Source: Chlorophyllum brunneum
Taxonomy: Eukaryota > Basidiomycota > Agaricomycetes > Agaricales > Agaricaceae
Assembly (NCBI GenBank): GCA_963576785.1
Contig: OY756146.1
Location: 124,001-188,000 of the forward strand
Direction: 5' to 3'
Length of the DNA: 64,000 nucleotides
The position numbers and the translations under genes were made by a program. Below are positions 1 to 64,000 of this stretch, one piece after another. Positions within the stretch are counted from its first letter, which is position 1, and every line of letters begins with the position of its first letter. The notes under the pieces are model-generated. The model did not search any database, had not been told where the DNA came from, and saw only the letters and a program-made list of their open reading frames with translations.

Positions 1-1780
1 TGTTGTGGTTTTTGGAAGTATTCTAGGTTCTTGTGATTGGTCCAGATTTTGAATGGTTCATTGGCGTCAAGTAGGTATTATCTCCAGGTTTTTATTGCTT
101 CTTGGATGGCTAGTAGTTCTTTGTCATAGATCTGATAGTTTCATTCTGCAGGTGTCATTGTTCTTGAGTGGAATGCAATCGGGTGCCAGTGTTCTTTTTG
201 TTTCTGTGATAGTATTGCTCCTATTCCATAGCCTGATGTGTCTACTTCCACTCTGTATTGTCCCTTGTCTTGTGGCATTGCTAATACTAGTTTGCTTGTG
301 ACCTTTTCCTTGATTCTTTTGAAGGCTTGTTGCTGTCATTCTGTCCATACCCATTGACTGTCTTTCTTCTCAACTCGTGTAAAGGGGCTGCTATGTTGCT
401 GAAGTTGTGTATGAATTGTTGGTAGAAGTTTGCAAAGCCTAGGAATTTCTTAACATCTTTCAGGGATTTGGGTGTTGGCCACTCTTTTACTGCTTTCATC
501 TTCTCCTCCTCCATTTTAACGCTGCCTTGTCCAACCACAAATCCCAATATTGGTATCTCCTTCGCATCGAATAAGCACTTTGACCTTTTGAAATACAGCT
601 GGTGTTTTGCTGTGATGTCAAGGAATTGTTTTATTCTGTCTTCAAGTTCCTGTTGTGTGGTTCCTGGAATGACAAAGTCATCCATGTAGTTGACAACTGC
701 CCCTTTGTGTAGCATCTTTTGGAAGACTGTGTTCATCATCCTTTGGAATATTGCTGGTGAGTTGCTCATTCCAAAAAATATGACTGTTGGTTCAAATAAT
801 CCATTGTTTGTTACAAACACTGCTTTCCATTTGTCACCTTCTCTGATCCAGATGTTGTTGTATCCCCAAATAATGTCAAGCTTGTTAAAGACTTTTGTAT
901 CCTTGAGTCTGTCAATAACTTCACTTATCAGCGGAAGTGGCATTTTGTCTTTAATTGTGTGTTTGTTTAGTTTTTTGTAGTCTTGTACTAGTCACTTGGT
1001 TCTGTCCTTCTTGGGTATGAAGAAGCATGGGGTTGCATAAGGGGATTGTGATGGCTGAATTTGTCCTGAGGCAATATTCTCATCAAGGAATTTCTGTAGT
1101 TCTTGTTTTTCCAATATTGTCATTGGGTAGACTTTGGACTGTAGTACCAGTGGTGCATTTTCTGTCAGGTTTATCTCATGATCCCATCTCATGTACTCGG
1201 GTAGTTTGTCAAAGTTCTTCTTGTTGAACAGGTGCATGTATTGCTGTAGGTATGTTGGTAGGTCTTCTGGGTTGGTCTGGTCCGTTTTCTTTTCCTCCAT
1301 GTGTTCTTTTATTGTGCGTATTCTTTTGTTGAACCATATGTCATTGTGGTGTGTGGTACAATCCTTCAGGCATCTATTGAAGTGTATTATGTTGTTTGTC
1401 CAGTCAATTTCCAGGTTATGTTTGACTAGCCAGTCATGTCCGAGATATAGGTCTGTGCTCTCTAGTTGTGTTACCATTTCTTCGATTTCTTCCATGTGTT
1501 TACCATTGCTTAATACCAGTTGTGCCATGTCTGTTATTTTTCCTTTCTTATTTTCAGTTCCATTGGCATTGATTACTCATATTAGGGTTTTGAGAGGTCT
1601 GGTTGTAATATGTTCTTCTTCTACTACTCTCTGTGCTATACACATATGGGTACATCCTGAGTCTACCAGTGTGGTGATCTGTTTAGGTCTCTTTATTGTT
1701 CTGATTATTGAATTGAGGAGAAGTTTGCATATCAAGTTCCTTTTCTATGCAATCACATATCATTTATTATAAAGTAAAAC
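1..1780 (-). pseudogene. Gypsy pol remnant (protease, RT, start of RNase H)
   Basis: Reads protease (DSGCTH, near 1660), RT N-terminus (992-1528), and RT palm with NYMDDFV (287-943), then shifts frame at about 350 just before the RNase H connection. The two main open parts share one frame and are separated by a TGA at 992-994, where copy 2 has a CGC arginine codon. Another TGA near 1575 precedes the conserved VINA stretch. The polymerase would copy the element's RNA inside virus-like particles, but this copy is inactive. The RNase H region is cut by the window edge. Family assignment is firm; the individual lesions are read from comparison with copy 2 only. Confidence 0.88.
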
Positions 1781-1815
1781 AGGAGTTCTAGGTTTATTGG
1801 CTTGCAGGTTTGTGC

Positions 1816-2342
1816 CTACTCAGAGCCTTCAGCAAAATCCTCCTTTGCCTCTTCTTCTTGCTCTGTTTCCTCAGTAACTTCTCTGATGTGCGCTTTCTTC
1901 AGTACTTTACAATTCATCAAGATGTGGCCCTACTTGCCACAATTATAGCACATTATTTTGGTGTATGTGACCTTCATCTTCTTGTGGCAATATTTGGCAA
2001 TATGCCTGTATAGGTTGCAGTTGAAACATTTCGGTTTGCCATTCTGATCAGTGTCTGCCCTCTGTCTACCAATCTCCATTGGTTGTCCTCCACCTCCATA
2101 TGTGACTCCTGTGCTTGTTCTGATGTCTCCTCAGGTGATGTCTGCCATTTTGTATCCTTGTCCTACTGCAAGGATTATGTTCCTCCATTTGTTGTATATG
2201 TCTGGAATTGAGGTTGATGGATAGCCTACAATAGTTTGGATAATGTCTGCTCTGGTGTGTTATTTGAGGAGGAATATGGTGTGAGCATTGTCTATTCCTG
2301 CTTGGGTCTTCAATGCTTTGAACCCTATTAAGAAGTCCAAGG
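1816..2342 (-). pseudogene. Gypsy gag remnant with zinc knuckle
   Basis: C-terminal half of gag, collinear with 51700-52240 of copy 2. It holds the nucleocapsid knuckle region (cysteine codons around 1920-1960) and the same TAG stop directly upstream of the protease frame (1816-1818). At about 2342 it is joined to leader sequence, so the N-terminal half of gag is deleted, by some 0.8 kb relative to copy 2. It lacks the 31-nt insertion present in copy 2 and so shows the uninterrupted gag frame at that point. Not functional. Confidence 0.8.
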
Positions 2343-2354
2343 TGAGTTGAAATG

Positions 2355-2366
2355 ACACTTTACCAA
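2355..2366 (-). other. Self-priming primer-binding site (Gypsy copy 1)
   Basis: On the minus strand TTGGTAAAGTGT lies one base inside the LTR. The plus-strand text at 2451-2462 within the LTR is the same 12-mer, so the minus-strand (sense) LTR holds its complement. The transcript could therefore fold back and prime itself, as known for Tf1/sushi elements. The identical arrangement is kept in copy 2. Confidence 0.7.
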
Positions 2367-2367
2367 A

Positions 2368-2590
2368 TGTTATGACCTTAGTCTAGGACTCAGGTTACAA
2401 GTCTTTGGATAAAGACAAGGAAGTAGAGAGAAGAGAAAGGGATGATACAATTGGTAAAGTGTAAGGAATACATCAAGTATTACTATACTTTATATCTACT
2501 AACTACTGGAACTATGCTGAAGCAGACTGGGAGGGGTATCCTATCTTGGCGGCTTTTTTTAGCATGCCCCGAGTCGGACTGTTATCACGA
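2368..2590 (-). repeat. 5' LTR of Gypsy copy 1 (outer end uncertain)
   Basis: Starts TGTTATGACC like the LTR of copy 2 and stays alignable to the TATA region (about 2490-2500). Beyond that it is no longer similar to the copy 2 LTR. The end given here is the next plausible CA dinucleotide (CACGACA). The real LTR may stop near 2510, with the rest belonging to the neighbouring repeat. Confidence 0.55.
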
Positions 2591-2599
2591 CATTCCCCT

Positions 2600-2994
2600 T
2601 CTTATAATGCCCTATCTCCAGTAGTGGCTTAGGTAATCCTCCCAAGTTAGGCCCCGGCATTAGGGCACCACCACCTTTGGCCAATATTGGACTTGGGCGA
2701 TGCACACAGCTGGGTCACACCATGACAGTGTGACGTCACTATGTGACTTGCTATGTGGCTGGGTGTGACAACTCCCATGCTAGCCTGTGATAGCACCAAA
2801 CAATGCCAAACAGGACCACACAACCTAATCCGGTGTTACCTGGGAATATTGCTAAGCAACCATGCCTCGTGCACTGGTACTTCCCATGGTTGAGAATAAA
2901 TCCTCCCCACAGGTTTCAAACCCAGGACCTTCTAGCCAAGCAGCCTGGTAGGAATTAAGCCTACACCCAAACCACTTGACCATTAGGCCGACCC
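2600..2994 (-). repeat. tRNA-derived SINE-like repeat
   Basis: Read on the minus strand from about 2994, the sequence begins like a tRNA. An A-box-like TGGTCAAGTGG lies at 2972-2982 and a B-box-like GGTTTGAAACC at 2912-2922, about 50 nt apart. The B box differs from the consensus by TTCG to TTTG, fitting CpG decay. About 300 nt of non-coding body follow, with two adjacent perfect hairpins at 2714-2734 and 2735-2747. No protein frame of note. The 3' end and any TSD are not recognisable, so this is a candidate SINE and not a proven one. Confidence 0.45.
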
Positions 2995-3897
2995 ATACAC
3001 TCTGGCCAGGGACACTCCCTGGCTGTGTGTTGTCTTCTGTTGGAGTAGTTCAGGGGTCGTCCTGACCGTTCCCTCACTTTCTGGTCCATTCTGTCATCGG
3101 CGAAATGGTCCATTCATCAGGAGGTGCATTTATTTGCCACTGACCTACAGGTCGCCGCTGGACATTGTCCAGTGATGTCTATTGATTCACTGCATAAACT
3201 CAATGTAGCAACTGTTCAAAAGGCCTGGAAAGTCACTTTCTAGGACTCCTCTTATCACGGTTCAAACTTCCTTGCTTTCAAGGATAGTAAGAACAAGGTT
3301 CTACAGCCAACGTACCTCCATGGGGGTTCCTGGCTTCCTTCCTTTCCCTCTCAGTCCATCGCAACGAGAGCGAATCATGCCATTCTTGGGTATGCTCCAA
3401 CCGGTGAGTATCACTCCTGGTTTCATCCTCTAGAGCCTATTGGCTGCGAGTGTGGGGCTCCTCTGCACTCATATCTTGTGCTCTTGTCTTCTGTACAAGA
3501 GACGTCATGGCCTGCCGGTCTCCCTTGACCAGCTGGTTAGTTTCCTTAAGCGTAATCCTTTGGTGTTTGTGTTTAGAACCAACACACTGCTTGCGGAGGT
3601 TGGATAACGCAGCGCGACCCCTGCTAGCTTCCCACATCTCCAACGTGTGTAGAATTTAATTGTGAATTGATGCATACTCTCCTTAGGGAGGGGAGGCTAG
3701 GGGTCGCTTGTATATCTGGTCTAGGATTCGCGCATCCATGCATGTTTCCATGACCATTTACCCAGACCATCTGTTGGTGGTCTAGTTTGGCCAGGGGAGA
3801 GCCAATCTTCAAATACCTTCCTTTTGTAGACTACATGTGGGTTGCAATCATGCACCACCTTAAACATGTTGATTTAAAAAAAAAAAAAAAAAAAAAA
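2991..3897 (+). mobile_element. LINE A, 5'-truncated copy with poly(A)
   Basis: Carries the last part of ORF2 (late RNase H through the C-terminal zinc knuckle, with an 8-9 base loss near 3460 that destroys the second part of the knuckle spacing), the family A 3' UTR with the conserved AGACC...GGTCT hairpin, and a 22-nt poly(A) at 3876-3897. Many CpG sites of young copies are TpG or CpA here, so it is old. No TSD is visible: the left flank is the SINE-like repeat and the right flank is an inverted LINE A piece. Confidence 0.9.
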
Positions 3898-4388
3898 GAA
3901 ACTGCCGCAGCAGTTCCCAAAGCCATACAAATGGCGAATAGTTCAGCATCTGGGGCTGTAACCTTGCCAGCTGGGTGATGCATTGCACAAAGCAAACATG
4001 TCCCCCTATAAACGTGGGCAGCCTAAACTGCCTGGAAGTCCCCAATCAGTGGTAGACTCACATCTGTCACCATGTAGATAACCTGTCTATCCTCCCAATA
4101 CCCACGAAGGGTATCATTGAGCAAATCCACCTGATGACCCACAGGGTTTCCACTGAGCAAGGCATCATATGTCTTGTAAGTCACCTGGACTGCTATGCAG
4201 CCCAGGAGATGAGAACCTGGAGACACTTCGAGTGCAAATGGCTTGAACATCTCCGTTAAATCTGGCAAACAAGAGTTTGCCTCTGTGACTGGCCCTTTGA
4301 CCTTGACTGCCTAAGCGGGGGTCATGAGAGTGATCGACCTGGGGTGTGGAACACAGCCCCCTATATACTGATGCCCCATGACAGAGAG
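3898..4388 (-). mobile_element. LINE A fragment, inverted (RNase H region)
   Basis: Reverse complement of the family A ORF2 segment between the RT thumb and mid RNase H, including the tether before RNase H and the ATDAS-type catalytic strand region. It abuts the poly(A) of the previous copy on the left and a plus-strand ORF1 fragment on the right without TSDs. It is broken in all frames (short open pieces only). Confidence 0.82.
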
Positions 4389-4731
4389 CCAAGACATGGA
4401 TCTCAAAGGCTGTCCCTCAGGGAACTATTTTTACAGTTGGCCTCCCTCAGTCAAAGTCCTACCTCAAGGTCATCGATGTTCCCTACTTCAGGATTGGCAA
4501 AACTCGCTGGTCCTCATTCGAGATCGAGCAGATCATAAAGCGCACAGCATTTTCTGATCTGTTCACGTTAACGGGACCCCCCCATATTACGAGGAACTCC
4601 AAGGCATCTGATACCACCACAGTGTACTTCAATATTCACAACTCTCAGAAAGGTCAACGGGCAAACCTCCTCCTCAGGAAGTCGCTCCACATTGGTGGAT
4701 ATGTCTGTCCTATCAGGCCATCTGCAGCCTC
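4389..4731 (+). pseudogene. LINE ORF1 (gag-like) fragment
   Basis: Central ORF1 segment, matching residues that in the long copy at 34190-36154 precede the first zinc knuckle (region around 35440-35780). It starts in the conserved WISKAVPQG-like stretch and stops just before the CCHC array, where the poly(T) of an inverted LINE B begins. Several frame lesions. Only a relic. Confidence 0.8.
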
Positions 4732-6249
4732 TTTTTTTTTTTTTTTGGATCATGGCCTAAGGCCGATTTATTACGTGGCGCTCGAACACAGCCCGCAGCC
4801 GGAATACAAACAAGTAAACAAGCGGGTATCTACGGAGAAAGTGGTAACTACGCCCTACCAAGCAAAAGTGCCGTTGCCCAAAACCAACGGTAGGAGGAAT
4901 TGCGTCCTACTCCCGAGCCCAGAGGGCGAGGGGAGTGGACGCCAGAGGAGGCGAGTGGGCAGGGAGGTCCCCCAACCAGCGACCCAGTCCGAAGACCAGG
5001 CCCGGTCAGTAGGTGTTAATTCACTGTAAATGCCCGGCGGTGGAGACGCACCCAGTTACTAGCCCAGCTAAGCCCCAACCCCCCTTTACTAAGACCCAGT
5101 CCCCCAGCCACGGTCACCCTTGCCAGAGTAATTGACCACACCATTTGTGTGGCTATCGGCATCTTCACCACACCTAGTCGCTGTAGGGTCCAGGTCCATT
5201 CATCGGTCATTGGAACTGTCGCCAGGTCTTCGCCAGGGGTCACCAGTGCCGGACAATAACCCACCTACCCTAAGCCAGTTATCCAATTCCCTGGGGAACG
5301 GATGGGAAGGCGAACGCCTGGGGGTTCACTTTCAAGAACTTGACAAGGGCACCCGGCGTAGCAGGGTACCCCCGAGAGGAATCAAACCGACTGCAGTTGG
5401 TAAGAATATGCACATGGGACTCGAAAGGAGCCCCGCATGGACACCAAAATGGTTCGTCCTGGAAGAATCGAGACCTATAGGCCCCGATAGGCGCATGGTT
5501 GAGTATAACCCTACACATGCGGGTGGACAGCGAGTTGGACTCTGCTGCGGTGGAAGGCAGCCACGAACCTCCATGGAGGTAGGTGGGCTGGAGGGGCTTA
5601 CCGTTACGCCCTTCGAGAGCCATGAACTGGCTACCCGAGTAAGTAGGATCCTGGAATCGAGTGATCCAGGCATCCTGGCAGGATTTGACGGCCCTCTGAC
5701 GAAGGGAGTCAAGGGAGGTCTGCGGATGGGAACCCGTGGCGATCTGAAGTTCGGTGCAGTATTGGTGTACGGTACCGTGAATGGCCCACTTCTCCGAAGA
5801 GAAGGTGTGCCAGATGTGAATGGAGCGTTCAGGGTGGCCCTCGAACCACTCCATAAGAGCATTACACACGGCAAGCGAATGAGCTTGACCTGAGTGAACG
5901 GAAGGGTCCACCGCTCTCCTAGCCGAGCCCAGGGAGTCAGTGAACAAAACAATGGAGTCGCAATCAGGGAGGCTGACGGCCTTCCCAATTGCGATCCGGA
6001 TAGCGTACAGCTCAGCGTCAGGAGCCGTCACTCGACCTGCCGTGTGTCTCGTCTGAAAGACACACCGGCCCGACTGGTAGATATGGGCAGCAGAAACTGC
6101 CTGGAATTCCCCCTGCAGCGGTAGACTAGCGTCTGTGGCCACAGTGAGAACCCGAGGGTTGGCATTGGCACGGTCCAGGGTGCTGTTCAGATGCCTTATA
6201 TGCACAGCTCTCTCGTCGCATGAGCGAGGAGAGTCATGGAAGGAGATCT
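4732..6249 (-). mobile_element. LINE B, 5'-truncated copy (RNase H to poly(A))
   Basis: Starts on the left with poly(T) 4732-4746 followed by the family B terminal hairpin GGCCTAAGGCC, then the B 3' UTR and the ORF2 C-terminus (stop at 5279). The C-terminal knuckle CPCG...H...C and RNase H are open. Its 5' end at about 6249 is fused directly to a family A endonuclease segment, so the open frame continues to 6772. No TSD is seen. Confidence 0.85.
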
Positions 6250-6772
6250 GGGCCGCAAAGCGCTCTCTATTGTACTGGATAGCCTTGCAGGGTGGAAGCT
6301 TCCGCTTTTGGACCCATTCCATAAGGTCCCACAGTTGCTTGTTAGTAGAAGCAATTTCCTCAATGCGAGCATCAAAGAAGTTGTGCTTAGTGCACTTCTT
6401 AGTACATCTAAAACTAGAGTAGTCATCGTGAGAACGAGTCTCACGATACCTCCCGAAGGTTTCATGGCACTCCTGGTTCCACCAGGGTTTAGAGCAGCAA
6501 GTGATCATAACGTCCACTGCATGGGCTTCCCACGCAGTGGAGAAGGCCTCCGCAATGGCATGGACCATAGCTTCGACCTCATCAGTAGTAGTAGGTTCCG
6601 GAAGTCTAGCTACTTCACGGAGATCCCGGATAACATCAGTGAGGAAGAGCGCTACCTCTTCACCACCATCATGCAGCAGGGTTTTCCTGTGAGTCTCCAT
6701 GATTGTGGGTGTGACTGGGAGCATCAGAACCAGTGGAACATGGTCTGACAGACCCCTAAGGGAGTAATCCAA
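5279..6772 (-). pseudogene. Fused ORF: family A endonuclease to family B RNase H, RT absent
   Basis: A 497-aa open frame. Residues about 1-170 are the C-terminal part of the family A APE endonuclease (SDHVPL near residue 9) and the linker up to the KAIQYN stretch. At residue about 173 it switches to the family B segment just upstream of RNase H (ATDAS motif near residue 213, TDSLGSA near 280) and ends in the B zinc knuckle. The whole reverse transcriptase (about 450 residues) is missing at the switch. The frame is preserved across the join. Could be a by-product of template switching or recombination; no start with context is evident. Confidence 0.75.
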
Positions 6773-6838
6773 CCTAGGCCTATGGGAAATAGACAGGTCT
6801 GATGGAACAAATGACAGATCAATGACCGATGGTCGGAG
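6250..6838 (-). mobile_element. LINE A endonuclease fragment, inverted
   Basis: Reverse complement of the family A ORF2 from the SDHVPL endonuclease motif region to the pre-RT linker. On the right it meets a plus-strand LINE A starting in the RT thumb (6839). Opposite-facing halves of one family suggest a 5' inversion of the twin-priming type, the inverted part being the more 5' segment, with the RT palm lost between. The left border is the fusion with LINE B. Confidence 0.75.
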
Positions 6839-8261
6839 ATCCTCATTGTTTCTTCGATCGAGCTCTTACATTCAAAGAGCACATTCAACATTACGCTACT
6901 AAGTCTCTGTCCATGGTTAAGGCCATGGGCATGCTTGGCAACTCGTCGCAAGGCCTTCTTCCTAATCAGAAGAGAACTCTTTATTGCTCATGTGTGGTGC
7001 CTATTGCCACGTATGGGTTTCGTTTGTGGTTTTACGAGGGTGCCCATAACAAGGCCCTTCTAAAACAACTTAACACTATGCAGCAGAAAGCTGCATTGTG
7101 GATCACTGGTGCATTCTGCACCAGTCCCACTGGAGGGGCTGAGGCCTTGGCTGGCCTTATCCCTATCCATCTCCATCTCAAGAAGCTGGCTACCCATACC
7201 ATCCACAGGGTTGCCACACTCTCTGGGAATCACCCTGTTTGCTCTGTTATGGGGCATCAGTACATAGGGGCATGTGTTCCACACCCCAGATCGATCGCTC
7301 TCATGACCCCCACTCAGGCAGTGAGGGTCAAGGGGCCGGTCACAGAGGCAAACTCTCGTTTGCCAGAAGTAACAGAGACGTTTGAGCCCTTTGCACTCGA
7401 AGCGTTGCCAGGTTCTCGTCTCCTAGACCGCTACGCGGCCCAGGTGACCTACAAAATGTATGACGCCTTGCTTGGTGGAAACCCTGTGGGTCGTCAGGTG
7501 GATTTGCTCAACGATACCCTTTGTGGGTATTGTGAGGACAGACAGGTGGTCTACACGGCAACGGATGCAAGTCTGCCACTGATTGGGGACCACCAGGCGG
7601 TTTTGGCTGCCCACATTTACAGGGGGACACGATTGCTTCATCCGATGCATCACCTAGCTGGGAAAGTTACAGCCCCAAATGCTGAACTTTTCGCCATTTG
7701 TATGGCTTTGGGAACTGCTGCGGCAGTTTCTGAGGCTGTACATATCGTGGCCTTTATGGACTTGATTGGCTCTGCTAACTGAGCTCTTGACCCATCCATA
7801 CATTCGGGCCAGGGACATTCCCTGGCTGTGTGTCATCTCCTGTTGGAATGGTTCAGGGATTGTCCTGACCGTTCCCTCACTTTCTGGTCCGTTCCATCAT
7901 CGGCGAAGTGGTCCATTCACCAGGAGGTGCATTTATTTGCCACCAACCTTCGAGTTGCCGCTGGATGTCATCCAGAGACGTCTATTGACTCGCTGTGTAA
8001 GCTCAACATAGCAACTGTCCAGAAGGCCTGGAAGGTTACCTTCCAGGACTCCTCTTATCGCGGTTCTAACTTCCTTGCTCTCAAGGACAGTAAGAACAAA
8101 CTTTTACAGCCAACGTACCTCCATGGGGGTTCTTGGCTTCCTTCCTTTCCCTCTCAGTCTATTGCAATGAGGGCAAATCGTGCCATTCTTGGGCACACAC
8201 CGACCAGCGAGTATCGCTCCTGGTTTTATCCTCTAGAGCCTATTGGCTGCGAGTGTGGGAC
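6839..8261 (+). mobile_element. LINE A fragment (RT thumb to zinc knuckle)
   Basis: Plus-strand family A ORF2 from the FFDRALTFKEH segment through RNase H to the first cysteines of the terminal knuckle, where it is cut off after CECG. Open stretches are 6839-7782 and 7828-8268. A TGA/TAA lesion lies at 7780 where young copies read KRALD. CpG-poor compared with 8709-12518. It has no 3' UTR or tail: at 8262 it is joined to an inverted LINE B piece. Confidence 0.85.
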
Positions 8262-8512
8262 ATATTAGAACAGGAGGACAGAGCCTCCTTAAGTTCTAAT
8301 GCCAAGAAGGGGGCCCACTCCCAGACTGGAAGGTCCGGGAGGGGGTCAAGAACAGACATATCACACCGCCGATCAGCAGCAGAGTTGTATGCCTGTCTAT
8401 GGAGCCCCTTGAGGGGTCTCTTACCACCAGCCTTAGCCAATGGCAATGTGGAATCAACTTGAGCTGGAACCTGGCTATTTTTCCTGTACCAGGCCAACCG
8501 ATGTAGGATTTA

Positions 8513-8518
<6 letters not shown>
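8262..8518 (-). mobile_element. LINE B fragment, inverted (linker before RT)
   Basis: Reverse complement of the family B region just before RT: an open stretch on the minus strand (8240-8497) contains the YNSAADR, DPLPDLPV and LELKEALSS segments also seen at 30360-30490. A LINE C tail starts at 8519. Together with the plus-strand B at 12636 it could be one B insertion with an inverted 5' part, later split by C and A. Confidence 0.7.
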
Positions 8519-8546
<28 letters not shown>

Positions 8547-8708
8547 TCAACAATTTATATAGCAGTGCTTGAACGCAGTCCGTGTGTACATACATACAAA
8601 GGCAGAACGTACAGAATGTTCGGAGAAGAGAAAGTAAACTACAAGTAAACTAACCCCACGAGACTCGTTGTCATCTAGCGCATACACTAGAGAGATGTTT
8701 GGTACCTA

Positions 8709-11700
8709 GGGACGAGACCCTGAATCTCATGAACGTTTACTCTGATTCGGAGCACACGGCAATGACCGGGCTGCTACATTGCCCAAGCATGTCTATATGG
8801 GCGGCGATTTCAATTGCCATTCTGAGTTGTGGGACCCTAATTATGGCTCCCACTCAGGCACCTCGCAGTCTCTGATCTCCATCGGGACAGACATCGGCCT
8901 AGACCTCGCCCTTCCGGTCGAGCCTGGGCCTACTCACATTCCGCATAATGAGGATCTTCGACCGTCAGTCATCGATCTTGCATTTGTTCCATCAGACCTG
9001 TCTATCTCCCACAGACCCAGGTTAGATTACTCCCTTAGGGGTCCGTCAGACCACGTTCCACTGGTTCTGGCGCTTCCAGTCACTCCCACGATAGTGGAGA
9101 CTCACAGGAAAACCCTGCCGCATGACGGTGGCGAAGAGGTAGCGCTCTTCCTCACTGATGTTATCCGGGATCTCCGAGAAGTAGCTAGGCTTCTGGAACC
9201 TACCACTGCTGATGAGGTTGAGGCCGCGGTTCACGCCGTGGCGGAGGCCTTCTCCACCGCGTGGGAAGCCCATGCAGTGGACATCATGATCACTCGCCGC
9301 TCTAAACCCTGGTGGAACCAGGAATGCCGCGAAACTTTCGGGAGATATCGTGAGACTCGTTCTCACGATGACTACTCTAACTTTAGACGTGCTAAGAAGC
9401 ACGCAAAGCACAACTTCTTTGATGCTCGCATCGAGGAGATTGCTTCTACAAACAAGAGACCGTGGGACCTTATGGAATGGGTCCAGAAGTGGAAACTTCC
9501 ACCCTGCGAGGCTATCCAGTACAATGGAGAGCCGTGTCATGCGCTCCCGGATCTCTGGGATGCACTCCACAATACCTACAACTCGGCTTCTGGCCGAGCT
9601 GTGGATGTTTCTGTTCTTGATCCGCTGCCCAGCCTTATGGCGCGGGAGTGGGTCCAATTTTCAGCCTTAGAGCTGATGGACGCCCTTAGCGCATGCTCGG
9701 GTGTGTCCGCCCCGGGGCCGGACCATGTAACATGGACCCACCTCAAGGAGATCACCGAGGACCCCGATGTCCTTTGGCTATTCATTGGGATAGCGAATGC
9801 CTGCATGTGTGTGGGTCATTGGCCATCTCACTTTAAGGAAAGCTTGTCGGTTATCATACCGAAGCCGGGCAAGCTGTCCTACTCAATGCCCAAGGCGTTC
9901 AGACCCATTGTGCTCTTGAACACCTTCGGTAAGCTCATCGAGAAGATGATCTCGAATCGCCTCCAGTTTGACTCTGTCAACCATGGAGTTTTTCACCCAA
10001 ATCAGCTCGGTGGTATCCGTCAGAGGTCCACTGATGATGCTGGGATGCTCCTAACCCACATCGTTTGCGCGGGGTGGGCCAAGGGCCTCAAGACTAGCGT
10101 TGTCGCTTTTGACATCGCTCAGTTCTTTCCTTCGCTCAACCACTCTATGTTGTTGGCGATTTTACAGAAGCAAGGATTCGACCCCTGTGTGGGTAGATTC
10201 TTTGCCTCTTATTTGGTTGGTCGCTCTACGCAATATGCATGGGGGGACCACAAGTCTGATCTCAGACAAGCGGACGTTGGGGTAGGTCAGGGCTCTTCGC
10301 TCTCTCCTGTCCTCTCCGGCCTCTATCTTGCTCCCTTCATGAAGCTTTATGATAGGGAGGCAATCGCTCTTGGGAGCACTTTGCTCTCATACGTCGACGA
10401 TGGCCTTGTCATCGCCCAAGCTAAAACTTGGGAACCTAATTTGGTGTGTCTAAAGCAGGCGTACCAGGTTATTTATCGCCTGACTACTTCGTTTGGGCTT
10501 GCCGTTGAGCACGACAAGTCTGAAGTTTTTCATTTCTCCCGTAAACGGGGAGATGACAACCCACCGCTGGATCTGGGGTATGCTCCCCATACCGGCGATA
10601 CTCCGCTTCGCCCTAAGACCCATTGGAGGTACTTGGGCTTTTTCTTCGATCGCGCTCTTACGTTTAAAGAGCACGTTCGGCATTATGCTACTAAGTCTCT
10701 GTCCACGGTCAAGGCCATGGGCATGCTTGGTAACTCTTCGCGAGGCCTTCTTCCTAATCAGAAGAGGACTCTGTACCGCTCGTGCATAGTACCTATTGCT
10801 ATGTATGGGTTTCGACTCTGGTTTTATGAAGGGGCCCGTAATAAGGCCCTTCTGAAACAACTTAACACTATGCAACGTAAAGCTGCATTGTGGATCACTG
10901 GTGCATTTCGCACCAGTCCTACCGGAGGGGCTGAGGCCTTGGCTGGCCTCATCCCCATCCACCTTCATCTCAGGAAGCTAGCTGCCCGTGCCGTCCACAG
11001 GGTGGCTACGCTCGCTGATAATCACCCTGTTCGTTCCGTCATGGGGCGTCAGTATGTAGGGAACTGTGTTCCACACCCCAGATCGATCGCCCTCATGACC
11101 CCCGCCCAGGTGGGTAAGGTCAAGGGGCCGGTCACGGAGGCAAACTCTCGTTTGCCAGACCTAACGGAGACGTTCGAGCCGTTTGCACTCAAGGCGTCCC
11201 CAGGTTCTCGTCTTTTGGACCGATTTTCGGCCCAGGTGACTTATAAGACGTATGACGCCTCGCTCGGTGGAAACCCTGCGGGTCGCCAGGTGGATTTGCT
11301 CAACGATACCCTTCGTGGGTATCGAGAGGACAGACAGGTTGTCTACGCAGCGACGGACGCAAGTCTGCCACTGGTTGGGGACTTCCAGGCAGTCTCCGCT
11401 GCCCATGTTTATAGGGGGCCACGCTTGCTTCGTGCAACGCGTCACCCAGCTGGCAAGGTTACAGCCCCAGATGCTGAACTTTTTGCCATCCGTATGGCTT
11501 TGGGGACTGCCGCGGCAGTCTCCGAGGCTGTACACATTGCGGTCTTTACGGACTCGATTGGTTCTGCCAAGCGAGCTCTTGACCCGTCCGTGCACTCAGG
11601 CCAGGGTCATTCCCTGGCGGTGTGTCGTCTGTTGTTGGATTGGTTCAGGGATCGCCCTGACCGCTCCCTCACCTTCTGGTCCGTTCTGTCATCAGCAAAA

Positions 11701-12518
11701 TGGTCCATTCATCAGGATGTGCATGTATTTGCCACCGGTCTTCAGGTTGCCGCCGGACGTCGTCCGGCGACATCTATTGACTCGCTGCGTAAAATCAACG
11801 TGGCAACTATACAGAAGGCCTGGAAAGTCACTTTCCAGGACTCCGCGTATCGCGGTTCGAACTTCCTTGCTCTCAAGGATAGTAAGGACAAGGTGTTACA
11901 GCCAACGTACCTCCACGGGGGTTCTTGGCTTCCTTCTTTTCCCTCTCAGTCTGTCGCGACGAGGGCGAACCGTGCCATTCTCGGGCACGCTCCAACCGGC
12001 GAGTATCGCTCCCGGTTCCATCCTCTAGAGCCTATTGGCTGCGAGTGTGGGGCTCCTCTGGAGACCCGCACTCATATCTTGTGCTCTTGTCCTCTGTACA
12101 AGAGACGTCGTGGCTTGCCGGTCTCTATTGACCAGCTTGTTAATTTCCTTAAACGCAATCCTTCTGCGTTTGCGTTTAAGTCCAACACACCGCTTGCGGG
12201 AGTTGGATAACGCGGCGCGGCCCCTGCTAGCTTCCCACGTCTCTGACGTGTGTAGAAGTTAATTGCGAATTGACGCATACTCTCCTTAGGGAGGGGAGGC
12301 AAGGGGTCGCTCTGTATATCTGGTCTAGGATTCGCGTGTCCGTGCGTGTCTCCGCGACCGTTCACCCAGACCGCTTGTCGGCGGTCTAGTTCGGCCAGGG
12401 GAGAGCCTATCTTCGTACATCTCTATATTGTAGCCTACATGTCACAGTAGATACAGGTGGACTGCGATCGCGCACCACCTTAAACATGACGATTTAAAAA
12501 AAAAAAAAAAAAAAAAAA
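8709..12518 (+). mobile_element. LINE A, young 5'-truncated copy with 15-bp TSD
   Basis: Begins in the endonuclease domain and runs to a 23-nt poly(A). The TSD GATGTTTGGTACCTA is present at 8694-8708 and 12519-12533, inside a LINE C 3' UTR. It is the most CpG-rich and least damaged A copy here, so probably among the last to insert. A 14-base loss near 8762 shifts the frame upstream of the long ORF. The 3' UTR holds the conserved hairpin near 12362-12386. Confidence 0.95.
8779..12210 (+). CDS. LINE A ORF2 protein, N-terminally truncated (EN-RT-RNase H)
   Basis: 1143 codons without a stop. Residues 1-100: C-terminal half of an APE-type endonuclease (GGDFNCHSELW at 8-18, SDHVPL at 89-94). Residues about 330-640: reverse transcriptase (AFDIAQFFPSLNH, GQGSSLSP, YVDD near 538). 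Residues about 850-985: RNase H (ATDAS near 858, ELFAIRMAL, FTDSIGSA). Residues about 1087-1103: C-x-C-x8-H-x3-C knuckle. Such proteins nick the target and reverse transcribe their RNA on the nicked DNA. The given start is a TTG codon in the middle of the endonuclease, created by truncation and a nearby frameshift; it is not a natural start. Domain order fits the fungal Tad1/I group. Probably not active as it stands. Confidence 0.93.
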   Translation: MPKHVYMGGDFNCHSELWDPNYGSHSGTSQSLISIGTDIGLDLALPVEPGPTHIPHNEDLRPSVIDLAFVPSDLSISHRPRLDYSLRGPSDHVPLVLALPVTPTIVETHRKTLPHDGGEEVALFLTDVIRDLREVARLLEPTTADEVEAAVHAVAEAFSTAWEAHAVDIMITRRSKPWWNQECRETFGRYRETRSHDDYSNFRRAKKHAKHNFFDARIEEIASTNKRPWDLMEWVQKWKLPPCEAIQYNGEPCHALPDLWDALHNTYNSASGRAVDVSVLDPLPSLMAREWVQFSALELMDALSACSGVSAPGPDHVTWTHLKEITEDPDVLWLFIGIANACMCVGHWPSHFKESLSVIIPKPGKLSYSMPKAFRPIVLLNTFGKLIEKMISNRLQFDSVNHGVFHPNQLGGIRQRSTDDAGMLLTHIVCAGWAKGLKTSVVAFDIAQFFPSLNHSMLLAILQKQGFDPCVGRFFASYLVGRSTQYAWGDHKSDLRQADVGVGQGSSLSPVLSGLYLAPFMKLYDREAIALGSTLLSYVDDGLVIAQAKTWEPNLVCLKQAYQVIYRLTTSFGLAVEHDKSEVFHFSRKRGDDNPPLDLGYAPHTGDTPLRPKTHWRYLGFFFDRALTFKEHVRHYATKSLSTVKAMGMLGNSSRGLLPNQKRTLYRSCIVPIAMYGFRLWFYEGARNKALLKQLNTMQRKAALWITGAFRTSPTGGAEALAGLIPIHLHLRKLAARAVHRVATLADNHPVRSVMGRQYVGNCVPHPRSIALMTPAQVGKVKGPVTEANSRLPDLTETFEPFALKASPGSRLLDRFSAQVTYKTYDASLGGNPAGRQVDLLNDTLRGYREDRQVVYAATDASLPLVGDFQAVSAAHVYRGPRLLRATRHPAGKVTAPDAELFAIRMALGTAAAVSEAVHIAVFTDSIGSAKRALDPSVHSGQGHSLAVCRLLLDWFRDRPDRSLTFWSVLSSAKWSIHQDVHVFATGLQVAAGRRPATSIDSLRKINVATIQKAWKVTFQDSAYRGSNFLALKDSKDKVLQPTYLHGGSWLPSFPSQSVATRANRAILGHAPTGEYRSRFHPLEPIGCECGAPLETRTHILCSCPLYKRRRGLPVSIDQLVNFLKRNPSAFAFKSNTPLAGVG

Positions 12519-12635
12519 GATGTTTGGTACCTACGATGTTCAGTGAAAAGAGAGAAGAGAGGGATTCGGAAATAGAGAGAGTGAGAGAGAGAAATTGATA
12601 GAAAAGAAACTATCTACTCGCAATCACAAGGGGGA

Positions 12636-13906
12636 ATATCGCGTCTCTCGTGAAGGTTTTTGACTTGCGGATCACTTCCCCTGGGAGCACTCTGCTGTCG
12701 TATGTCGATGACGGTACCGTCGTTGCCCAGGCTAAGACCTGGGACGAGAACTTGGATACCCTCAAGGGGGGGTACATTGTTCTCTTTAATCTTTTCGTAG
12801 TGTTTGCGCTTGTCATGGAGCATGACAAGTCCAAGCTTTTCCACTTCTCCAGGAAGTCTGGAGACTTTAATCCCCCCCTTGACTTGGGCTTCGGTCCATT
12901 CACAGGGGACACCCCCCTCCGCCCTAAGACCTATTGGAGGTACCTGGGCTTTTACTTCGATTGTGCCCTGAATTTTCAGGAGCATGTTCGACATTATTTT
13001 ACCAAGGCCCTCTCCACTGTGAAAGCGATGGGGATGCTGGGTAACTCCTCCCGCGGTCTGACCCCCAAGCAGAAGCGGCTCCTCTTCAGGTCATGTGTCA
13101 TGCCTATTGCAACATATGGCTTCCGTCTGTGGTATTTTGATAAGGCCCGGTGTAAGAGTCTCCTCAAATCCCTCAATACAATGCAACGCAAGGCTGCATT
13201 GTGGATTACCAGTGCGTTTCGCACCTCCCCCTCTGGCGGTGCCGAAGCCCTTGCTGGCCTCATCCCCGTCCACCTCCATCTGAAGAAGTTGGCCTCAAGA
13301 GCGAACTACTGTCTCTCCACCCTCTCCGATACTCATCCTCTTCGATCCCTCCTCGATCGTCCGAACGCCAAGGGCGCCCCCCCACACCCTCTCTCCATCT
13401 CCCTCCTGTCTGACCGTCTCATTAGGCAGGTCAAAGGTTCCCTTGTGGAAGCCGTCTTAGTGCTCCCATCTCTTACTGAACAGTTTGACCCCTACTCTGC
13501 AGTGGCTCAACCTGGTCACCGTCTCCTGGACTGCTTTGCGGCCCAGGTCTTCTTCCACGACTCTCCTTGCTCTTGTGACGAGAGAGCTGTGCATATAAGG
13601 CATCTGAATGGCACCTTGGAACATGCCAATGCCGATCCCCGGGTTCTCACTGTGGCCACAGATGCCAGTCTACCACTGCAGGGGGAATTCCAGGCAGTCT
13701 CTGCTGCCCATATCTACCGGTCGGGCCTGCGTGTCTTTCAGACGAGACATGCGGCAGGTCAAGTGACGGCTCCTGATGCTGAGCTGTATGCTATCCGGAT
13801 CGCAATTGGAAAGGCCACCAGCCTTCCTGATTGTGACTCCATTATTTTGTTCACTGATTCCCTTGGCTCTGCTAAGAGGGTGGTGGACCCCTCCGTTCAC
13901 TCTGGC
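12636..13906 (+). pseudogene. LINE B ORF2 part (RT to RNase H), cut by gap
   Basis: Open from about 12650 to the gap. It enters family B RT at the APLMKVF segment, shows SYVDDGT at about 12696-12716, the thumb (FYFDCALNFQEH), the tether, and RNase H (VATDASLPLQ near 13655, FTDSLGSAK near 13855). It has RSLLDR near 13350 where other B copies carry TGA, so it keeps the ancestral arginine. The downstream 3' end, about 1.2 kb in other B copies, is missing at the gap. The left border is a family C tail. Confidence 0.85.
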
Positions 13907-14106
13907 NNNNNNNNNNNNNNNNNNNNNNNNNNNNNNNNNNNNNNNNNNNNNNNNNNNNNNNNNNNNNNNNNNNNNNNNNNNNNNNNNNNNNNNNNNNNNN
14001 NNNNNNNNNNNNNNNNNNNNNNNNNNNNNNNNNNNNNNNNNNNNNNNNNNNNNNNNNNNNNNNNNNNNNNNNNNNNNNNNNNNNNNNNNNNNNNNNNNNN
14101 NNNNNN
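13907..14106. other. Assembly gap (200 N)
   Basis: Exactly 200 N. On the left LINE B stops in RNase H and lacks about 1.2 kb of 3' sequence. On the right LINE A (minus) lacks about 0.7 kb of 3' sequence and its poly(T). Both cannot fit in 200 bases, so the N run is a placeholder and the join is uncertain. Open frames crossing it should be ignored. Confidence 0.97.
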
Positions 14107-15964
14107 TAAGGAAGTTCGAACCGCGATAAGAGGAGTCCTGGAAAGTAACTTTCCAGGCCTTCTGAATAGCTGCTACGTTGAATTTACGCAGCGAGTCAAT
14201 TGATGTCGCTGGACGGCGTCCAGCGGCAACCTGTAGATCGGTGGCAAATGCATGCACACCATGATGAATGGACCATTTCGCCGATGACGGAACGGACAAG
14301 AAAGTGAGGGAGCGGTCAGGACAGTTCCTGAACCACTCCAATAAGAGATGACACACAGCCAGGGAGTGTCCCTGGCCAGAGTGTACGGACGGGTCGAGAG
14401 CTCGCTTGGCAGAGCCAATCGAGTCTGTGAAGACCGCAATGTGTACAGCCTCAGAGACCGCCGCAGCAGTTCCCAAGGCCATACGAATGGCGAAAAGTTC
14501 AGCATCTGGGGCTGTAACCTTGCCAGCTGGGTGACGCGTTGCATGAAGCAAGCGTGTCCCCCTATAAACATGGGCAGCAGAAACTGCCTGGAAGTCTCCA
14601 ACCAATGGCAGACTTGCGTCCGTCGCTGCGTAGACAACCTGTCTATCCTCCCGATACCGATGAAGGGTATCGTTGAGCAAATCCACCTGACGGCCTGCAG
14701 GGTTTCCACCGAGCGAGGCGTCATACGTTTTAAAAGTCACCTGGGCCATGAAGCGGTCCATGAGACGATAACCTGGCGACGCCTCGAGCGCAAACGGCTC
14801 GAACATCTCCGTTAGATCTGGCAAGCAAGAGTTTGCCTCCGTGACCGGCCCCTTGACCTTACCCGCCTGGGCGGGGGTCATGAGAGCAATCGATCTGGGG
14901 TGTGGAAGACAACCCCCTATATACTGACGCCCCATAACGGAACGAACAGGGTGATGATCAGAAAGCGTAGCCACCCTGTGGACGGCACGGGCAGCTAACT
15001 TCCTGAGATGAAGGTGGAGGCCAGCCAAGGCCTCAGCTCCTCTGGTAGGGCTGGTGCAGAATGCACCAGTGATCCACAATGCAGCTTTGCGCTGCATAGT
15101 GTTAAGTTGCTTCAGAAGGGTCTTGTTACGGGCACCTTCATAGAACCAGAGTCGAAACCCATATGTAGCAATGGGCACTACGCATGAGCGGTACAGAGTC
15201 CTCTTCTGAGAAGGAAGAAGGCCTCATGAAGAGTTACCAAGCATGCCCATGGCCTTGACCGTGGACAGAGACTTAGTAGCGTAATGCCGAATGTGCTCTT
15301 TAAACGTAAGAGCGCGATCGAAGAAAAAGCCCAAGTACCTCCAATGGGTCTTAGGGCGAAGCGGAGTATTGCCGGTATGGGGAGCATACCCCAGATCCAG
15401 CGGTGGGTTGTCGTCTCCCCGTTTACGGGAGAAGTGAAAAACTTCGGACTTGTCGTGCTCGACGGCAAGCCCAAATGAAGTAGTCAGGCGATAAATAATC
15501 TGGTATGCCTGCCTGAGGCACACCAAATTAGGTTCCCAAGTCTTGGCTTGGGCGATGACAAGGCCATCGTCGACGTATGAGAGCAAGGTGCTCCCAAGGG
15601 CGATTGCCTCCCTATCATAAAGCTTCATGAAGGGAGCAAGATAGAGGCCGGAGAGGACAGGAGAGAGCGAAGAGCCCTGACCGACCCCAACGTCCGCCTG
15701 CCTGAGATCAGACTTGTGGTCCCCCCACGCATATTGCATAGAGCAGCCAACCAAATAAGAGGCAAAGAATCTGCCCACACAGGGGTCGAATCCTTGCTTC
15801 CGTAAAATCGCCAACAACATAGAGTGGTTGAGCGAAGGAAAGAACTGAGCGATGTCAAATGCGACAACGCTAGTCTTGAGGCCCTTGGCCCACCCCGCGC
15901 GAACGATGTGAGTTAGGAGCATCCCAGCATTGTCAGTGGACCTCTGACGGATACCACCGAGCTG
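14107..15964 (-). pseudogene. LINE A ORF2, C-terminal two thirds (RT palm to late RNase H)
   Basis: Minus-strand family A from the QLGGIRQRS segment of RT to late RNase H. Open pieces are 15224-15964 (RT with FDIAQFFPSLNH, SYVDDGLVIAQ at about 15560-15590) and 14107-15178 (thumb, RNase H with ATDASLPL near 14600). A TGA at about 15224 (after LGNSS) breaks it where other copies read RG, again CGA to TGA. It continues at 17788 beyond the inserted chimeric element. Confidence 0.87.
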
Positions 15965-16122
15965 CATCGCTCCTTGACTTGTTACCACCACCATCACTTT
16001 TTCCACTTCCTTTCCCCATCGCACCTTTCATCTCCTGGGCTCTCTCTCATGGGCCTGGGTCTTTTCTGAGCCTTCGCTGGCTGTAGGGGGGCGGTCCGTG
16101 TGGCAACGTTACTTGGTCGATG

Positions 16123-16257
16123 GGTGGCGCGCCCTTGGTAAAGGCGATTAAAGGTGGGTATATCCCCACCGTTCATCTGACTGACGCCTATACGCACAGA
16201 TCGACGAGGCGGCCCCTTGGTAAAGGGTCTTAAAGGCTGGGATACTGGCCACCTCGC
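16123..16257 (+). repeat. Two related hairpin units in the chimeric element
   Basis: Units at about 16123-16170 and 16206-16257 share CCCTTGGTAAAGG followed by a TTAAAGG segment and a GGG-ATA-like segment. In each, CC(C)TT and AAAGG flank a GGT(A) loop; then a second stem forms (GGTGGG/CCCACC in unit 1, GGC/GCC in unit 2), and outer bases also pair (GAGG/CCTC in unit 2). Sequence differs while pairing is kept, suggesting selected RNA structure. Confidence 0.55.
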
Positions 16258-16450
16258 TCGCTTGCGCTCGCTGGGTCGCCAGTGGTGGCGGCCCTTCTAT
16301 TAATCCAATGGAGTTGCAGTCCCGTATAGGGTTTGCATGGCGGTTTTAACCCCTGCTGCAGCTCAAGTCCGGCTAGCATCTCGAGGCTGGGTTATCCTGG
16401 CCGACGACGGACGTCCGGGCCTACCCCTAATCGTGCTTGCATGTCGGTGG

Positions 16451-16989
16451 GGAGCGTGCTGAAAAAAGCCGCCCCATCGCACCCGAAAGGGACCGAAAGG
16501 ATAAGGGACGGTAATAGGGGGTATGGAGGTGAAAACAAGCCGACCGAAAGGACAGGACAGGCCACCCCCCACCAGTGTCGCCATGCCTTCGGGAACCCCT
16601 CTGGGGGTAGCGCCTGGTCGTTAGTAGGGATACGCCAAACTCCAGGACACCGGGCGGGTGCGGATTGACACAGGGAAACTCAGGTTGATTGGCGCTCGTC
16701 CCGTGGATTGCTTAGTAACCCGTTCCGCGGGTTGCTTATGTGATCCAATGTGAACACCACCCTGGTAGCGCCCCCTGCGAGACGGAGATCCCCGCCAGTA
16801 TTAGCACGCGGATCCGCGCCCAAAGACAAGTCGCCTCCTTTGGGGGGTAGGGCATAGCGAAAGCGGCTGCGGGGGAACGGGAAGCTAGTCCAGGGGTCGC
16901 GCCTTGGAGGTACGCCTTCGTGGCCTCTGCCTGCCCAACTAGTGGACCGTAGCGGGCTGTTTACTGGGAGCGTGCTGAAAAAAGCCGCC
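16451..16989 (+). repeat. Direct repeat of a GTGCTG-A6-GCCGCC motif
   Basis: A 23-nt motif containing GTGCTGAAAAAAGCCGCC occurs at 16451-16473 and again at 16967-16989, 516 bp apart, with unrelated flanks. A close variant (GCATGCT, seven A, GCCGCC) is on the minus strand at 2548-2570. Function unknown. Confidence 0.6.
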
Positions 16990-17623
16990 CGGTTACCGAG
17001 AAGGAGCGGCCCGGCTCGAGAGGTCTAGATCCTCCGTCGATGGGTCTCCGCCAACAACGGAGTGTACCTGTTTAAGTTGATACCACGTAAGTAGTCTGGA
17101 TTTGGGGTGGCGATGTGCGCAGTCATGCGGTGAGATCCCGTCCGTGCACCGTATAGGAAGGATGCCTCAAGCGAACGGCAGGCCGGTCCTCAGGGATACC
17201 GTGCTCTCTCAGTAGCGGGGTGTCTGCCCAAGCTAAAGGCTTTACCTCTTAGGAGGGAGGGGCAAAGTCCCCGCAACATGGCTGGATGCGACACCAATAT
17301 GGGAGCCTGGGAACATGCTGGGCGTTCTACGGGCACATATCGTCTCAAGACCCCCGTCTCTGGGCTGCTAGGAGTTTGCCTGCAAGGGACTCCGTGTACG
17401 GGTCTTAAGCGCAATCCTTTTGCGTTCGCGTTTAAGGCCAACATACCGCTTGCGGGAGTTGGATAACGCGGCGCGACCCCTGCTAGCTTCCCACGTCTCC
17501 GACGTGTGTAGAAGTTAATTGCGAATTGACGCATACTCTCTTTAGGGAGGGGAGGCAAGGGGTCGCTCTACATATCTGGTCTAGGATTCACGCGTCCGTG
17601 CGTGTTCCCGCGACCGTTCACCC

Positions 17624-17643
17624 AGACCGCCTGTCGGCGGTCT
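17624..17643 (+). promoter_or_regulatory. Conserved 3' UTR hairpin of LINE A
   Basis: AGACCGCC-TGTC-GGCGGTCT forms a perfect 8-bp stem about 110 nt before the tail. It is present in every A 3' UTR (for example 12384-12390 region, 26060-26080, 40175-40195) and in decayed copies the pairing is largely kept through G-U pairs (near 3764 and 43768). Probable recognition element for the LINE RT; inference. Confidence 0.6.
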
Positions 17644-17787
17644 AGTTCGGCCAGGGGAGAGCCTATCTTCGAATACCATTACCTTTGTAGCCTACATGTC
17701 ACAGTAGATACAGGTGGACTGCGATCGTGCACCACCTTAAACATGATGATTTAAAAAAAAAAAAAAAAAAAAGATACCACCGAGCTG

Positions 17788-19314
17788 ATTTGGATGAAAA
17801 ACTCCATGCTTGACAGAGTCAAACTGGAGGCGATTTGAGACCATCTTCTCGATGAGTTTACTGAAGGTGTTCAAGAGCACAATGGGTCTGAACGCCTTGG
17901 GTGTTGAGTAGGACAGCTTGCCCGGCTTCGGAATGATAACCGACAAGCTTTCCTTAAAGTGAGACGGCCAATGACCCACACTCATGCAGGCATTGGCTAT
18001 CCCGATGAATAGCCGAAGGACATCGGGGTCCTCGGTGATCTCCTTGAGGTGGGTCCATGTTACATGGTCCAGCCCCGGGGCGGACGCACCCGAGCATGCG
18101 CTAAGGGCGTCTATCAGCTCTAAGGCTGAGAATTGGACCCACTCCCGCGCCATAAGGCTTGGCAGTGGATCAAGAACAGAAATATCTACAGCTCGGCCAG
18201 AAGCCGAGTTGTAGGTATTGTGGAGTGCGTCCCAGAGATCCGGGAGCGCGTGACACGGCTCTCCATTGTACTGGATAGCCTCGCAGGGTGGAAGCTTCCG
18301 CTTTTGGACCCATTCCATAAGGTCCCACGGTTGCTTGTTTGTAGAAGCAATCTCCTCGATGCAAGCATCAAAGAAGTTGCGCTTTGCGTGCTTCTTAGCA
18401 TGTCTAAAGTTAGAGTAGTCATTGTGAGAACGAGTTTCACGATATCTCCCGAAAGTTTCGCGGCATTCCTGGTTCCACCAGGGTTTAGAGCGGCGAGTGA
18501 TCATGATGTCCACCTCTTTGCCACCATCACGCAGCAGGGTTTTCCTGTGAGTCTCCACTATCGTGGGAGTGACTGGAAGCGTCAGAACCAGTGGAACGTG
18601 GTCTGACGGACCCCTAAGGGAGTAATCCAACCTGGGTCTATGGGAAATAGACAGGTCTGATGGAACAAATGCAAGATCAATGACTGATGGTCGAAGATCC
18701 TCATTATGCGGAATGTGAGTAGGCCCAGGCTCGACCGGAAGGGCGAGGTCTAGACCAATGTCTGTCCCGATGGAGATCAGAGACTGCGAGGTACCTGAGT
18801 GGGAGCCATAATTAGGGTCCCACAACTCAGAATGGCAATTGAAATTGTCACCCATGTAGATATGCTTGGGCAATGTGGCAGCTCGGTCCGCCAGGAACCG
18901 AATTGCCGTGTGCTCCGAATCAGAGTAAACGTTCATGAGATTCAGGGTCTCACCCCCCAAGAAGAGGGAGAGAACCATGATGTCACGGTGATTGATGAGA
19001 TCCGTCCGATAGGACAGTCTCAGAGAAGACAACCGGTTATGGACAAATGTCATAACCCGTGGGTCAGAGCCAGGCTCTGGGGCCCGAACCATGCACAGCC
19101 ACTCGGGGTGCTTGGGGGCGCCAATAATGTCGTCCCCCTCAACAGAGGTCGTGGTGGGGGCGGATCTGATGAACCCCCAGGGAGGTTCTTGAATAAAGAG
19201 AACATCAAAAAGATCTTTGAGGTCCTCAAGTAGCGTGTCCAATAAATCATAATTTTTATTCAGATTCTGTTGGTACAATCGGATACTTCGTAATTCTAAT
19301 GGCCGCCTATTCAT
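17788..19314 (-). pseudogene. LINE A ORF2, N-terminal part (endonuclease)
   Basis: Starts at ATG 19314, overlapping the ORF1 stop within ATGAATAG. Residues 1-230 are an APE endonuclease: QNLNKN near residue 15, QEPPW near 43, FNCHSELW near 158, SDHVPL near 238. After KEV it jumps to DIMITRRSKPWW, a loss of about 45 codons that keeps the frame. It then reads the pre-RT linker and the start of RT (IIPKPGK, RPIVLLNTF) to the HPNQLGGI point where the chimeric element is inserted. Confidence 0.9.
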
Positions 19315-19957
19315 TGGCAAGCTGTAGAGTACGAGGGTTGGTGAGGGGAGATCGCCGCCGAAGACAGTTGTTACTCACCTTGCGATAGAACTTCTTGATT
19401 TTCTCGGGTTCAAACCGAGCATCAAAAAATTTGCACTTCTTCGAGGTCGTGTGGTGGGGACCTCGGCAGTTGAGACAACGTGGCGTATGAGGACAAGGCT
19501 CATCTGCCGGTGTAGGAGGGATGGGGGGCTGCACGCTGGAGTTACCCTTGCAGCGCCCACAGAGAGTTCGGTGATGTTCCTCGCGATGAGGACCACCACA
19601 GGTCGGACATTTCAAGGCCTGTGCCTTGCAGAATTGAATGGGGTGACCCCAGTGGAAGCAACGCTTGCACAGAGACACCCCCGGGGAGGCTGCGGACGGC
19701 CTAATAGGACAGGTGTATCCACCGATATGGAGCGATTTCCTGAGGAGGAGGTTCGCCCGTTGACCCTTCTGAGAGTCGTGAATATTGAAGTACACCATGG
19801 CGGTATCAGACGCCTCGGAGTTCCTCGAAATGCGGGGGGGTCCCGTTAATGTGAAGAGGTCAGAAAACGCGGAGCGTTTCATGATCTGTTCGATCTCAAA
19901 CGAGGACCAGCGAGTCTCGCCGATCCTGAAGAAAGGGACATCGATGACCTTGAGATA

Positions 19958-21677
19958 TGTAGCGTTCGCGCTTGTCATGGAGCATGATAAGTCCGAGCTC
20001 TTCCACTTCTCTAGGAAGCCTGGAGACGTCAATCCCCCCCTTGATCTTGGCTTCGGCCCATTCACAGGGGACACTCCACTTCGCCCTAAGACCTATTGGA
20101 GGTACCTGGGCTTTTACTTCGATCGTGCCCTGAATTTTCAGGAACATGTTCGGCACTATTCTACCAAGGCCCTCTCCACCGTGAAAGCGATGGGGATGCT
20201 GGGTAACTCCTCCCGCGGTCTGACCCCCAAGCAGAAGCGGCTCCTCTTCAGGTCATGTGTCGTACCTATCGCGACATATGGCTTCCGTCTTTGGTATTTT
20301 GATAAGGCTCGGTGCAAGGGCCTCATCAAATCCCTTAATACTATGCAACGCAAGGCTGCGTTGTGGATCACCGGTGCGTTCCGCACCTCCCCGTCCGGCG
20401 GCGTCGAGGCCCTCTCTGGCCTCATCCCCGTCCATCTCCATCTGAAGAAGCTGGCTTCAAGAGCGAACTACCGTCTCTCCACCCTCTCCGATACTCACCC
20501 TCTTTGATCCCTTCTTGATCATCTGAATGCCAAGGGTGCCCCCCCACACCCTCTCTCCATCTCCCTCCTGTCTGACCGGCTTGGTAGGCAGGTTAAAGGA
20601 TCTCTTATGGAAGCTGTTTCTATGCTCCCATCCCTCACTGAACAGTTCGACCCCTGCTCTGCAGCGGCTCGACCTGGTCACCGTCTCCTGGACCGCTTTG
20701 CGGCCCAGGTCCTTTTCCACGACTCTCCTCGTTCTCGTGACGAGAGGGCTGTGCATATAAGGCATCTGAATGGCACCCTGGACCGTGCCAATGCCAACCC
20801 TCGGGTTCTCGCTGTGGCCACAGACGCTAGTCTGCCGCTGCGGGGGGAGTTCCAGGCAGTCTCTGCTGCCCATATCTACCGGTCAGGCCGGCGTGTCTTT
20901 CAGACGAGACATGCGGCAGGTCGAGTGACAGCTCCTGATGCTGAGCTGTACGCTATCCGGATCGCAATTGGGAAGGCCGTCAGCCTCCCCGACTGCGACT
21001 CCATTGTCGTGTTCACTGACTCACTTGGTTCGGCCAGGAGAGCGGTGGACCCTTCCGTTCACTCAGGCCAGGCTCATTCGCTTGCCGTGTGTACCGCTCT
21101 TATGGAGTGGTTCGAGGGTCACCCCGAACGCTCCGTTCACATCTGGCACACCTATTCTTCGGAGAAGTGGGCCATTCATGGTGTTGTACACCAGTACTGC
21201 ACCGAACTTCAGGTCGCTGCGGGTTCCCGTCCGCAGACCTCCCTCGACTCCCTTCGTCAGAAGGCCGTCAGATCCTGCCAGGATGCCTGGGTCACTCGAT
21301 TCCAGGATCCTACCTACTCGGGTAGCCAGTTCATGGCTCTCGAAGGGTGCAACGGTAAGCCCCTCCAGCCCACTTACCTCCATGGAGGTTCGTGGCTGCC
21401 TTCTGCCGCAGCAGAGTCCAACTCGCTGTCTGCTCGCATGTGTAGGGTTATACTCAACCATGCGCCTATCGGGGCCTATAGGTCTCGATTCTTCCAGGAC
21501 GAACCATTTTGGTGTCCATGCGGGGCTCCGTTCGAGTCCCGTGTGCACATTCTTACCAACTGCAGTCGGTTTGATTCCTCTCGGGGGTACCCGGCTACGC
21601 CGGGCGCCCTTGTCAAGTTCTTGAAAGCGAACCCCCAGGCGTTCGCCTTCCCATCCGTTCCCCAGGGAATTGGATAA
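19958..21677 (+). pseudogene. LINE B ORF2 C-terminal half (RT thumb, RNase H, knuckle)
   Basis: One frame with a single TGA at 20505-20507, at a codon that is CGA arginine in the copy at 12636-13906 and TGA in the copy at 30348. Upstream: the MEHDKSELFHF and FYFDRALNFQEH segments of RT. Downstream: RNase H (VATDASLPLR near 20820, ELYAIRIAIG, VFTDSLGSARR) and the C-terminal knuckle CPCG-x8-H-x4-C near 21520. The shared TGA in two copies suggests either a common source already carrying it or independent CpG decay. Confidence 0.88.
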
Positions 21678-22189
21678 CTGGCTTAGGGTAGGTGGGTTAT
21701 TGTCCGGCACCGGTGACCCCTGGCGAAGACCTGGCGACAGTTCCGATGACCGATGAACGGACCTGGACCCCACAGCGACTAGGTGTGGTGAAGATGCCGA
21801 TAGCCACACAAATGGTGCGGTCAAATACTCTGGCAAGGGTGACCGTGGCTGGGGGACTGGGTCTTAGTAAAAGGGGTTGGGGCTCAGCTGGGCTAGTAAC
21901 TGGGTGCGTCTCCACCGCCGGGCATTTACAGTGAATCAACACCTACTGACCGGGCCTGGTCTTTGGACTGGGTCGCTGGTTGGGGGACCTTCCTGCCCAC
22001 TCGCCTCCTCTAGCGTCCACCCCCTCGCCCTTCGGGCTCGGGAGTAGGTCGCAGTTCCTCCTACCGTTGGTCTCGGGCAATGGTACTTCTGCTTGGTAGG
22101 GCGTAGTTACCACTTTCTCCGTAGATACCCGCTAGTTTACTCTTTTGTATCCCGGCCGCGGGCTGTGTTCGAGCGCCGCGTAATAAATT

Positions 22190-22200
22190 GGCCCTAGGCC
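22190..22200 (+). promoter_or_regulatory. Terminal hairpin of LINE B 3' end
   Basis: GGCC-CTA-GGCC lies 6-7 nt before the poly(A). The same hairpin (GGCCTTAGGCC) ends the B copies at 30314-30324 and near 33513, and its complement is at 4751-4761. Likely read by the RT at the start of cDNA synthesis; inference. Confidence 0.55.
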
Positions 22201-23875
22201 ATGATTCAAAAAAAAAAAAAAAAAAAAAAAGATGACCTTGAGATAGGACTTCGACTGAGGGAGGCCAACTGTAAAAACAGTTCCCTGAGGGACGGCCTTC
22301 GAGATCCACAACCTAGTGACCTCCAGGTTGGCAGGGGTGGGGACAGCGTTGGTGCGCAGAGCAAAACCCCCATACTCGGCAGAGGTAGACTCTACTCGAA
22401 TGTGGAGGCGTGAGTCCACGAAGCCACGGTTAACCATGGTTTCGAGGTGGAACGAGGAGACTTCGGGGGTAGCCTCGAAATCAACGATCAACTGGCGCCG
22501 TGAGGGGCCAGCGGTGGTCATCCTGGGCTTCTTCTTAGAAGCTTTGGACTTAGGAGGAGAGGCCTGCTCGCCCATGGCGAGGATCCTGTCCAGAGGAAGC
22601 GAGGGGAACATTTGTGCCAATTGCACAACAGTCCCCGATGCTGTAGTCACCTTCCCCTTTCCTTTCGGTTGGGGGACAGGCTCCTTGGCCACAGCAGAGA
22701 ACGTTCTCTTGTTCCCTGGTTTAGCGGCTGGAGTAGAAGGAGCAGGAGGAGCCACCGGCTTGCGCTGGTAGGTCCCCTTGCCCGCAAGAGGAGACGGTCC
22801 CACCCCTCCGGGGCGAGGACCACTCAGAGCACCCTCTGGACCAGGCATCGGGACGTCTGGGTCCTGGGGGGGGGATCCAGCCTGGGGAGGCCGGGGAGTA
22901 ACTCGAGCTCCTGGTACTGGAGGAGTACGGGGAGCTGGAGGCTGAGGAGTGGGAGCGGCGGGGGCCAGTCCCATAGATGCGCTCAGGACGGTACCAACGG
23001 TAGGCATCCCGAAGCCGAGCTCGACAGTGGACCATCCACTGTCGTCAATAGCCTTGCACAGCTGAATAATCGATCGTGCAAGGGGGTACACAGACTTACC
23101 CGGGAGGGTAGTCCAGTCGATGTTCTCCACCGTCTTGTTAAGGAAGGTGGAGATGATATCCAGCGAGTCCGAGGCCGCTTCGAGGTCCCCTGCAACACTT
23201 TCGACAGTGTTCAGAAGATGGCAGGAGTACGGGGACGAGGAGCTGGAGGAGGAGGGCGCAGGGCTAGGTGCGCTGGGGGTAGGGCCCCGAGGGGGAGTCA
23301 TGGGATCTTCGTCGAACCCTCCTAACTCGCCAAAATCCTCCACAGCGGGCCCAGGCGATGGCGAGGTTGCGCGTGAGGGGTTGCGTGAACCCCTCCTGCC
23401 GGTGGGAGTTCGGAGAAGGTCAGGCGGCCCTCTAGAACGACTAGATTTGCGCTGACAACGGATAGGTCCTGTTGAGGACCTGCGGATGGTGTCGAGAGTG
23501 TCGGGGGACTCAGGGACTTGGCGCCCGGTCCCCCCGCCGAATGGGTGGTGCGAAGACATGCGGAATGGCCGCGGGTGTATTCCTAGTAAGCTAGGACACC
23601 GAAACAAGTGAGTACAGCGGATAAGACGATGAGGTCGATTTGTTTACGCTTGTTTACTGGTGGAAGTACCAAATCAAGAAGCGCGGCGCCAGTTGATCAT
23701 TGACTTCGAGGTTACCCCCGAAGTCTCCTCTTTCCACCTCGAGACCATGGTTAACCGTGGTTTTGTGGATTCACGCCTTCATATCCGAGTAGAGTCTACC
23801 TCTGCTGAGTATGGGGGTTTTGCTCTGCGTACCAATGCTGTCCCCACCCCTGCTGACCTTGAGGTCGCCAGGACG

Positions 23876-25895
23876 GGGTAGATTCTTTGCCTCTTACTTG
23901 GTTGGCCGCTCTACGCAGTATGCGTGGGGGGACCACAAGTCTGATCTCAGACAGGCGGACGTTGGGGTCGGTCAGGGCTCTTCGCTCTCTCCTGTCCTCT
24001 CCGGTCTCTATCTTGCCCCCTTCATGAAGCTTTATGACAGGGAGGCGATCGCTCTTGGGAGCACTCTGCTCTCATACGTCGACGATGGCCTCGTCATTGC
24101 CCAAGCTAAAACTTGGGAACCTAATTTGGTATGCCTCAAGCAGGCATACCAGATTATTTATCGCCTGACTACTGCGTTTGGGCTTGCCGTCGAGCACGAC
24201 AAGTCTGAAGTCTTTCATTTCTCCCGTAAACGGGGAGATGACAACCCTCCGCTAGATTTGGGGTATGCTCCCCATACCGGCGATACTCCGCTTCGCCCCA
24301 AGACCCACTGGAGGTACTTGGGTTTCTTCTTCGATCGCGCTCTTACGTTTAAGGAGCACGTTCGGCATTACGCTACTAAGTCTCTGTCCACGGTCAAGGC
24401 CATGGGCATGCTTGGTAACTCTTCGCGAGGCCTTCTTCCTACTCAGAAGAGGACTCTGTACCGCTCGTGCGTAGTGCCTATCGCTACGTATGGGTTTCGA
24501 CTCTGGTTTTATGAAGGGGCCCGTAACAAGGCCCTTCTGAAACAACTCAACACTATGCAACGTAAGGCTGCATTGTGGATCACTGGTGCATTTCGCACTA
24601 GTCCTACCGGAGGAGCTGAGGCTTTAGCTGGCCTCATCCCCATCCATCTTCATCTCAGGAAGTTAGCTGCCCGTGCTGTCCACAGGGTGGCTACGCTTTC
24701 CGACAATCACCCTGTTCGTTCCGTTATGGGGCGTCAGTATATAGGGGGTTGTGTTCCACACCCCAGATCGATCGCTCTTATGACCCCCGCCCAGGCGGGT
24801 AAGGTCAAGGGGCCGGTCACGGAGGCAAACTCTCGTTTGCCAGACCTAACGGAGACGTTCGAGCCGTTTGCGCTCGAGGCGTCCCCAGGTTCCCGTCTCC
24901 TGGACCGGTTCTCGGCCCAAGTGACTTACAAGACGTATGACGCCTCGCTCGGGGGAAACCCTGCGGGTCGCCAGGTGGATTTGCTCAATGATACCCTTCG
25001 TGGGTATCGTGAGGACAGACAGGTTGTCTACGCAGCGACGGACGCAAGTCTGCCGCTGGTGGGGGACTTCCAGGCAGTTTCTGCTGCCCACGTTTATAGG
25101 GGGACATGCTTGCTTCGCGCGACGCGTCACCCGGCCGGCAAGGTTACAGCCCCAGATGCTGAACTGTTCGCCATCCATATGGCTCTGGGAACTGCCGCGG
25201 CAGTCTCTGAGGCTGTGCACATTGCGGTCTTTACGGACTCGGTTGGTTCTGCCAAGCGAGCTCTCGACCCATCCGTACACTCAGGCCAGGGCCATTCCCT
25301 GGCGGTGTGTCGTCTTTTGGTGGATTGGTTCAGGGATCGCCCTGACCGCTCCCTCACCTTCTGGTCCGTTCCGTCATCAGCGAAATGGTCCATTCATCAT
25401 GGTGTGCATGTATTTGCCACCGATCTTCAGGTTGCCGCCGGACGTCGTCCAGCGACATCTATTGACTCGCTGCGTAAAATCAACGTGGCAACTATACAGA
25501 AGGCCTGGAAAGTCACTTTCCAGGACTCCTCTTATCGCGGTTCGAACTTCCTTGCTCTCAAGGATAGTAAGGACAAGGTGTTACAGCCAACGTACCTCCA
25601 CGGGGGTTCGTGGCTTCCTTCTTTTCCCTCTCAGTCCGTCGCGACGAGAGCGAACCGTGCCATCCTCGGGCACGCTCCAACCGGCGAGTACCGCTCCCGG
25701 TTTCATCCTCTAGAGCCTATTGGCTGCGAGTGTGGGGCTCCTTTGGAGACTCGCACTCATATCTTGTGCTCTTGTCCTCTGTACAAGAGGCGTCGTGGCT
25801 TGCCGGTCTCTATTGACCAGCTTGTTAGTTTTCTTAAACGCAATCCTTCTGCGTTTGCGTTTAAGTCCAACACACCGCTTGCGGGAGTTGGATAA
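23876..25895 (+). CDS. LINE A ORF2 C-terminal part (RT, RNase H, knuckle), intact frame
   Basis: Uninterrupted to TAA 25895. RT palm with GQGSSLSP (about 23970) and SYVDDGLV (about 24072-24095), thumb FFFDRALTFKEH (about 24330), RNase H (ATDASLPLV near 25035, ELFAIHMAL, FTDSVGSAK near 25240) and the C-terminal C-x-C-x8-H-x3-C knuckle near 25725. The endonuclease and the first RT block are missing through 5' truncation, so it cannot work alone. The frame upstream to 23811 is only the host ORF1 fragment read through the junction. Confidence 0.9.
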
Positions 25896-26202
25896 CGCGG
25901 CGCGGCCCCTGCTAGCTTCCCATGTCTTTGACGTGTGTAGAAGTTAATTGCGAATTGACGCATACTCTCCTTAGGGAGGGGAGGCAAGGGGTCGCTCTAC
26001 GTATCTGGTCTAGGATTCACACGTCCGTGCGTGTTCCCGCGACCCTTCACCCAGACCGCCTGTCGGCGGTCTAGTTCGGCCAGGGGAGAGCCTATCTTCG
26101 TACATCTCTATATTGTAGCCTACATGTCACAGTAGATACAGGTGGACTGCGATCGCGCACCACCTTAAACATGTTGATTTAAAAAAAAAAAAAAAAAAAA
26201 AA
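23876..26202 (+). mobile_element. LINE A, young 5'-truncated copy with 15-bp TSD
   Basis: TSD GAGGTCGCCAGGACG at 23861-23875 and 26203-26217, within ORF1 of the outer hybrid LINE. It starts in RT (GRFFASYLVG) and ends with the A 3' UTR, hairpin near 26062-26081 and a 22-nt poly(A) (26181-26202). CpG-rich. Confidence 0.95.
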
Positions 26203-26217
26203 GAGGTCGCCAGGACG

Positions 26218-26931
26218 TGGATCTCGAAGGCCGTCCCTCAGGGAACTGTATTTACAGTTGGCCTCCCTCAGTCGAAGTCCTACCTCAAGGTCATCGACGT
26301 CCCCTTCTTCAGGATCGGCGAGACTCGCTGGTCCTCGTTCGAGATCGAACAGATCATGAAACGCACAGCATTTTCTGACCTCTTCACGTTAATGGGACCC
26401 CCCTGTATTTCGAGGAACTCTGAGGCATCTGATACCGCCACGGTGTACTTCAATATTCACGACTCTCAGAAGGGTCAATGGGCGAACCTCCTCCTCAGGA
26501 AATCGCTCCATATCGGTGGATACACCTGTCCTATTAGGCCGTCCGCAGCCTCCCCGGGGGTGTCTCTGTGCAAGCGTTGCTTCCACTGGGGTCACCCCAT
26601 TCAATTCTGCAAGGCACAGGCCTTGAAATGTCCGACCTGTGGTGGTCCTCATTGCGAGGAACATCACCGAACTCTCTGTGGGCGCTGCAAGGGTAACTCC
26701 AGCGTGCAGCCCCCCATCCCTCCTACACCGGCAGATGAGCCTTGTCCTCATACGCTGCGTTGTCTCAACTGCCGGGGTCCCCACTATACGACCTCGAAGA
26801 AGTGCAAATTTTTTGATGCTCGGTTTGAACCTGAGAAAATCAAGAAGTTCTATCGTGAGGTGAGTAACAACCGTCTTCGGCAGCGATCTCCCCTCATCAA
26901 CCCTCGTACTCTACAGCTTGCCAATGAATAG
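26218..26931 (+). pseudogene. LINE A ORF1 C-terminal part (zinc knuckles)
   Basis: Resumes ORF1 after the inserted LINE A (its upstream part is 23684-23875). Contains the FRIGETRWSSFEIEQIM segment and the three cysteine knuckles at 26565-26800, then TAG at 26929-26931. ORF2 starts at ATG 26924. Open over this stretch. The N-terminal half of ORF1 is missing. Confidence 0.85.
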
Positions 26932-28668
26932 GCGACCTCTAGAATTACGAAGTCTCCGTGTGTACCAACAGAACTTAAATAAAAATTATGATTTATTGGA
27001 CACTTTACTTGAGGACCTCAAAGATCTCTTTGATATTCTCTTTCTTCAAGAACCTCCCTGGCGGTTCATCAGATCCGCCCCCTCCACGACCTCTGTTGAG
27101 GGGGACGACGTTATTGGCGCCCCCAAGCACCCCGAGTGGCTGTGCATGGTTCGGGCCCCAGAGCCTGGCTCTGACCCACGGGTTATGACATTTGTCCATA
27201 ACCGGCTGTCTTCTCTGAGACTGTCCTATCGGACGGATCTCATCAATCACCGTGACATCATGGTTCTCTCCCTATTTTTGGGGAACGAGACCCTGAATCT
27301 CATGAATGTTTACTCCAACTCGGAACACACGGCGATTCAGTTCCTGGCGGACCGGGCTGCTACTTTGCCCAAGCATGTCTATATGGGCGGCGACTTCAAT
27401 TGCCATTCTGAGCTTTGGGACCCAAATTATGGCTCCCACTCGGGTACCTCGCAGTCTCTGATCTCCATCGGGACAGACATTGGTCTAGACCTCGCCCTTC
27501 CGGTCGAGCCTGGGCCTACTCACATTCCGCACAATGAGGATCTTCGACCGTCGGTCATTGATCTGGCATTTGTTCCATCAGACCTGTCTATTTCTCATAG
27601 ACCCAGGTTGGATTACTCCCTTAGGGGTCCTTCAGACCACGTTCCGCTGGTTCTGATGCTTCCAGTCATTCCCACGATAGTGGAGACTCACAGGAAAACC
27701 CTGCCGCATGATGGTGGCGAAGAGGTAGTGCTCTTCCTCACTGATATTATTCGGGACCTCCGTGAAGTAGCTAGGCTTCCGGAACCTACCACTACTGATG
27801 AGGTTGAGGCTGCGGTTCACACCGTGGCAGAGGCCTTCTCCACCGCGTGGGAAGCCCACGCAGTAGACATCATGATCACTCGCCGCTCTAAACCCTGGTG
27901 GAACCAGGAATGCCGCGAAACTTTTGGGAGATATCGTGAGACTTGGTCCCACGATGACTACTCTGACTTTAGATGCGCTAAGAAGTGCGCCAAGCGCAAC
28001 TTCTTTGATGCTCGCATCGAGGAGATTGCTTCTACGAACAAGCGACCATGGGACCTTATGGAATGGGTCCAAAAGCGGAAGCTTCCACCCTGCGAGGCTA
28101 TCCAGTACAATGGAGAGCCATGTCATGCGCTCCCGGATCTCTGGGACGCACTTCACAATACCTACAACTCAGCTTCTGGCCGAGCTGTGGATATTTCTGT
28201 TCTTGATCCACTGCCCAGCCTCACGGCTCGGGAGTGGGTCCGCTTTTCAGCCTTAGAGCTGATGGATGCCCTTAGCGCATGCTCGGGTGTGTCCGCTCCG
28301 GGGCCGGACCATGTAACATGGACCCACCTCAAGGAGATCACCGAGGACCCTGATGTCCTTCGGCTATTCATCGGGATAGCCAATGCCTGCATGAGTGTGG
28401 GTCATTGGCCATCCCATTTCAAGGAAAGCTTGTCGGTTATCATACCGAAGCCGGGCAAGCCATCCTATTCAACGCCCAAGACATTCAGGCCCATCGTGCT
28501 CCTGAACACTTTTGGTAAACTCATCGAGAAAATGATCTCGAATCGCCTCCAGTTTGACTCAGTCAAGCATGGAGTGTTTCATCCAAATTAGCTTGGTGGT
28601 ATCCATCAGAGGTCCACTGATGATGCTGGGATGCTCCTAACCCACATCGTTCGCGCAGGGTGGGCCAA
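26924..28668 (+). pseudogene. LINE A ORF2 N-terminal part (endonuclease, start of RT)
   Basis: Open from ATG 26924 to a TAG at 28589-28591, where other copies read CAG (HPNQLGG). Complete APE endonuclease: QEPPW near 27050, GGDFNCHSELW near 27385, SDHVPL near 27636, then KPWWNQEC and the pre-RT linker, and RT block IIPKPGKP. After the stop the frame goes on to the GWAK point at 28668, where family B sequence takes over. This is the most complete endonuclease frame on the plus strand. Confidence 0.87.
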
Positions 28669-29796
28669 GCTCCAGGAAGTCTGGAGATGTCAATCCCCCC
28701 TTGACTTGGGCTTCGTTCCATTCACAGGGGACACTCCTCTTCACCCTAAGACCTATTGGAGGTACCTGGGCTTTTACTTCGATCATGCCCTGAATTTTCA
28801 GGAACACATTCGACACTATTCCACCAAAGCTCTCTCCACTGTGAACTCGTTCTCGTGACGAGAGGGCTGTACATATAAGGCATCTGAATGGCACCTTGGA
28901 ACGTGCCAATGCTGACCCTCGAGTTCTCACTGTGGCCACGGACACTAGTCTACTGCTGTGGGGGGGGGTTCCAGGCAGTCTCCGCTGCCCATATCTACTG
29001 GTCAGGCTGGCGTGTCTTCCAGACGAGACATGCAGCAGGTTGAGTGACGGCTCCTGATGCAGAGCTGTACACTATCTGGATCACGATTGGAAAGGCCACT
29101 GGCCTTCCTGACTGCGACTCCATTGTCTTGTTCACTGACTCCCTTGGCTCTGCCAAGAGAGTGGCAGACCCCTCTGTTCACTCTGGCCAGCTTCACTCAC
29201 TTGCTGTGTGTAGCGCTCTTATGGAGTGGTTTAAGGGTCACCCCGAATGCTCCATTCACATCTGGCACACCTACTCTTTGGAGAAGTGGGCCATTCATGG
29301 TACCGTACACCAGTACTGCACCGAACTTCAGGTTGCTGCGGGTTCCTGTCCGCAAACCTCCCTTGACTCCCTTTGTCAGAGGGTTGTCAAATCCTGCCAG
29401 GATGCCTGGATCACTCGATTCCAGGATCCTACCTACTCGGGTAGCCAGTTCATGGCTCTCGAAGGGTGCAACGGTAAGCCCCTCCAGCCCACTTACCTCC
29501 ATGGAGGGTCATGGCTGCCTTCTGCTGCAGCAGAGTCCAACTTGCTGTCCACCCACATGTGTAGGGTTATACTCAACCATGCGCCTATTGGGGCCTATAG
29601 GTCTCGGTTCTTCCAGGACAAACCATTCTGGTGTCCATGCGGGGCTCCTTTTGAGTCTCGTATGCATATTCTTACCAACTGTAGTTGGTTTGACACCTCT
29701 CGGGGGTACCCTGCTATGCCGGGTGCCCTTGTCAAGTTCTTGAAAGCGAACCCTCAGGTGTTCGCTTTCCCATCCGTTCCCCAGGGAATTGGATAA
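28669..29796 (+). pseudogene. LINE B RT remnant, RNase H and knuckle
   Basis: Starts with the B segment before the RT thumb (SPLDLGF, WRYLGFYFD), jumps at about 28843 to the region just before RNase H, and is open from 29044 to TAA 29796. FTDSLGSAK near 29130 and the CPCG...H...C knuckle near 29640 are intact; the first RNase H strand (TDAS in other copies) reads TDTS and is followed by frame lesions near 28960-29040. Non-functional. Confidence 0.8.
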
Positions 29797-30347
29797 CTGG
29801 CTTAGGGTAGGTGGGTTATTGTCTGGCACTGGAGAACTCCGGTGGAAGTCCGGCGAAGACTCTCGGAGTTTTATGAATGGAGTTGTCCCCTTTGGTGACT
29901 AGGTGTGGTGAAGATGCCGATAGCCACACAAATGGTGCGGCCTATTACTCCGGCAAGGGTGACCGCAGCCGGGGGGATGACTCATAGTAAGAGGAACTTT
30001 GAGGGCTAGTAACTAGACCGGTAACTGGAGCGTTTCCACTGCTGGGCATTTACAGTGAATCAACACCTACTGACCGGGCCTGGTCTTTGGACTGGGTCGC
30101 TGGTTGGGGGACCTCCCTGCCCACTCGTCTCCTCTGGCATCCACTCCCCTCGCCCTCTGGGCTTGGGAGTAGGATACAATTCTGTCTAATATTGGTTTCG
30201 GGCAATGGTACGTCTGCTTAGTGGGGCATGTCCACTACCTCTCCGTAGATACCTGCTAGATTACTCTTTTGTACTCTGGCCGCGGGCTGTGTTCGAGCGC
30301 CATGTAATAAATCGGCCTTAGGCCATGATCAAAAAAAAAAAAAAAAA
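29797..30347 (+). other. LINE B 3' UTR with terminal hairpin and poly(A)
   Basis: About 530 nt of non-coding family B 3' UTR, alignable to 21678-22230 and 32994-33545. Contains a GTGTGG...CCACAC pairing near 29903-29928 and the terminal hairpin GGCC-TTA-GGCC at 30314-30324, then poly(A) 30331-30347. Confidence 0.8.
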
Positions 30348-32993
30348 GATGCCCTTCACATGACATACAACTCTGCTGCTGATCGGTGGTGTGATACGTC
30401 TGTTCTTGACCCCCTCCCAGACCTTCCAGTCCAGGAGTGGGCCCCCTTCTTGGCATTGGAACTTAAGGAGGCTCTGTCCTCCTGTTCTAATATGTCCTCT
30501 CCAGGACCAGACCATGTTACATGGTCCCACCTTAAATACATTGTCATCGATGAAGATTGTTTGACGGTGTTCTTGTGCTTGGCCAATGCTTGCCTCAGAG
30601 TGGGGCACTGGCCTCGCAGTTTCAAGGAGTTGCTTTCAGTTATCATTCCAAAGCCGGGAAAGCCCTCCTACTCTACCCCCAAGGGATTCACGCCAATTGT
30701 CCTCCTGAACACTCTTGGTAAACTGGTTAAGAAAATGCTTTCCAACCACATCCAGTTTGATGCCATTAAACATGACATCTTTCATCCCCATCAACTCGGA
30801 GGCATTCGCCAACGTTCCACTGAGGACGCCGGGTTGTTCCTTACCCACCTAGTTTGTGCTGGGTGGGCTAAAGGTCTCAAGACGAGCGTGGTTGCCTTTG
30901 ACATTGCCCAGTTCTTCCCCTCTCTGAACCATGAGATGCTCATGGCCATTCTCACCAAGCAGGGGTTCTCACTCAATGTTCGAACCTTTTTTGCTTCTTA
31001 CTTGGTGGGCCATTCCACTGTTTACACATGGAACGGCTTCTCCTCTGATCCCCGGGGCACAGATGTGGGCATTGGACAGGGCTCTGCCATGTCCCCCATC
31101 CTCTCTGGCCTCTATATTGCACCTCTTATGAAGGTTTTCAACTTGTGGGTTACTTCCCCTGGGAGCACTCTGCTGTCGTATGTTGATGACAGTACCATCG
31201 TTGTCCAGGCTAAGACCTGGGACGAGAACTTGGATACCCTCAAGGGGGCATACATTGTTCTCTTTAATCTTTTTGTAGCGTTCGTGCTTGTCATGGAGCA
31301 TGACAAGTCCGAGCTTTTCCACTTCTCCAGGAAGTCTGGAGATGTCAATCCCCCCCTTGACTTGGGCTTTGTTCCATTCACAGGGGACACTCCTCTTCAC
31401 CCTAAGACCTATTGGAGGTACCTGGGCTTTTACTTCGATCGTGCCCTGAATTTTCAGGAACACATTCGACATTATTCCACCAAAGCTCTCTCCACCGTGA
31501 AAGCGATGGGGATGTTGGGTAACTCCTCCCGCGGTCTGACCCCCAAGTAGAAGCAGCTCCTCTTCAGGTCATGCATCATGCCTATTGCAATGTATGGCTT
31601 CTGTCTGTGGTACTTTGATAAGGCTTGGTGTAAGGGCCTCATCAAATCCCTTAATACTATGCAATGCAAGGCTGCATTGTGGATTACTGGGGCGTTCCGC
31701 ACCTCCCCCTCTGGCGGCGCCGAAGCCCTTGCTGGTCTCATCCCCGTCCACCTCCATCTGAAGAAGTTGGCTTCAAGAGCAAACTACCGTCTCTCCATCC
31801 TCTCCGATACTCACCCTCTTTGATCCCTTCTTGATCATCTGAATGCCAAGGGTGCCCCCCCACACCCCCTCTCCATCTCCCTCCTGTCTGACTGTCTCAT
31901 CAGGCAGGTCAAAGGTTCCCTTATGGAAGCCGTCTCTGTGCTCCCATCCCTCACTGAACAGTTTGACCCCTGCTCTGCAGTGGCTCAGCCTGGTCACTGT
32001 CTCCTGGACTGCTTTGCGGCCCAGGTCTCCTTCCATGACTCTCCTCGTTCATGTGACAAGAGGGCTGTGCATATAAGGCATCTGAATAGCACTTTGGAAC
32101 ATGCTAATGCCAATCCTCGGGTTCTCACTGTGGCCACGGACGCTAGTCTACTGCTGCGGGGAGAATTCCAGGCAGTTTCCGCTGCCCATATATATCGGTC
32201 AGGCCAGTGTGTCTTCCAGACAAGACATGTGGTAGGTCAAGTGACAGCTCCTGATGCTGAGCTGTATGCTATCCGGATCGCAATTGGGAAGGCCGTCAGC
32301 CTCCCTGATTGTGACTCCATTGTTTTGTTCACTGACTCCCTTGGCTCGGCCAAGAGAGCGGTGGACCCCTCCGTTCACTCGGGTCAGGCTCATTCGCTTG
32401 CCATGTGCAATGCTCTCATGGAGTGGTTCAAGGGTCACCCCGAATGCTCCATTCACATCTGGCACACCTACTCTTCGGAGAAGTGGGCCGTTCATGGTAC
32501 CGTACATCAGTACTGTACTGAGCTACAGGTTGCTGCGGGTTCCCGTCTGCGAACCTCCCTTGACTCCCTTTGTCAGAGGGTTGTCAAATCCTGCCAGAAT
32601 GCCTAGATCACTCAATTCCAGGATCCCACTTACTTGGGCAGCCAATTTATGGCTCTCGAAGGGCGTAAAGGTAAGCCCCTCCAGCCCACTTACCTCCATG
32701 GAGGTTCGTGGCTGCCTTCCACTGCAGCGGAGTCTAACTCGCTGTCTGCCTGCATGTGTAGAGTTATTCTCAACCATGCGCCTATCGGGGCCTATAGGTC
32801 TCGATTCTTCCAGGATGAACCGTTCTGGTGTCCATGTGGGGCTCCTTTTGAGTCTCATGTGCATATTCTTACCAACTGTAGTCAGTTTGACACCTCTAGG
32901 GGGTACCCTGCCATGCCGGGTGCTCTCGTCAAGTTCTTAAAAGCAAACCCTCAGGCATTCGCTTTCCCATCCGTTCCTCAGGGAATTGGATAA
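30348..32993 (+). pseudogene. LINE B ORF2 (RT, RNase H, knuckle), broken
   Basis: RT from DPLPDLPV through IIPKPGKPSYS, AFDIAQFFPSLNH, GIGQGSAMSP and SYVDDSTIV (near 31180) to LGNSSRGLTPK, then TAG at 31548-31550 (CAG in other copies). Further stops at 31821-31823 (TGA at a CGA arginine codon) and 32604-32606. RNase H (VATDASLLLR near 32135, FTDSLGSAKR near 32330) and the terminal knuckle (near 32830) follow in the same general order to TAA 32993. The nonsense changes fit C-to-T or G-to-A decay. Confidence 0.85.
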
Positions 32994-33545
32994 CTGGCTC
33001 AGGGTAGGTGGGTTATTGTCCAGTGCCGGAGAACTCCGGCGAAAGTCTGGTGAAGACCTTCGGAGTTTTATGAGTGGAGCTGTCCCCTTCGGTGACTAGG
33101 TGTGGTGAAGACACCAATAGCCACGCAAATGGTGTGGCCTATTACTCTGGCAAGGGTGACCACGGCCGGGGGGATGACTCCTAGTAAGAAGAACTCCAAG
33201 GACTAGTAACTAGACCGGTAACTGGGGCGTTTCCACTGCTGGGCATTTACAGTGAATCAACACCTACTGACCGGGCCTGGTCTTCGGACTGGGTTGCTGG
33301 TTGGGAGACCTCCCTGCCCACTCACCTCTTCTGGCATCCACTCCCCTCACCCTTTGGGCTCGGGGGTAGGACACAATTCCTCCTACCATTGGTTTTGGGC
33401 AACGGTATGTTTGCTTGGTAGGGCGTAATTACCACTTTCTCCATAGATACCCACTAGTGTACTCGTCTGTATGCTGGCCACAGGCTGTGTTCGAGCACTG
33501 CATAATAAATTGGCCTTAGGCCACAATTTAAAAAAAAAAAAAAAA
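30348..33545 (+). mobile_element. LINE B, 5'-truncated copy with most of RT
   Basis: Begins just before the RT domain (YNSAADRW) directly after the tail of the hybrid LINE, and ends with the B 3' UTR and poly(A) 33530-33545. It is the longest view of family B in the window and shows how its RT differs from family A (about half the residues alike by eye). CpG-poor with several nonsense changes. No TSD recognised. Confidence 0.88.
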
Positions 33546-34063
33546 GCGGATCTGATGAACCGCCAGGGAGGTTCTTGAAAGAAGAGGACATCAAAGTGAT
33601 CTTTGAGATCCTCAAGTAGAGTATCGACTAAATCATAATTTTTATTACAATTCTGCTAATATACACGGATATTTCGTAGTTCTAAAGGTCGCCTATTCAT
33701 TGGCAAGCTGTAGAGTATGAGGGCTGGTGAGGGGAGATCGCTGTCGAAGACAGTTATTACTCACCTCACAATAGAACTTCTTGATTTTCTTGGGTTCAAA
33801 CCGAGCATCAAAAAATTTGCATTTCTTCGAGGTCGTATGGTGGGGACCCCAGCAGTTGAGAGAATGCAGCGTATGAGGACAAGGCTCATCCGCCAGTGTA
33901 GGAGGAATGGGACGCTGCACATTGGAGTTACCCTTGCAGCGACCACAGAGAGTTCGGTAATGTTCCTCACGATGAGAACCACTACAGGTTGGGCATTTCA
34001 AGGCCTGCGCCTTGCAGAACTGAATGGGGTGGCCCTAGTGGAAGCATTGCTTACACAGAGACA
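33546..34063 (-). pseudogene. LINE A fragment: start of ORF2 and end of ORF1, inverted
   Basis: Reverse complement spanning the first about 50 codons of ORF2 (QEPPWRFI region), the ORF1/ORF2 overlap ATGAATAG (33693-33700) and the ORF1 zinc-knuckle region up to the first knuckle. Open in ORF1 from 33693 to 34001. It is cut at 34063 by the intact 5' end of the next plus-strand LINE A. Confidence 0.82.
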
Positions 34064-34189
34064 CATCGCTTCTTTATCCAGCACTTCCACCAGTAAACAA
34101 GTGTAAACAAAGTTGCTCATCATCTCTACCATTGTACTCGCTTGCTCTGGTGTCCTAGCTCCCTAGGAACATGCCCGCGGCCATTCCGC

Positions 34190-36154
34190 ATGTCATCGCA
34201 ACCCCCATTCAGCGGGGGGACCAGGCGCCAAGTTCCCGAGTCCCCCGACACCCTCGACACCATCTGCAGGTCCTCAACAGGACCCATCCGTCATCAGTGT
34301 GAATCTAGTTGTACTAGAGGACCGCCCGACATTCTTCGAACTCCCACTGGTAGGAGGGGTTCACACAACCCTTCACGCGCAACCTTACCATCGCCTGGGC
34401 CTGCTGTGGAGGATTTTGGCGAGTTAGGAGGGTTTGACGAAGATCCCATGACTCCCCCTCAGGGCCCTACCCCCAATGGACCTAGCCCTGCACCCTCCTC
34501 CTCCAGCTCCTCGTCCCCGTACTCCTGTCATCTTCTGAACACTGTCGATAGTGTTGCAGGGGACCTTGAAGCGGCCTCGGACTCGCTGGATCTCATCTCC
34601 ATGTTCCTTAATAAGACGGTGGAGAATATTGACTGGACTACCCTCCCGGGTAATTCAGTATACCCCCTCGCGCGATTGATTATTCGATTGTGCAAGGCTG
34701 TCGATGACAGTAGGTGGTCCACTGTTGAACTTGGCTTCGGGATGCCTACCGTTGGCACCATCCTGGCAGCGTCTATGGGCCTGGCCCCCGCCTCTCCCGC
34801 TCCCCCTCCTCCTGCCCCTTGTACTCCTCCAGTACCAAGGGCTCGAGCTGTCCCCTGGCCTCCCCTAGCTGGGCCTCCCCCCCAGGATCCAGATGTTCCA
34901 ATGCCTGGTCCAAAGGGTGCTCTGAGTGGTCCTCGCCCCATGGGGGTTGGACCTTCTCCTCTCGTGGGCAAGAGAACCTACCAGTACAAGCCAGTAGCTC
35001 CTCCTGCTCCTTCTACTCCGGCTGCCAAACCAGGGAACAAGAGAATGTTCTCTGCGGTGGCTAAGGAGCCTGTCCCCCAACCGAAAGGGAAGGGGAAGGC
35101 AACTACGGCATCGGGGACTGTTGTGCAGCTTGCACAAATGTTCCCTTCACTTCCTCCGGACAGGATTCTCGCCATGGGCGAGCAAGCCTCTCCTCCCAAA
35201 TCCAAAGCCGCTAAGAAGAGGCCCAGGATGACCACCGCTGGCCCCTCACGGCGCCAGTTGATCGTTGACTTCGAGGCTACCCCCGAAGTCTCCTCCTTCC
35301 ACCTCAAGACCATGGTTAACCATGGTTTCGTGGACTCACACCTTCATATCCGAGTAGAGTCTACCTCTGCCGAGTATGGGGGTTTCGCTCTGCATACTAA
35401 TGCTGTTCCCACCTCTGCCAACCTGGAGGTTGCCAGGACGTGGATCTCGAAGGCCATCCCTCAGGGAACTGTGTTTACAGTTGGCCTCCCTCAGTCGAAG
35501 TCCTATCTTAAGGTCATCGACATCCCCTACTTCAGGATCGGCAAGACTTGCTGGTCCTCATTCGAGATCGAACAGATCATGAAGCGCACAGCGTTTTCTG
35601 ATCTCTTCATGTTAACGGGACCCCCCCATATTTCGAGGAACTCCGAGGCATCTGATACCGCCACGGTGTACTTCAATATTCACGACTCTCAGAAGGGTCA
35701 GCAGGCAAACCTCCTCCTCAGGAAGTCACTCCATATTGGTGGATATGCCTGTCCTATCAGGCCATCCGCAGCCTCTCCGGGGGTGTCTCTGTGCAAGCGT
35801 TGCTTCCACTGGGGCCACGCCATTCAATTCTGCAAGGCGCAGGCCTTGAAATGCCTGACCTGTGGTGGTCCTCATTGCGAGGAGCATCACCGAACTCTCT
35901 ATGGGCGCTGCAAGGGTAACTGCAGCGTGCAGCCCCCCATCCCTCCTATACCGGCAGATGAGCCTTGTCCTCATACGCCACATTGTCTCAACTGCCAAGG
36001 TCCCCACCATACGACCTCGAAGAAGTGTAAATTCTTTGATGCTCGGTTTGAACCCGAGAAAATCAAGAAATTCTATTACAAGGTGAGTAACAACCGTCTT
36101 CGATGGCGATCTCCCCTCACCAACCCTTGTAATCTACAGCTTGCCAATGAATAG
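34190..36154 (+). CDS. LINE A ORF1 protein (gag-like, zinc knuckles)
   Basis: 654 codons, intact. The start ATG at 34190 (MSSQPPF) matches the position used in the other copies; an upstream TTG extension is in frame. Residues 1-130: Pro/Ser-rich, low complexity. About 110-190: predicted helical segment (LLNTVDSVAGDLEAASDSLDL). 200-340: Pro-rich and basic (KPKGKGK-like). 360-520: conserved folded region. About 540-630: three knuckles, CKRCFHWGH-x4-C, CLTCGGPH, CLNCQGPH. Such proteins bind LINE RNA and chaperone nucleic acids during target-primed reverse transcription. TAG at 36152-36154 overlaps the ORF2 start (ATG 36147). Second knuckle carries CPT to CLT, otherwise typical. Confidence 0.9.
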   Translation: MSSQPPFSGGTRRQVPESPDTLDTICRSSTGPIRHQCESSCTRGPPDILRTPTGRRGSHNPSRATLPSPGPAVEDFGELGGFDEDPMTPPQGPTPNGPSPAPSSSSSSSPYSCHLLNTVDSVAGDLEAASDSLDLISMFLNKTVENIDWTTLPGNSVYPLARLIIRLCKAVDDSRWSTVELGFGMPTVGTILAASMGLAPASPAPPPPAPCTPPVPRARAVPWPPLAGPPPQDPDVPMPGPKGALSGPRPMGVGPSPLVGKRTYQYKPVAPPAPSTPAAKPGNKRMFSAVAKEPVPQPKGKGKATTASGTVVQLAQMFPSLPPDRILAMGEQASPPKSKAAKKRPRMTTAGPSRRQLIVDFEATPEVSSFHLKTMVNHGFVDSHLHIRVESTSAEYGGFALHTNAVPTSANLEVARTWISKAIPQGTVFTVGLPQSKSYLKVIDIPYFRIGKTCWSSFEIEQIMKRTAFSDLFMLTGPPHISRNSEASDTATVYFNIHDSQKGQQANLLLRKSLHIGGYACPIRPSAASPGVSLCKRCFHWGHAIQFCKAQALKCLTCGGPHCEEHHRTLYGRCKGNCSVQPPIPPIPADEPCPHTPHCLNCQGPHHTTSKKCKFFDARFEPEKIKKFYYKVSNNRLRWRSPLTNPCNLQLANE

Positions 36155-39100
36155 GCGACCTCTAGAACTACATAGTATCCGATTGTACCAACAGAATCTT
36201 AACAAGAATTATGATTTATTGGACACATTACTTGAGGACCTCAAAGATCACTTTGATGTTCTCTTTATTCAGGAACCTCCCTGGCGGTTCATTAGATCCG
36301 CTCCCTCCACAACTTCTGTCGAGGGAGGTGACATTGTTGGCACCCCCAAGCACCCCGAGTGGCTGTGCATGGTCCAGGCCCCAGAGCCCGGCTCTGACCC
36401 ACAGGTTATGACATTTGTTCAAAACCGGTTGGCTTCTCTGAGACCGTCCTATCGGACAGATCTCATCAATCACTGTGACATCATGGTTCTCTCCCTATTT
36501 TTGGGGGGTGAGACCCTGAATCTCATGAATGTCTACTCTGATTCAGAGTACACTGCGATTCAGTTCCTTTCGGACCGTGCTGCTACATTGCCCAAGCATA
36601 TCTACATGGGTGGCAATTTCAATTGCCATTCTGAGTTGTGGGACCCTAATTATGGCTCCCACTCAGGCACCTCGCAGTCTCTGATCTCCATCGGGACAGA
36701 TATCGGGCTAGACCTCGCCCTTCCGGTCGAGCCTGGGCCTACTCATATTCCACACAATGAGGATCTTCAACCTTTGGTCATCGATCTGTCATTTGTTCCA
36801 TCAAACCTATCTATCTCCCATAGGCCTAGGTTGGATTACTCCCTTAGGGGTCCATCAGACCACATTCCACTGGTCTTGATGCTTCCAGTCACTCCCACGT
36901 TAGTGGAGACTCACAGGAGAACCCTGCTGCATGATGGTGGCAAGGAGGTAGCACTCTTCCTCACTGATGTTATCTGGGACCTCCGTAAAGTAGCTAGACT
37001 TCCGGAACCTACTACTACTGATGAGGTTGAAGCTGCGGTTCATGCTGTGGCAGAGGCCTTTTCCACTGCGTGGGAGGCCCATGCAGTGGGCATCATGATT
37101 ACTTGCCGCTCTAAACCCTGGTGGAACCAGGAATGCCGCATATCCTTCGGGAGATATTGTGAGACTCGTTCTCACGATGACTACTCTAATTTTAGGCATG
37201 CTAAGAAGCGCACTAAATGCAACTTCTTTGATGCTCGCATTGAGGAGATTACTTCTACTAACAAGCGACTGTGGAACCTTATGGAATGGGTCCAAAAGCG
37301 GAAGCTTCCACCCTGCGAGGCTATCCAGTACAATGGAGAGCCATGTCATGCGCTCCCGGATCTCTGGGACACACTCCACAATACCTACAACTCGGCCTCT
37401 GGCCGAGCTGTGGATATTTCTGTTCTTGATCCACTGCCAAGCCTTCTGGCTAGGGAGTGGGTCCATTTTTCAGCCTTAAAGCTGATGGACACCCTGAGCG
37501 CATGCTCGGGTGTGTCCGCCCCAGGGCTGGACCATGTAACGTGGACCCACCTCAAAGAGATTGCCAAAGACCCCAATGTCCTTCGGCTATTCATCGGAAT
37601 AGCGAATGCCTGCATGCATGTGGGTCATTGGCTGTCCCATTTCAAGAAAAGCTTGTCGGTTATCATACCAAAGCTGGGCAAGCCGTCCTATTCAATGCCC
37701 AAGGCGTTCAGGCCCATAGTGCTCCTGAACACCTTTGGTAAACTCATTAAGAAAATGATCTCGAATCGCCTCCAGTTTGACTCTGTCAAACATGGAGTTT
37801 TTCATCCAAATCAGCTCAGTGGTATCTGTCAGAGGTCCACTGATGATGCTGGGATGCTCCTAACCCACATCGTTCGTGCGGGGTGGGCCAAGGGCCTCAA
37901 GACTAGCATTGTCGCTTTTGACATTGCTCAGTTCTTTCCTTCGCTCAACCACAATATGTTGTTGGCTATTCTGCGGAAGCAAGGATTCAACCCCTGTGTG
38001 GGGAGATTCTTTGCCTCTTACTTAGTTGGCCGCTCTACGCAGTATGCGTGGGGAGACCATAAGTCTGATTTCAGACAGGCGGACATTGGGGTAGGTCAGG
38101 GCTCTTCACTCTCTCCTGTCCTCTCCGGCCTCTATCTTGCCCCCTTCATGAAGCTTTATGATAGGGAGGCGACCGCCCTTGGGAGTACCTTACTCTCATA
38201 TGTCGACGATGGCCTTGCCATTGCCCAAGCTAAAACTTGGGAACCTAATTTGGTGTGCCTCAAGCAGGCATACCAAATTATATATCGCTTGACTACTTCG
38301 TTTGGGCTTGCCGTCGAGCACGACAAGTCCGAAGTTTTTCATTTCTCCCGTAAATGGGGAGACGACAACCCACCACTGGATTTGGGGTATGCTCCCCATA
38401 CCGGCGACACTCCGTTATGCCCTAAGACCCACTGGAGGTACTTGGGTTTTTTCTTTGATTGTGTTCTTACGTTCAAAGAGCACATTCAACATTACACTAC
38501 CAAGTCTCTGTCCATGGTTAAGGCCATGGGCCATGCTTGGTAACTCTTCTCGAGGCCTTCTTCCTAATCAGAAGAGGACTCTTTATCACTCATGTGTGGT
38601 GCCTATTGCCACGTATGGGTTTCGTTTGTGGTTTTACGAGGGTGCCCGTAACAAGGCCCTTCTGAAACAACTTAACACTATGCAGCGGAAAGCTGCATTG
38701 TGGTCACTGGTGCATTCCACACCAGCCCCACCGGAGGGGCTGAGACCTTGGCTGGCCTTATCCCTATCCATCTCCATCTCAAGAAGCTGGCTACCCCTGC
38801 CATCCATAGGGTTGCCACACTCTCTGAGAATCACCCTGTTTGCTCTGTTATGGAGCATCAGTACATAGGGGCATGTGTTCCACACCCCAGATCAATCACT
38901 CTCATGACTCCTGCTCAGGTGGTCAAGGTCAAGGGGCCGGTCACAGAGGCAGACTCTTGTTTGCCAGAATTAACGGAGGCGTTTGAGCCATTTGCACTCG
39001 AAGCGTCACCAGGTTCTCGTCTCCTGGACTGCTATGCGGCCCAGGTGACTTACAGGACATATGATGCCTTGCTCGGTGGAAACCCCGTGGGTTGTCAGGT

Positions 39101-40018
39101 GGATTTGCTCAATGATACCCTTTGTGGGTATCGTGGGGATAGACAGGTTGTCTATGCAGCGACAGACGCAAGTCTGCTGCTGGTTGGGGACTTCCAGGCA
39201 GTTTCTGCTGCCCATGTTTATAGGGGGACATGTTTGCTTCGTGCAACACGTCACCTAGCTGGCAAGGTTACAGCCCTGGATGCTGAACTTTTCGCCATTC
39301 GTATGGCTTTGGGAACTGCTGCGGCAGTCTCTGAGGCAAACATATCGCAGTCTTTACAGACTCAATTGGTTCGGCCAAGCGAGCTCTTGACCCATCCGTA
39401 CACTCTGGTCAGGGACATTCCCTGGCTGTGTGTCGTCTCTTGTTGGAGTGGTTCAGGAATCATCCTGACTGCTCCCTCACTTTCTGGTCCGTTCCATCAT
39501 CGGCGAAGTGGTCCATTCATCATGGTGTGCATGTATTTGCCACCAATCTACAAGTTGCCACTGGATGCCATTCAGCGACGTCTATTGATTCGCTGTGCAA
39601 ACTAAGTGTAGTGACTGTTCAGAAGGCCTGGAAAGTTGCTTTCCAGGACTCCTCCTATCGCGGTTCTAACTTCCTTGCTCTCAAGGATAGTAAGAACAAG
39701 GTTCTACAGCCAACGTACCTCCATGGGGGTTCCTGGCTTCCTTCCTTTCCCTCTCAGTCCATTGCGACAAGGGCGAATCGTGCCATTCTCGGGCACACTC
39801 CAACCAGTGAGTATCGCTCCCGGTTTCATCCTCTAGAGCCTATTGGCTGCAAGTGTGGGGCTCCTTTGGAGACTCGCACTCATATCTTGTGCTCTTGTCC
39901 TTTGTACAAGAGACGTCGTGGCCTGCTGGTCTCTATTGGCCAGCTGGTATCTTTCCTTAAGCATAATCCCTCTGCATTTGCATTTAAGACCAACACACCG
40001 CTTGCAGGAGTTGGATAA
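36147..40018 (+). pseudogene. LINE A ORF2 (EN-RT-RNase H), frameshifted
   Basis: Open from ATG 36147 to 38543: APE endonuclease (QEPPW near 36274, GGNFNCHSELW near 36610 with Asp changed to Asn in the usual GDFN, SDHIPL near 36857) and most of RT (FDIAQFFPSLNH, YVDDGLAIAQ near 38200). An extra C at about 38530 shifts the frame at KAMG; a base missing at about 38704 and a change near 39335 shift it again. RNase H (ATDASLLLV near 39163) and the knuckle CKCG...H...C (39848-39898) are recognisable to TAA 40018. The GDFN-to-GNFN change would hit an endonuclease catalytic position. Inactive. Confidence 0.88.
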
Positions 40019-40322
40019 CACAACGCGACCCCTGCTAGCTTGCCATGTTTCTGACGTGTGTAGAAGTTAATTGCAAATTGATGCATACTCTCCTTAGGGA
40101 GGGGAGGCTAGGGGTCGCTTGTTTATCTGGCCTAGGATTCGCGCATCTGTGCATGTTTCCATGGCCGTCCACCCAGACCGCCTGTCGGCGGTCTAGTTTG
40201 GCCAGGGGAGAGCCTATCTTTGTAAAATACTCTTTGTAGCCTACATGTCACAGTAGATACAGGTGGACTGTGTTCGCGCACCACCTTAAACATGACGATT
40301 TAAAAAAAAAAAAAAAAAAAAA

Positions 40323-40715
40323 GGCTGTAGGACCTTGTTCTTACTATCCTTGAGGGCAAGGAAGTTAGAACCATAATAAGAGTCTTGGAAAGTAACTTTC
40401 CAAGCCTTCTGAATGGCTGCTACGTTGAGTTTATGCAGTAAATCAATAGACATCACTGGACGACGTCCAGCAGCAACCTGTAGGTCAGTGGCAAATCAAT
40501 ACACCTCCTGATAAATGGACCATTTCACTGAAGACAGAACAGACCAGAATGTGAGGGAACGGTCAGGACAATCCCTGAACCACTCCAGCAAAAGACGACA
40601 AACAGCCAGGGAGTGTCCCTGGCCAGAATGTACAGATGGGTCAAGAGCTTGCTTGGCAGAACCAATTGAGTCTGTAACAACTGCAATATGTACAGCCTCA
40701 GAAACTGCTGCAGTC
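40323..40715 (-). pseudogene. LINE A fragment, inverted (RNase H to C-terminal region)
   Basis: Reverse complement of ORF2 from the ALKDSKNKV segment to the AAVSEAV segment of RNase H. Starts right after the poly(A) of the full-length copy and meets plus-strand endonuclease sequence at 40716 (AETAA joined to SWWNQEC-like). Broken frames. Confidence 0.78.
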
Positions 40716-43600
40716 CTGGTGGAACCAGGAGTGCCACAAAACCTTCGGAAGATATCGTGAGACTTGTTCTCATGATGACTACTCTAATTTTAGGCATGCT
40801 AAGAAGTGTGCTAAGCACAACTTCTTTGATGCTCACATTGAGGAGATTGCTTCTACTAACAAGTGACTGTGGGACCTTATGGAATGGGTCCAAAAGCGGA
40901 AGCTTCTACCCTGTGAGGCTATCCAGTACAATGAAGAGCCATGTCATGCACTTCCGGATCTCTGGGATGCACTCCACAATACCTACAACTCGGCCTCTGG
41001 CCGAGCTGTGGATATTTCTGTTCTTGATCCACTGCCAAGTCTTCTGGCTAGGGAGTGGGTCCATTTCTCAGCCTTAGAGCTGATGGATGCCCTGAGCGCA
41101 TGCTCGGGTGTGTCCACCCTGGGGCCAGACCACGTAACATGGACCCACCTCAAAGAGATCACCGAGGACCCCGATGTCCTTCGGCTATTCATTGGGATAG
41201 CTAATGCCTGCATGCATGTGGGTCATTGGCCATCCCATTTCAAGAAAAGCTTGTCAGTTATCATACCGAAGCCAGGCAAGCCATCCTACTCAATGCCCAA
41301 GGCATTCAGGCCCATTGTGCTCCTGAACACCTTTGGTAAACTCATCGAGAAAATGATCTCGAATCGCCTCCAGTTTGACTCTGTCAAACATGGAGTTTTT
41401 CATCCAAATCAGCTTGGTGTCAGAGGTCCACTGATGATGCTGGGATACTCCTAACCCACATCGTTCGTGCAGGGTGGGCCAAGGGCCTCAAGACTAGCAT
41501 TGTCGCTTTTGACATCGCTCAGTTCTTTCCTTTGCTCAACCACAATATGTTGTTGGCAATTCTATGGAAGCAAGGATTCGACCCCTGTGTGGGTAGATTC
41601 TTTGCCTCTTATTTAGTTGGCCACTCTATGCAGTACGCGTGGGGAGACCATAAGTCTGACCTTAGACAGGCAGACATTGGGGTAGGTCAGGGCTCATTGC
41701 TCTCTCCTGTCCTCTCCAGCCTCTATCTCGCCCCCTTCATGAAACTCTATGATAGGGAGGCAATCGCACTTGGGAGTACCCTTCTCTCATATGTCGATGA
41801 TGGCCTTGCCATTGCCCAGGTGAAAACCTGGGAACCTAATCTGGTCTGCCTTAGGCAGGCATACCAGATTATATATTGCCTGACTACTTCATTTGGACTT
41901 GCTGTCGAGCATGACAAGTCCGAAGTTTTTCATTTCTCCCGTAAACGGGGAGATGATAATCCACCGCTGGATTTGGGGTATGCTCCCCATACCGGCGATA
42001 CTCCGCTATGCCCTAAGACCCATTGGAGGTACTTGGGTTTTTTCTTTGATTGGGCTCTTACGTTCAAAGGGCATGTTTGACATTATGCTACTAAGTCTCT
42101 GTCCATGGTTAAGGCCATGGGCATGCTTGGTAACTCATCACAAGGTCTTCTTCCTACTCAGAAAAGGACTCTGTATCACTCATGTGTAGTGTCTATCGCT
42201 ACATATGGGTTCCGATTATGGTTTTACGAAGGTGCCCGTAACAAGGCCCTTCTGAAACAACTTAACACTATGCAACATAGAGCTGCATTGTGGATTACTG
42301 GTGTGTTCCACACCAGCCCTACCGGAGGAGCTGAGGCCTTGGCTGGCCTCATCCCCATCCATCTTCATCTCAAGAAGCTGGCTACCTGTGCCATCCACAG
42401 GGTTGCCACCTTGTCTGAGAACCACCCTGTTCACTCAGTTATGGGGCATCAGTATATAGGGGGTTGTATTCCACACCCCAGATCAATCGCTCTCATGACC
42501 CCTGCCCAGGCGGTTAAGGTCAAGGGGCCGGTCACAGAGGCAAACTCTTGTTTGCCAGACTTAACAGAGACGTTTGAGCCTTTTGCACTTGAGGTGTCCC
42601 CAGGTTCTTGTCTCCTGGACTGCTACATGACCCAGGTGACTTACAAGACATATGACGCCTCACTCGGTAGAAACCCTGCGGGTCGTCAGGTGGATTTGCT
42701 CAACGATACCCTTCATGGGTATCATGAGGATAGACAGGTTGTCTATGTGGCAACAGATGCGAGTCTGCCACTGATTGGGGACTTCTAGGCAGTTTCAGCT
42801 GTCCACGTTTACAGGGGGATGTGTTTGCTTCATGTGATGTGTCACCCAACTGGCAAGGTTACAGCCCCAGATGCTGAATTATTTGCCATTCGCATGGCCT
42901 TGGGAACTGCTGTGGCAGTTTCTGAGGCTGTACATATTGCGGTCTTCACATACTCGATTGGTTCTGCCAAGCGAGCTCTTGACCCGTCCGTACACTCTGG
43001 CCAGGGACACTCCCTGGCTGTGTGTTGTCTTCTGTTGGAGTGGTTCAGGGGTCATCCTGACCGTTCCCTCACGTTCTGTCATTGGCAAAATGGTCCATTC
43101 ATCAGGAGGTGCATTTATTTGCCACCAACCTATGGGTTGCCACTGGACGTTGTCCAGTAATGTCTATCGATTCACTGTGTAAACTCAACGTAGCAACTGT
43201 TCAGAAGGCCTGGAAAGTCACTTTCCAGAACTCCTCTTATTGCAGTTCAAACTTCCTTGCTTTCAAGGATAGTAAGAACAAGGTTCTACAGCCAACGTAC
43301 CTCCATGGGGGTTCCTGGCTTCCTTCCTTTCCCTCCCAGTCCATCACAACGAGAGTGAATCATGCCATTCTCAGACATGCTCCAACTGGTGAGTATTACT
43401 CCTGGTTTCATCCTCTAGAGCCTATTGGCTGCGAGTGTGGGGCTCCTCTGGAGACTCGCACTCATATCTTGTGCTCTTGTCTGCTGTACAAGAGACATCA
43501 TGGCCTGCTGGTCTCCCTTGACCAGCTAGTTAGTTTCCTTAAGCGTAATCCTTCGGTATTTGCATTTAAGACCAACATACCGCTTGTGGGAGTTGGATAA
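40716..43600 (+). pseudogene. LINE A ORF2 remnant, several stops and frameshifts
   Basis: Open pieces are 40879-41454 (pre-RT linker, IIPKPGKP), 41532-42080 (RT with GVGQGSLLSP and YVDDGLAIAQ near 41795), 42105-42788 (thumb, tether, VATDASLPL near 42750), 42819-43160 and 43082-43600 (RNase H end and knuckle CECG...H...C near 43430). A 12-13 base loss at about 41420 (GGIR lost in QLGG-IRQR), a TGA at 42078 and a TAG at 42787 break it. Non-functional. Confidence 0.85.
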
Positions 43601-43901
43601 CGCAGTGTGACCCCTGCTAGCTTCCCACATCTCCCATGTGTGTAGAAGTTAATTGTGAATCGACGCATACTCTCCTTAGGGAGGGGAGGCTAGGGGTTGC
43701 TTGTATATCTGGTCTAGGATTTGTGCGTCCGTGCGTGTTTCCATGACCATTCACCCAGACCACTGACAGGTGGTCTAGTTCAGCCAGGGGAGAGCCAATC
43801 TTTTAATACCTTCCTTTTGTAGACTACATGTCATAGTAGATACAGGTGGGCTGTGATTGCGCACCACCTTAAACATGTTGATTTAAAAAAAAAAAAAAAA
43901 A
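40716..43901 (+). mobile_element. LINE A, 5'-truncated decayed copy
   Basis: Starts in the endonuclease C-terminal region (WWNQECHKTFGR) and runs to the A 3' UTR and poly(A) 43885-43901. CpG sites are largely lost. Its 3' hairpin reads AGACCAC...GTGGTCT, keeping pairing. No TSD found. Confidence 0.88.
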
Positions 43902-45138
43902 GCAGGTCATCAGGTGGATTTACTCAATGATACTCTTTGTGAGTATTGTGAGAATAGACAGGTTGTCTATGCAGCAATGGATGCAAGTCTGCCACTGATT
44001 GGGGACTTCCAGGCAGTTTTGGCTGCCCATGTTTATAGAGGGACATGCTTGCTTTGTGCAATGCATCACCCAGCTAGCAAGGTTACAGCCCCAGATGCTG
44101 AACTATTCACCATTTGTATGGCTTTGGGAACTGCTACGGCAGTTTCAGAGGCTGTACACATTGCGGTCTTTATGGACTTGATTGGTTCTGCCAAGCAAGC
44201 TCTTGACCTGTCCATACATTCTGGCCAGGAACATTCCCTGGCTGTGTGTCATCTTTTGCTGGAGTGGTTCAGGGATTGTCCTGACCATTCCCTCACCTTC
44301 TGGTCCATTCTGTCTTCAGCAAAATGGTCCATTCATTAGGATGCGCATTTATTCACCACTGATCTTCAGGTTGCCGCTGGATGCCATCTAGTGACATCTA
44401 TTGATTCACTGTGTAAACTCAACATGGCAACTGTTCAGAAGGCCTGGAAAGTTACCTTCCAGGACCCCTCTTATCGCAGTTCAAACTTCCTTGCTCTCAA
44501 GGATAGTAAGAACAAAGTTTTACAGCCAATGTACCTCCGCAGAGGTTCTTGGCTTCCTTCCTTTCCCTCTCAGTCTATTGCGACAAGAGCAAATCGTGCC
44601 ATTCTTGGGCATGCACCAACCGGTGAGTATTGCTCCCAGTTCCATCCTCTAGAGCCTATTGGCTGTGAGTGTGGGCCTCCTTTGGAAACCCGCACTCATA
44701 TCTTGTGCTCTTGTCTGTTGTACAAGAGACATCATGGCCTGCCAGTCTCTATTGACCAGCTGGTATCTTTTCTTGGGTGCAACCCTGCTGCATTTGCATT
44801 CAAGTCCAACAGACCACTTGCAGGAGTTGGATAATGCAGCATGACCCCTGCTAGCTTCCCACATCTCTGACATGTGTAGAAGTTAATTGCAAATTGATGC
44901 ATACTCTCCTTAGGGAGGGGAGGCTAGGAGTTGCTTGTATATCTGGTCTAGGATTTGCGTGACCTTACATGTTTCCACAACCGTTCACCCAGACTGCCTG
45001 TCAGTGGTCTAGTTCAGCCAGGGGAGAGCCAATCTTTGATTACCAACTCTATTGTAGCCTACATGTCATAGTAGATACAGGTGGACTGCGATCACGCACT
45101 ACCTCAAACATGTTGATTTAAAAAAAGAAAAAAAAAAA
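43902..45138 (+). mobile_element. LINE A, 5'-truncated copy (RNase H to poly(A))
   Basis: Begins at the GRQVDLLNDTL tether before RNase H. RNase H is open from 43914 to 44339 (AMDASLPLI where young copies have ATDAS), then after a TAG at 44337 from 44391 to 44834 with the knuckle CECG...H...C near 44670. The 3' UTR and an A-rich tail with one G (45120-45138) follow. Strongly CpG-depleted. Confidence 0.87.
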
Positions 45139-45559
45139 GAGCTTACAGAGGCTCTGTCCTCTTGCTCTAATATGTCTTCTCCAGAGCCGGACCATGTTAC
45201 ATAGTCCCACCTCAAGTACATCATCATTGATGAAGGTTGTTTGACAGTGTTCCTGTGTCTGGCCAATGCCTGCCTCATGGTGGGTCACTGGCCCTGCAGT
45301 TTCAAGGAGTTGCTCTTGGTTATCATTCCGAAGCTGGGGAAGCCCTCCTACTCTACCCCCAAGGCATTCAGGCCTATTGTCCTCCTGAACATGCTTGGTA
45401 AATTGGTTGAGAAAATGCTTTCCAACCAAATCCAGTTTGATACCATTAAATATGACATCTTTTACCCCCACCAACTCGGAGGCATCTGCCAATGTTCCAC
45501 TAAGGATGCCGGGTTGTTCCTTACCCACCTGGTTCAAGAACTTGGACACCCTCAAGGGG
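45139..45559 (+). pseudogene. LINE B RT fragment with internal deletion
   Basis: Family B RT start (TEALSSCSNMSS to FLTHLV) open from 45241, then a jump of about 360 bases at 45535 to the ENLDTLKG-like segment. It ends where the intact LINE A 5' terminus begins at 45560. TAG at about 45203 where other copies have TGG. Confidence 0.75.
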
Positions 45560-46606
45560 CATCGCTTCTTGATTTGGTTCTTCCACCAGTAAACAAGTAT
45601 AAACAACTCGTCCTCATTGTCTTAGTCATTGTACTCACTTGTTTCGGTGTCCTAGTTTACTGGGAACACACCCATGGCCTTTCCACATGTCATCACAACC
45701 CCCATTTGGTGAGGGGACTGGGCGCCATGTCCCTGAGTCCCCCGACACCCTTGACACCATCTGCAGGTCCTCAACAGGACCCATCCATTGTTCACACGAA
45801 TCTAGTCGCTCTAGAGGACCCCCGGACATTCTCAGGACCCCTACCAGTAGGAAGGGTTCTCATACCCCTTCACGTGCCCCCTCGCCATTGCCTGGGCCTG
45901 CTGTGGAGGAATATCATGGATTCATGGAATACAAAGAAGATCCCATCACCCCCTCTCAGGTAACCCCCAATGTACCTAGCCTTGTGCCCTCCTCCACCAG
46001 TTCCTTGTTCCCGTACTCCTGTTACCTTCTTAACACCATCGAAAGTGTTGCAGGGGACCTCAAAGCAGCCTCGGACTCTTTGGACTTAATCTCCACCTTT
46101 CTTAACAAGATGGTGGAGAATATTGACTGGACTGCCCTCCCAGGTAATTCAGTGTACCCCCTTGCTCGATCGATTATTCGATTGTGCAAGGCTATCGATG
46201 ACAGTGGGTAGTCTACTGTCAAACTTGGCTTCGGGATGCCTACCATTGGCACCATCCTAGTAGTATCTATGGGACTGGCCCCCACCGCTCCTGCTCCTGC
46301 TCCTCCTGCCCCTCATACTCCTCCTGTGCCAAGGGCTCGAGCTGTCCCCTGGCCTCCCCTGGCTGGGCCTCCCCCCCAGGATCCAGACGTTCCAATACCT
46401 GGTCCAGAGGGTGCTCTGAGTGGTCCTTGCCCCATTAGGGTTGGACCTTCTCCTCTCACAGGCAAGAGGACCTACCAGTACAAGCTGGTGGCTCCTCCTG
46501 CTCCTTTTACTCTAGCTGCCAAGCCAGGGAACAAGAGAACGTTCTCTGCAGTGGCTAAGGAGCCTGTCCCCCAACCGAAAGGGAAGGGGAAGGCAACTAC
46601 AGCATC

Positions 46607-46777
46607 TTTTTTTTTTTTTTTTTTTTTAATTCATCATGTTTAAGGTGGTGCGCAATGGCAGTCCACCTGTATCTACTATGACATGTATATACAATAGAGG
46701 GTACATGAAGATGGGCTCTCCCCTGGCCGAACTAGACTGCCGACAGGCGGTCTGGGTGAATAGTCGCAGAAACATGT
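46607..46777 (-). mobile_element. LINE A tail-only insertion (171 bp) with TSD
   Basis: Poly(T) then only the last about 150 bases of the LINE A 3' UTR, including the hairpin, reversed. The TSDs are GGCAACTACAGCATC (46592-46606) and GGCAACTATGGCATC (46778-46792). The other ORF1 copies have GGCAACTACGGCATC, so each TSD lost the same CpG, one to CpA and one to TpG. Confidence 0.93.
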
Positions 46778-46906
46778 GGCAACTATGGCATCAGGGACTG
46801 TTGTGCAGCTTGCACAGATATTCCCCTCACTTCCTCTGGACAGGATTCTTGCCATGGGCAAGCAAGCCTCTCCTCCCAAGTCCAAAGCCTCTAAGAAGAG
46901 GCTTAG

Positions 46907-47200
46907 TGTTACGACCTTAGTCTCTGACTCAGGTTGCAAGCCTTTGGATAAAGGAAAGGAAGTAGAGAAGGGAAGAAGGGATGATACGATTGGTAAAGTG
47001 TAAGGAATACATCAAGTATTGCTACACTTTATATACTAGTGGTGGCGGCTAATAATAAGGGAGACAAGTAAACGAGTCAGATAGGAGGCATAGCCTTTAG
47101 GGATGAAACAGGGGATGAAACGAGAAGTGAAACAAGTATGAGGGTACATGAGGTAACGGGCACAAGATAGGAATGAACAGTCTATCTATAGTTCATAACA
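46907..47200 (-). repeat. 3' LTR of Gypsy copy 2
   Basis: 294 bp, TGTTACGACC...CATAACA on the plus strand, same length as the 5' LTR and differing at five positions, all explained by CpG decay (ACG/ATG, CATGAGG/CACAAGG, ACAG/ACGG, CATA/CGTA). In sense orientation it has TATATAAAG followed about 34 nt later by ACACTTTACCAA, the probable transcript start. Confidence 0.95.
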
Positions 47201-47213
47201 ATACCTCCCTTTC
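47201..47213 (-). other. Polypurine tract
   Basis: On the minus strand GAAAGGGAGGTAT directly abuts the 3' LTR. It is in the expected position to prime plus-strand DNA synthesis. Confidence 0.75.
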
Positions 47214-47309
47214 AAGCTTCATGTCCTCATGATGCATATTACTGTAAAGGTCCTTTGTAAAATAAAGCATACGGAATTTTCGGAGAAGGTAGGAAAACGC
47301 GCTGAGCAT

Positions 47310-48146
47310 TTACTCGTTCATAGGTATGGCCGCTCCCAGAGCTCTGGCCAAGTCCTTCTTGTTCCCTCCGATGAGAGGTGCCTTGTCGACACGTCGTAAG
47401 CTGATCCAGAGGGGCGCGTGTGGCGGTCCTTCTTTGAACAGGAAGTGGGTGTGATTATTATATGTGGTGTTGTCGTTGGTGTGATTGCCTAAGAGCTTGT
47501 GTACGATGCTCCTCCAGTATTCGTTGTCCTTTTCCCCTTCCGACTTCAGTGTGCTATATCCTTGTGGTGGGTGGAAGGTCATGGGTATGATGGGGGGTAC
47601 TACCATGGTGAGGATGGTTTGGAGATGGGCTACTTCTTCTTCGATGTTGGGGTGAAGTAGTTGATCAGTGGCTGTTGCTTCTTGTGTCTTTTGTTCGCAT
47701 TTATGACAGATGTGATGTTGGATGGGGAATGGGTCATTACTAACGAGTAGTCGGTTGACAATGTGGTGGGAGAGGTTGTCTGTACTCCTGGACTCGTATG
47801 TATTGAGTCGTTCGGCTAGGGCTACGAGAATGCTGTGCATCTGAGCTCGTATATTGGAGATGACAATTAGTTGCAGGTTGTCATTGATCTCGTATAGGTG
47901 TCTCTCCAATTGGTCTCTCCTTCCCTTGTCGATGATAAACTGGTTGAGTCTTGGAGTGGCGTTGGATAGGGTATCCATTATTTTAGATGTGCCTTCTTGG
48001 GTTGCTTTCATTGCTGCACCCAGTAGTATCATGGTGTCGACTAGGGTCTCTCCTTCCATGAGTTCCTCATGGCTGGTTCTTTCTGGGACGAGTTCATCAA
48101 ATTCTTTGAGGTAGGGGTATGGAGTAAGTTGGCATTCGGCGGGCAT
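47310..48146 (-). CDS. Unrecognised accessory ORF between chromodomain and 3' LTR
   Basis: 278 codons, open, ATG 48146, 97 bp downstream of the chromodomain stop. I recognise no family. No signal peptide or membrane segment is evident, which argues against an env protein. Residues 30-130 are rich in Leu/Ile/Glu/Lys in a pattern compatible with helices or a coiled coil. A small His/Cys cluster HHICHKC lies at 144-150. 175-200 is Pro-rich, and the C-terminus is basic (RRVDKAPL, GNKKDL). It is the only gene-length frame in this element with no lesion while pol has several stops. Could be an element-specific accessory protein or a captured host gene. Confidence 0.6.
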   Translation of the reverse strand: MPAECQLTPYPYLKEFDELVPERTSHEELMEGETLVDTMILLGAAMKATQEGTSKIMDTLSNATPRLNQFIIDKGRRDQLERHLYEINDNLQLIVISNIRAQMHSILVALAERLNTYESRSTDNLSHHIVNRLLVSNDPFPIQHHICHKCEQKTQEATATDQLLHPNIEEEVAHLQTILTMVVPPIIPMTFHPPQGYSTLKSEGEKDNEYWRSIVHKLLGNHTNDNTTYNNHTHFLFKEGPPHAPLWISLRRVDKAPLIGGNKKDLARALGAAIPMNE

Positions 48147-48243
48147 GGTGTGTTATGAAGATAGTTGGCAAAGTCGAGGGTGAAGTGGATACCGCGAGTG
48201 ATGCATTGAGTGTAGTGGTTGCTTGGAATATGAGGTCTGTTGT

Positions 48244-48549
48244 TCATAATTGCTGCTTTTTACCTCCCCTTTTTATAGGTTTCGTCCTCAAAATCTTGCT
48301 CATAAACTCTTGTACTGCTTCCTTGGCGTTTTCCAGATTTGCTTCATCTTCCCATGTATCTTCTTCGGACGTATATCCTTTCCAGTGTATTAGGTACTGT
48401 TTTCGTCTTCCCTTTGTGCGGTGTCCTCGGACTTCATCTACCTCGTAGTGTTCCTCATCGTTGATTATCTCGGGGATCAGTGGTGGTGGAGTGCGCTGGC
48501 TGTCATACTTGGGTTTGTGATAGGGGACGAGGAGTCTACTGTTAAACAC
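48244..48549 (-). pseudogene. Chromodomain at integrase C-terminus
   Basis: The open segment starts with the end of the integrase GPY/F module (FNSRLLVPYHKPKY) and carries a chromodomain at residues about 35-82: HYEVDEVRGHR, QYLIHWKGY, EDTWE and a C-terminal helix LENAKEAVQEF. The aromatic cage-type residues (Y near 35, W and Y in HWKGY) are present. In chromoviruses this module steers integration to marked heterochromatin. It is the tail of pol, separated from the main pol frame only by nonsense codons (nearest at 48583-48585), so it is listed as part of a broken gene. Confidence 0.9.
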
Positions 48550-51500
48550 ATTGTGTATCGCCCATGTTTCAGGTAGCTCCAGTCAGTAGCTTGTTTCACC
48601 TATTTTCTCTTTTACCCAGAATGGTCCGTATCTCCTGTGATCAAGTTTTTTTGTCAGCCTTGTTGTCCTAATATTGTCTGCTTCAAGCCAAACTTGGTCT
48701 CCTGCCTCGTATTCGTGTTCTGGTTTTGTGCTATTCCATTTCTCCATTTGCATCTGGCTCTGTTGTAGTACCTCGATCGTTTTTTGGCATATGTCTTGTA
48801 ACTCTTGTATTCATTCCATGATCGCAGGTGCCTTGGATATGTTTGAGATATCCCCTTTCCATGGATGTCATCCATATACTATCTGGAACAGTGAATGTCC
48901 TGTGGCACTATGTGTTTTGTCGTTATACTGGAATTCTGCTGTGCTGAGCCATTTTTTCCAGTTGTCCTGCACATGGTTGATTACGTTTCTGAGGTATGCC
49001 TTGACCTCCTGGTTGATGCGCTCTGTCTGACCGTCTGTTTGTGGATGGTATGCCATGGATAGGTTACGTTGGGTGCCAGTTGCTCTGCAAAGTTCTGCCA
49101 TGAATTTTGATGCAAATTGTGGACCTCTGTCACTGATGATTCTGCGGGGTATCCCATGTTGTCTCCATATATTGTCACGATAAATGTCTCCTAACTCTTC
49201 GGATGATAGGGTGGTGTTAACTGTGCATAGTCTGATCATTTTGCTGAAACGATCAACGATGACAAGTATCGCGTCATATCCCTCTGATTCTGGTAGTGGT
49301 CCTATCATGTCGATTGATATTTCTTCCCATGGTCCAATGGGTATCGGTAGTGGATGGAGATGTGTGGTAGGTTGTGTCCGGAGTATCTTGTTTCGCTGAC
49401 ATATGTCGCATCCCTTGATGTATCGTTTAACATCATTGCGCATCTGTGGCCACCAATATGTCCTTTTGAGGAGTTCGATCATTCTGTGCTGTCCCGGGTG
49501 TCCTACATCTGTTCTGTTGTGGTGTTGTTGGAGTATTTCTTGGCATAACTCGGCGTTTGGTGGTACATATATTCTTCCTTTGAACATAGGCAGTCCATCC
49601 ATTTCCCATATCTCCTCTGGTTGTTTCTCCTTTTCTCTTAGCCACTGTGTTTCTCTTCTTTGCTCCTTTTGTAATCGGTGTTTCAGGTCCTCTTCTCCCG
49701 ATATTTCCCAAATTTGTCTGATCTCAGTGATAGTGTTGTCGAATAAGTGGTCGGGTAATAGCGTGATATCTGTGTTATCTCTGGTGGTGTCCGTTTTTGC
49801 TAGTCTTGATAGCATGTCTGCTTTTGTGTTTGTCTTTCCAGGTATGTGTTTTAGCATGTAGCGATATTCTTGTAATTCCAGTTGCCATCTTGCCTGTCGT
49901 CCTATGAGTTGTTGCGGTTTCCTGAAGTATTCTAAGTTCTTGTGGTCCGTCCATATCTCGAATGGTTTATTAGCATCGAGTAGGTACTGTCTCCACGTTT
50001 TGACTGCTTCTCGGATTGCTAGTAGTTCTTTGTCATAGATTTGGTAGTTTTGTTCTGCCGGTGTCATTGTTCTTGAGTGAAAGGCGATTGGGTGCCACTG
50101 ATCATTCTGGTTTTGTGACAACACCACTCCTACTCCATATCCCGATGCGTCCACTTCTACTCTGTATTGTCCTTTGTCTTGAGGCATTGCTAGTACTGGT
50201 TCGCTTGTGATCTTTTCCTTGATCTTCTCAAATGCCTGTTGTTGTCGTTCTGACCATGACCATTGCGCATCTTTCTTCTTCAGCTCGTGTAGGGGTGTTG
50301 CTATGTTACTGAAGTCTTGTATGAATCGTCGGTAGAAGTTTGCGAAACCCAGGAATTTTTCGACGTCTTTTACGGATTTGGGTGTTGGCCATTCTTTTAC
50401 TGCTTTCACCTTCTCTTCCTCCATTTTGACGCTGCCTTGTCCGACTATAAAGCCCAATATGGGTATTTCCTTCGTGTCGAACACACATTTTGATCGTTTG
50501 AAATAGAGTTGGTGCTTGGCTGCAATGTCTAAGAACCGCATTGTTCTTTTCTCGAGTTCTTCCTGTGTGGTTCCTGGAATGACAAAATCATCCATGTAGT
50601 TGACAAGCGCTCCCTCATGTAACATTTCCAGAAATACCATGTTCATCATCCTCTGAAAGGTCGCCGGTGAATTGCTCATCCCGAAGAACATGACCATAGG
50701 TTCGAATAATCCGCTGTTTGTTACAAATGCTGCCTTCCATTCATCCCCTTCTCTGATCCTGACGTTGTTATATCCCCAAATGATATCAAGCTTGTTGAAC
50801 ACCTTTGCGTCCTTTAACCAGTCTAGGACTTTGCCTATGAGTGGCAGTGGCATCTTGTCCTTGATGGTGTGTTCATTCAGCTTTTTGTAATCCTGTACCA
50901 GGCGTTTTGTTCCATCTTTTTTTGGTATGAAGAAGCATGGGGTGGCGTAGGGGGATTGTGATGGTCTGATTCGTCCTGAGGCGAAGTTTTTGTCGAGGAA
51001 TTTCTGTAGTTCCTGCTTCTCCGTTATTGTCATTGGGTAGACCTTGGACTGTAGTACCGGGGGTGCATCTTCGGACAGATTTATCTCGTGGTCCCATACC
51101 GTGTGTTCGGGTAGTTTGTCGAAGTTTTTCTTGTTGAATAGGTGGGTGTATCGTCGGAGGTATGGTGGTAGATCTTCATTGTTCATCCGGTCTGCCTTTT
51201 TCTCTTCAATGTGTTCTTTGATTGTCTGTATTCTCTCATTGAACCGTATGTCGCTATGTGATATTTTGCAATCATCTGGGCATCTGGTAAATTGTATGAC
51301 GTGATTGTTCCAATTGATCTCCAGGTTATGCTTGACCAGCCAGTTGTGTCCGAGATATAAGTCTGCACTTTCCAATTGTGTTACTAGAGCGTCAATTTGT
51401 TCCGTATGGTTGCCGTTGTTTAATACCAGTTGTGCTTTGTCCGTTATTTCTCCTTTTTTGTTTTCTGTTCCATCGGCATTGATTACTCTGATCGGGGTTT

Positions 51501-51660
51501 CCAGGGGTTTAGTCGGAATCTGTTCTTCGTCTATCATTCATTGTGCTATGCACGTGTGGGTGCATCCGGAGTCTACAAGGGTTGTAATTTGTCTGCGTCC
51601 TTTTCTTGTCTGGATTGTTGAGTCGAGGAGAAGTTCGCGCGTATCGTCTATTGTGGGCTA
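48550..51660 (-). pseudogene. Gypsy pol (protease, RT, RNase H, integrase), few stops
   Basis: Protease DSGCTH at 51555-51573, TGA at 51538-51540 (AGA in copy 1, so an ancestral CGA is likely), then 889 open codons: RT (residues about 150-330, NYMDDFV), RNase H (VEVDASGYG, TDHKNLEYF), integrase zinc site HH-CC (HHNRTDVGHPG...CDICQRN) and core with D, D and E (SIDMIGPLP, ISDRGPQFAS, NQEVKAYL). TGA at 48868-48870, 48811-48813 and 48583-48585 break the C-terminus; at least two sit where an arginine CGA would fit. A further TAG near 51660 is TAC in copy 1. The protease frame follows gag in phase after a TAG. Confidence 0.92.
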
Positions 51661-51699
51661 AAACAGAAACTCTAGATTTATTGGCTCGCGGGTTTGCGC

Positions 51700-52975
51700 C
51701 TACTCGGAGCCTTCAACAAAATCCTCTTTCTCCTCCATTTCTTGTTCATCGTCTTCGTTGATCTCTCTGATATGCACTTTCTTGGGTGCCCGGCAGTTCT
51801 TCGAGATGTGGCCCTGTTTGCCACAATTGTAACACGTTATCTTGGTGTATGTGACTTTCGTCTTCTTCCTGCAGTATTTGGCGATATGCCCATAGAGGTT
51901 GCAGTTGTAGCACCTTGGTTTCCCATTTTGATTGGTGTCTGCTTTTTGTCTTCCTATCTCCATGGGTTGTCCTCTACCTCCATAAGTAACTCCGGTGGTG
52001 GTTCTGACCTCTCCTCGGGTGATGTCCATTGCTTCATACCCTTGTCCTACTGCGAGGATTGTTGTTTTCCATTTGGTGTATGTTGTTGGAACGGAGGTTG
52101 TTGGGTAGCCTACTATGGTTCGGATGATGTCTGCTCTGGTGTGGCATTTGAGGAGGAATATTGTGTGGGTATTGTCTGTCCCCGCTTGGGCTTTCAATGC
52201 CTCGAAGCTGAGGGCCCTTTTAAGTTGGAATAGCCTACGCTTCGATTAAGAAATCTGCCGTGTTCCTCTTTCCTTGTTTGAATGTCTCAATTTCTCCTTC
52301 TGCTATGGCTTTCCTATTTCCCAAGGAAAATGTGGCTTCTATTTCTTTTGTAAAGTCATCCCAATCTGGTGTTTTCTTGTTTTGGATGGCTTGCAGCTGC
52401 GTGTTGGCGTAAGGGCCTGCTAGCCCTCCCTTCATTCTTGCCAAAATTGCCACTATCTTCTGTTCTTCTTCGTCTATCTTGTTGAACATTAACCATAAGG
52501 ATATTGCTCTCCACCAATCGTCGAATTGGGTTCTATCTCCATTGAAATATCCTGGCTCTGGAGCTAGGTTCTTTGGGACGTTGACTTCTTCTGGCATTTC
52601 TAGTTCTGTCTCTGGCTCGCTGTGTTCGTTTTCGTGGGTCTTGGTGATTTCTATATCGGCTGTGGCATCGGCGACTTCTGTGTCGAATTCTTCAAATGGG
52701 GCTGGTTCTTCATCTGTGCTGTGCTCGGATTCTTCTTCGTAGGTCTCGGTGATATCTATATTGGATGTGTTCTCGGCAACTTCTATGTCGAATTCAGTTT
52801 CAAATAGAGCTGTATTCTCATTTACGCTGTGTTCGGATTTCTGCCGTTTAGGGCCTTCAGGGATTTCTGATTCTGTTGATCTTTTAGATCCTGTTGCGAT
52901 GGGTGAACCCTGGATGTCTGTTGGTCTCGGAGCTCTGTGTCTTCTCGGTGTTTTCGATGAGCTACTGCTGCTCAT
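51700..52975 (-). pseudogene. Gypsy gag, frame broken by a 31-nt insertion
   Basis: ATG 52975. N-terminal 110 residues are acidic with two related blocks (SEHS...FDIEVAE...ITETYEEE and SEHS...FDTEVAD...ITKTHENE). A retrotransposon gag domain follows (PGYFNGDRTQFDDWW, GGLAGPYA, DWDDFTKEIE). The frame stops at 52235 inside a 31-nt insertion (52208-52238) absent from copy 1 and bounded by GT and AG in sense. Beyond it the original frame resumes: gag C-terminus with two CCHC knuckles (CYNCNLYGH-x4-C and CYNCGKQGH-x4-C, about 51800-51930) and TAG at 51700-51702. Without the insertion gag is about 415 residues. Confidence 0.88.
52208..52238 (-). other. 31-nt GT...AG insertion in gag
   Basis: On the sense strand it starts GTAGGC and ends CCTCAG, and lies between GAAGC and CTTCGAG. 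Leaving it out restores frame and similarity to copy 1 (FKALK segment). Either a very short intron or an indel that happens to have GT and AG ends. Confidence 0.4.
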
Positions 52976-53055
52976 ATACTGTTGTCTTGGTCAGAGGCTA
53001 TTATTCCAAGCCTAGCTATGTATAGTGGCACCTCTCTTGCAAGGTGAGTCGAATG

Positions 53056-53067
53056 ACACTTTACCAA
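53056..53067 (-). other. Self-priming primer-binding site (Gypsy copy 2)
   Basis: Sense strand TTGGTAAAGTGT, one base after the 5' LTR. It is the exact reverse complement of ACACTTTACCAA in the LTR (sense; plus coordinates 53152-53163 and 46990-47001), located about 34 nt downstream of TATATAAAG where the transcript should begin. No match to a tRNA 3' end was looked for by computation. Confidence 0.78.
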
Positions 53068-53068
53068 A

Positions 53069-53362
53069 TGTTATGACCTTAGTCTCTGACTCAGGTTGCA
53101 AGCCTTTGGATAAAGGAAAGGAAGTAGAGAAGGGAAGAAGGGATGATACGATTGGTAAAGTGTAAGGAATACATCAAGTATTGCTACACTTTATATACTA
53201 GTGGTGGCGGCTAATAATAAGGGAGACAAGTAAACGAGTCAGATAGGAGGCATAGCCTTTAGGGATGAAACAGGGGATGAAACGAGAAGTGAAACAAGTA
53301 TGAGGGTACACAAGGTAACGGGCACAAGATAGGAATGAACGGTCTATCTATAGTTCGTAACA
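53069..53362 (-). repeat. 5' LTR of Gypsy copy 2
   Basis: 294 bp, TGTTATGACC...CGTAACA on the plus strand. Promoter side: TATATAAAG (sense, plus coordinates about 53186-53194) and the proposed transcript start ACACTTTACCAA (53163 to 53152). Flanked outside by the TSD CTTAG. Confidence 0.95.
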
Positions 53363-53590
53363 CTTAGGATGACCACCGCTGGCCCCTCACAGCGCTAGAT
53401 AGTCATTGACTTCGAGGCTACCCCCGAAGTCTCCTCTTTTCACCTCGAAACCATGGTTAACTGGGGTTCCGTGGACTCATGCCTCCACATTCGAGTAGAG
53501 TCTACCTCTGCTGAGTACGGGGGTTTCACTCTGCGTACTAATGCTGTCCCCACTCCTGCTGACCTTGAGGTTGCCAAGATGTGGATTTCG

Positions 53591-56154
53591 AACTCATGAT
53601 TTTCCTTGGTTGGACATCAGATAGGAAAAATTATCATTTCATGAGGTACCTAAATGGAAATGTAATCTATACATCTCCAACAGCCATATTTAGTAAAGAA
53701 CATTTCCCTAAATGTATTGGGAAAAAGTGAGAAGAATGGATGAACCAACCATCATCTTCTACTTCTCGAAGTACACCTTCAGAAGTAATCATCTTCCATA
53801 CTCCAGATCCATCTACTAGTCTGCCTTTAAATAGACCACCAAACACTATTCCCTAAACTTCTTCTGAAAGTTCTCCAGAAGATAAGACTTATAGATCTGT
53901 TCATGGACAAATTCCAACTCCTTTCCCTGAACCTAAAAAAAATAAAGGAAAGGGAAAAGCACCAAATATTGATACAGATGTTCAGGAGGAGTGAGATAGT
54001 ATTGTGCAAAACATTCTCTTTCCACCAAGAGAAGTACAGACACCAGAAGATGATGACAGTGATGGGTTATTATATGCTGATCCACCTAATCATCCTGAAG
54101 GTCCAAACCATTTGCCTTCTCAAAGAGATGATCTGGATAAACAACCTTTCATACCCTATACCCCTGTCAAAGATAATTGGAATGCTAGTCCTTCTGTACC
54201 ATGAGGTCACTTGGACCAAATACTGGTTCCTGAAAAACCTTAGAGACTGCAAAGAACCAGAAAAGTACCTGAATGTCCAGGAAACTTCTATGGTTCTACA
54301 AAGCATCCAACTAAAATACTCCAGAACTATGAGATGTTCCAACCTCCTAAGTCAAAATTGACAAGTTCTACGAGTAGACTTGTTAGACAAATTCAATCAG
54401 AGGCTTCTAAACCTGGAATAATTGATAGACGTTCTCAGCACAAAGCTTCTACATTAGAAGACTTATACAGAGAAGGAGAAGTAGGGATGATCAATTATCT
54501 GTGTACTCAAAAAGTTGAATCACCATTAGTTCCTATTTCTTTCAATGAGCTAAATCAACTACCATCAGAAGAGAAATCTAAATGGTGGAAAGTGTGCTTA
54601 GAAGAGTTAAATTTGCTCAAAGGAAGACATGTTTATGACATAGCTAAACATCCACCTGGAAGAAAAGCCATCAAAAATAGATGGATTTTTACATCCAAGT
54701 CAGGTGGTTGATACCATGCTCAACTAGTAGCAAAAGGATTCTCTCAGATAGAGGGAATTGATTATGATGAACTATTTTCACCAGTAGTTTGTTATGAGAC
54801 AGTGCAACTCATATTTGCAGTTGCTGTTCTCAATGATTGGAAGATACTCAGTTTAGATGTTAAAACTGCTTGTCCCTATGGAAAACTGGATGAAAAACTC
54901 TATATGGAACTTCCAGAAGGTTTCAATACAGGTCATGGTAATATGGTTTGTAAATTAAATTGAGCTATTTATGGATTAAAGCAATCTGGATGACAATGGT
55001 GGAAGGAATTGACTAAGTTAATGATTGATCTAGAATTTGTCCAATCCAAATTAGATGCTGGAGTCTATTATTACTACAACCCTGAAACCAAAGAGCTTAT
55101 TATAGCTCTGATTTATGTAGATGATTCCATGTTCATTGGAATCAGAGGCTCTAGACTTCTTTGAGAGAAGCAAGCACTCTTTATAAAGAAATAGAAATGC
55201 CAAGATCTTGGTCCTACCAAAGAATTCCTTGGCATGAAAATTTCACAAAATCCTATAAACCAATCAATTACCCTAGACCAAATGGATTATCTAGGAAAGG
55301 TTCTTGATCAATTTAAAGTAATTGGAAAAGAAGAAATCCCATTACCAAATGGATTTATCTTTGAATCCAATACAGGACAAGCAACACCTAACTTCATAAA
55401 GAGGTATCAACAGTTAGTAGGGTCAGTAATGTATCTGATGATAGGCAGTTGGCCTGACATAGCTTTTGCTACTGTCAAATTATCACAACATATGACTAAT
55501 CCTACTAAAGTGTATTACTCTTTTTTTTTTTTTTTTTTTTAATCAACAATTTATATAGTAGTGCTCAAACACAGTCTGCATATACATACATACAAAAAGT
55601 ATAAGTACAAAATGTTCAGAGAAGGGAAAGTAAACTAACCCTATGAGACTCAATGTCATCTAAATTGTAACTTAGAGTAATCATTGATATATACATTGTT
55701 TGATAAGACCAAGAGAAAAAGAGAAAGAAACTGATAGAAACTGATGAGGAGAAACTACCAAATCACAAACTCAAAGGAAAAACAATGAACTATACTAGCA
55801 TGTGGAGGGGTACTGCCCAAACACCACAAAAATGATGAAAAGAGAATAAAAACTACATAAATCAGTAGACAAGCAGGAAGGGGGAGATAAGAAAAATGGA
55901 TTTCAAAAGTCCATAACCAAAAGCACAAGGAAAAAAATAAAGGAGAAAGGACTCACCCACTAAAGTGCATTACAATGCAGGCTTACATTTGCTAAAGTAT
56001 CTTAATACTACTCGCAAATATAGAATTACCTATAATGGAAGTTCTATGCAAGGCCTTAATGCATTCTCTGACTCTGATTGGGCTGGTGATCCAATTAGTC
56101 ACAAATCTGTAACTGGATATTTCTGTTTATTAGCTAGCAGAGCAATTGAGTGAT
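53591..56154 (+). pseudogene. Ty1/copia pol remnant (integrase C-terminus, RT, RNase H)
   Basis: Order as in copia: integrase C-terminal motif (FLGWTSDRKNYHF... near 53600), a variable acidic/Pro linker (53750-54330), then RT from 54560 (WWKVCLEELNLL, NRWIFTSKSGG, AKGFSQIEGIDYDELFSPVV, VKTACPYG, YVDDS at 55111-55127, GSVMYLMIGSWPDIAFA near 55430) and RNase H (HLLKYLNTTRKYRI, SDSDWAGD near 56070). Many stops, no LTRs found, A+T-rich. Split at 55519-55958 by a LINE C tail. Left border is LINE A ORF1, right border the chimeric-element fragment. Confidence 0.88.
55519..55958 (-). mobile_element. LINE C tail-only insertion with TSD
   Basis: Poly(T) from 55521, then about 420 bases of family C 3' UTR (compare 57410-57830), no coding sequence. 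TSDs ACTAAAGTGTATTAC (55504-55518) and ACTAAAGTGCATTAC (55959-55973), one difference in 15. Inserted in the copia RT-RNase H region. Confidence 0.88.
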
Positions 56155-56312
56155 AACAAGCCAACCAAAAGAACAGGCCACCCCTTACCAGTGTACCATG
56201 CCTTCAGGAACCTCTCTGGGGGTAGCACCTGGTTATTAGTAGAAATACACCATACTTCAGGATACTGGGTAGGTTTGGGTTGACTTGGGGAAACTCAGGT
56301 TGATTGGTGTTA
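56155..56312 (+). repeat. Decayed fragment of the chimeric element
   Basis: Alignable by eye to 16535-16690 throughout, including the AACCCCTCTGGGGGT hairpin region and the GGGAAACTCAGGTTGATTGG end. Nearly every CpG in the 16.5-kb copy is TpG or CpA here. Shows the body sequence is a dispersed repeat and not unique to one insertion. Its ends in this place are ragged. Confidence 0.75.
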
Positions 56313-57387
56313 TGTCCAAACCTCAAACCTATGTCAGAGGTTATGACAAGTTCCCAGAAGCAATACCACTCATCCTACCACTACAATCCAACAATGCCAT
56401 CATTGACTCTCTACTCCAACTAGCCTGGAAATATGTACCATACTTACATGTATGCAACACCAATGGACTCTACTTATGCAGTATCGAGAACAACCTCTAT
56501 GGTGCCTGGAATAATGGTTGGAAAGCATGACCTACTTACTACTGAAGGAACAATGTAGTACATCCACCCCTACATGTACACTCGTGGTCCAGTGCTCAAA
56601 GTGCTCATTCACCAACAAGTTGCTGATGGAATCTATTGCATAGAGATGCAACCTAGGGACTTATCACCAGACAATGAACCTGCTGTACCCAGTAGTGACA
56701 GCAACAACTCTCCCCATCTACTATTGCAATCTACTCGAGCCTTTGTCAAGTCGCCCAAGTCTTATCTCTCCAAAGAACCAATTGCTTTGATGTCATCCTT
56801 ATCATCCAACTCTGATCACCTTATGAATGCAGTTTTTCCATTGCCACCATTGTCATTATTGCCATCTACTACCTCATCCTGCATGTCTTGTGATTGCAGC
56901 TGTTCTGATGAATCTCTGAAGATGAGTAAGCACTCATCTGTTTCATCTTCATCAGTTTTACTTTGCTCTATATTTAGTTGTTTCACCTTTATCATGTCTA
57001 TCTTTAGTAGCATTTTGTCTTGAGTTTCATATCTATTAGTTTTACATTGTGAAACTTGTTTCAGTCTCATTATCTATACTCCATAGTAATTATAGAAAAG
57101 AAGTAGTTAGTATAAATCACTGACTGTATTAGGAAGTCAAAGCTTAAGCTTTGATCTTCTACAGAGATAGCCTTCTTGATTGCCCAAGAAGAGTTTCCAT
57201 TGACAGTTGCTGTCAATCAATAGAAGATTGCTTAACTGCTTATTCTCTACTTACTCTTATTACTCAGAGCTATGAGATAAACAGGATTCCCATTTCTTGG
57301 TTGAGTAACAACAGTTTGATAATATTTGCTTATTTGGTTACTTGGCTGAGATAGGTATTAAGGCCATACTCTAGAGGTTGCATCCTC
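56313..57387. other. Decayed A+T-rich stretch with unrecognised short frames
   Basis: No known domain found. One frame on the plus strand (56285-56530) reads through the repeat end into SKPQTYVRGYDKFPEAIPL... and stops; another (56574-57023) reads MYTRGPVLKVLIHQQVADG and then Ser/Pro-rich sequence. Their adjacency and balanced composition suggest one former coding region with a frameshift, but I cannot name it. 57030-57387 shows nothing recognisable. Possibly remains of a host gene or of another element. Confidence 0.35.
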
Positions 57388-57806
57388 TTTTTTTTTATTT
57401 TATTTTATTTTAAATCATCAATTTATATAGTGGTACTCGATCGCAGTCCGTGTGTACATACATACAAAAGGCATACTCATACAAAGTGTTCAGAGAGGGG
57501 AAAGTAAGCTGACCCCGTGAGACTCGATGCCGTCTAGCACATACACTAGAGTGGTGTTTGGTACCAATAATGTCCTGAGAGAGAGTAAGAAAGAGGAAAA
57601 AGATAGAGGAAACCATCTATCCGCAGTCACAAAGGAGAACAGGGAACAGTACTAGCGTGTGGGGGGGCAAGCCCCGGACCACGGGAGGGGGGAGATAGAA
57701 GGAAGACTATTTAGAATAGTAAACTAGCGAGGAAGGGAGATAAAGAGACATGAAAGTGAAGTCCATAACCGGGAGAGCAAAAGGAAAAGAGAAAGAGAGA
57801 AAGGAA

Positions 57807-60800
57807 TCAAACCGGAGCCGACCCGAACCTCTGACGATCTTGACAATGACGTGGCGGGGGAATTGACCCAGTGCGGATACGAGGGCATTCAGCTTCCGGG
57901 GGGAAGGCGAACGCAGAGGGATTGCGGCGCAAGAAGTTGGTGAACTCCTTGATAGTGCTGATGCCGAAGTGGTGGTCGAAGTTCTGGCACCGATATAAGA
58001 TGTGTGACCTGGTTTGAACCATCTGGTTGTCACAGTGGTGGCAGGCCAGGTCCTCGTTGGGGAAGAACCATAGATGGTACTCCCCAATCGGGGTATGGCA
58101 GAGTATGGCACGACAAGCTCGTGCGAAGAGCTGTGGCTGGTATCTGCATTCTCATATCCAGGGCCCAGACTTGATGTGCGATGGTAGAGCAGAAGCCCCA
58201 TTCACCCGCACTGGAAGGTGGAGGAAGGAGCTACCACAGTAGGACTTGAAGCCAAACATGGCTTGCCATGTGTGGATGGCGCATTCAGCGGACTTCTTTC
58301 GGAGGTAGTCGATCGAGTTGGGGACCCAGTGGTTACGACCTCAGTTTGGCCAGGCAACTGTTTGGATCCAGTCGTGGGTGGCTTTTTGCAACCCGTACTT
58401 GCACTTGGACGGAGTGTGGTAGAAGGAAAGGCGGCGCTGGTTGGATTCATTGAACCAGGCCAGGAGTGCCTTCGAGGTGAGGATAGACTGTCGCTGGCAG
58501 GAGTGCAGCGAACAGTCGAGCAGTAGTCGGGAGGCTACGAGGGAGTCTGTAAACACATGGATGTATTCCACCTGGTCATAATCAGCGGAGGCGAGGACCT
58601 TGGTGATGCCTAGGTACTGCGCGACCAGCTCTGTGTCAGTGGAGGTGGTGCCTCCGAGCCTCTTCATGATAGACATTCCTCCATCTAGATGTCATATGGT
58701 GGCCGCCGCCGTGTACTGGCTGGCAAGCGGGTTGGGGTTGGGGTAGACCGAGCCGTCCATGCCAATAGTGATGGACTTGGGGTCTGTCGTCGCATTCATC
58801 GTCACGTCATTCCAGAGGGTCATCAAGAGGTGGGGTTTGTCTCAGTTGAAACCTATGAAAGAAACATTAGTAGGAAACCAGTCAAGTAACCTACGTCTGG
58901 GCCAGAGAGTCTTAGAAACGGAGTTGAAAGATTCTATATAGCAGGTCTCGGGGATGGGGCGGGAAACATCCATCACTGCTCCAAGTGTCTTCTTCTTCTG
59001 AATCTTGGTGAAATTCTTGATGTGAAGTTGATGTGGGGAAGAATGATACTCTTTTACCAATCTTGCCAGTGTGTGTTCGTCGTCCAAAGTGTGTAGCCTC
59101 GACGTTTGTCATTCAGCGAGCTTTCGGAGGTGGAGTTTAATAGGCATGAGCCCTGCAAGGGACTCAACACCGCCGGTGGGGGATGTTCGGAAGGCCCCGG
59201 TGATCCAAAGGGCAGCACAATGCTGCATTTTGTTGAGGATGTCGCAAGTTCCCTTCGTCCAGGACTTGTCATGGAACCAGAGTCGATATCCGTATGTCGC
59301 AACAGGTATGACACACGAGCGATACAGGAGTCTCTTGTTACTAGGGGACAGCCCTCTTGCCGAGTTCCCTAGCATCCTCATTGCCTTGACCATTGAGATG
59401 GCCTTGGCGGAGTAGTACTGTACATGCTCCTTGAAAGTGAGCATTCGGTCGAAATAGAATCTGAGGTATCGCCAGTGCACCTTCGGCTTGAGTGGGGTGT
59501 GACCTGTGAAGGGTGGTGAACCCAGGTCAATGGGAGGGTTGGTGTCCTGTCTCGCACAGGTGAAGTGAAAGACCTCAGACTTGCTGTGTTTGATTGTGAG
59601 GCTGAACTTTCCCATGAGCCGCTCCATTTCGTGGTACATATGTTGGAGTATCTCGATGTTGCGTTTGAGGGAGGGGGACTGGGTGACCAGAGTGCCGTCA
59701 TCGACAAAGGAGAGGACGTCGAAGTTCCAGCGGAGGCGGTGTTCTTCCATTCGCACATCAAAGATGTGGAGGAGGGGTGCGAGGTACAGTGCAGAGAGGA
59801 TGGGGCTGAGGGCAGAGCCCTGCCCCACTCCCACTGCAACATTGAATTCTGGGGAAGTCTCATTGTTCCACCGGTAGGAGGTGCATTGTCCTTCGAGGTA
59901 GTTGCCGAAGAAAGCCGTGATTTGTTGAGGGAACCCCTGCCATTCGAGTATGTTAGCAAGGAGTGCATGGTTGAGGGAGGGGAAGAATTGGGCAATGTCA
60001 AATGCAAGCACCAATGTCTTCTTCTTCTTCGTCCAGGCTTCCCAGATGATGTGGGTAAGAAAGAGGCCTGCGTCCTCGGTGGATCGCTGGCGTATCACTC
60101 CCAGTTGGTGGGAGTGAAGGACCTTGAACTTCACTGCTTTGTACTGCAGTCGTTTGGCTAGCATCTTCTCAATGAGCTTGCCAAGTGTGTTGAGTAAGAC
60201 AATTGGTCGGAACGCCTTAGGGGTGGAGTAGTCAGGTTTGTTCGGCTTGGGAATTATGACCGACATCGACTTTTTGAAGTGTGAGGGCCAGGCACGCACT
60301 ACCGATTTGGAGGAAGAGTGTGGCGCAGGTGTCTGTGGCAGTAATCTGTTTGAGGTGGGACCAGGAGACGTGGTCGGGGCCGGGGGCGGAGGAGTTCGAG
60401 GTATCCTTGAGCAACTCCATCATCTCTAAGAGAGAGAAGTCAACCCAAGTCCTACTCTCCTCCCCCGTTGGAGGGGGAAGTTCCTGTAGAACTGCCGCAT
60501 CGACTGGTCGATTGTGTGCTGCATTGTAGTGTTGGTCAAGGGCTCTCCACAGGCTGTCTGTAGTGAGACATGGTCGGCCATTGTGGCGGATGGCTTCTGT
60601 GGCCGGGAGGGCCCGATCTTTGACCCATGGCATCAAGTCCCATGGCCGTTTGTTGTCGACTGAGATCTCTTGTATCCTCTTGTCGAAATACTCCCTCTTC
60701 ACCTTCCTCGTGGTCTTGCAAAAGGCGGCCCATTTGCGCCTGTTCTTTCGGTCCACTCGGTGTGCCGCGAGCGCTGTGGCACACTCTTCATTCCACTAGG

Positions 60801-61842
60801 TCTTGGATCTGGTGGTGATCTTGGACTTCTTCGCGTGGCGGTCCCAGGATCTGTGAAATAAGCCTCCGAGTTCTTCGACAGATCCCTCCAACTCGTCCAT
60901 GTCGTCCATTGGCCAGTTCCTGTTGATGATTCCTTCCGTAATATCTGTTAAGAACCTGGTTTCTTCGTCTGATCCCTTGGGCATCGTCAATCTCTCTATG
61001 ATGATGTCCATATGCGGGATCGGGATGTTGATAAGCAGGGGGGCGTGGTCCGAGTTGTACCAGTCACCCGCTTGGATGGTGTGGGAGGGGATGTAAGGTA
61101 ACATCGCCGAAACAAAGAGGAGGTCGATGACCATATCCAGGAGGTTAGGATCTGCAGCATAGCATGTTGGAATGGCCACAGTTGGAGTCGTCCTCACGAG
61201 GTTGAGGGCTTCAGAGACCATGAGCAGCCGGTCTGCACTTGTCAGGTGTTGCACCGCCGAAGGGTCCCATAGCTCTGATCTTATGTTGATGTCGCCGCCC
61301 ATCAGTATGAATGGTGGTAGATCGAAGAGTTGCTCCTCGAGGAAGTGGAGCGCGGTGTTGCAACTGTCATTGTAGATGTTGAGCAGTAGTAGTTCTTCTC
61401 CTCCTGCATATAGGGATATACACAGGAGGTCTCGATATTCAATGATGTCCCGTTAAACGGATGGTCGGAGTTTTGTGAGTCTCCTATGGGCAAAGGCTAA
61501 GACTTGTGGTATAGTGCGGTGATTTAGGTCGACCGTGCATGCGGGAAGCCACCGGCGTCCAACTTGGAGGACTTCTTCGGCAGGGAGGGGATACGAGAGG
61601 AGTGTCCAGTCGGGATGGACTGGGCCGCCTACAAGTGGGACCCTGTCACTAGAGACAGGGGAAGGGATGTTGTGGAGGTATCTCCATGGGGGTTCTTGTA
61701 TGAGGAGGAGGTTGACGTCACCTCTGCGTGCAAGGACTGTCTCCATCACTCCATAAGATCTTCCAACATTGTGCGAGCAGACCTTCAACACCCTCAGTAG
61801 TGAGCAAGGAGGCCTGTCTTGTGCGTCGGGTGTGTGATTCAT
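57807..61842 (-). pseudogene. LINE C ORF2 (EN-RT-RNase H-knuckle), several stops
   Basis: ATG 61842 within ATGA. APE endonuclease: QEPPW at residues 49-53, MGGDINIRSELWD near 61300, SDHAPL near 61045. TAA at 61453 and TAG near 60800 (TGG expected in WWNEEC) interrupt it. A small deletion near 60290 shifts frame. RT 59109-60299: AFDIAQFFPSLNH, GVGQGSALSP, FVDDGTLV near 59700, FYFDRMLTFKEH. RNase H at about 58340-58790 (GMDGSVYPN, ELVAQYLGI, HVFTDSLVASR) between further stops. C-terminal knuckle C-x2-C-x7-H-x4-C near 57990-58045. Stop 57807-57809. Confidence 0.9.
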
Positions 61843-63932
61843 TTGGGGGGGTTGGTCTGGCTTCGACCAGCCGGGGAAAAGCAGGGAGGGGCGAGTGGAA
61901 CTCCCTTGTTGGCCCTAAGCTCGAGGGCTTTGTTGGCGTGCCAGTCGTGGTCGAATTGCTTCTTCCAGAACAGGCATTTGCGGTCGGTGGCGAGGTGCTC
62001 CTTGCCACAGTTGGGGCACGATGCCTTGTGAGGGCAAGGTTCTCCGGCAGGGGTGGCCGCAATCGGTGGATCAGTCTTGTCGTTGCCCTTGCAGCAGCTG
62101 GCAAAGGAGCAGTGATTGGCGGTGGAGTGGGGGCCCTTGCAGTGTGCGCACGTGTAGAGCCTTGCCCAGCATTGAACGAGGGGGTGGCCCCACCTGCAGT
62201 ACTTGCCACAGAACAGGATGCCCGGGTTGGCAGTGGCCTTCCTGATGCGGAAAAGTCTGCCGTAGATGTTGAGGAACTTGTCCTCGATTTTGCCGATGTT
62301 GGACCCCGCCTTGGAGTCCCATATCTCGAACCAAACTATGCAGGTGTCCGAGTGCTTGGAGTTTCGTTGCACCCTCGGGGGTGACACGAGTTGGATGGCA
62401 TCCAAGTGGATCGAACTGCGAATGCTGGCGGTGACGTCTTCGGCCATCAGAATCTGGCCGCGGGGGGTGATGTAAGATACATCTGTGACCTTCACGAACG
62501 ACTTCGACTTTGGGAGGGAGACTTTGCCCGTGGTGGTCCCCTCAAATTTGTCTTTGAGCCAAGCCTTGACGGCGTCTAGCTCAGTTGGAGTCAACACCTC
62601 CGAGGTGTGGACCATGAGGCCCAGCTTACCCTGCGAGGTGGCAATGATCCGGGCTTTTGACTTCCCCGCGATGAGGCAGGCGTTAAGGGAGTCGATGATG
62701 GTGCTGAAGTTGGGCGACGTCGGACCAGTCAGAAGGGGAATGATCACCTGTTTGCGCAAGGGACCATTGAGTGTCGAGCAGATGGTGGCCACCTTTCTGG
62801 TCAGCCTTTTGTCCGCGGGGGAGGAGGGGGAGAAGGCGGCATCGTACATAGCCACAACCTTCTCGTGCGACAGTTCCGGAAACTTGCTGGCGAATTCCAG
62901 GAGCTTGAGGGGGTCCCGCCCAGTGGTGGTGGGAGGAGGTTTCTTTCCCCCAGCTGCAGCAGCAGCATAGGAGGACTTGGCCTGGGGGGCTGGGGCGGTC
63001 TTGGGGGGTGGGCCAACGGGAGGGATCGTGTTCGGGGTTTTTGGAGCTCCGGGCTGGGTGGCCTTGGCGCGCCATGCCCTAGACGGCTTCTTGTGTGAGA
63101 CAGTTCGGAACTCTGTCTCAGTGATCATCTGGACGTCCTCATCTGGGATGTCCGGTTTGGTCTTGGCATCTTCAGTGATGCCCGGGGTGATAATCTGCTT
63201 GATAACGTCCATGCGGACGTCGTCAGGTTTGCACGAGGGGCCTCCGGGGCCCCGTCGCAGGGGGGAAAGGTCAGGCTGGGGGGTTTCCTCAGCACGGACA
63301 ATGATCTTACCAAAGTTGATGCCAAGCCAACCATGGAGATTGTTCTTCTCCTCATCAATGGCCACCTTGAGCCATCCCGCCTTCATCAAGGTACCTGTAA
63401 GTTCAATAAAGGCGTGCCCAAAAGCGAGCCCATCGTTGCTGCTCATATTGAAAGTGCTGCAGGCCTTGACCCATGCAGAGATCTTACTGACCTCCTGAAC
63501 AGCATCATCATAGAACTCCTCAGGGGAGCCGTCATGCTCCCTGGCGTCGTCATCGATCCTTGGGGCCAACTCCTCCTCTACCTGCTCAGCCCAGTCCTTG
63601 TCCTTTCCAGCCTCGCCAGAGTAGTAATGGTCGCCCTCCTTCCTGGGGCGTTTGGAGGACCGATGGGAGGTCTTCACTGTGGTACCAGCTAAGGGGACCG
63701 TGAGGGAGGGTGGTGTGGTCAGGATGGCCACAGGGGTGGTGGAGGCCGAGCCAACTAAAGGGGAAGGGCCAGCAGCGGCTGACATCCTGGTGAGCAGGAT
63801 GCCAGGGGGGGGCGGAGCCATAGAGGCTGCGAAGAGGGAGGGGGCGGGGACACGTGGCGAGTACCTGAACACATCTTCCTCACTGTCTGATGCAGGATCT
63901 CTGCGAGAGAGATCGGAACGTAACGCAGGCAT
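61839..63932 (-). CDS. LINE C ORF1 protein (gag-like, zinc knuckles)
   Basis: 697 codons, intact. ATG 63932 (MPALRSDLS); an in-frame TTG extension reaches 63983. N-terminus Pro/Ala-rich and charged (about 1-200). Middle: Pro-rich linker with QAKSSYAAAAAGGKK. About 360-560: folded region with KSKSFVKVTDVSYITPRGQ and WFEIWDSKAGS, comparable to the family A ORF1 segment before its knuckles. About 575-670: cysteine knuckles CGKYCRWGHPLVQC, CAHCKGPHSTANHC, CPNCGKEHLATDRKC. Probably coats LINE RNA. Stop TGA 61839-61841 overlaps the ORF2 ATG. Being intact while ORF2 has many stops suggests recent decay or chance. Confidence 0.9.
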   Translation of the reverse strand: MPALRSDLSRRDPASDSEEDVFRYSPRVPAPSLFAASMAPPPPGILLTRMSAAAGPSPLVGSASTTPVAILTTPPSLTVPLAGTTVKTSHRSSKRPRKEGDHYYSGEAGKDKDWAEQVEEELAPRIDDDAREHDGSPEEFYDDAVQEVSKISAWVKACSTFNMSSNDGLAFGHAFIELTGTLMKAGWLKVAIDEEKNNLHGWLGINFGKIIVRAEETPQPDLSPLRRGPGGPSCKPDDVRMDVIKQIITPGITEDAKTKPDIPDEDVQMITETEFRTVSHKKPSRAWRAKATQPGAPKTPNTIPPVGPPPKTAPAPQAKSSYAAAAAGGKKPPPTTTGRDPLKLLEFASKFPELSHEKVVAMYDAAFSPSSPADKRLTRKVATICSTLNGPLRKQVIIPLLTGPTSPNFSTIIDSLNACLIAGKSKARIIATSQGKLGLMVHTSEVLTPTELDAVKAWLKDKFEGTTTGKVSLPKSKSFVKVTDVSYITPRGQILMAEDVTASIRSSIHLDAIQLVSPPRVQRNSKHSDTCIVWFEIWDSKAGSNIGKIEDKFLNIYGRLFRIRKATANPGILFCGKYCRWGHPLVQCWARLYTCAHCKGPHSTANHCSFASCCKGNDKTDPPIAATPAGEPCPHKASCPNCGKEHLATDRKCLFWKKQFDHDWHANKALELRANKGVPLAPPCFSPAGRSQTNPPK

Positions 63933-64000
63933 GTGGAATATCCTAGTACTATTACTCTCGACCGTATAATTGACTTTTAACAAATCGATGGTGGTGGTAA

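Follow-up and report, generated by a model that had tools for sequence, protein, structure and literature searches.

The window, the whole stretch of 64,000 nucleotides of Chlorophyllum brunneum DNA that was analysed here, carries at positions 15965 to 17772 a complete insertion that consists of a 1438-nt body, a 350-nt tail of a LINE referred to here as LINE A, and 20 A residues, enclosed by target site duplications (TSDs). The two TSD copies (15950 to 15964 on the left and 17773 to 17787 on the right, plus strand) read GATACCACCGAGCTG and are identical at 15 of 15 positions, as the initial annotation of the window had recorded when it described a complete insertion with a perfect 15-bp TSD. 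The body (15965 to 17402, plus strand) is copied from a non-coding RNA, about 1.43 kb long, whose 5' end, CATCGCT, and 3' end, GTACGGG, are fixed. A blastn comparison of the element with the window located an exact internal repeat of 25 nt (16450 to 16474 and 16966 to 16990, plus strand). The LINE A 3' tail that follows the body (17403 to 17752, plus strand) begins at about position 5891 of a 6259-nt LINE A reference and leads into the 20-nt poly(A) (17753 to 17772, plus strand). This reference is the LINE A copy at 34064 to 40323 (plus strand), counted from 34065, which starts with CATCGCTTC and has a poly(A) end. The last 370 bp or so of the element, previously assigned to the LINE A tail, are 83-94% identical to six other long tails in the window and 87% identical to a seventh over 170 bp, which upholds that assignment.

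The recipient of the insertion is itself an antisense LINE A copy (14108 to 19957, minus strand), delineated by matches to a 6446-nt LINE A reference. In the coordinates of that reference, 3913-5777 lie at 15964-14108, 3187-3928 at 18513-17772 and 1605-3050 at 19957-18512, and the halves flanking the insertion have 16 nt of reference in common. LINE A has a relative, LINE B, with which it is 71-76% identical where the two can be aligned. Among the best 120 of 243 relatives of the LINE open reading frame, many of them unnamed, those with a species name belong to the Agaricales (Cyclocybe, Candolleomyces, Psilocybe and others). Matches were also obtained for a peroxidase piece and for two hydrophobin pieces, none of them to a solved structure of near-identical sequence.

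The 5' terminus of the body (15965 to 15993, plus strand) had been likened to that of LINE A, and the comparison holds: over these 29 nt the body consensus agrees at 23 positions with the LINE A copy at 45560, at 22 with that at 23686 (minus strand) and at 19 with that at 34064, the next-best 29-nt match to a LINE A 5' end within the body reaching 15. A 17-nt 5' pattern with up to two mismatches was found at the element and at two LINE A starts, against 0.05 occurrences expected by chance. Judged from this resemblance, the LINE-like 5' end is likely to reflect a common transcription start with a promoter inside the element, and the first 29 nt would act as the transcription start site. Internal promoter sequence is known in other LINEs.

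Copy number and distribution of the body family

The genome searched comprises 38.9 Mb in 14 contigs. With the body as query, at least 44 matches were obtained, and at least 45 with a copy of a second subfamily (in each case 40 of about 155 candidates were scored). Of two core 30-mer patterns, with up to three mismatches allowed, one matched 58 sites, spread over 13 contigs, and the other 78, on 12 of those contigs; their reversed controls matched none. The sites are confined to a single region per contig, up to about 310 kb wide (C7), and neither core matched outside those regions at up to three mismatches, a search that a gene more diverged in both cores would escape. The LINE A tails that were scored (40 of 234 candidates) fall in the same regions. 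These regions holding body copies and LINE A tails, one on each of contigs C1 to C13, may be centromeres. Exact core patterns had no match in viral contigs (two patterns) or in prokaryote genome contigs (one pattern), and a viral or bacterial origin is thus unsupported from there.

The loci examined contained 59 body pieces, 18 of which were left out as they are without the 3' end. The remaining 41 alignment rows correspond to 40 readable copies, since two rows on C2 are the halves of one split copy. In 32 copies the body is nearly complete and retains its 5' end, starting at body position 1 to 8; shorter bodies are also present in the family. At C2:3182011-3186977 a chimeric copy is interrupted by a later truncated LINE A that has its own TSD. 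Within the window, a body fragment of about 160 nt (56150 to 56307, 80% identical) lies inside an otherwise unrelated repeat; the sequence just before it reads like what we take to be the end of a Copia-type polyprotein.

Sequence and structure of the body RNA

The 32 nearly complete bodies comprise a young subfamily A (n = 8, 0.8-3.5% from its consensus), a subfamily B (n = 15), an older decayed group (n = 8) and the copy C6:2661564. Between subfamilies A and B there are 108 substitutions and four indels, each of 1-3 nt, and the older group differs from A by 80 transitions and a single transversion. Most departures from the subfamily consensus are C>T or G>A (61 of 71, for instance, in C1:2013808), a bias that suggests methylation- or RIP-like decay of the body copies. 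Nine of the 32 bodies have their closest relative on their own contig, where 3.1 would be expected (P = 0.006), and one pair on C1 has 17 near-private changes in common, all C>T or G>A and 13 of them at CpG. Such same-contig kinship could result from gene conversion, from parallel decay or from the use of nearby copies as source.

The initial annotation had called the body GC-rich, non-coding and structured. Its GC content is indeed 55-66% in 150-nt steps. Its non-coding nature is likewise confirmed: the longest stop-to-stop frame of the subfamily-A consensus, of 171 codons, is antisense and has no ATG, and 1-nt indels occur between the subfamilies. The Rfam comparison that had been envisaged for the body returned no family at gathering score and nothing credible at E values up to 10, where the sole hit, CRISPR-DR9 (E 0.59), fell far below its cut-off. 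Group I intron and other ribozyme cores likewise had no Rfam match at E up to 10, a search that cores outside the Rfam models would escape.

As for structure, the folding energy of the subfamily-A consensus equalled that of 60 dinucleotide shuffles (MFE z = -0.15) and was dropped as evidence. RNAalifold, given three consensuses and 30 copies, yielded 26 compensatory pair comparisons and 2 broken ones; because that structure is fitted to the same alignment, it was set aside in favour of one predicted from the A consensus alone (299 pairs with probability >0.7). Placed on the A structure, B has 5 compensatory changes (expected 0.77, P = 0.0012), which all fall within the final 365 nt, together with 23 one-sided changes that kept the pair (expected 17.1, P = 0.05) and 20 broken pairs (expected 23.5, P = 0.21); the expected values assume random placement and ignore any clustering of changes. 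With this predicted structure, some RNA-level constraint on the body is weakly supported, and nothing stronger.

A fixed body end joined to variable LINE positions

In 39 of the 40 copies read, the body passes directly into LINE sequence at body position 1438 +/-1 nt, and the body and the 5'-truncated LINE part have the same orientation (39/40 copies). The last body bases read GTACGGG in subfamily A and GTACGCGGG in subfamily B, with a G-to-A change in some copies. The partner of the 39 canonical joins is LINE A in 35 cases and LINE B in 4. Counted without gaps along a single reference copy of each family, which is not the true template, these joins fall at 30 positions in LINE A (25 when those no more than 2 nt apart are merged) and at 3 in LINE B, a total of 33 distinct joins (28 merged) over two LINE families; those in LINE A span 1092-5891 of 6259. 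One copy, C1:1948950, was read by hand: its alignment stops early at a subfamily difference, and LINE A begins 28 nt further on, at 3630. The exception is C11:886943, which joins LINE A 45 nt early, at an internal GGG that is also found in related LINE copies at that place.

TSDs of 14-17 bp surround the whole unit of body, LINE part and poly(A) in 11 of the 32 5'-complete copies, 5 of them perfect; three of these 11 TSDs stop 1-3 nt short of the body start as aligned. Among the 21 copies with no TSD, the LINE part is longer than the flank examined in 10, two form a pair with swapped TSDs, and the other nine have neither feature. The search for further copies revealed a family with the same 5' start and with TSDs, as had been foreseen; the shared LINE A tail that had been expected with them gives way to LINE joins that vary. 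No longer element emerged in which coding sequence regularly separates the body from the LINE.

Five LINE A joins (5588, 5590, 5765, 5769 and 5890) were each used twice. Movement of a whole chimera should produce equal divergence in its body and LINE parts. The identities of the bodies and of the LINE parts are, however, 91.6/82.7% and 92.6/86.4% for the pairs at 5588 and 5590, and 95.7/87.2%, 96.3/89.5% and 92.2/88.3% for those at 5765, 5769 and 5890, and the pairs at 5588 and 5769, for which both TSDs are known, have different ones; these join-sharing pairs thus go back to separate events. The copies C11:808569 and C11:805469, which use one LINE B join, are 99.3% alike in their bodies and 98.8% in their LINE parts, and represent either a re-mobilised chimera or a conversion product. 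The same two copies are inverted relative to each other and their TSDs, GGAGCACAATGGGC and CATTGAGTTTATGC, are exchanged between them, as after an inversion through recombination between inverted copies.

A sequence rule at the join

Join sites were compiled into a set of 28 distinct sites. Thirteen of the 41 rows were not entered: 4 lacked a recognisable canonical end, 1 lacked a LINE match, 1 had a poorly aligned join, 1 had a LINE B join that falls at the reference edge, and 6 repeat a counted site. In the LINE reference, C occupies position -3 in 21 of the 28 sites, and pyrimidines occupy -2 in all 28 and -1 in 26; at +1 there is a pyrimidine in 26 of 28 and never a G. The join motif can therefore be written C-Y-Y^Y, with YY before the join in 26/28 sites. 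When sites within 2 nt were collapsed, YY remained in 21 of 23 against 7.3 expected, and none of 20,000 random sets reached 21. For comparison we used 10 plain 5'-truncated LINE insertions from the same loci, with TSDs of 13-18 bp and at most one mismatch: YY precedes the breakpoint in 4 of 10 of these versus 21 of 23 chimera joins (P = 0.004), and a pyrimidine stands at +1 in 3 of 10 versus 21 of 23 (P = 0.0008). The join sites are non-random and unlike plain 5' truncations.

The CYY of the motif is complementary to the terminal GGG of the body, and pairing between GGG and CYY may be what picks the join site. In Magnaporthe, 17 of the 18 rows of table 3 in PMC2104539 likewise have YY before the join, the motif given by its authors being GCC^A/U. 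As reported in the part of PMC8857657 drawn on here, the R2 reverse transcriptase jumps best with a cDNA overhang of 1-2 nt that matches the acceptor end, a rule that is not the same thing as the GGG/CYY complementarity of the present joins; the same source credits pre-ligation for chimeras in its assay.

Formation of the chimeras and source of the body RNA

We propose that, in the course of a new insertion by the LINE machinery, a non-coding RNA of about 1.43 kb is joined in sense to the 3' portion of a LINE RNA. The reverse transcriptase would prime at the LINE poly(A) on the nicked target, copy part of the LINE, switch at C-Y-Y^Y to the 3'-terminal GGG of the body RNA and then copy this RNA through to its 5' end. 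We are confident that the family is one of bipartite LINE chimeras formed during insertion by the LINE machinery, and just as confident that the insertion at 15965-17772 is a member of it.

One possible source of the RNA, which we put at somewhat under even and which is compatible with the proposed mechanism, is a host RNA, present in abundance, whose gene the assembly lacks; the gene could lie, for example, in repeats left unassembled, rDNA among them. Such a source would account for the fixed 3' end and for the existence of lineages A and B, with more compensatory changes between them than expected. The 5.8S rRNA had no match among the 39 of 958 candidates scored, so that rDNA may be absent from the assembly. 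At up to three mismatches the core patterns hit a single region on each contig (58 and 78 sites) and nowhere else, which counts against a host gene, as do the LINE-like first 29 nt, which would be unexpected in a host housekeeping RNA. No LINE-less body copy was encountered among the 40 copies read, with 78 sites of the 3'-domain pattern in the genome, which fits a missing gene as well as an RNA encoded only by the chimeras. The latter leads to a more tentative suggestion, to which we give the lower credence: that the body RNA parasitises LINEs, to which it offers the best landing place. The LINE-type start in its first 29 nt would let chimeric copies be transcribed, its 3' end would be re-made by processing, the GGG there would pair with the CYY of LINE RNA much like a natural template-switch oligonucleotide, and the only genes for it would be the chimeric copies themselves.

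A rival order of events places the join before reverse transcription. LINE RNA could be cut at CYY^Y, by an endonuclease or by trans-esterification, joined to the GGG of the body and retrotransposed whole; RNA ligation is named as a route to LINE-1 chimeras in the parts of PMC13174262 and PMC8857657 used here, and the difference between join sites and plain truncation sites is what a cleavage and joining rule would give. The near-equal similarity of C11:808569 and C11:805469 in both parts, with two TSDs, would also suit one chimera moved again, but this pair could have been homogenised by conversion. Against prior joining stand the five LINE A join-sharing pairs, whose LINE parts are clearly different, and the absence of an Rfam group I intron or ribozyme match to the body at E up to 10. 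We consider this order of events rather unlikely, and a switch during reverse transcription the probable one, if by no great distance from doubt.

The two remaining readings carry very little weight. In the first, an autonomous LINE would carry the body permanently as its 5' UTR, and the shorter forms would be deletions; C4:2475140, in which LINE B is joined 6154 nt before its 3' end, and C7:1057779, joined to LINE A at 1092, do keep most of the LINE, but three LINE A copies begin with CATCGCTT-like ends and no body, and three LINE B copies (on C7 and C2) have an upstream part of their own, two of them with (C/T)GCTTCTT starts at the end of their mutual match, which makes this highly improbable. 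That the body is the 5' UTR of LINE B in particular was dropped because of this upstream part. The second takes the element for a non-autonomous one, akin to a large SINE, whose 3' tail is LINE A-derived and fixed. SINEs with LINE-like 3' ends are non-coding, and LINE proteins act on them in trans; here the LINE 3' part is inconstant and belongs to the LINE template. Three copies, C8:139965 (the insertion in the window), C6:2661564 and C6:2736556, do have LINE A tail joins no more than 1 nt apart, so that the body-tail join seen in the window does recur twice on C6; with LINE parts only 87-88% alike, though, this is a hot spot. The same body end occurs at 29 other LINE A positions (24 merged) and 3 LINE B positions, and the fixed-tail reading is refuted for the family. 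The initial annotation, which had envisaged a LINE-mobilised element with two LINE-derived ends, was borne out as to a multi-copy, non-coding, LINE-made element with a LINE-like 5' end, and is to be revised as to its tail.

Relation to known LINE chimeras

The initial annotation knew of no described fungal family of this kind, but one exists: MINE of Magnaporthe grisea (Gogvadze et al. 2007, PMC2104539), in which WEIRD, a non-coding RNA of 1113 nt, precedes a 5'-truncated LINE. By its described anatomy, rather than by WEIRD or MGL sequence, the present family is one of bipartite LINE chimeras of the MINE (WEIRD-MGL) kind. According to the sections of PMC2104539 drawn on here, MINE has about 30 copies with TSDs and the same orientation, six joins are used twice, no solo copy of WEIRD was found, and WEIRD is in its authors' view an abundant functional host RNA. 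A full-length RNA with a truncated LINE, common orientation, TSDs, a join motif and the lack of solo copies, here among the 40 copies read, are thus features of both systems. They differ in the length of the RNA (1438 nt in the window copy versus 1113 nt), in the partners (LINE A and LINE B versus MGL and Mg-SINE), in the motif (CYY^Y versus GCC^A/U) and in the host, a mushroom-type fungus as opposed to an ascomycete; unlike MINE, the present family has a LINE-like 5' end, two diverged RNA lineages and one region per contig.

U6/LINE-1 and other mammalian LINE-1 chimeras, as presented in the portion of PMC13174262 consulted, resemble the present copies in that an RNA, for the most part in sense orientation, precedes a truncated LINE and TSDs are present, the U6 part being consistently full-length. 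Their acceptors are known RNAs (U6, U3, 5S, Alu and mRNAs), whereas a single long RNA of no known family serves here. In the literature searched, mostly non-subscription, no MINE-type fusion in a mushroom was among the matches listed, MINE of Magnaporthe being the closest fungal kind. New in the present family are the use of one RNA with two LINE families, the LINE-like 5' end, and a pyrimidine rule complementary to the terminal GGG.

As a second case of the MINE type, with a single long acceptor RNA, and with YY before the join (26/28 sites here and 17/18 rows of the Magnaporthe table) and no solo copy found in both, this family suggests that the choice of acceptor and of site is rule-bound. 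If the RNA is indeed a LINE parasite, WEIRD of Magnaporthe would be a second case of the same strategy. The complementarity between the 3'-terminal GGG and CYY makes the choice of jump site by LINE reverse transcriptases testable in vitro.
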